Below, in pieces: positions 1 to 22,433 of a stretch of DNA of 22,433 nt; the stretch's first letter is position 1; the number at the start of each line of letters is the position of its first letter. Source of the stretch: a virus; IMG/VR virus record IMGVR_UViG_3300043466_001309, positions 1-22,433 of that record; one strand, 5' to 3'. The notes beneath the pieces were generated by a model. The model ran no database searches, was not told the origin of the DNA, and saw only the letters and a program-made list of their open reading frames with translations. A program made the position numbers and the translations under genes.

Positions 1-6
1 ATACGT

Positions 7-498
7 ATGAATACCATTTGCAATACAGACGACACGATTGACTCGCGAGATCTATGCAGTCAGCTCCAGCTATTGAAGGATGACTTAGAAAGCGAGTATG
101 AAGACTTTATTCTGGAGTTGAGTAATTTATCTGATCAGTACATGAGCCTCATGGATAAGTGGGACATGGTTGAGATACTAAAGGAGGGGTACTCCTTAGA
201 CACATACAAGGATGAGTGCAAGTCAAAACTGATTGACGAGTGGAGATCGATCAAGGATTTTATTGACGAGATCGAGTCCGAGCGTGGATACGAAGAGACT
301 TATCGCCATGGCGTCACGCTGGTTCACGACAACTACTTCGATGAGTATATCGAAAAAGACCATAACTCCCTGCGGCCACCGCATAAAGAGAGCTGGCCGT
401 ATAATCACATTGACTGGGTGAAAGCCGCTAAACAGCGTCGACAAGACTTCGCTGAGTTGACCTGGGACGGAAATACTTATTTAGTAGAGAGGGTTTAA
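7..498 (+). CDS. Hypothetical acidic protein (163 aa)
   Basis: A 163-residue soluble protein with no signal peptide or membrane segment. The first two thirds are strongly acidic and probably helical (many D/E, runs such as DDLESEYEDF). The C-terminal 35 residues are different in character (WPYNHIDWVKAAKQ, then a TWDGNTYLVER ending). That ending faintly resembles the C-terminus of ArdA-type antirestriction proteins, which would suit the acidic composition of a DNA mimic, but the match is by eye only and I do not call the function. By eye the codons are more GC-rich than those of most neighbours. The six bases before ATG are the window edge, so its promoter cannot be seen. The stop overlaps an ATG (TAATG) that opens only a 25-codon ORF (498-575). 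Confidence 0.75.
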   Translation: MNTICNTDDTIDSRDLCSQLQLLKDDLESEYEDFILELSNLSDQYMSLMDKWDMVEILKEGYSLDTYKDECKSKLIDEWRSIKDFIDEIESERGYEETYRHGVTLVHDNYFDEYIEKDHNSLRPPHKESWPYNHIDWVKAAKQRRQDFAELTWDGNTYLVERV

Positions 499-600
499 TG
501 AATAAGCGAACTATAACTATCCATCAGATATGCATTCAAATTATTCATGTGTTACTATTCCAGAAGCTTGTTTAAGAGTTGTTTAGAATAAATATGAATT

Positions 601-744
601 ATGCAAACAATAAAGATAGAGATCCCAAAGATTAATATTGGGAAGATTCGATCTGGTGTTATAGCTGGATCAGTTATTAAAACGAAGAAAGAGAAAGCCA
701 AGAATTGGCGAAAAAGAAAACATAAGAGGAAGTATGCGGATTAG
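601..744 (+). CDS. Small basic protein (47 aa)
   Basis: A 47-codon ORF encoding a very basic peptide. The N-terminus is MQTIKIEIPKINIGKIRSG; the second half is packed with Lys/Arg (KTKKEKAKNW, then RKRKHKRKYAD). It overlaps the start of the following gene by 11 bases, and the AGAGGAAG that serves as ribosome binding site for that gene lies inside it, suggesting translational coupling. The composition fits a nucleic-acid-binding peptide, but no family is recognised. There is no clear Shine-Dalgarno before its own ATG, so the start is uncertain. Main reasons to believe it: it fills an otherwise empty gap and ends by overlapping the next gene. Confidence 0.5.
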   Translation: MQTIKIEIPKINIGKIRSGVIAGSVIKTKKEKAKNWRKRKHKRKYAD

Positions 745-1108
745 CGAAACAACTACTGACAAGAGCAAGATTGGGTTCAAAGATGCATTCCACGTTCCAG
801 GTATTGCTGTTACTTCAGATTTCGAAATTAAACCTGGAACGTATGTTAAATTCTCAGATTCTTCGATGAAGAAAGTGACAGAAGTCACTGGAGCTGGTCA
901 ATTCCATGGGATTGTTGATCCATTTGTTGATCATTTGATCCCTCCTGGAGAGATTTTCTATGTCATCGTTCATCCGAGTATGAGCAATAATTTGCGTCAC
1001 GAATTCACAATTGACATCTCACTTGCGAAAAACGAACGTGTGTGGACAGAACAGGATGAAGAAGACTCAGATTATCTGAATGATTCATGTAGAGGTTGTT
1101 ACAATTAA
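734..1108 (+). CDS. Conserved phage protein with HGIVDPF and SLRHEW-like motif (124 aa)
   Basis: A 124-residue protein with a good ribosome binding site (AGAGG, 4 nt before ATG). The centre carries HGIVDPFVDHLIPPGEIFYV followed by VHPSMSNNLRHEFTI. I recall this pattern (HG-VDPF, PGE-F, then a LRHEW-like ending) from uncharacterised proteins of large phages and some bacteria, but know no function. Just upstream are an FHVPG motif and a beta-rich stretch (PGTYVKFSD). The last 20 residues are acidic and end in CRGCYN. Its stop codon shares one base with the next ATG (TAATG), so the two genes are probably co-translated. Confidence 0.75.
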   Translation: MRISETTTDKSKIGFKDAFHVPGIAVTSDFEIKPGTYVKFSDSSMKKVTEVTGAGQFHGIVDPFVDHLIPPGEIFYVIVHPSMSNNLRHEFTIDISLAKNERVWTEQDEEDSDYLNDSCRGCYN

Positions 1109-1317
1109 TGATTATTCCAAATAAGAAATCTGATGAATCTATCCAAGATCATCAGATTTCTTTTCTATTGGCGTATGGTGCGATCAAGAAAGGGGAAATG
1201 TGGTTCATTCCACCTTTTCCTAATATTAAAGAATTCTATACCAAAACAAGTAACTTGTATATGGCATATACAATCGCTCTTGATGGTGTTAAGTTATTGA
1301 AAAAGAATCAAGGTTAG
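1108..1317 (+). CDS. Hypothetical protein (69 aa)
   Basis: The start is taken as the ATG that overlaps the previous stop (TAATG), with AGAGG about 12 nt upstream. A TTG 12 bases earlier is in frame but would sit on top of that ribosome binding site. The product is a 69-residue soluble protein with an aromatic/proline stretch (MWFIPPFPNIKEFY). No family is recognised. Codons 6-19 hold a perfect 14-bp inverted repeat followed by a T-rich run (separate entry), so expression may be attenuated. The last codons overlap the convergent GalE-like gene by 4 bases. Confidence 0.6.
   Translation: MIIPNKKSDESIQDHQISFLLAYGAIKKGEMWFIPPFPNIKEFYTKTSNLYMAYTIALDGVKLLKKNQG
1123..1162 (+). terminator. Terminator-like hairpin inside a coding region
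   Basis: Arms AAGAAATCTGATGA and TCATCAGATTTCTT pair perfectly over 14 bp around a 12-nt loop and run into TTTCTTTTC. The stem is AT-rich but long. It lies 15 bases after the ATG of the 1108-1317 gene, so it could end or attenuate transcripts of the 734-1108 gene, or merely be an mRNA structure. Confidence 0.45.
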
Positions 1318-2132
1318 ATCTTTAACAAATCACTAAAAGAATACATATCTTTCATGAAGATAGATGGTGAATCAAGAACACTTGATTCTAGATCCCCTTC
1401 TCTTCGTGGAAGATATTTTATTTTAAACGAACAGTTATTTGTTCTGCAGAATTCTTCGGCAATCTGTTTTACAGTATAACCTTTTCCGTGTCCTAGATTC
1501 TCAATACGATTTGTTGGCGAATCTAATGAATCGGCGATGGCTGTACAGATTTCCATCACATGGACATAATCTCTGACAGCAGTTCCGTCTGGAGTATTAT
1601 AATCATATCCATAGAGATTGAAATTTCCAGTCTCTTTTGCTTTAATCAGATTGAAGAATAATCCATCTGGATTAGTTGGAGGAAATTTGCCATTCGTTCC
1701 GATTACATTATAGAAACGGAATATATTGAATGGAATTTTCATGCTCCTACAATAGGAATCTACTATATCTTCTGCGCACCTTTTCGATAAAGAATAAGGA
1801 ACGACAGGAGATACAGCTGTTCCTGTAGATGCAAAAACAAATGAATCGAATTGAAGGTTCTTAAGAACCTCAATCGTTCCAATAAGATTCGTTTGGTAGT
1901 ATTTTAATGGATTCGAAACAGATTCGTTTACACGAACCAATGCTGCCAAATGAATCACTGTATCAAATTTTGGTAGCGTCCATATATATGGATATAGAAT
2001 ATCTAAATTGAAAAATCTTTTTTCTTCTGTATGTGTGATGTCGAGGCCATATACAACATGGCCTCGTTCATTTAGTAATGATTTAAGATGGCTACCAATA
2101 TAGCCTTGCGAACCAGTAATCAATATTTTCAT
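1314..2132 (-). CDS. NAD-dependent epimerase, UDP-glucose 4-epimerase-like
   Basis: Short-chain dehydrogenase/epimerase of the extended SDR family. The N-terminal nucleotide-binding loop is GSQGYIGSH (GxxGxxG, residues 7-15), followed by an acidic D near residue 36, the HLAA motif (67-70), the serine region STGTA and the catalytic YSLSK (YxxxK). DGTAVRDYVHVMEI is the classical GalE signature. At 272 residues it is shorter than bacterial GalE (about 330-340), mostly through a shortened substrate-binding part. It should interconvert UDP-hexoses such as UDP-Glc/UDP-Gal; the exact substrate cannot be read. It starts 1 nt after the 91-aa gene stop (coupled translation) and presumably feeds the glycosyltransferase operon at 9-18 kb. 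Confidence 0.88.
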   Translation of the reverse strand: MKILITGSQGYIGSHLKSLLNERGHVVYGLDITHTEEKRFFNLDILYPYIWTLPKFDTVIHLAALVRVNESVSNPLKYYQTNLIGTIEVLKNLQFDSFVFASTGTAVSPVVPYSLSKRCAEDIVDSYCRSMKIPFNIFRFYNVIGTNGKFPPTNPDGLFFNLIKAKETGNFNLYGYDYNTPDGTAVRDYVHVMEICTAIADSLDSPTNRIENLGHGKGYTVKQIAEEFCRTNNCSFKIKYLPRREGDLESSVLDSPSIFMKDMYSFSDLLKI

Positions 2133-2133
2133 A

Positions 2134-2409
2134 CTATTGCTTATTGTATTTTGACTTCATCTCATCTAATTGCTCTTCAATTTCCCAACGTTCTTTCATT
2201 GCGAATTTCTTAAAGAACATGAGATCTGAGAGAGCAGAATCATATAACTCTTGAGTGATATCTCCTTGAAGTCTCAAGAATTCGAATATATTGACAAGTC
2301 GAAACCAAGCAGTTTCTTTCATGTCATTCAATAGTGGTTCTGTACAATTAGAACATCTAGTCATAATATCTCCAAAAGTTGCGCAATGTATACAAAAATC
2401 AAAGTGCAT
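2134..2409 (-). CDS. Small zinc-ribbon-like protein (91 aa)
   Basis: The N-terminal 25 residues contain two CxxC knuckles (CIHC at 6-9 and CSNC at 19-22), a probable four-Cys zinc site. The rest is helical and charged, ending in a likely coiled-coil (KERWEIEEQLDEMKSKYNK). No family is recognised. A zinc-binding helical adaptor or transcription-associated protein is possible but not shown. It lies directly behind a T4-type late promoter (TATAAATA on this strand at 2444-2437), has no obvious Shine-Dalgarno, and ends 1 nt before the epimerase gene, making a two-gene late operon. Confidence 0.7.
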   Translation of the reverse strand: MHFDFCIHCATFGDIMTRCSNCTEPLLNDMKETAWFRLVNIFEFLRLQGDITQELYDSALSDLMFFKKFAMKERWEIEEQLDEMKSKYNKQ

Positions 2410-2428
2410 AAGTAGAAATTATAAAAAA

Positions 2429-2444
2429 TATAAATATATTTATA
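2429..2444. promoter_or_regulatory. Back-to-back T4-type late promoters (16-bp palindrome)
   Basis: TATAAATATATTTATA is a perfect palindrome made of two abutting copies of the T4 late promoter element TATAAATA, one per strand. The plus copy (2429-2436) points at the GIY-YIG gene (2507). The minus copy (2444-2437) points at the zinc-ribbon/epimerase operon (2409). In T4 this element is read by the gp55 sigma factor with the gp45 clamp. Confidence 0.65.
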
Positions 2445-2446
2445 CG

Positions 2447-2477
2447 ATTATGGAAGTCGTTACGCAACTCCCATAAT
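2447..2477 (+). promoter_or_regulatory. Leader hairpin upstream of homing endonuclease
   Basis: ATTATGG (2447-2453) pairs with CCATAAT (2471-2477), continued by AGT/ACT after one mismatch, with loop CGTTACGCA. It sits between the late promoter and the ribosome binding site of the endonuclease gene. Leader hairpins that silence phage homing endonucleases in early read-through transcripts are known from I-TevI; the same role here is inferred. Confidence 0.45.
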
Positions 2478-2506
2478 CTAAACACAAACTAAGGATAAGT
2501 TAGCTT

Positions 2507-3118
2507 ATGTCTAAACCTATTTATTGCACTTACCTCACTGTATACAAAGGTAATAAACTCCCTCCATTTTATATTGGATCCACTTCTGTTGTCAAGATCA
2601 ACAATGGTTATCGTGGTTCAGTTAAATCTAAGAAATACAAAGAAATCTGGAAATCTGAATTAAAGAATAATCCGAATCTATTTACAACAAAAATTGTAAC
2701 AATTCACGATTCTAGACAAGAAGCTCTTGACAAGGAAGATTTGTTACACAAGAAACTTAATGTTGTTAAATCACCAATGTATATTAATATTTCATTTGCA
2801 TCTAAGAACGGTTATTTTGGAACTTCGTTATCTAGATATGGACAAGACGCCCCATTCTACGGTAAAACGCATACAACAGAAACAAAAATGAAAATATCTA
2901 ATAGTTTATGTGGTACAAGTAACCATATGTATGGTAAAACACACAGCCAAGAAGCTAGAAAGAATATTTCTTTAAAATTGTCAGGCAATAAAAATGGTTC
3001 TTTTGGAAAGGGATGGTTTTATAATCCGTCAACATATGACAGTATTAAATGTTTTCCTGAAAATAAACCAGAAAATTATATTCCTGGAAGAAAAATAAAA
3101 CCAAGAATAACAAAGTAA
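2507..3118 (+). CDS. Free-standing GIY-YIG homing endonuclease with NUMOD3 repeats (Seg-like)
   Basis: Residues 1-90 form a GIY-YIG nuclease domain: the first motif appears as YLTVYKG and the second as PPFYIGST, followed by a conserved Arg in GYRGS and the acidic ARQEA-type helix (SRQEALDKEDLLHKKL). The C-terminal half has NUMOD3 DNA-binding repeats: FYGKTHTTETKMKIS, MYGKTHSQEARKNIS and a partial third, SFGKGW. This is the architecture of T4 Seg/I-Tev-type enzymes that cut cognate alleles and spread by recombination. It is free-standing at the edge of the tRNA array, a common site for such genes. AAGGA lies about 12 nt before ATG. At 203 residues it is compact but complete. Confidence 0.9.
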   Translation: MSKPIYCTYLTVYKGNKLPPFYIGSTSVVKINNGYRGSVKSKKYKEIWKSELKNNPNLFTTKIVTIHDSRQEALDKEDLLHKKLNVVKSPMYINISFASKNGYFGTSLSRYGQDAPFYGKTHTTETKMKISNSLCGTSNHMYGKTHSQEARKNISLKLSGNKNGSFGKGWFYNPSTYDSIKCFPENKPENYIPGRKIKPRITK

Positions 3119-3131
3119 TGAACATTTAAAT

Positions 3132-3209
3132 TGGTCGAGAAGGTAGGATTTGAACCTACGACCTCCTGTTTCCAAAACAGGCGGGGACTCCAGACTCCCC
3201 TACTTCTCG
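3132..3209 (-). tRNA. tRNA-Pro(UGG), copy 1
   Basis: A complete cloverleaf reads on the minus strand: acceptor CGAGAAG/CTTCTCG, D stem GGGG/CCCC, anticodon arm CCTGT-TTTGGAA-ACAGG with anticodon TGG, T arm GTAGG-TTCAAAT-CCTAC, discriminator A and an encoded CCA. Position 37 is A, unusual for a proline tRNA (normally G37). Confidence 0.9.
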
Positions 3210-3221
3210 AAAAACTTTTGA

Positions 3222-3297
3222 TGGAAAAGAGTGGGATTCGAACCCACGTGCTTCTGTTCCCAAAACAGACGAGATAAACCAGACTCCTCTATTTCCC
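3222..3297 (-). tRNA. tRNA-Pro(UGG)-like, copy 2, irregular acceptor
   Basis: Anticodon arm TCTGT-TTTGGGA-ACAGA has anticodon TGG with the expected G37. The D stem GAGG/TCTC and T arm GTGGG-TTCGAAT-CCCAC are good. The acceptor does not fold cleanly: GGGAAAT against CTTTTCC has G-U pairs, a T-C mismatch and one surplus nucleotide after the T stem. The 3' end is CCATCA rather than a simple CCA. It may be a decaying duplicate of the neighbouring tRNA-Pro, sharing AGTCTGG in the D loop. Confidence 0.7.
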
Positions 3298-3308
3298 GAT
3301 ATTAAACT

Positions 3309-3383
3309 TGGAGCGGCCAGTCAAATTCGAATTGACACCAAGAGTTTGGAAGACTCCTGTGCTACCGTTAACACCATGACCGC
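3309..3383 (-). tRNA. tRNA-Gly(UCC)
   Basis: Acceptor GCGGTCA/TGGCCGC, D stem GTGT/GCAC, anticodon arm GGAGT-CTTCCAA-ACTCT with anticodon TCC, a T arm with loop TTCGAAT, discriminator T and an encoded CCA. Reads GGA and, by wobble, GGG. Confidence 0.92.
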
Positions 3384-3394
3384 ATATAATCTTT

Positions 3395-3471
3395 TGGAGG
3401 GTATGTTGAGAATTGAACTCAATCTGAGAGATTCACAGTCTCCCGTGCAAAACCTTAAACACTTCATACCC
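3395..3471 (-). tRNA. tRNA-His(GUG)
   Basis: Acceptor GGGTATG/CATACCC, D stem GTGT/GCAC, anticodon arm GGAGA-CTGTGAA-TCTCT with anticodon GTG, T arm TTGAG-TTCAATT-CTCAA and encoded CCA. The base before G1 is T, not the usual G-1, and the discriminator is T, not C. The normal G-1:C73 identity pair of bacterial tRNA-His is therefore missing. Confidence 0.92.
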
Positions 3472-3477
3472 AAACTT

Positions 3478-3570
3478 TGGTGCTCCCACCAGGATTCGAA
3501 CCTGGACCGTGCTCTAATCAGGAGCGAACAGCTTATAAGGCTGCCGTGCTTACCATTACACCATAGGAGC
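3478..3570 (-). tRNA. tRNA with long variable arm, anticodon UAU (Ile?)
   Basis: Acceptor GCTCCTA/TGGGAGC, D stem GTGT/GCAC, T arm CCAGG-TTCGAAT-CCTGG, discriminator A and encoded CCA are all sound. The arm directly after the D stem is GCAGC-CTTATAA-GCTGT, a textbook anticodon loop with TAT (Ile, AUA codon). A 22-nt variable region follows with its own hairpin GCTC-CTGATTA-GAGC, whose loop would read GAT (also Ile) if it were used. Long variable arms belong to Leu, Ser, Tyr and Sec tRNAs, not Ile, so the charged amino acid is uncertain. Confidence 0.75.
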
Positions 3571-3577
3571 AAATTTT

Positions 3578-3651
3578 TGGCTCTCCCGTTCGGATTCGAA
3601 CCGAAATCGACGGTTTTGGAGACCGTAATGTTACCATTACACCACAGGAGT
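3578..3651 (-). tRNA. tRNA-Trp(CCA)
   Basis: Anticodon arm ACGGT-CTCCAAA-ACCGT gives anticodon CCA. The T arm has loop TTCGAAT, discriminator G as in bacterial tRNA-Trp, and an encoded CCA. Acceptor ACTCCTG/CGGGAGA pairs except for an A1-A72 mismatch; the D stem pairs GTGT with ACAT. Confidence 0.88.
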
Positions 3652-3671
3652 ATTATTATTTATAGAACTCT

Positions 3672-3760
3672 TTGAGAGACCAGACCTCGAACCTGGATCA
3701 GTTAGCTTTGAACTAGCACCCAATTAGTGCCCTGGTTTTTCCTTGTTAAACTATCTCTCG
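3672..3760 (-). tRNA. tRNA-like gene, noncanonical (anticodon unclear)
   Basis: Acceptor CGAGAGA/TCTCTCA (C1-A72 mismatch), TA at positions 8-9, D stem GTTT/AAAC and T arm CCAGG-TTCGAGG-TCTGG are recognisable. No CCA is encoded. Two hairpins lie between D and T arms: GGCAC-TAATTGG-GTGCT, whose loop lacks U33, and a second with loop TTCAAAG, which would give CAA (Leu) but has one mismatch. It may be a class II tRNA with a damaged anticodon arm, or a pseudogene. Confidence 0.5.
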
Positions 3761-3769
3761 AAATTTAAA

Positions 3770-3848
3770 TTAATCAGTATGGATTAATAAGATATCTTTT
3801 TCATCCAATCTTTTCATCTGCTTACTAGATGTTGGACCTACTGATTAA
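3770..3848 (-). ncRNA. tRNA-sized structured RNA, not a tRNA
   Basis: A 79-nt element closed by a perfect 10-bp helix (TTAATCAGTA with TACTGATTAA). Inside are hairpin CATCT/AGATG with a 7-nt loop, CCAA/TTGG around it, and GGAT/ATCC enclosing self-complementary AAGATATCTT. There is no T-loop and no CCA. It fits exactly between two tRNAs, so it is probably processed from the same transcript. Strand is assigned from the neighbours. Confidence 0.5.
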
Positions 3849-3851
3849 AGT

Positions 3852-3933
3852 TGGTTGCGGAGGTAGGATTTGAACCTTTTGAGACGTCCTCTTGGTTATG
3901 AGCCAAGCGAGCTGACCGCTGCTCTACTCCACA
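3852..3933 (-). tRNA. tRNA-Met(CAU)
   Basis: Acceptor TGTGGAG/CTCCGCA, perfect D stem GAGC/GCTC, anticodon arm CTTGG-CTCATAA-CCAAG with anticodon CAT, discriminator A and encoded CCA. The variable region is long (around GACGTC), and only the inner three pairs of the T stem form (AAAGG against CCTAC). It could be elongator Met, or Ile2 if lysidine-modified. Paired T1-A72 argues against initiator tRNA. Confidence 0.82.
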
Positions 3934-3938
3934 ACAAT

Positions 3939-4256
3939 TTAATACGAACTAAACGAAACACTCATTCTTTCGAAATCAACTTCTTCTGGATTGATTTGTG
4001 AAAGATCGAATCCTTCAACTTCAAAAACCTTTTCGGTCAATGTATGGTCCATTCCACAAGATCCATTACAAGAACAACCTGAGGAATAGCACCACAAAAT
4101 CTTTCCTTCCGAATTAACTCCAATTCCTTCATAGTCATGGTGGCCGTAACCGTGTTCTTCGTTACAAATTTCTTTTACAATAACGCATTCCTCATCATCG
4201 AATGAAGACTTTGGTAGTGTATTGTAATTTTCAACAACATATTTAATGATATCCAT
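3939..4256 (-). CDS. Hypothetical Cys-rich protein in the tRNA array (105 aa)
   Basis: A 105-residue acidic protein with a good ribosome binding site (GAGGAATA before ATG) set inside the tRNA array. The middle contains a cysteine/histidine cluster: HGYGHHDYEG, then WCYSSGCSCNGSCG, which could bind metal or form disulfides. No signal peptide and no recognised family. The tail is acidic (NPEEVDFER). Its product presumably comes from the polycistronic tRNA transcript. The clear Shine-Dalgarno and biased composition support a real gene. Confidence 0.7.
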   Translation of the reverse strand: MDIIKYVVENYNTLPKSSFDDEECVIVKEICNEEHGYGHHDYEGIGVNSEGKILWCYSSGCSCNGSCGMDHTLTEKVFEVEGFDLSQINPEEVDFERMSVSFSSY

Positions 4257-4274
4257 TATTCCTCACAAATTTTA

Positions 4275-4362
4275 TGGTGGAAGCCGTGAGATTTGAACTC
4301 ACAATCCCCTTGGGGAAATGGTTTTACAGACCACCGCAGCTAACCGTATCTGCCTGACTTCC
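4275..4362 (-). tRNA. tRNA-Tyr(GUA)
   Basis: Acceptor GGAAGTC/GGCTTCC, D stem GCAG/CTGC, anticodon arm GTGGT-CTGTAAA-ACCAT with GTA, class II variable arm CCCC/GGGG, T arm GTGAG-TTCAAAT-CTCAC, discriminator A and encoded CCA. Confidence 0.93.
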
Positions 4363-4418
4363 ATTAATCTTTTCTAAAAACAAACTCAGTATCAATCGCA
4401 CGTCTATCACTAAGAATT

Positions 4419-4517
4419 TGGCGGTCTGTAGAGGATTCGACCAATGACTCCTAATCTAAAATATTAGGTGTTTTTCCTAGTCATACAATAATTTGCATAA
4501 CACTAAACTAACAGACA
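4419..4517 (-). tRNA. Degenerate or enlarged tRNA-like gene (possible UUU loop)
   Basis: A 99-nt element with acceptor GTCTGT/ACAGAC, TA at positions 8-9, D-like stem GTTT/AAAT, a GGTCGAATCC remnant of the T arm, and 3' G-CCA. The only good anticodon-like hairpin is CTAAT-ATTTTAG-ATTAG (TTT, Lys), but it lies too far from the D stem and is framed by ATGACT/AGTCAT. The T stem barely pairs. Read as a decayed tRNA or tRNA-derived stable RNA; a normal tRNA-Lys(UUU) exists at 5015-5089. Confidence 0.4.
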
Positions 4518-4525
4518 CATGAATT

Positions 4526-4599
4526 TGGTGGACAAGGAGGGAGTCGAACCCTCAAATCTGCCGTGCAAAGGCAGCAGTTTCCCATTAGCTTACTCGCCC
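4526..4599 (-). tRNA. tRNA-Ala(UGC)
   Basis: Acceptor GGGCGAG/CTTGTCC (two G-U pairs), anticodon arm CTGCC-TTTGCAC-GGCAG with TGC, T arm GAGGG-TTCGACT-CCCTC, discriminator A and encoded CCA. The G3-U70 pair that defines tRNA-Ala is present. Confidence 0.92.
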
Positions 4600-4610
4600 G
4601 TAGAAATTTT

Positions 4611-4684
4611 TGGCGGTTCGTGAGGGAATTGAACCCTCGACTTTCCGTAGACAGCGGAAGGTTTTACCACTAAACTAACGAACC
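4611..4684 (-). tRNA. tRNA-Asp(GUC)
   Basis: A clean cloverleaf: GGTTCGT/ACGAACC, D stem GTTT/AAAC, TTCCG-CTGTCTA-CGGAA with anticodon GTC, T arm GAGGG-TTCAATT-CCCTC, discriminator G (as usual for Asp) and encoded CCA. Confidence 0.95.
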
Positions 4685-4701
4685 AACTTACTATAATACT
4701 T

Positions 4702-4730
4702 AGTATACTTCTTTTAGAACATTTCGTCAA
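4702..4730 (-). promoter_or_regulatory. Sigma70-type promoter for tRNA-Asp and downstream tRNAs
   Basis: On the minus strand: TTGACG (4730-4725), 17-nt spacer, TATACT (4707-4702). It lies between the 57-aa gene and tRNA-Asp and shares the TTGACGAAA start and an AAG before the -10 with the promoter at 5694-5722. Confidence 0.6.
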
Positions 4731-4736
4731 ACTCTT

Positions 4737-4910
4737 TTACCATTTTGTTAAAGAAAAAAGAACGATACTACCATCACGATCAATACCAAACTGCATATCT
4801 TTGAATGTAAAGAACCACACTTCAAACAGATTTGAGTATTCAAGATCTGGAATCACTTCAGATAAACCAATTTCTTGAAGAGAAGAAATTACATCGTCAT
4901 TAGGTTTCAT
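4737..4910 (-). CDS. Hypothetical small protein in the tRNA array (57 aa)
   Basis: A 57-codon ORF with Shine-Dalgarno AAGGA five nt before ATG. The peptide begins MKPNDDVISSLQEIGLSEVI and continues with an aromatic stretch (VWFFTFKDMQFGID), ending SLTKW. It is soluble, acidic at the N-terminus, and not recognised. Its last codons overlap nothing, but the promoter serving tRNA-Asp begins 7 bases downstream. It is the second protein gene embedded in the array and is easily missed because of its length. Confidence 0.6.
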   Translation of the reverse strand: MKPNDDVISSLQEIGLSEVIPDLEYSNLFEVWFFTFKDMQFGIDRDGSIVLFSLTKW

Positions 4911-4930
4911 AATTATCCTTTATTATAACT

Positions 4931-5004
4931 TGGAGCACTGTGATGGAATCGAACCATCGTTAACTGTTTTGCAGACAGTTACCTAGCCTCTCGGACAACA
5001 GTGC
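4931..5004 (-). tRNA. tRNA-Cys(GCA)
   Basis: Acceptor GCACTGT/ACAGTGC, anticodon arm ACTGT-CTGCAAA-ACAGT with GCA, T arm GATGG-TTCGATT-CCATC, discriminator T (the Cys identity base) and encoded CCA. The D arm is short, with a three-pair stem at most. Confidence 0.92.
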
Positions 5005-5014
5005 AAAAATTGTT

Positions 5015-5089
5015 TGGTGGGATCGGTGAGGCTCGAACTCACAACTCCAGACTTAAAAGGTCTGTACTCTACCATTGAGTTACGATCCC
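5015..5089 (-). tRNA. tRNA-Lys(UUU)
   Basis: A clean cloverleaf: GGGATCG/CGATCCC, D stem ACTC/GAGT, CAGAC-CTTTTAA-GTCTG with anticodon TTT, T arm GTGAG-TTCGAGC-CTCAC, discriminator A and encoded CCA. Confidence 0.95.
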
Positions 5090-5172
5090 AAAATTTCTTT
5101 CATCACTTTCACATTTGATATTCACACAAACATTGAACCAACCTGACCATCAGTTTTGGATACTTAAAATTA

Positions 5173-5258
5173 TGGAGGAGGATGATAGCATCGAACTATT
5201 ATCCCTAGAGATACTACGGTTTTCAAGACCGTGCGGGGAGCCAACCCCAGCATCCTCC
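5173..5258 (-). tRNA. tRNA-Ser(UGA)
   Basis: Acceptor GGAGGAT/ATCCTCC, anticodon arm ACGGT-CTTGAAA-ACCGT with TGA, class II variable arm (TATC with GATA), T loop TTCGATG and encoded CCA. The discriminator is T, where Ser tRNAs normally have G. Confidence 0.9.
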
Positions 5259-5264
5259 AATATT

Positions 5265-5339
5265 TGGCTCCTCGGGCAGGACTCGAACCTACAACATCCT
5301 GGTTAACAGCCAAGCGCTCTACCATTGAGCTACCGAGGA
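5265..5339 (-). tRNA. tRNA-Asn(GUU)
   Basis: A clean cloverleaf: TCCTCGG/CCGAGGA, D stem GCTC/GAGC, CTTGG-CTGTTAA-CCAGG with GTT, T arm GTAGG-TTCGAGT-CCTGC, discriminator G and encoded CCA. Confidence 0.95.
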
Positions 5340-5356
5340 ACAACTTAAAAAGGCCC

Positions 5357-5457
5357 GAACTGGGATTTCACGGGTATTCTCTGCATGCTGAGTTATTCCC
5401 TATCGTTCCATAGAAGGTAACCATACATAGCACCATTTTCTATTGTCTATCCAGTTC
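5357..5457 (-). ncRNA. Structured three-way-junction RNA, not a tRNA
   Basis: A 101-nt element closed by GAACTGG/CCAGTTC (extended by AT/AT after a bulge). Inside are two nested hairpins: GGG-CTC around a loop with GAG-CCC (5372-5400), and ATAGAA/TTCTAT (5410-5443) with GGT/ACC inside. The 7-bp closing helix resembles a tRNA acceptor, but T loop, anticodon arm and CCA are absent. Confidence 0.4.
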
Positions 5458-5466
5458 AAAATTATT

Positions 5467-5555
5467 TAGAGCATCCAGAAGCGTGAACTATGTGTTCAAC
5501 ATTATACCAACTGGAATGGTTGGGTTATTATCCACAACTTATGTCGCTTGCTCTA
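5467..5555 (-). ncRNA. Structured cloverleaf-like RNA, not a tRNA
   Basis: An 89-nt element closed by TAGAGC/GCTCTA plus AAGCG/CGCTT (one 6-nt bulge). Inside on the minus strand are CCAAC-CATTCCA-GTTGG (5-bp stem, 7-nt loop) and TGAAC-ACATA-GTTCA. Size and shape mimic a tRNA, but there is no T loop, U33 or CCA. It ends 3 bases before the CCA of the adjacent Arg tRNA-like gene. Confidence 0.45.
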
Positions 5556-5558
5556 TTT

Positions 5559-5642
5559 TGGTAGCCCTGGGAGGAGTTGAACCTCATGCCGTCCGCCCAA
5601 CTCTAAGGATCGGTTTAGAAGACCGATGTCGGGTTCAGGGCC
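5559..5642 (-). tRNA. tRNA-Arg(UCU)-like, D arm missing
   Basis: Acceptor GGCCCTG/CAGGGCT, anticodon arm TCGGT-CTTCTAA-ACCGA with TCT, T loop TTCAACT on a 4-bp stem, discriminator A and encoded CCA. Only 9 nt separate the acceptor and anticodon stems, so no normal D arm can form. Instead, CCCGAC just before the anticodon arm can pair with GTTGGG after it. The extra 22 nt lie on the variable side. First gene transcribed from the promoter at 5694-5722. Confidence 0.6.
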
Positions 5643-5693
5643 AAAACTTGTAACAAGTGAGAGGATCAACTTCATCAACTCAATCACTTATTT

Positions 5694-5722
5694 ATTATAC
5701 TTCATTTTACTACTTTCGTCAA
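5694..5722 (-). promoter_or_regulatory. Sigma70-type promoter of the tRNA array
   Basis: TTGACG (5722-5717), 17-nt spacer, TATAAT (5699-5694) on the minus strand, about 50 bases ahead of the first tRNA-like gene. This is the best-matching promoter of the array. Confidence 0.7.
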
Positions 5723-5726
5723 CCCA

Positions 5727-5802
5727 GGCGATTCTTTACCAAACTGATAGTTCACGCATTGTTCAATGAACTTCCATGCGTAGATCAGGATAAAGAATCG
5801 CC
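5727..5802 (-). ncRNA. 76-nt long hairpin RNA with perfect 12-bp base
   Basis: GGCGATTCTTTA (5727-5738) and TAAAGAATCGCC (5791-5802) are perfectly complementary. Within them CTGAT/ATCAG, ACGCAT/ATGCGT and GTTC/GAAC continue the stem with small internal loops, giving one long rod. It lies between two TTGACG promoters, so it is likely an independently transcribed stable RNA. The hairpin looks the same on either strand; minus is chosen from context. Confidence 0.55.
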
Positions 5803-5856
5803 GATCACTTAATTTAGATATTCAGTTGTCAAAGAACTAAAGAACTTTACTTATTT

Positions 5857-5886
5857 AGTTTACTACTTTTTACTTCTTTTCGTCAA
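5857..5886 (-). promoter_or_regulatory. Probable promoter for the 76-nt hairpin RNA
   Basis: TTGACG (5886-5881), 18-nt spacer, TAAACT (5862-5857). Same -35 and AAA start as the other two array promoters, but a weaker -10. Just upstream, AATTTTTG/CAAAAATT (about 5897-5915) could end the preceding minus-strand operon. Confidence 0.45.
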
Positions 5887-5924
5887 GCACTTTTTGTGAA
5901 TTTTTGTTTCAAAAATTTTTTACA

Positions 5925-6137
5925 TTAATCTTCTTCGGTGTAGAGTTCGATATCTTCACGAAGAATTTTTGTTGCATGGATAGGTTCATCAGTCTGATCT
6001 ACTCCAATAGCCCAAATTTCTTCATTGATTTCAACTACACGCCAACCAGTCCATTTCATTTCACGACAAGGTTCAACTCCTCCAATAACTTTTGTCTGTT
6101 TCCCATAATACGCATTCATTACTTCATTTTCAGTCAT
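5925..6137 (-). CDS. Hypothetical protein (70 aa)
   Basis: A 70-residue acidic protein (MTENEVMNAYYGKQ at the start, ending in an acidic EDIELYTEED). It has a beta-rich middle (WTGWRVVEINEEIWAIGV). No family is recognised and no membrane segment is present. A strong ribosome binding site (AAGGA, 7 nt before ATG) overlaps the stop codon of the preceding gene, so it is the second gene of a two-gene early operon driven by the promoter at 6351-6379. Confidence 0.7.
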   Translation of the reverse strand: MTENEVMNAYYGKQTKVIGGVEPCREMKWTGWRVVEINEEIWAIGVDQTDEPIHATKILREDIELYTEED

Positions 6138-6146
6138 TTGTAATCC

Positions 6147-6344
6147 TTAAAAGAATCGAACGGTTCGGAGATTGTCTTCGTCACAAGTGAGAATTCCGAG
6201 ATTCGTTTCGACGACAAAATTCTCGCCATCGAAGGATACGCAATAATCTGTAACAGAACCAGAGAATCGAACCAATTGTCCGATCCTAGCAGCCCGAACC
6301 TGATCATCGGTAATTTCGAACCACGGCGCACTTGCCATTTCCAT
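6147..6344 (-). CDS. Hypothetical protein (65 aa), predicted leaderless mRNA
   Basis: A 65-residue protein beginning MEMASAPWFEITDDQVRAA and ending DEDNLRTVRFF. A mixed beta-strand pattern (FVVETNLGILTC) suggests a small globular domain; unrecognised. The start is fixed by the promoter: TATACT ends 6 nt before this ATG, so transcription should begin at its A. A second ATG two codons later is the fallback. There is no Shine-Dalgarno. It is followed 9 bases later by the 70-aa gene with a strong ribosome binding site. Confidence 0.65.
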   Translation of the reverse strand: MEMASAPWFEITDDQVRAARIGQLVRFSGSVTDYCVSFDGENFVVETNLGILTCDEDNLRTVRFF

Positions 6345-6350
6345 ACAACC

Positions 6351-6379
6351 AGTATACCTTATTGTGATAGGAATGTCAA
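6351..6379 (-). promoter_or_regulatory. Consensus sigma70 promoter abutting a start codon
   Basis: TTGACA (6379-6374), 17-nt spacer, TATACT (6356-6351), then GGTTGT and ATG. With the standard -7 to +1 distance the first transcribed base is the A of ATG. Confidence 0.75.
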
Positions 6380-6387
6380 GTAAAATC

Positions 6388-6597
6388 TTATGCGAAATTA
6401 GGAGGAATCATCACTCTAAACTTTTTGAAGTCTGCTTTCGTTGCCTGGCGAATGTCATTCTTGAGATAGGCAGCAGTGCCGTCCATCCAGCAATGGCCGC
6501 CGAGAAGAGGGTTCCCAGCAAGTATTTGCATCTCCATCTCGCTCACGATAAATCCCAGAGTGTGTTCGCCCTTTACGATGTACTGTGTTGTGTTCAT
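6388..6597 (-). CDS. Hypothetical protein (69 aa)
   Basis: A 69-residue protein starting MNTTQYIVKGEHTLGFIVSE. The pattern (short strand, then EMQILAGNPLLGGHCWMDG) suggests a small alpha/beta domain; unrecognised. It starts 9 bases after the 54-aa gene stops and is probably co-transcribed with it from the promoter at 6778-6806. There is no strong Shine-Dalgarno (only AAAG), so translation may be coupled. The stop lies just before the next promoter. Confidence 0.65.
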   Translation of the reverse strand: MNTTQYIVKGEHTLGFIVSEMEMQILAGNPLLGGHCWMDGTAAYLKNDIRQATKADFKKFRVMIPPNFA

Positions 6598-6606
6598 TAT
6601 ATAACT

Positions 6607-6771
6607 TTATAGGCTATTGAAAATGGCCACAGCGTCTTCATTGTTCGTATCCCAGAGGATACGAACAGTATTCTTTGTCGTCTGGTTCCAGATTTCGTAC
6701 TGATAGTTCCCAGTTTGGAATAGGACGATCTTCTGTCTGTTCTTGTTTTTGCTATTAATGAAAACGATCAT
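6607..6771 (-). CDS. Hypothetical protein (54 aa), predicted leaderless mRNA
   Basis: Start taken at the ATG lying 6 nt behind TATAAT. An in-frame GTG six codons upstream would begin before the -10 box and cannot be on this transcript. The peptide begins MIVFINSKNKNRQKIVLF, then YQYEIWNQTTKNTVRILWDTN, ending DAVAIFNSL: a short, beta-rich, basic protein of unknown function. First gene of a two-gene early operon. Confidence 0.65.
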   Translation of the reverse strand: MIVFINSKNKNRQKIVLFQTGNYQYEIWNQTTKNTVRILWDTNNEDAVAIFNSL

Positions 6772-6777
6772 AGAACC

Positions 6778-6806
6778 ATTATAGCGCACTCAATCCACCG
6801 AAGCAA
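6778..6806 (-). promoter_or_regulatory. Sigma70-type promoter abutting a start codon
   Basis: TTGCTT (6806-6801), 17-nt spacer, TATAAT (6783-6778), then GGTTCT and ATG. The string TATAATGGTTCTATG recurs on the opposite strand at 7160-7174. Confidence 0.7.
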
Positions 6807-6842
6807 TCTTTTTTGAAATTTTTATTGCCTTTAGAATCAATG

Positions 6843-6869
6843 ACTTGCAGTCAACTCATTGAAAATAAA
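6843..6869 (+). repeat. Direct repeat, left copy
   Basis: Shares CAACTCATTGAAAATAAA (6852-6869) exactly with 7097-7114. The upstream ACTTGC is also shared, with one extra base and one change between. The two copies bound a 220-bp noncoding segment. Confidence 0.7.
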
Positions 6870-7088
6870 CGAAATATTCTTTCCCTCATGCATGTGTATG
6901 CACGCTCATTTCAATATGAAAATTATTCTTCTGCTTGTGATCCCCTTCATGGGCGTCCGAAATGGTTCGGTATACCCTTGGTATACCGTCCTGGCCGATC
7001 GTTCCTGTGAGGAATGATTTTGGACACAGGCTGCATCCAAAATCATAAAGCCTATTGGCTGCGAAGAATATTCTCTTTGTTTTCAATT
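6870..7088. other. Structured noncoding segment between direct repeats
   Basis: No convincing gene lies here; the open frames need TTG starts and have no ribosome binding site. Hairpins in order: TGCAT/ATGCA (6889-6902); CGGTATACC/GGTATACCG with a 3-nt loop (6968-6988); TTCC/GGAA (7002-7014); an 11-bp stem ATGATTTTGGA/TCCAAAATCAT (7014-7046); AGCC/GGCT (7049-7060). CACAGG in the 11-bp hairpin loop is complementary to CCTGTG at 7004-7009, so a pseudoknot is possible. It separates two divergent early operons. It could be a regulatory RNA, a replication or recombination site, or a small insertion. Confidence 0.55.
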
Positions 7089-7114
7089 ACTTGCTGCAAC
7101 TCATTGAAAATAAA
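7089..7114 (+). repeat. Direct repeat, right copy
   Basis: Matches 6843-6869 (18 bases exact, about 26 with small differences). It lies 24 bases ahead of the -35 box of the 7172 gene. Confidence 0.7.
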
Positions 7115-7137
7115 TAGAATATAGTTCAGAAAAAACT

Positions 7138-7165
7138 TTGATCTATTGTTCGTTCGAGGTATAAT
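7138..7165 (+). promoter_or_regulatory. Sigma70-type promoter abutting a start codon
   Basis: TTGATC (7138-7143), 16-nt spacer, TATAAT (7160-7165), GGTTCT, ATG at 7172. Same arrangement as the two minus-strand early promoters. Confidence 0.7.
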
Positions 7166-7171
7166 GGTTCT

Positions 7172-7483
7172 ATGAAAGCTTATCGAAATATTCGGTTAAC
7201 TGAATGTCCAGATATCGCAGATATCCAATACGAAGGGCGAAAGACCTCTGTTGGTCGGATTCTTAGAGGAGAGAAGGCGGTCCCTCGCTACAAGAACGGT
7301 ATTGTTGGATATGCTGATGGTACTCCTGGAATCGACCTCAATGCCGATAAGATCGTCCACAACGATCGTGGTTACTGCCGTCCCAAAAAGAAGAAGTCGG
7401 TCCGTCGTTATTTGAAGCGCAAAGACAAAGCGATGGAAATGAAGTTCCAAAAAAACTCTGAAAATTTTTCTCAGAACGCTTGA
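7172..7483 (+). CDS. Hypothetical basic protein (103 aa), predicted leaderless mRNA
   Basis: A 103-residue protein with a strongly basic C-terminal half (RPKKKKSVRRYLKRKDKA), suggesting nucleic-acid binding. The N-terminal half (MKAYRNIRLTECPDIADIQ) contains a G-rich turn region (IVGYADGTPGIDLNADK). No family is recognised. The ATG is the predicted +1 of the TATAAT promoter just upstream and has no Shine-Dalgarno. The last codons overlap the -35 box of the next promoter, so the 360-aa gene has its own promoter inside the end of this gene. Confidence 0.7.
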   Translation: MKAYRNIRLTECPDIADIQYEGRKTSVGRILRGEKAVPRYKNGIVGYADGTPGIDLNADKIVHNDRGYCRPKKKKSVRRYLKRKDKAMEMKFQKNSENFSQNA

Positions 7484-7509
7484 CATTTTCCGATCAAATA
7501 GAGTACACT
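7480..7509 (+). promoter_or_regulatory. Sigma70-type promoter abutting the 7516 start codon
   Basis: TTGACA (7480-7485), 18-nt spacer, TACACT (7504-7509), AATAAT, ATG at 7516. The -35 is a perfect consensus. The open frame formally extends upstream to the TTG of this -35 box, which is rejected as a start. Confidence 0.65.
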
Positions 7510-7515
7510 AATAAT

Positions 7516-8598
7516 ATGAAGAAACGCTTCTCAAATTCTAACGAAGTCTACTGGGGCAAAGAACCCGAAGCAAAAGATTTCGTGGATCCTCTTTCGCCGA
7601 ACTTTCGCACTTTTCTTCTTGAATCTCTGGCGTGGTACAACTACTCCACGACTTCGGAAAAGAAGAAGAGATGGTTTATTGACTGGGTGAAGGCCACTCG
7701 TCCGAAGGCGAATCACGCTGCTCTTGAAGTCATCAATGATGGCGCCTTCACTACTGCTGGTGCTCTGGCTCGGATGCATTCTCGTGGACTAACTGAATCC
7801 GATTACATTAACCGAAAACTCGCTGGTTGGGTTTCGGACTTTATTACCGAAGGCGAAGGAATCCTTCGTGCGAAGTCTGTTCAGAAAGAAACCAAGAAGA
7901 AGCTTGTTGAAGCCGATCCTCGTCTGTCGAATATGATTAATTCGCTAGATGAAGAATTGGATCGTCTTATCAAGAATAACTATAAACCGACGGGATTCAA
8001 TATGGATTATTGGATTCGTCTGAATACTCCTTCTCCGGCTCATCATGCTGCGATTAAAGATCGCTTCATGAAGCTTCTTGAAGAGATTACGAATGAAGAT
8101 GATGAGCAGATTGCAGAAGCTTACTCTCATCTTAAAGAGAAACAATTCAATAATCTGGTTGAATTCGTTCTCGATATTGTTTCTACGAAGAAGATTCGGA
8201 AGACTCGGGTCGTTCGTAAGAAGAAGACCGCTTCTCCTGTGAAACAAGTTTCTAAGATGAAGTATGCTGATAACGATCCGGATACTGGTGTTAAATCTGT
8301 TTCTCCCACCGACATTCCTGGTTCTAAGGTAGTCTGGGTTTGGAATAAGAAGTATCGGATGCTTGGCGCTTATTATGCTCAGGATGGTGATGAAATCGCA
8401 GTGAAGGGTACGACTCTTCTAAACTTCGACGAAGAGATTTCTGTCTGGAAGAAGATTCGTAAACCGGAAGTAATTATCCCTCAGATGATCTCCGCAGGAA
8501 AACCTGCAATGAAAAAAATCTTCGAAGGAATCGCTTCTAAGTCTTCTAAGATGACTGGTCGAATTAACTCTGATACTGTGATCTTGAAGATCTCGTAA
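7516..8598 (+). CDS. Conserved hypothetical protein of T4-like phages (360 aa)
   Basis: A 360-residue protein whose C-terminal 140 residues match a pattern I recall from uncharacterised proteins of T4-like cyanophages: a basic linker (KIRKTRVVRKKKTASPVKQ), VSKMKYADND, SVSPTDIPGSKVVWVWNKKY, a KGTTLLNFDEE-like motif, LRKPE-like RKPEVII, AGKPAMKKIFEGI and a GRINSDTVIL ending. The N-terminal 220 residues are helical and less conserved (FIDWVKATRPKANHAAL). Function unknown; the basic linker suggests contact with nucleic acid. ATG 7516 is chosen because it is the predicted transcription start. It leads a three-gene operon with the two short genes that follow. Confidence 0.8.
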   Translation: MKKRFSNSNEVYWGKEPEAKDFVDPLSPNFRTFLLESLAWYNYSTTSEKKKRWFIDWVKATRPKANHAALEVINDGAFTTAGALARMHSRGLTESDYINRKLAGWVSDFITEGEGILRAKSVQKETKKKLVEADPRLSNMINSLDEELDRLIKNNYKPTGFNMDYWIRLNTPSPAHHAAIKDRFMKLLEEITNEDDEQIAEAYSHLKEKQFNNLVEFVLDIVSTKKIRKTRVVRKKKTASPVKQVSKMKYADNDPDTGVKSVSPTDIPGSKVVWVWNKKYRMLGAYYAQDGDEIAVKGTTLLNFDEEISVWKKIRKPEVIIPQMISAGKPAMKKIFEGIASKSSKMTGRINSDTVILKIS

Positions 8599-8618
8599 TA
8601 ATAAATAAAGATAGGAAT

Positions 8619-8867
8619 ATGACTCACAACGAAACTGTAAATTATCTTGTACTCCAGGGCTGGGAGTATGATGCGAATGCTGGTGATGGCTTCGCTTTTC
8701 GACCTAATTGGTATGATGAGGATATCGATGAACAAGAATGGTTCACTATTGACCAAGCTCTTAAAATCGAAAAGATTAATGATCCAGAATCTTATCGAGA
8801 ATATGATATGGTTCAGAATCTGAATTCTAGATACGCTTGTATGTTCTCTCAATATATGGAGTCGTAG
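8619..8867 (+). CDS. Hypothetical acidic protein (82 aa)
   Basis: An 82-residue acidic protein rich in D/E and aromatic residues (GWEYDANAGDGFAFRPNWYDE), starting MTHNETVNYLVLQ. A ribosome binding site (AGGAAT) sits right before ATG. No signal peptide, no recognised family. The stop TAG is immediately followed by the next ATG (zero spacing), indicating coupled translation. Confidence 0.7.
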   Translation: MTHNETVNYLVLQGWEYDANAGDGFAFRPNWYDEDIDEQEWFTIDQALKIEKINDPESYREYDMVQNLNSRYACMFSQYMES

Positions 8868-9083
8868 ATGATTCTCGGTTGGGTTATTACAAAGACTCAT
8901 TCCTCTGGCGTAACAGAAGTTTACGCCAGAGATTATAAAGAATCATGTTTTGGATATTTTACGCCGAAGATTTCTGAATCTTATATCTTTCGAAATCGTT
9001 CGGCTGCTGAGTTAGAATTTAAGAATTATATAACTATTGTTTCGGAATCATTTGAACTGGTTCCGGTAGAAGCTTATATCTAA
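8868..9083 (+). CDS. Hypothetical protein (71 aa)
   Basis: A 71-residue protein starting MILGWVITKTHSSGVTEVYAR, with alternating hydrophobic residues (beta-strands) and a C-terminal FELVPVEAYI. Not recognised. Its ATG directly abuts the preceding stop. The 3' end overlaps the convergent glycosyltransferase gene by 4 bases, marking the border between the early plus-strand genes and the minus-strand glycan operon. Confidence 0.7.
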   Translation: MILGWVITKTHSSGVTEVYARDYKESCFGYFTPKISESYIFRNRSAAELEFKNYITIVSESFELVPVEAYI

Positions 9084-9988
9084 CTCAAGAAATTAACCCA
9101 ACCTAGGATGTGTTTTCCCCAATCATAGTTCTCTCTTGCGAACTCTTGAATGTCGAGGCATTTTTTATTATATGCTTCTGGATTCTTTTGATAATATTCA
9201 ATAGATTCTTTCAGAGCAGAACAATATTGATCCTCTTCAGGATAACCCATAGGAAGAACTACACCACCACCTTTATGTCCATAATCTTCGAAATATCCAA
9301 CTGGTGTTGATAAGACTAATCTTCCTGCTGCAGCTGCTTCCATAGAAGGCAATCCAGCAGATTCTTCAATAGAAGACACTGCCAATGCATCGATTGAGTT
9401 ATAATAACCTGGCATACACATCCAGTTATAGAAATTATGTTCCACTAATTTAACTTGTGGAATTTCTGTTGCAGTCTGTTTAACTAGATGACCACGTTTA
9501 ATCTCTACATCGAAGAAATTCTTAGTCTCTTTCGCCCCACCATATCCTAACTTCTCAAGTTTTTCCGAAGGTTTCCTATAGAAGGAGTCGAAATGAATTC
9601 CAAAAGGAATTACATCAGGAATTCTTTCGACTCCAAATTCTGCCGCTTTATTCTTCAATACATTAGAAACTACACCAAATTTTTTAATTTGATTGTAGAA
9701 GAGATTACCGAAATCTCTTCTAGCAAGAAGCATATCCCACTGTCCATGAGCAACTGTTGCTAATTTTTCAGGTGGAATTCCTAGTCTGTTCAGATGAACA
9801 ATCGCTTCCGGATTAGTAACGAATAGATCGTAGGAGTCGTTTAATAAACGAATTTCATCAGGAGTATAGTGTTGTGTCCAATCAAGCAGATTGGCAATAA
9901 TTCCATACTTGTATAACTCTTTCTCTAATCCTCTGTGGATTGCAGCAAATGCCCATCTAGATTGTGTGTAGAAAATAACTTTCTTCAT
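9080..9988 (-). CDS. Glycosyltransferase, GT4-like (302 aa)
   Basis: A GT-B fold glycosyltransferase of the GT4 type. The C-terminal domain shows the family acidic motif as SSIEESAGLPSMEAAAAGR (EX7E-like, about residues 212-230), followed by LVLSTPVGYFEDYG, where the nucleotide-sugar is bound. The N-terminal half (MKKVIFYTQSRWAFAAIHRG) is the acceptor-binding Rossmann domain. 302 residues is on the short side, and the usual central G-R-L-x-x-K-G motif is not obvious. Last gene of the glycan operon; its ATG follows the previous stop with no gap. Donor and acceptor cannot be read from sequence. Confidence 0.82.
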   Translation of the reverse strand: MKKVIFYTQSRWAFAAIHRGLEKELYKYGIIANLLDWTQHYTPDEIRLLNDSYDLFVTNPEAIVHLNRLGIPPEKLATVAHGQWDMLLARRDFGNLFYNQIKKFGVVSNVLKNKAAEFGVERIPDVIPFGIHFDSFYRKPSEKLEKLGYGGAKETKNFFDVEIKRGHLVKQTATEIPQVKLVEHNFYNWMCMPGYYNSIDALAVSSIEESAGLPSMEAAAAGRLVLSTPVGYFEDYGHKGGGVVLPMGYPEEDQYCSALKESIEYYQKNPEAYNKKCLDIQEFARENYDWGKHILGWVNFLS

Positions 9989-10726
9989 TTATGAAGCAAC
10001 CTTATCACCTAATAACATTTTGAATCCATTATTATAAGCATATTTGAAATATTTCGCCATATGAGGAATTCCACCATTTCCAGCTGTAGCTACTGCGTCA
10101 CCACCATATTCCCATCCTTTCAATGATCCCCACATTTCTCTATCTGATAATGGATGTGGCGGAACCCAAGTCTTGTATTCAGAATACTTCTGAAGCATCC
10201 AAGAGAAATGCATATCTTCACCAACTGAGAATTCGTGATTAATAGGAGGCAATTCTCTACAAAAATGAGTGATCATATCTCTATGGAAGAACCAAGCGTG
10301 ACCACCATAATCAACCATTTCTGGTTTTTCGTTGGGGTTATCCCAACCAATACGTTTCTCATATCCAAAATTGGAATTATTGATAATTACACCAATAGTT
10401 GTGTGAAGTCCAGGATGATTCTTCTGAGTCTCTAAACAATTCTCGAACCACTTCTTACCTGGAATAGTATCATCATCGAAAATACAAACCCAATTTGTTC
10501 TAGCATTCAAAGCATAATAGAATCTAGACCATACTCCAAAATTTGTGTTTGAAATAGAAGAAACACATTTATTAATATATGTATTATCGTATTGAACTCC
10601 TGGCATCGAATTCTGCCAATACATAATATGCTTCGGCTGAATTGTTGATGTTGTTACAGCATCAAATTGTTCTTTTAAATTTTCAGGCCGTCTATATCCA
10701 TTTAGCACCACAGTTATATCATTCAT
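9989..10726 (-). CDS. Glycosyltransferase, GT2-like (245 aa)
   Basis: A GT-A fold transferase. The N-terminus is ITVVLNGYRRPENLKEQFDA, the usual first strand and nucleotide-binding loop. The metal-binding DxD appears as FDDD (83-86) in VCIFDDDTIPGKKWF. The acceptor side carries GGHAWFFHRD and a GEDMHFSW motif, which corresponds to the catalytic ED region of GT2 enzymes. No transmembrane segments, so it is cytosolic. It starts 4 nt after the stop of the GT-D gene. Confidence 0.85.
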   Translation of the reverse strand: MNDITVVLNGYRRPENLKEQFDAVTTSTIQPKHIMYWQNSMPGVQYDNTYINKCVSSISNTNFGVWSRFYYALNARTNWVCIFDDDTIPGKKWFENCLETQKNHPGLHTTIGVIINNSNFGYEKRIGWDNPNEKPEMVDYGGHAWFFHRDMITHFCRELPPINHEFSVGEDMHFSWMLQKYSEYKTWVPPHPLSDREMWGSLKGWEYGGDAVATAGNGGIPHMAKYFKYAYNNGFKMLLGDKVAS

Positions 10727-10730
10727 TTTA

Positions 10731-11441
10731 TTAAGAACCCCATGTACAAGTTAATTTTGAGTGAAAAGAATCTGGTTGATAGTAACCTCTAATATTTATA
10801 TCTGAACCCAACCAAGGATGTAATGTTGAACCAATATCAAGATATGTATTATTTTGATTGGTTTCCCATAGACTTTGAGATAATATCTTACCCAAAGGAC
10901 CACAAGCAAATAAGAAGATCTTATTACTTGATCGCATATTTTTAATAAAATCTATAACAGCCAAATCATTTACCCAAGCATTATAACCAACACCAATAAA
11001 TGTGCAAGGAAATGGAAGATTGTCTACTTGTGATTTACTATTAGCAATCAATACAATATCTTTCTTCTTGAATTCAGGTATAAAATTATCTACGAAAAAT
11101 TTATAATTGGAATTTACGAAGATATTAGCAAAAGTTAAATTATCTTCATGTTGACCGCTCACATCTTTCATATTTTGAAAATTCGCTTGTCCTTGACAAC
11201 ATGGACAAACTATTCCGACATAATAATTTGGATCTCTGTATGTAAATGATTTATGTAAAAGCGATCTTGCAATTTCATATTGTGGCTCAGGACCATTAGT
11301 CATCCATTCCCCATAACCAGATGCAATGGTCTCTTTTCTTAGTGCAATCATTTCACCGTCACCGAATCTGGCTAACGCAAAATGTTCACCGGAATTAATT
11401 TTATTTAGAAATTTTTCTATTTCATGATTAAAGTATTTCAT
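10731..11441 (-). CDS. GT-D type glycosyltransferase (DUF1792/SP_1767-like)
   Basis: Near the N-terminus ALARFGDGEMIAL (23-35) carries the DxE motif (D28, E30) that defines the GT-D fold, first seen in a streptococcal DUF1792 glucosyltransferase. Further on, FIGVGYNAW and LFACGPLGKILSQSL are the usual Rossmann-like glycine motifs of this family. 236 residues matches a single-domain member. CPCCQGQ is an unusual Cys-rich insertion that could bind metal. It overlaps the upstream GT2 gene by 4 bases (ATGA). It probably extends a glycan started by the other transferases. Confidence 0.8.
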   Translation of the reverse strand: MKYFNHEIEKFLNKINSGEHFALARFGDGEMIALRKETIASGYGEWMTNGPEPQYEIARSLLHKSFTYRDPNYYVGIVCPCCQGQANFQNMKDVSGQHEDNLTFANIFVNSNYKFFVDNFIPEFKKKDIVLIANSKSQVDNLPFPCTFIGVGYNAWVNDLAVIDFIKNMRSSNKIFLFACGPLGKILSQSLWETNQNNTYLDIGSTLHPWLGSDINIRGYYQPDSFHSKLTCTWGS

Positions 11442-12079
11442 ATATGGATTTTATCTTGATTATTATTCCACCAATTTGTTTCATCTGAAATTATTTGTGG
11501 TAAGTTGTATTTATTGATTACCTCAGAATTACCTGATGTGATAGATATAGTATTGGAAACTGCTGAACCTCTTACAACATATAATCCGAATCTCTTCAGA
11601 TTTATTAGGAGAAAAGTGTCACCCCACATTATTTTTAGTTGTTCCGGTATATGTTTGTATTTATGTTTATGTACAAACATCATACATCCAAAAGCAAATG
11701 GCCAGTCTTGAATCTGTTCTATTCTAGGTTCACCTTCATTATTGTAAATATCTATACCAATCAATCCTACGGATAATAACAAATCTTCGTTAATTAAATT
11801 GAAAATAGATTTATCGAATGTAATATCATCATTAAGTAAACATATTGAGTTATTTTTAGATATATCAACTCCAAGATTCCAAGAAGGATTGACGAAGATA
11901 TTTTGATGTTTATTGATAACAGTTATCTTGCAATTATTCAAAATATCCCATTTCGGGGTGTTAGTGGAATCATTGTTTATGATGATAATTTCATCTATCT
12001 GATCGACAGAAATCAGATCAAATAATAATGTTTGAGTTGTTTCACATTTCCAGAGAGTTGGTATAATTACAGTTATCAT
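11438..12079 (-). CDS. Glycosyltransferase family 2 (213 aa)
   Basis: Begins MITVIIPTLWKCETTQTLL, the classic GT2 first strand, followed by IIIINNDSTNT and NPSWNLGVD (WN-G motif). The DxD is NDD (83-85) in CLLNDDITFD, binding metal and nucleotide-sugar. FAFGCMMFVHK is the donor/acceptor loop. The small size (213 residues) means a minimal GT-A domain; the C-terminal part is reduced. The 3' end overlaps the GT-D gene by 4 bases. Confidence 0.83.
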   Translation of the reverse strand: MITVIIPTLWKCETTQTLLFDLISVDQIDEIIIINNDSTNTPKWDILNNCKITVINKHQNIFVNPSWNLGVDISKNNSICLLNDDITFDKSIFNLINEDLLLSVGLIGIDIYNNEGEPRIEQIQDWPFAFGCMMFVHKHKYKHIPEQLKIMWGDTFLLINLKRFGLYVVRGSAVSNTISITSGNSEVINKYNLPQIISDETNWWNNNQDKIHI

Positions 12080-12083
12080 AATA

Positions 12084-12716
12084 TTATCTCGTATTTCTAT
12101 CTAGTTTGACGTATTCGTTATCGTGTGATAGTGCTTCAACATCATATATGAAATGTATATTCTCTTCTCCGATTTTTGGAGCCAACCTAGAATATGTTGG
12201 ATGTAGATCTGGACAATCTAATCTGTGTGGTTTTTCATACACATCTTGAACAGATTCTATTAGAGGAAGAATATACTTTTTAGGGAATACACTAAAATAT
12301 TGTGGATCTGCAGTATATCTATGATTATCCCACCATCCCTTTTCTCTGAAGAAGAAATTGAATTTTTCTGGATCTATATTATAATTGCTAATCGAGTCAT
12401 TGAATAATATATCAAATCTTGTAGAAACAATCAGATCTATATCTTCTTCTATCATCGATTCTAAAGATTTCTTATAAGTTGTTCTTAAATCAGAATTAGA
12501 ATATTGGATTAATTGATGTTTCTTGGGTTTATATTTATCAATTAGTTCTTCTTGTGTTTCATTGTGATAAGTTGTTATATAAATATTCGGATTCTCAAAA
12601 GTATATATTAAATTCTTATTGATATTTTCGTATCCTCTTCGCCAATCCCGCCCTCTATCACCATATGATATTCCACACAAATTAATAGCAACACGCATGT
12701 TAGTAAATATTGACAT
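12084..12716 (-). CDS. Putative glycosyltransferase-like protein A (210 or 204 aa)
   Basis: Not a clear family member, but it shares a pattern with its upstream neighbour: a strand ending in IYITTYHNETQEELIDKYKP, followed about 60 residues later by DLIVSTRFDILF (R-x-D in place of DxD). Together with WDNHRYTADPQYF this suggests a GT-A-like transferase. Two starts are possible: ATG 12716 overlaps the upstream gene by 17 bases; ATG 12698 (MRVAINLCGISYGDRGRDW) begins one base after the upstream stop and fits the start of the fold better. Neither has a strong ribosome binding site. Confidence 0.6.
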   Translation of the reverse strand: MSIFTNMRVAINLCGISYGDRGRDWRRGYENINKNLIYTFENPNIYITTYHNETQEELIDKYKPKKHQLIQYSNSDLRTTYKKSLESMIEEDIDLIVSTRFDILFNDSISNYNIDPEKFNFFFREKGWWDNHRYTADPQYFSVFPKKYILPLIESVQDVYEKPHRLDCPDLHPTYSRLAPKIGEENIHFIYDVEALSHDNEYVKLDRNTR

Positions 12717-13485
12717 ATCTTCTCAATTCCTCTTCAGTAAAACCATATTGTATTATGTCAGAAATTTTCAATTTATTAGAAGCGATCATTGAAGTGTGTA
12801 TATATCTTATCGGAGCCTGGTGTTCACCAGCAATAATATTATCATTTCTTATCGGAACTCTGATAATTTCTTGTATGTATTTAGGGAATAATTTGTGTTC
12901 TAATGGAGGGTTATTGGTTGAGATAGAATCCCATGCATCTTTAAATAATAGCATATTTTCATAATTCATTATGAAATGGAAATCGCCTCGATAATCTTGA
13001 TAATTGTTTAGTGTTATGCAATTAACATCATATTCAGAAAGAATAACATTTTTCCATATTAGAATATCTGGTCGATAAAGGATAACGAGATCGTAACTAA
13101 TTCCTTGAGTCTTAACCCATTCGTCTATCAATTCACAACCTAGCTTTATTGATAACGAATGTGATGCGATGGCAAAGGAATTGTGATTGACTCTAGATTG
13201 TTCTAATTTAGATATTATGATTTCTTTGTATAAATTGTTATCTTCGAACTTATATGCAACTGGTTTGTATAAACTTGTTAAATTTTCTTGTATGTCTGGA
13301 TTCCATGAATGTATAAAGAAATCGAATTTATAGTCTGAATTCGGTTCTATGAAATGTTTGACAATAGAATTATATGCTGCGACATAATTAATGTATTCGC
13401 CTTCTCTATATAATTGTCCAGGTAAATCGAATTTACCTGTGACTTTAGATACAGCACCTTTAATTAGAAAAGCTACTCGTTTCAT
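12700..13485 (-). CDS. Putative glycosyltransferase-like protein B (261 aa)
   Basis: Begins MKRVAFLIKGAVSKVTGKFDL. A strand with FFIHSWNPDIQENLTSLYKP is followed by DLVILYRPDILIW, in which RPD takes the place of the DxD. The next gene has the same two landmarks at similar spacing, so the two are probably diverged duplicates. A later NYQDYRGDFHFIMNYENM resembles acceptor-side motifs of capsule-type transferases. Exact family not recognised; cytosolic. It overlaps the cupin gene by 4 bases. Confidence 0.6.
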   Translation of the reverse strand: MKRVAFLIKGAVSKVTGKFDLPGQLYREGEYINYVAAYNSIVKHFIEPNSDYKFDFFIHSWNPDIQENLTSLYKPVAYKFEDNNLYKEIIISKLEQSRVNHNSFAIASHSLSIKLGCELIDEWVKTQGISYDLVILYRPDILIWKNVILSEYDVNCITLNNYQDYRGDFHFIMNYENMLLFKDAWDSISTNNPPLEHKLFPKYIQEIIRVPIRNDNIIAGEHQAPIRYIHTSMIASNKLKISDIIQYGFTEEELRRYVNIY

Positions 13486-13802
13486 ACCAAATATTTATCT
13501 CCAGGAGCACTCGGAACCTTAATACAAAGTATAGTACAATCTTCAACAAATATTGGTTCAGAAATTTCATTTGGTTGAATTATGAATATATTTCCTGAAT
13601 TTAAAGTTCTATCTGCTATAATCATTTTACCTGAAATTAGAATATTATATTCCGTAGCAATTTTATGATAATGCGCTGGCCAGTATTCGTCTTTCTTGTG
13701 TGTGAGTATACCAATTTCAAAGCCTTTTGTTCTAATAATATTAGGTTCAAAATCACCAACAACCCAACCACGAAAAAACTCAGATAAGTGTTTTATAATC
13801 AT
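13482..13802 (-). CDS. Cupin-domain protein (106 aa)
   Basis: A single small cupin barrel. The first cupin motif is clear: PAHYHKIATEYNILISGKM, with H44, H46 and E51 as metal ligands and the conserved Gly at 58. The second motif (GNIFIIQPNEISEP) keeps G and P but lacks the usual His. The start FFRGWVVGDFEPNIIRTKGFE is typical of a family found beside nucleotidyltransferases in surface-glycan clusters. It could be a sugar isomerase/epimerase or bind a sugar-phosphate; the reaction is unknown. It overlaps the nucleotidyltransferase gene by 4 bases, so both proteins are likely made in equal amounts and work on the same intermediate. Confidence 0.82.
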   Translation of the reverse strand: MIIKHLSEFFRGWVVGDFEPNIIRTKGFEIGILTHKKDEYWPAHYHKIATEYNILISGKMIIADRTLNSGNIFIIQPNEISEPIFVEDCTILCIKVPSAPGDKYLV

Positions 13803-14512
13803 AAGTTCCGTCTAATAAGATACTTTTCAAGATCTTCGGGAATACCTACAGCATTATGCTGCTCATTTGGTATGTGATGAATACCAATCTCGTATCCTTT
13901 AGAAATTAGATAATTATATGAAGGACCAATATAAAATTCAGAATTATATCTTTCTCCATTCGAGATCATTTGTTCTGCACTCTCAACAAAATATCTACCA
14001 CGTTTCCAATAATGAATTCCATTCAAGCTAATGTTGCTTATAACTTGTTTTTCTTTAACCTCAACAACACGCCCTTTAGTGTTTATTTTGGCATAACTAT
14101 TTTTGTTAGAATTTTCATAATATGTCACTATAGTCCCATCATATAACTTACAAGTATTGAGAAAAGTTTTTCCATCCCAATTCATAATTTGATCGCAATT
14201 AGTAATAAGCAATTCAGTTTCGTTATCAATTAATTCTTTGGCTAGTAGTGCAGAACAAGCCGGACCTTCTGTGGTGTAATCAATATCAATTATTCTGCAA
14301 TCCGGTTTGATTTTTCTTAAAATTTTGTCTATGGCATATTCTTCAATATGCCATTTTTGGACCACGAATATATAGTCGCCTTCTAAATCTAATGATTCGA
14401 TTACATATTCAATAAGAGGTCTGTTATTTATTTTTATTAGAGGTTTAGGTAATGTATATTCTGTATTGTTGAATCTGGAACCTCTTCCAGCCATAGGAAT
14501 AAGAATATGCAT
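13799..14512 (-). CDS. Sugar-phosphate nucleotidyltransferase (237 aa)
   Basis: NTP-transferase family (as in glucose-1-phosphate thymidylyl- or LicC-type cytidylyltransferases). MHILIPMAGRGSRFNN carries the GxGxRF signature and LPKPLIKINNRPLIEYV the catalytic Lys in PKPL. The metal-binding Asp is in ITNCDQIMNWD. It should activate a sugar- or polyol-phosphate with an NTP. At 237 residues it has the core only, with no left-handed helix acyltransferase domain. It lies between the methyltransferase and the cupin. The NTP and sugar cannot be deduced, but this gene implies that the operon makes its own activated donor. Confidence 0.88.
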   Translation of the reverse strand: MHILIPMAGRGSRFNNTEYTLPKPLIKINNRPLIEYVIESLDLEGDYIFVVQKWHIEEYAIDKILRKIKPDCRIIDIDYTTEGPACSALLAKELIDNETELLITNCDQIMNWDGKTFLNTCKLYDGTIVTYYENSNKNSYAKINTKGRVVEVKEKQVISNISLNGIHYWKRGRYFVESAEQMISNGERYNSEFYIGPSYNYLISKGYEIGIHHIPNEQHNAVGIPEDLEKYLIRRNL

Positions 14513-14514
14513 AA

Positions 14515-15153
14515 TTAGATTCTGTAAGCAATACTCAATCCATAATCGTCGTCGTGTTCAAAATATTTTTCTACTCTATACATACTTTCGTCTATTGCAG
14601 GTAGAAATACAACTGGACCAGGATGTGAATTTGTATCGTGGAAAATAACAATACCATCTTCCGATAGCATGTCGGTATACAACCAATCATTGATTACCAT
14701 ATTAACCGAATGCCAACCATCGATTAACAAGATAGAAATTTTATCCATTCCAATTTCTTCGGCATATTTACGAATTGTGGTTTGATTCGCCGAATTCTCA
14801 CGAATAGTATACACTCTCTTCTCTTCATTATTCAAATAAGACTTATCATCTAAATCAATACCTAGATATGGAATATTATCTGGTTTATTTGTCAATAACG
14901 CATTAGTGAAAGAACCTAGACCGTTTCTAGATACTCCTATTTCGATAATACCGTGCGTCATGTAATCTTTACACACCTTATCTACTAGATCATATGAGTT
15001 TTTGGTAATTTCTACATTATGTCCAGCAGTCCATGTAAAATTCCAATCATCATCGTTACTGTATTGAGACATCTGGGGTTTGAATTTCAATCCCTTAATA
15101 TCTGTATTATGTTCTATGATGTTAATATAATGATTGTTGATAGTTATATTCAT
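14515..15153 (-). CDS. SAM-dependent methyltransferase (Methyltransf_24-like, 212 aa)
   Basis: A class I methyltransferase fold: motif I GIIEIGVSRNGLGSF (E71-I72-G73), the acidic end of strand 2 in YLGIDLDD (D100), and ILLIDGWHS (D145, H148), then IVIFHDTNSHPGP (H172, D173). The DG-H and HD pair is typical of the sugar/macrocin-type Methyltransf_24 family, which modifies sugar hydroxyls and often binds a metal. It probably O-methylates the glycan or its precursor. The ATG overlaps the RuBisCO-like gene stop by 4 bases (ATGA), so the two are translationally coupled. Confidence 0.85.
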   Translation of the reverse strand: MNITINNHYINIIEHNTDIKGLKFKPQMSQYSNDDDWNFTWTAGHNVEITKNSYDLVDKVCKDYMTHGIIEIGVSRNGLGSFTNALLTNKPDNIPYLGIDLDDKSYLNNEEKRVYTIRENSANQTTIRKYAEEIGMDKISILLIDGWHSVNMVINDWLYTDMLSEDGIVIFHDTNSHPGPVVFLPAIDESMYRVEKYFEHDDDYGLSIAYRI

Positions 15154-16340
15154 CTAATAATTCCCCATTTCTCAATTGCAATTCTATATTCTTCGCCTTC
15201 ATTTCCATCAATTGATTGTCTCATTGCCAATGCCCCAGAAAGTGTTCCTCCAGGATGACCATGAACTGCTCCACCAGCATTTGCTAGATAATCAAATCCA
15301 ACTAGATTAGTTATTTTTTGAATTAATCCTGGATGCATTCCACAACTCAATGCTGGAGCTGTATTACCAGCTCTGAGAATATCTAAACACTCTAGAATCT
15401 CGTCTGGGTCGTCGTTACTATATCCACCAACCATACCAGTTTGGATAGTATCAACACCCATCAAAGTTGCTAATTTACAGATAACTGGCCAAGAAATACT
15501 GAAACGATGTGAAACGTCCGTGAATATTTTGGCACCACTACTCTGTAAATGTAAGAATAGGGGTAAGTTAGATTTTCTTATACTGTTATATACACCTAAA
15601 CCACTATAAACATTGATGTGTACACCATTACCACCATTCTGATAAACTGAATTAATTCTATCCATAACAACATGTGGATCACAATTAATTGTGTGACAGA
15701 AAATAACTTTTCTTGATTGTTTCGATAGATAATTTGCAATAATATCTACACGTCTCTCAAGTGGAGCACATAGAGGATTACTCATGATTTCATCTTCTTT
15801 AATAAAATCTACACCACCATCAACCATTTGCTTAACCATTTCTAATAGAACTTCTGGTGTAATTCCAATTTTAGGTTTAACAATACTACCGAATAATGGT
15901 TTATTGTATTGGTTTGTAAATTTTCTGATACCAGATAACCCAAATCTCGGACCAAGAAAAGATCCGGTGACAGAATCTGGTAGATGCAGGCGAACTAATC
16001 TACATCTTTGAATAATATTGATGTCTAAATGTCCACCCATTAATTGACATAATAGATGCGAAATACCATCAGTATCCCAATCAGTATTAATTATTGGAAA
16101 TGCAATCTTTACGATACCTGAAGTACCATTAAGTAGAGTTGTTTCATCACCTAAAATCATACAAGAATGATTTTCGAACAGGTAATCAGTTTCCCATTCG
16201 TTCCTGACATTAGGATTACCTACACTCTGTCCTATTGCGATATTCCATGCTGCTTCTCTTAGATTAGTGGAAGATTCAACTAGATATTCAGCAATAATAT
16301 ATTTTTGATCGTCATCTAATTGTTCAACGAAAAGATTCAT
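15150..16340 (-). CDS. RuBisCO-like protein (RuBisCO large-subunit superfamily)
   Basis: A full-length RuBisCO-superfamily protein (396 residues). The N-terminal ferredoxin-like domain ends with WNIAIGQSVGN; the TIM barrel follows. Aligned by eye to spinach: SIVKPKIG keeps K175 and K177 (here K155, K157); GGVDFIKEDE keeps the carbamylated K201 and metal ligands D203 and E204 (K181, D183, E184); LSCGMHPGL keeps S379 and G381; HGHPGGTLSGALAMRQ is the family signature. Lost are T173 (Ile), H294 (Gln), R295 (Ser), H327 (Gln) and loop-6 K334 (Tyr region). Carboxylation is therefore unlikely; enolisation, isomerisation or decarboxylation of a sugar phosphate fits better, as in form IV proteins. GAGGTGA lies 9 nt before ATG, inside the end of the GDPD gene (17-base overlap). 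The form needs a tree. Confidence 0.92.
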   Translation of the reverse strand: MNLFVEQLDDDQKYIIAEYLVESSTNLREAAWNIAIGQSVGNPNVRNEWETDYLFENHSCMILGDETTLLNGTSGIVKIAFPIINTDWDTDGISHLLCQLMGGHLDINIIQRCRLVRLHLPDSVTGSFLGPRFGLSGIRKFTNQYNKPLFGSIVKPKIGITPEVLLEMVKQMVDGGVDFIKEDEIMSNPLCAPLERRVDIIANYLSKQSRKVIFCHTINCDPHVVMDRINSVYQNGGNGVHINVYSGLGVYNSIRKSNLPLFLHLQSSGAKIFTDVSHRFSISWPVICKLATLMGVDTIQTGMVGGYSNDDPDEILECLDILRAGNTAPALSCGMHPGLIQKITNLVGFDYLANAGGAVHGHPGGTLSGALAMRQSIDGNEGEEYRIAIEKWGIIR

Positions 16341-16800
16341 TTAGAATCACCTCATACTTAGTAATATAATCTGAACAAATTCCAAAACAAGTTGACAATT
16401 TATTTGCATTGGATTCGTCGAAATTTAACTCAGGAAGAACATGAATTGAGTTATCGATTATATTTATACTAGGATAAGCCCAAATAACTCCATTACTCGT
16501 TAATGTAGCAATATCAGAATCGTGTGTGAAATAAATTAGATCAGAATAACATTTATTGAATAATGATAAACTCACTGTATCTTTACAGTGAGTCCACAAT
16601 TTATCTTTTCTAGCCAATAACCAATCGATGTCAATCTTATGATGAGGATAATCGTGGCCCAGATATATTTCTGAATTATAGATTCTAACATCTATTTCAA
16701 CATCATAACCGATAGAAATCGCATGATCAATATATCCTGGATCATTTTCGTAACATCTATCAGGTCCTGATAGATTACCACGATGAGATATAAATCTCAT
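16324..16800 (-). CDS. GDPD-like phosphodiester phosphodiesterase (158 aa)
   Basis: A short TIM-barrel-type glycerophosphodiester phosphodiesterase domain. FISHRGN gives the catalytic H6-R7, CYEND the E18-N19 pair, YDVEIDVR the metal ligands E35 and D37, and IYLGHDYPHH the second catalytic His (H49-D50). All core residues are present, but at 158 residues it is only about two thirds of a usual GDPD (about 240), so the last barrel strands are reduced. It may release or trim a glycerol-phosphate-type head group, or act on a phosphodiester-linked glycan. No signal peptide: cytosolic. It directly precedes the RuBisCO-like gene. Confidence 0.8.
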   Translation of the reverse strand: MRFISHRGNLSGPDRCYENDPGYIDHAISIGYDVEIDVRIYNSEIYLGHDYPHHKIDIDWLLARKDKLWTHCKDTVSLSLFNKCYSDLIYFTHDSDIATLTSNGVIWAYPSINIIDNSIHVLPELNFDESNANKLSTCFGICSDYITKYEVILNESFR

Positions 16801-16804
16801 ACTA

Positions 16805-17968
16805 TTACGCTCTCTTAATCCCTGCTGGATAATAACGATTCAACCATTCTAATTCATCCTGGTGATCGTCTTCCGCATACCAACCTTTTCCAGTATATAC
16901 GTTATGAACCATGGTGAAATAATGTTCGTACATTCTAGCAACACGATCTAAAGAAAAGTTAGCCATTGCCCAATCTCTACAATCTTGTGGATTGATCTTG
17001 TCAATATTCTTAGCCGCCCAAGAGAATTCTGAGAATGAACGACAACGATAACCAGTTACTCCGTGTAAATTATTCTCTGCGTGTGAACCCCAATCTGTTG
17101 TGATAATAGGACAACCTGCAAAAAGAGCTTCGATAGATGCTCCACCAAAAGGTTCGTTGAACATAGAAGGAAGCCAGAATCCCTTCGCCTTAGAGAGTAC
17201 CTTCTTTCTATCTTCTGCATTAAGGTATCCGATAACTTCGATCTGACCAGGAATCTCTTTATATCCATGCTCCTCAAGAGAACCTTGTCCTGCGATCTTC
17301 AATTTCAACCCAAGTTTTTCACAGACTTGATAGGCAACATCAATACCCTTTCCAGGATAGATTCTACCCATGAATAGAAGATAATCATCTTTCTCTTTTG
17401 AAAATTCAAATTCATCTGGATCGAAATAATTAGGAATCACAGCATGATACCAGGATTCTTTGCACTGACCAACAGCTTCATGACCACCAACAGCAGAACG
17501 AATGGCATATGATTCATAGATTCGCCAAGGAGAGAATTGGCCTGTAGCATATCCAATACCAGGCTCTACGATAATCATATCGTCTACAAACGCATCACAT
17601 ACTGGTTTATTACCCCATCCCCAGAAAGGTAGAATGAAATCGTTTGGTTGTTTTCTCTTTTGAATTTCTCTAATAGCGTTCTTATAGAAAGTTTGATAAG
17701 CATGATCATTCATATCAAACTTAAAGAAATTCTTGCGCCAATCAAAATCACCATATGCTTTCTTAAAATCGTCATTGGTAACAACCGTAACATGTTCCGT
17801 ACACTCTAGTTCGGAATCTTCGTGACCATAATGAATAACTTCGTGTCCACGTGAGACCATCATTTTCCCGAATTTGCGTGTCTTTTGTCCGTACGCACAA
17901 GCCGAAAATTCTGCATTAGTTACTACATGTGGTGGTGGTAGAATATGAAATCTAAACTTTTGACTCAT
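16805..17968 (-). CDS. Glycosyltransferase family 4 (387 aa)
   Basis: A full-length GT-B enzyme. The C-terminal donor domain is canonical: LLFMGRIYPGKGIDVAYQV, a LKIAGQG strand, then MFNEPFGGASIEALFAGCP (EX7E-type) and IITTDWGSHAENNLHGVTGY. The N-terminal acceptor domain has FRFHILPPPHVVTNAEFSACAYGQ and HEVIHYGHE. At 387 residues this is the usual GT4 length. It is the first gene of the glycan operon, with AGGAG 5 nt before ATG and a sigma70 promoter 17 bases upstream. The leader is only about 10 nt. Confidence 0.9.
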   Translation of the reverse strand: MSQKFRFHILPPPHVVTNAEFSACAYGQKTRKFGKMMVSRGHEVIHYGHEDSELECTEHVTVVTNDDFKKAYGDFDWRKNFFKFDMNDHAYQTFYKNAIREIQKRKQPNDFILPFWGWGNKPVCDAFVDDMIIVEPGIGYATGQFSPWRIYESYAIRSAVGGHEAVGQCKESWYHAVIPNYFDPDEFEFSKEKDDYLLFMGRIYPGKGIDVAYQVCEKLGLKLKIAGQGSLEEHGYKEIPGQIEVIGYLNAEDRKKVLSKAKGFWLPSMFNEPFGGASIEALFAGCPIITTDWGSHAENNLHGVTGYRCRSFSEFSWAAKNIDKINPQDCRDWAMANFSLDRVARMYEHYFTMVHNVYTGKGWYAEDDHQDELEWLNRYYPAGIKRA

Positions 17969-17984
17969 TATAACTCCTAATTCA

Positions 17985-18013
17985 ATTATAATATACTTGA
18001 GTATTTAGGTCAA
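17985..18013 (-). promoter_or_regulatory. Sigma70-type promoter of the glycan operon
   Basis: TTGACC (18013-18008), exactly 17 nt, TATAAT (17990-17985). The -35 is half of an inverted repeat GGTCAA-AA-TTGACC (18008-18021), a possible operator. This is a host-type early promoter, unlike the late promoters of the structural genes. The rest of the 176-bp gap up to 18144 holds only a bulged hairpin ATGATTGAC/GTCTAATCAT (18082-18108), a weak terminator candidate. Confidence 0.75.
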
Positions 18014-18144
18014 AATTGACCAAATAAATTATACATGAGATAGAAATTTTCTAATAATCTCTAACCCACTATCCATCTACTATGATTGACTAGTAAATGT
18101 CTAATCATATTTATGCACTTTAAAAGTACATAATTATTCCAGCG

Positions 18145-18717
18145 TTATACTCCAAATGCGATCTTATATAAATCAATTTTAGTTGTAGATCCTGCTGCGG
18201 CGGATGCAATTAATCTTATATTTCCACCAGTGATATTGGTTGTATAAGTTACTAGAGGATTTGCTGAAGTATGTACTCTAGAGTATTCGGATATATTAGC
18301 TGTTGTTCCATTATGGATCAATAGAATTTCAGAACATTGGAAATTTGTGAGGTATGAAACTTGTAATACATATTTCACTGTTCTGAATGTAGATATAGGC
18401 GATTCATCGATAACAGTTTCTGTAACACCAATATTTGTGATTCTTTTACCAGAAATTAATGCTGGATCAATTGAAAGTTGTCCAGTCATTGTTAGTGTAT
18501 TAGTTTCTTTGACCCATGTTAATCCTGTTGCCCCAACTACAGATGTATTATCTAGATACAACAATTCACGATTAGATCCAGAAAATGTTCCTGTCGCTCC
18601 AGTAAAACCAGTCGCACCTATTCCTGTAGAACCTTGATTACCTATTGTGCCCTGAGTTCCTATTGATGCAACTTTTACAGTCGTTGATGATGGTATTGTA
18701 ACTGTTATATTTGACAT
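18145..18717 (-). CDS. Collagen-like virion protein (190 aa)
   Basis: A short N-terminal beta segment (MSNITVTIPSSTTVKVAS) leads into glycine-triplet repeats (GTQGTIGNQGSTGIGATGF, residues about 20-45) that can form a collagen-like trimeric rod. The C-terminal 130 residues are beta-rich (TVKYVLQVSYLTNFQ, ILLIHNGTTANISEYSRV) and look like a fibre-head domain. It is probably a tail or neck decoration/whisker protein. It starts 1 base after the preceding gene's stop and is the last gene of the structural block on this strand. Confidence 0.72.
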   Translation of the reverse strand: MSNITVTIPSSTTVKVASIGTQGTIGNQGSTGIGATGFTGATGTFSGSNRELLYLDNTSVVGATGLTWVKETNTLTMTGQLSIDPALISGKRITNIGVTETVIDESPISTFRTVKYVLQVSYLTNFQCSEILLIHNGTTANISEYSRVHTSANPLVTYTTNITGGNIRLIASAAAGSTTKIDLYKIAFGV

Positions 18718-18718
18718 T

Positions 18719-19057
18719 TTACTTTGTTGCGTTTGGTTTAACTTCTACAATTCCTTCAATAACTCTAGTTACAATAGAACCATTTGTTATCTCAACATCA
18801 TAAACATATCTACCCGATTTATATGTTGCAGTTTGTGTTGCAGTAGCTGATAATGTTAATTTACCATCAGTTGGAGGAGAATCTATAGTAACAGTTAAAG
18901 GATATACGTTGAAATCCGAATAATATGATGTTCTTATTTTACAACTACCAGTATATCCAGTTAGATTCATCGATGAACCATCAGAATTATTTAATTCAAT
19001 TGTTGTACTAAATGTAGCACCAGATTCTATCTTTAAATTAGTGTAACCTGCTGACAT
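18719..19057 (-). CDS. Small virion protein, baseplate-upper-protein-like (112 aa)
   Basis: A 112-residue beta-sandwich pattern familiar from phage virion proteins: YTNLKIESGATFSTTIEL, MNLTGYTGSCKIRTSYYSD, a GKLTLSATATQT stretch, and SGRYVYDVEI ... RVIEGIVEVKP. Such BppU-N-like modules occur near tail and baseplate genes, including in T4-like cyanophages. Likely a structural or assembly component; its exact position in the virion is unknown. Ribosome binding site AAGGAA before ATG. Confidence 0.72.
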   Translation of the reverse strand: MSAGYTNLKIESGATFSTTIELNNSDGSSMNLTGYTGSCKIRTSYYSDFNVYPLTVTIDSPPTDGKLTLSATATQTATYKSGRYVYDVEITNGSIVTRVIEGIVEVKPNATK

Positions 19058-19066
19058 GTAATTTCC

Positions 19067-20092
19067 TTAATATTCCGTAATAGTTGTATTTATTGTATAA
19101 ACATCATCTCTATCTGCTGTAGATGGATTGACGGAAACTGTTGTTGTTACTAATTTTTGTGTAGTATCTAATTCGTAAAAATTAGTAACAGCATTTTTAA
19201 TAATCTTAGCATCAGAAATTGGTGGATAAATCCAAGAGTTTGCAACAAATGTTAACGTCCATGTTAAAATTCTATCATCTTCTACTGATCCTTCATATTC
19301 ATCTGATTGTGAAACTGATGTTAAAGTAATTTGCACATCCCTCTTCATATCAATAGATGGTATATCGTTCAGAGTAATGGTATAAAAAGGAGTGAAATAT
19401 GGAAGAATCTGTTCTATAATTTGTAGACCATCATCAATATATTTAACAAATAAATTAACAGTAAATTCAAAATTATAAGGAACTGGATTATACTGTCCAA
19501 TATATGTTGTTTTTAACGTAGAAATACCGGAACCTGGTGCGATTAAATCAATTGCTGTTCCGGCTTCAGCTAAAGATTTAGAAGAAGCGAGTTTAATTGT
19601 ATTGTTAGTCGTCTTAATTGTGTAATAAGTTCCACCATCAAAAAATCCTGTTGCTCCAATTGAATTTCCAGATCCTTTAATATAAGTTACTGATTGACCA
19701 GTTCTTAAATTATGTGACGGGATAGTTATGGTATTTTCACTTACATTAACGGCACTTGAAGCATTAAACGTCAAATCATTTTGTGGAACAAATATATTCT
19801 TTCCAATAGTTTGTTGTTTTCTTGTTGAATCATATGACATAGAAGTTAACTCAAACGATAATCTTGGAAGAATAACTTTTACATCAACATAATTATCTCT
19901 TCTCTGAACATCTTGTTGCTGTAACATCGTGATGGTTTTATCTGCAGATGCGTATGCAAGTGGAACTTTAATGGTTTTTTCTATCGATCCATCTTGATTA
20001 TATCTTAAGACTCTTATATTATTAAATAGAGAACCAAAAGCTGCAGTCAGATTTCTAATTGTAGAGAAATAAAAGTTTGATGAATTTAACAT
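19067..20092 (-). CDS. 15: Tail sheath stabilizer, T4 gp15-like, with inserted domain
   Basis: Equivalent to T4 gp15, the terminator protein that caps the tail and joins it to the neck. Matching landmarks: FYFSTIRNLTAAFGSLFNNI at the N-terminus, KVPLAYASADK, VILPRLSFELTSMSYD, then YNPVPYNFEFTVNLFVKYIDD, QIIEQILPYFTP and LTFVANSWIYPPISDA. At 341 residues it is about 70 longer than T4 gp15 (272). The excess is an inserted beta domain at about 107-193 (TITIPSHNLRTGQSVTY, GATGFFDGGTYYTI, NNTIKLASS, AGTAIDL), a module seen in many phage tail proteins. The gene lies after gp14 as in T4. Confidence 0.88.
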   Translation of the reverse strand: MLNSSNFYFSTIRNLTAAFGSLFNNIRVLRYNQDGSIEKTIKVPLAYASADKTITMLQQQDVQRRDNYVDVKVILPRLSFELTSMSYDSTRKQQTIGKNIFVPQNDLTFNASSAVNVSENTITIPSHNLRTGQSVTYIKGSGNSIGATGFFDGGTYYTIKTTNNTIKLASSKSLAEAGTAIDLIAPGSGISTLKTTYIGQYNPVPYNFEFTVNLFVKYIDDGLQIIEQILPYFTPFYTITLNDIPSIDMKRDVQITLTSVSQSDEYEGSVEDDRILTWTLTFVANSWIYPPISDAKIIKNAVTNFYELDTTQKLVTTTVSVNPSTADRDDVYTINTTITEY

Positions 20093-20115
20093 TTAATACA
20101 CATATTCCTTTATAA

Positions 20116-20754
20116 TTAATTATTGATATTAGAAAAAGGATTTGACTCTGTGAAGTCTATTATAATATCGGATTTAGATTGTATTTTATCGTTCTTAGCA
20201 AATGGATCACCAATTCCTGTAGCACCATCATTATTATAAGTTACATTAACTTCATCTGCTTCAGTACCAGTGTCAATAGTTTCATTAGAATATTTAAATA
20301 CTTCGCAAGTTAGAATAAAATATTGTCTCGCCCCAAGAGGAAATAGAGGATTCTTATCATCAACATATTTAATTTCGAAAAGGGATCTTGCTGTAGGATA
20401 CATTATAAGATCACCTTCGACTGGAAGAACCTTTCCTACAATAGATTCAAATCTTTCTCTAGAAACAATTAATCTTAATCTATCACCTAGAGTGAATCCA
20501 AATTTAGAAATTAAAGCTCCGTCCCCAAGAAATGCTTCATAATTCTCTATGTACATTTCTATTACAAAATTTCTCTCGAATTTAGATATATAATCTTCAC
20601 GATATAATTCATCAACATTAACAATAGTTCTTGGTAAATAAACAAAATCACATCCTGCAATTTGTATAGATTCATTTACCAAAACTTGGAGAAGATTCTG
20701 TTCTTCTGTAGAACCTATACCACGACCGGATTGAAAAAATTTATTAGTTGGCAT
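20116..20754 (-). CDS. 14: Neck protein, T4 gp14-like
   Basis: Head-completion/neck protein. Landmarks shared with T4 gp14: NKFFQSGRGIGSTEEQNLLQ at the start, ESIQIAGCDFVYLPR, YREDYISKFERNFVIEMYIEN, and SKFGFTLGDRLRLIVSRERFE. It should join gp13 at the portal vertex to close the filled head and receive the tail. 212 residues; the C-terminus (GATGIGDPFAKNDKI to ESNPFSNINN) is a low-complexity tail. It starts 3 bases after the gp13-like stop and is presumably co-transcribed from the late promoter at 21538-21545. Confidence 0.9.
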   Translation of the reverse strand: MPTNKFFQSGRGIGSTEEQNLLQVLVNESIQIAGCDFVYLPRTIVNVDELYREDYISKFERNFVIEMYIENYEAFLGDGALISKFGFTLGDRLRLIVSRERFESIVGKVLPVEGDLIMYPTARSLFEIKYVDDKNPLFPLGARQYFILTCEVFKYSNETIDTGTEADEVNVTYNNDGATGIGDPFAKNDKIQSKSDIIIDFTESNPFSNINN

Positions 20755-20757
20755 GAT

Positions 20758-21522
20758 TTATCCAATAAATAGATCCAACGGTAATTGTAAATCTTTAGTG
20801 AGTCTTGTTTCTAATTTTTCTATTTCAGTTATAGCTTCTGAATATATTGCATCACCATTAATTGTTATACCGCCTGGCAAATTCATATTTCCAAATTTCT
20901 TAAGATTCTCGCCCCATTGTCTTTTAATTAGAGCTGTAGCATATTCCTTAAGAAATTCGTCAGCCCAAATATCGTTAAAAGTATTGATATCTAATTTCTT
21001 GTAAATTTTCAAAACAATATTGGATGTTTTCTCTTTTAATAAAGAGAGCGGTTCGTTGAATCTAATTCTATTTGTTTTTCTATTAAAGTTAAAAGAATTT
21101 AATGGTGATAATGACATCTGCATAGTAGCAAGATACGACTTCATAGAATCTAAATAAGCTAAATTATTTCCTATAATATTTGATGTATTATAGAAATCGT
21201 TCATATAGAACTGATATTGTGCATTAAATAGATCGCCACTACCAACTCCTGTAGAAACGTCATTACCGACAGGAAGTGCAGATATTACAGAAAATACTTT
21301 TTCATCTAGAGTAATATATCCATTAGTTACATCCGTATTAGTTATAGGAACAATAAGATAATCTTCTTCAACGCCATCAAAATGATAATCAAAATATTTC
21401 GTTATGGCATCATCGATTCTATCATCAACTTGTTCTTCTGCAACATTTATTTCTATTACAGGAAAACCTAGTCTTCTTAAACAGTAATCGGAAAATTGTT
21501 CTCTAGTTGTTGGCGTTGCCAT
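20758..21522 (-). CDS. 13: Neck protein, T4 gp13-like
   Basis: Head-completion/neck protein. The C-terminal part is the most diagnostic: FLKEYATALIKRQWGENLKKF, then MNLPGGITINGDAIYSEAI and EIEKLETRL, ending LPLDLFIG, as in gp13 of T4-like phages. The N-terminus (TREQFSDYCLRRLGFPVIEI) and NVAEEQVDDRIDDAI are also typical of connector proteins. 254 residues, compared with about 309 in T4. It is the first gene of the neck/tail block, with GGAG 6 nt before ATG, a late promoter immediately upstream and a terminator before that. Confidence 0.9.
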   Translation of the reverse strand: MATPTTREQFSDYCLRRLGFPVIEINVAEEQVDDRIDDAITKYFDYHFDGVEEDYLIVPITNTDVTNGYITLDEKVFSVISALPVGNDVSTGVGSGDLFNAQYQFYMNDFYNTSNIIGNNLAYLDSMKSYLATMQMSLSPLNSFNFNRKTNRIRFNEPLSLLKEKTSNIVLKIYKKLDINTFNDIWADEFLKEYATALIKRQWGENLKKFGNMNLPGGITINGDAIYSEAITEIEKLETRLTKDLQLPLDLFIG

Positions 21523-21537
21523 TACATACTCCTATCT

Positions 21538-21545
21538 TATTTATA
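21538..21545 (-). promoter_or_regulatory. T4-type late promoter for neck/tail genes
   Basis: TATAAATA on the minus strand, 15 bases before the gp13-like ATG and just after a terminator. A second TATAAATA overlaps it on the plus strand (21544-21551) but faces only the terminator hairpin. Confidence 0.65.
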
Positions 21546-21554
21546 TAAATAAAG

Positions 21555-21577
21555 AGGGAACTCTTAAAGAGTTCCCT
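21555..21577 (-). terminator. Rho-independent terminator after the DUF1617-like gene
   Basis: AGGGAACTCT (21555-21564) pairs with AGAGTTCCCT (21568-21577): a 10-bp perfect stem with a 3-nt loop. On the minus strand it is followed by CTTTATTTAT. It lies between the DUF1617-like stop and the late promoter of the neck genes. Confidence 0.85.
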
Positions 21578-21598
21578 AAGAAATATGAACTTATAAAT

Positions 21599-21955
21599 TC
21601 AATCAGCAATAAAAAAACTTAATTGTGATAATTGTATTGGCGACAAATTAACTGATTCCGGAAGAGACTCTACTTTAATAGGTTCTAGTGGAATCTCAAT
21701 TTCTTCCTGTAGAAGAGGATTTAATTCTTCAACAAACATATTAAGATTTTCTTCAGTTACCACAACACTTCCTTCGTTCTCTACACCATATTTTTGCACT
21801 AACTTCTGTCTTGTTTCTTCTAGATTTGTGAGCTCAGAAGCTATTACTTTTAAAGCCTTAGAAATTCTGTATGCAATATTAATTGGTAAAGTGCAGTTTG
21901 ATAGTGCAACCAACGCAGCTTCAGAATTTTTAAGTTGTCCTAATGTCAATTTCAT
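21599..21955 (-). CDS. DUF1617-like phage protein (118 aa)
   Basis: Recognised by pattern: LTLGQLKNSEAALVALSNC, LPINIAYRISKALKVIASEL, RQKLVQKYGVENEG, then LLQEEIEIPLEPIKVESL and ending IQLSQLSFFI. This is the uncharacterised DUF1617 family, found in many phages near morphogenesis genes. Helical N-terminal half, acidic C-terminal half; soluble; function unknown. Strong ribosome binding site (AGGAG, 8 nt before ATG). It has its own late promoter candidate at 22042-22035 and terminator at 21555-21577, so it is probably a monocistronic late gene. Confidence 0.78.
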   Translation of the reverse strand: MKLTLGQLKNSEAALVALSNCTLPINIAYRISKALKVIASELTNLEETRQKLVQKYGVENEGSVVVTEENLNMFVEELNPLLQEEIEIPLEPIKVESLPESVNLSPIQLSQLSFFIAD

Positions 21956-22034
21956 TTTATTATCTCCTAAATATAGTTATGCACTAAATTTCTCAGCACA
22001 CCATTCTTTCGTCATGAATTAAATTCATCAAAAC

Positions 22035-22042
22035 TATTTATA
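22035..22042 (-). promoter_or_regulatory. T4-type late promoter candidate for the DUF1617-like gene
   Basis: TATAAATA on the minus strand, 80 bases ahead of the DUF1617-like ATG. It overlaps the ribosome binding region of the divergent lysis gene on the plus strand. Confidence 0.5.
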
Positions 22043-22052
22043 GGAGACAATT

Positions 22053-22433
22053 TTGATTAGAAATATAATAATTTCTATTGCTTTTTGCACGCTTGTTTTT
22101 AGCTATGATACAAGCAATAGAAATGTAAACTGTATGACACAAGCAATTTATCACGAAGCAAGAGGAGAATCTTATATGGGGAAAATTGCAGTCGGACATA
22201 TAATTCTAAACAGAATAAAAAAAGGATATGGAACGGATCCTTGTGAAATAGTTTCTAGTAAGAGACAATTTTCTTGGTATGGAAAAAACAATTCCATCAA
22301 AGAACGAGATAGATGGGATGAATGTTATAGATTATCAAAAAAGATTCTTGCAAATGAAACTCAAGATCCAACCAAAGGATCTATATTCTTTCATGAGAAG
22401 AGTATCAACCCAGGTTGGAAATATAAGAGAATA
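22053..22433 (+). CDS. SleB/CwlJ-type cell-wall hydrolase with signal peptide (partial, runs off the window)
   Basis: Starts at TTG with AGGAGA 5 nt upstream; no in-frame ATG is better placed. 127 codons are visible and the frame is open at the edge. The first 17 residues (MIRNIIISIAFCTLVFS) are a hydrophobic signal or signal-anchor. Next, MTQAIYHEARGESYMGKIAV and GHIILNRI are the catalytic core of the Hydrolase_2 family (germination-type N-acetylmuramyl hydrolases; the Glu in HEARGE is the key acid), followed by CEIVSSKRQFSWYGK and, near the edge, GSIFFHEKSINPGW. It probably degrades peptidoglycan as an exported (SAR-like or Sec-dependent) endolysin. Such enzymes are common in alphaproteobacteria and their phages. 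Confidence 0.88.
   Translation, partial: MIRNIIISIAFCTLVFSYDTSNRNVNCMTQAIYHEARGESYMGKIAVGHIILNRIKKGYGTDPCEIVSSKRQFSWYGKNNSIKERDRWDECYRLSKKILANETQDPTKGSIFFHEKSINPGWKYKRI

Follow-up and report, generated by a model that had tools for sequence, protein, structure and literature searches.

What would a RuBisCO-like gene do in the middle of a phage glycan operon? We addressed this question for a window of 22,433 nt that is an entire IMG/VR record (IMGVR_UViG_3300043466_001309), in which a RuBisCO-like protein (RLP) is encoded within a tightly packed, co-directional glycan block of a T4-like tailed phage. The RLP gene shares 17 nt at its start with the GDPD-like gene and 4 nt at its stop with the methyltransferase-like gene, while the next junctions downstream (NTPt, cupin-like, and the following gene) are a 2-nt gap or 4-nt overlaps. 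Glycosyltransferase-like genes flank the RLP block on both sides, followed by tail and head-joining genes. The main features are as follows.

19067..21522 (-): tail sheath stabiliser, head closure Hc2, and head-tail adaptor Ad2 (PHROGs 9e-70, 5e-57, and 2e-37)
16805..17968 (-): glycosyltransferase family 1, upstream gene of the block (Glycos_transf_1 1.4e-18; phage glycosyltransferase PHROG 4e-154)
16324..16800 (-): GDPD-like protein, 158 aa (HRG...EN...E-D...GHD motif; GDPD profile and partial fold match)
15150..16340 (-): RuBisCO-like protein (RLP), 396 aa (PF00016, fold, and clade)
14515..15153 (-): methyltransferase-like protein, 212 aa (weak Methyltransf_24, E 1e-4, below the Pfam cut-off)
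13799..14512 (-): sugar-phosphate nucleotidyltransferase (NTPt), 237 aa (NTP_transf_3 4e-8 and NTP_transferase 5e-7, both over the cut-off)
13482..13802 (-): small cupin-like protein, 106 aa (HYHxxATExN motif; PHROG of unknown function)
12700-13485 (-): putative glycosyltransferase-like gene, by operon position (no Pfam match; PHROG of unknown function)
12084-12716 (-): putative glycosyltransferase-like gene, by operon position (no Pfam match)
11438-12079 (-): GT2 glycosyltransferase-like, alone among the genes of 9080..12079 in passing the Pfam cut-off
10731-11441 (-): GT-D-like gene (Pfam/PHROGs, below the Pfam cut-off)
9989-10726 (-): GT2-like gene (Pfam/PHROGs, below the Pfam cut-off)
9080-9988 (-): GT1-like gene (Pfam/PHROGs, below the Pfam cut-off)

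The phage origin of the window is confirmed by the PHROGs structural genes at 19-21.5 kb and by 15 tRNAs. The neighbours named in the initial annotation (methyltransferase-like, nucleotidyltransferase, cupin-like, and glycosyltransferase-like genes) are all present, some of them weakly matched; the cupin-like gene has no Pfam match, so "cupin" is read from its motif. Elsewhere in the window, the predicted tRNA genes are clustered at 3132-5339 (-), with unusual calls for tRNA-Asn (att) and tRNA-Ile (tat), and a homing-endonuclease-like gene lies with them at 2507-3118. A protein with a short collagen-like glycine-repeat stretch (18145-18717, -), which has no PHROGs or Pfam match, adjoins the tail genes, and a cell wall hydrolase (22053-22433, +; PF07486 1.7e-16) is cut by the window end.

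Identity and placement of the RuBisCO-like protein

The initial annotation had read a RuBisCO-superfamily ORF exactly at 15150-16340 (-), and Pfam, PDB sequence matches, and AF2/Foldseek agree with it. The ORF matched PF00016 (RuBisCO_large) with an E of 2.8e-34 and 119 bits against a cut-off of 30.1. A PDB sequence search returned 99 distinct sequences at E<=1e-3, and all 60 of these 99 matches that were listed are RuBisCO or RuBisCO-like. The AF2 model (pLDDT 87.7, with low confidence in the N-terminal loop at residues 40-42 and the loop-6 region at 304-308) found form III RuBisCO as its top Foldseek matches (TMq 0.88-0.89), with MtnW structures near too. By catalytic-domain profile and by fold, the protein belongs to the RuBisCO superfamily, and the motifs cited as its signatures (KPKIG, GGVDFIKEDE, and HGHPGG) are present.

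Active-site residues were tabulated in spinach numbering for 103 phage-set sequences, possibly with a few divergent ones from single cells or MAGs among them, and 15 cellular sequences (118 rows); two divergent cellular rows (MKEH and HRIH subtypes) were left out. An independent profile-profile alignment (hhalign, E 4.5e-73) gave the same motif register. K175, K177, K201, D203, E204, S379, G381, and G403 are invariant in all 118 rows, and every row carries the replacements D202 to E, H294 to Q, K334 to Y, G380 to C, and T65 to N (one gapped row in the last case). In window numbering, Lys181 is K201, Asp183 and Glu184 are D203 and E204, and Y307 occupies the K334 position. The invariant K181, D183, and E184 predict a carbamylated-Lys201/Asp203/Glu204 triad; the carbamyl lysine, metal ligands, and enolising core that had been described as kept are, with carbamylation as a prediction, kept throughout the alignment. 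The same annotation listed H294, R295, H327, and K334 as replaced. All four are replaced in the window, and the losses of K334 and H294 are family-wide and hold in every aligned sequence. R295, however, is K in 60/103 phage-set rows and in every tabulated cellular member, with S in the window's group, and H327 is kept in 49/103 phage-set rows and every tabulated cellular member and is Q in 54/103, including the window. Because these two positions vary across the family, two of the four replacements listed there characterise a subgroup. The family is under purifying selection (pairwise dN/dS median 0.11).

Maximum-likelihood trees were built under two models, leaving out form II, IV-AMC, IV-DeepYkr, R. 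rubrum-type, and IV-GOS sequences, the last four of which are named RLP groups. Phage and cellular members formed one clade (support 100/99, recovered in all sampled bootstraps), and the phage sequences sit inside the spread of the cellular ones. The clade stands apart from forms I and III, from IV-Photo (the C. tepidum and R. palustris RLPs), and from the OiaX/four-carbon-acid-sugar group. Its sister is MtnW (96/88 in one tree and 99/92 in the other), with long stems on both sides (0.5-0.9 for the RLP clade, 0.8-1.7 for MtnW). The tree that the initial annotation had proposed thus leaves the protein outside the carboxylating forms I and III, and Tyr and Gln stand throughout the family where loop-6 Lys334 and His294 would be found, in keeping with the original view of an RLP and not a carboxylating RuBisCO. 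Loss of these carboxylation residues assigns it to form IV. On sequence grounds, we consider the family a distinct, previously unplaced form IV branch, as judged from trees with forms I and III, IV-Photo, MtnW, and the OiaX group.

Comparison with known systems sharpens this placement. Form III RuBisCO (P. horikoshii, T. kodakarensis), which provided the best structural and sequence PDB matches, shares K175, K177, K201, D203, E204, S379, G381, and G403 with the RLP, but H294, H298, K334, T65, and W66 are replaced in the RLP, which scored 162 bits against the form III model (cut-off 497). MtnW/YkrW (DK-MTP-1-P enolase, form IV) carries out enolase chemistry without CO2; like the RLP, it has the RuBisCO fold, keeps K201/D203/E204, and has lost K334. 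The two are ~25-27% identical over the structural alignment and differ in the RLP signature N65, E202, Q294, Y334, and C380, as well as in K177, which the RLP family keeps and which MtnW and the other form IV groups compared have lost. Their contexts also differ, with glycan genes around the RLP and methionine salvage around MtnW. OiaX (3-oxo-isoapionate-4-phosphate decarboxylase) and the RLPs of four-carbon-acid-sugar-kinase loci share the superfamily and the metal/carbamate triad, and their sugar-acid phosphate substrates are a further likeness. In contrast to the RLP, this group keeps H294, R295, and K334 and lacks K177 (the RLP is the reverse for H294, K334, and K177), forms a separate clade, and has sugar-catabolism-type neighbours. 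The curated OiaX model gave the RLP 139.4 bits against 700, with Y307 in place of K334.

Distribution among phages and cells

Scanning IMG/VR with the single protein gave 56 loci, and scanning with the alignment gave 297 relatives, of which the best 80 were retained. The RLP was not found in GenBank phage records by protein or DNA search, and the BFVD viral structure library gave no convincing RuBisCO-fold match (best TMq <=0.41 among the top matches). Cellular homologues are few: SAR11 single cells, Legionella, Azospirillum, an Elusimicrobia MAG, a Verrucomicrobiia MAG, and DPANN archaea, and some of the MAG or single-cell matches may be phage DNA. The RLP occurs in 2/297 genomes of the SAR11 order and 4/22 Legionella genomes; among 398 Pseudomonadota surveyed, one Legionella reached a member-level score (569 bits; next best 204). 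The family is carried by many aquatic phages; as viral contigs often contain it and cells seldom do, phages appear to be its main carriers. The initial annotation had proposed a glycan role specific to phages; this part did not stand, since the family is also found in bacteria and archaea.

In the open-access papers searched, we found no report of phage RLPs or viral RuBisCO, nor of RLPs tied to polysaccharide or capsule, nor anything relevant under IV-GOS. The Global Ocean Sampling survey described 65 marine sequences outside the known RuBisCO forms (PMC1821046), and the passages of that paper available to us assign them neither a phage origin nor a gene neighbourhood or function. The RLP family could be among these unplaced homologues.

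Some SAR11 RLPs (loci L060-L062) fall among the phage sequences in the tree. One of them, L062, has the same host genes of hflK/hflC type beside it that the SAR11-type RLP copies have, and a phage-like RLP beside SAR11 host genes points to exchange at one site. This suggests exchange of the RLP between phage and SAR11. The SAR11 locus beside hflK/hflC/degP-like genes (L060-L062, L065-L070) holds either a SAR11-type or, in L062, a phage-type RLP. Two SAR11 loci also encode a second, divergent nucleotidyltransferase relative with a degenerate GxGxRF motif (L069:9240-9977 and L066:9493-9951).

Gene partners and what stands in place of the RLP

A search of viral contigs for the same neighbourhood had been suggested in the initial annotation, and the gene coupling recurs. 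Because conserved patterns were used to find the loci, which also share ancestry, the counts within five genes of the RLP are not independent: an NTPt at 103/116 loci (nearly always on the same strand), a GDPD-like gene at 82/116, a cupin-like gene at 76/116, and a methyltransferase-like gene at 42/116. The NTPt is the strictest partner, followed by the reduced GDPD-like protein and the cupin, and the median gap to adjoining same-strand genes is about -4 nt. The operon coupling first described therefore holds for recurrent glycan genes, and for the NTPt above all, but the methyltransferase-like gene accompanies the RLP in only about a third of the loci.

The NTPt family profile matches PDB 4evw (E 5e-31). 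It neighbours the RLP in most cellular loci, and the coupling recurs in Legionella, SAR11, Elusimicrobia, Nanoarchaeia, and Verrucomicrobiia records; the GDPD-like gene and cupin were not recognised in the Legionella RLP loci. The GDPD-like family has invariant H6, R7, E18, N19, E35, D37, and H49, and its profile matches GDPD structures (E 1.4e-3). Its AF2 model (pLDDT 93) best matches the GDPD 1zcc as a partial fold (TMq 0.60), and at 158 aa, against about 230-250 aa in GDPDs, it has no GDPD Pfam match. A full-length GDPD (PF03009 1.2e-21) lies within the Nanoarchaeia RLP locus. The cupin-like family conserves HYHxxATExN. A DUF7796-like family (SGQ.R...HTW; L197:7125-7862 and relatives) recurs beside the NTPt/GDPD-like pair in phages and has look-alikes in SAR11; its members are perhaps glycosyltransferases. 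Phosphonate-type activation was considered, and no PEP mutase was recognised among the scanned neighbours; a CDP-2-glycerol-type pathway was also considered and set aside, as a literature search gave no support.

The GDPD-like and NTPt genes also pair without an RLP. RLP-free NTPt relatives are fused to a beta-phosphoglucomutase-like HAD_2 domain (S-CAM9, B23) or, in Bellamy-type phages, to RpiB (PF02502 3.9e-32) beside PfkB-like, KdsC-like, and cupin genes; the PfkB-like proteins match part of the PfkB profile only. Among 79 loci gathered via the GDPD-like gene, HAD_2 or RpiB/PfkB/KdsC sets occur in 59/69 loci without an RLP and in 1/10 with one (Fisher p 4e-6, not corrected for kinship). Among 129 RLP loci, HAD_2 occurs in 8, RpiB in 1, and PfkB-like and KdsC-like genes in 0, and 11/14 long RLP contigs (102-327 kb, possibly incomplete) carry no HAD_2 relative. 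Since eight of the 129 also hold HAD_2, the replacement is not strict, and HAD and RLP may act in series.

The median identity of HAD-fused NTPts to the nearest RLP-locus NTPt is 65.5%; among RLP-locus NTPts the pairwise median is 42%. The RpiB-type NTPts are ~44% identical to the RLP type and may have a different substrate. A quick NTPt tree, in which some branches are long, requires the RLP label to change 5 times, and supported branches force at least 2 of these changes. Legionella offers the clearest case of alternation: the four RLP-bearing genomes of the 22 carry an RLP and NTPt divergent from the adjoining LicD, and four RLP-free Legionella have the LicD orthologue (66-68%) in an operon with a HAD_2-NTPt fusion. 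Phosphotransferases of the LicD family draw on nucleotide-activated donors; the Legionella protein matches Pfam LicD at 7e-43, with a cholinephosphotransferase match below the cut-off.

The NTPt-RpiB fusion of Synechococcus phage Bellamy (L135:4489-5646, +) is annotated as a phosphatase, and an NTPt-DHBP synthase fusion (PF00926 5e-65) of Synechococcus phage S-SKS1 (L137:5067-6494, -) as DHBP synthase only. The latter was seen in one phage (two records), where the GDPD-like match is absent, and a tetrulose or pentulose nucleotide pathway is possible there. DHBP synthase acts on ribulose-5-phosphate.

Proposed role and competing readings

The recurrent gene context indicates that the RLP probably supplies or shapes the phosphorylated substrate of the NTPt for a surface glycan. 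Its near-constant link to a sugar-phosphate-activating enzyme makes the reshaping of a small phosphorylated sugar, and not CO2 fixation, its probable task, and the replacement of K334 and H294 speaks against CO2 chemistry. The pattern of retained and replaced residues, together with the sister relationship to MtnW, leads us to infer enolase-isomerase chemistry; by analogy with RuBisCO, RpiB, and DHBP synthase, a pentulose phosphate would be the likeliest substrate. Our leading proposal, to which we give a little under an even chance, is that a form IV RLP helps to make an activated donor, a sugar or a polyol, for a surface glycan via an enolase-isomerase step. Slightly more tentatively, we propose a biosynthetic RLP isomerase that makes the sugar phosphate of the NTPt, fills the step taken in sister pathways by a phosphomutase-like HAD domain or an RpiB isomerase, and circulates between phages and hosts such as SAR11.

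In the proposed mechanism, Mg2+ would be held by carbamylated Lys181 (K201), Asp183, and Glu184, and a ketose phosphate, bound at the glycine-rich phosphate site (G334, G356, and G357), would be enolised with the assistance of Lys155 and Lys157. As the loop-6 Lys and His294 are absent, the enediolate would be reprotonated at the neighbouring carbon rather than carboxylated, yielding an isomerised sugar phosphate that the NTPt would then activate. Attachment would follow by the LicD-type phosphotransferase in Legionella or by phage glycosyltransferases. In RLP-free modules, the beta-phosphoglucomutase-like HAD, or RpiB with PfkB-like and KdsC-like proteins, would fill the RLP step. To our knowledge, RLP functions have so far been confined to salvage or catabolism; glycan-donor biosynthesis, if true, would put RuBisCO chemistry to a new use.

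Genomic neighbourhood does not tell isomerase, enolase, epimerase, and retro-aldol steps apart, and the RLP could serve the same pathway through C-C cleavage, epimerisation, or action after nucleotide activation. The enolising core would suit retro-aldol or epimerase steps too, the GDPD-like and cupin-like neighbours are of unknown role, and some loci contain both the RLP and a HAD_2-NTPt. However, MtnW, the nearest clade, is simply an enolase, and retention of the phosphate-site glycines favours a small phosphorylated substrate, so we consider such other chemistry unlikely, though a serious competitor to an isomerase step. A decarboxylase or carboxylase like OiaX or RuBisCO is improbable. It would fit the superfamily and the retained K177 of true RuBisCO, but every member has Tyr in place of K334, a residue found in forms I and III, in OiaX, and in all other form IV references but MtnW; every member also has Gln in place of H294, and the trees place the RLP outside the RuBisCO and OiaX groups. 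Residues, tree, and context led us to reject a carbon-fixation gene.

The sister relationship to MtnW could also be taken to mean a methionine-salvage enzyme carried as an auxiliary metabolic gene. Against this, long stems separate the two clades, the active-site letters differ, the curated MtnW models gave 151.6 bits against a cut-off of 409 and 124 against 513.6, and no mtn-type neighbour was found among the recurrent RLP neighbours examined. We give this reading hardly any credence, and a methionine-salvage gene was rejected in view of the residues, tree, and context. Activity is known for no member of the family, as would suit a non-catalytic structural or regulatory protein that retains the RuBisCO fold. 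This too seems very improbable, as the metal and carbamate residues are invariant in 118 sequences that evolve at a dN/dS of ~0.1.
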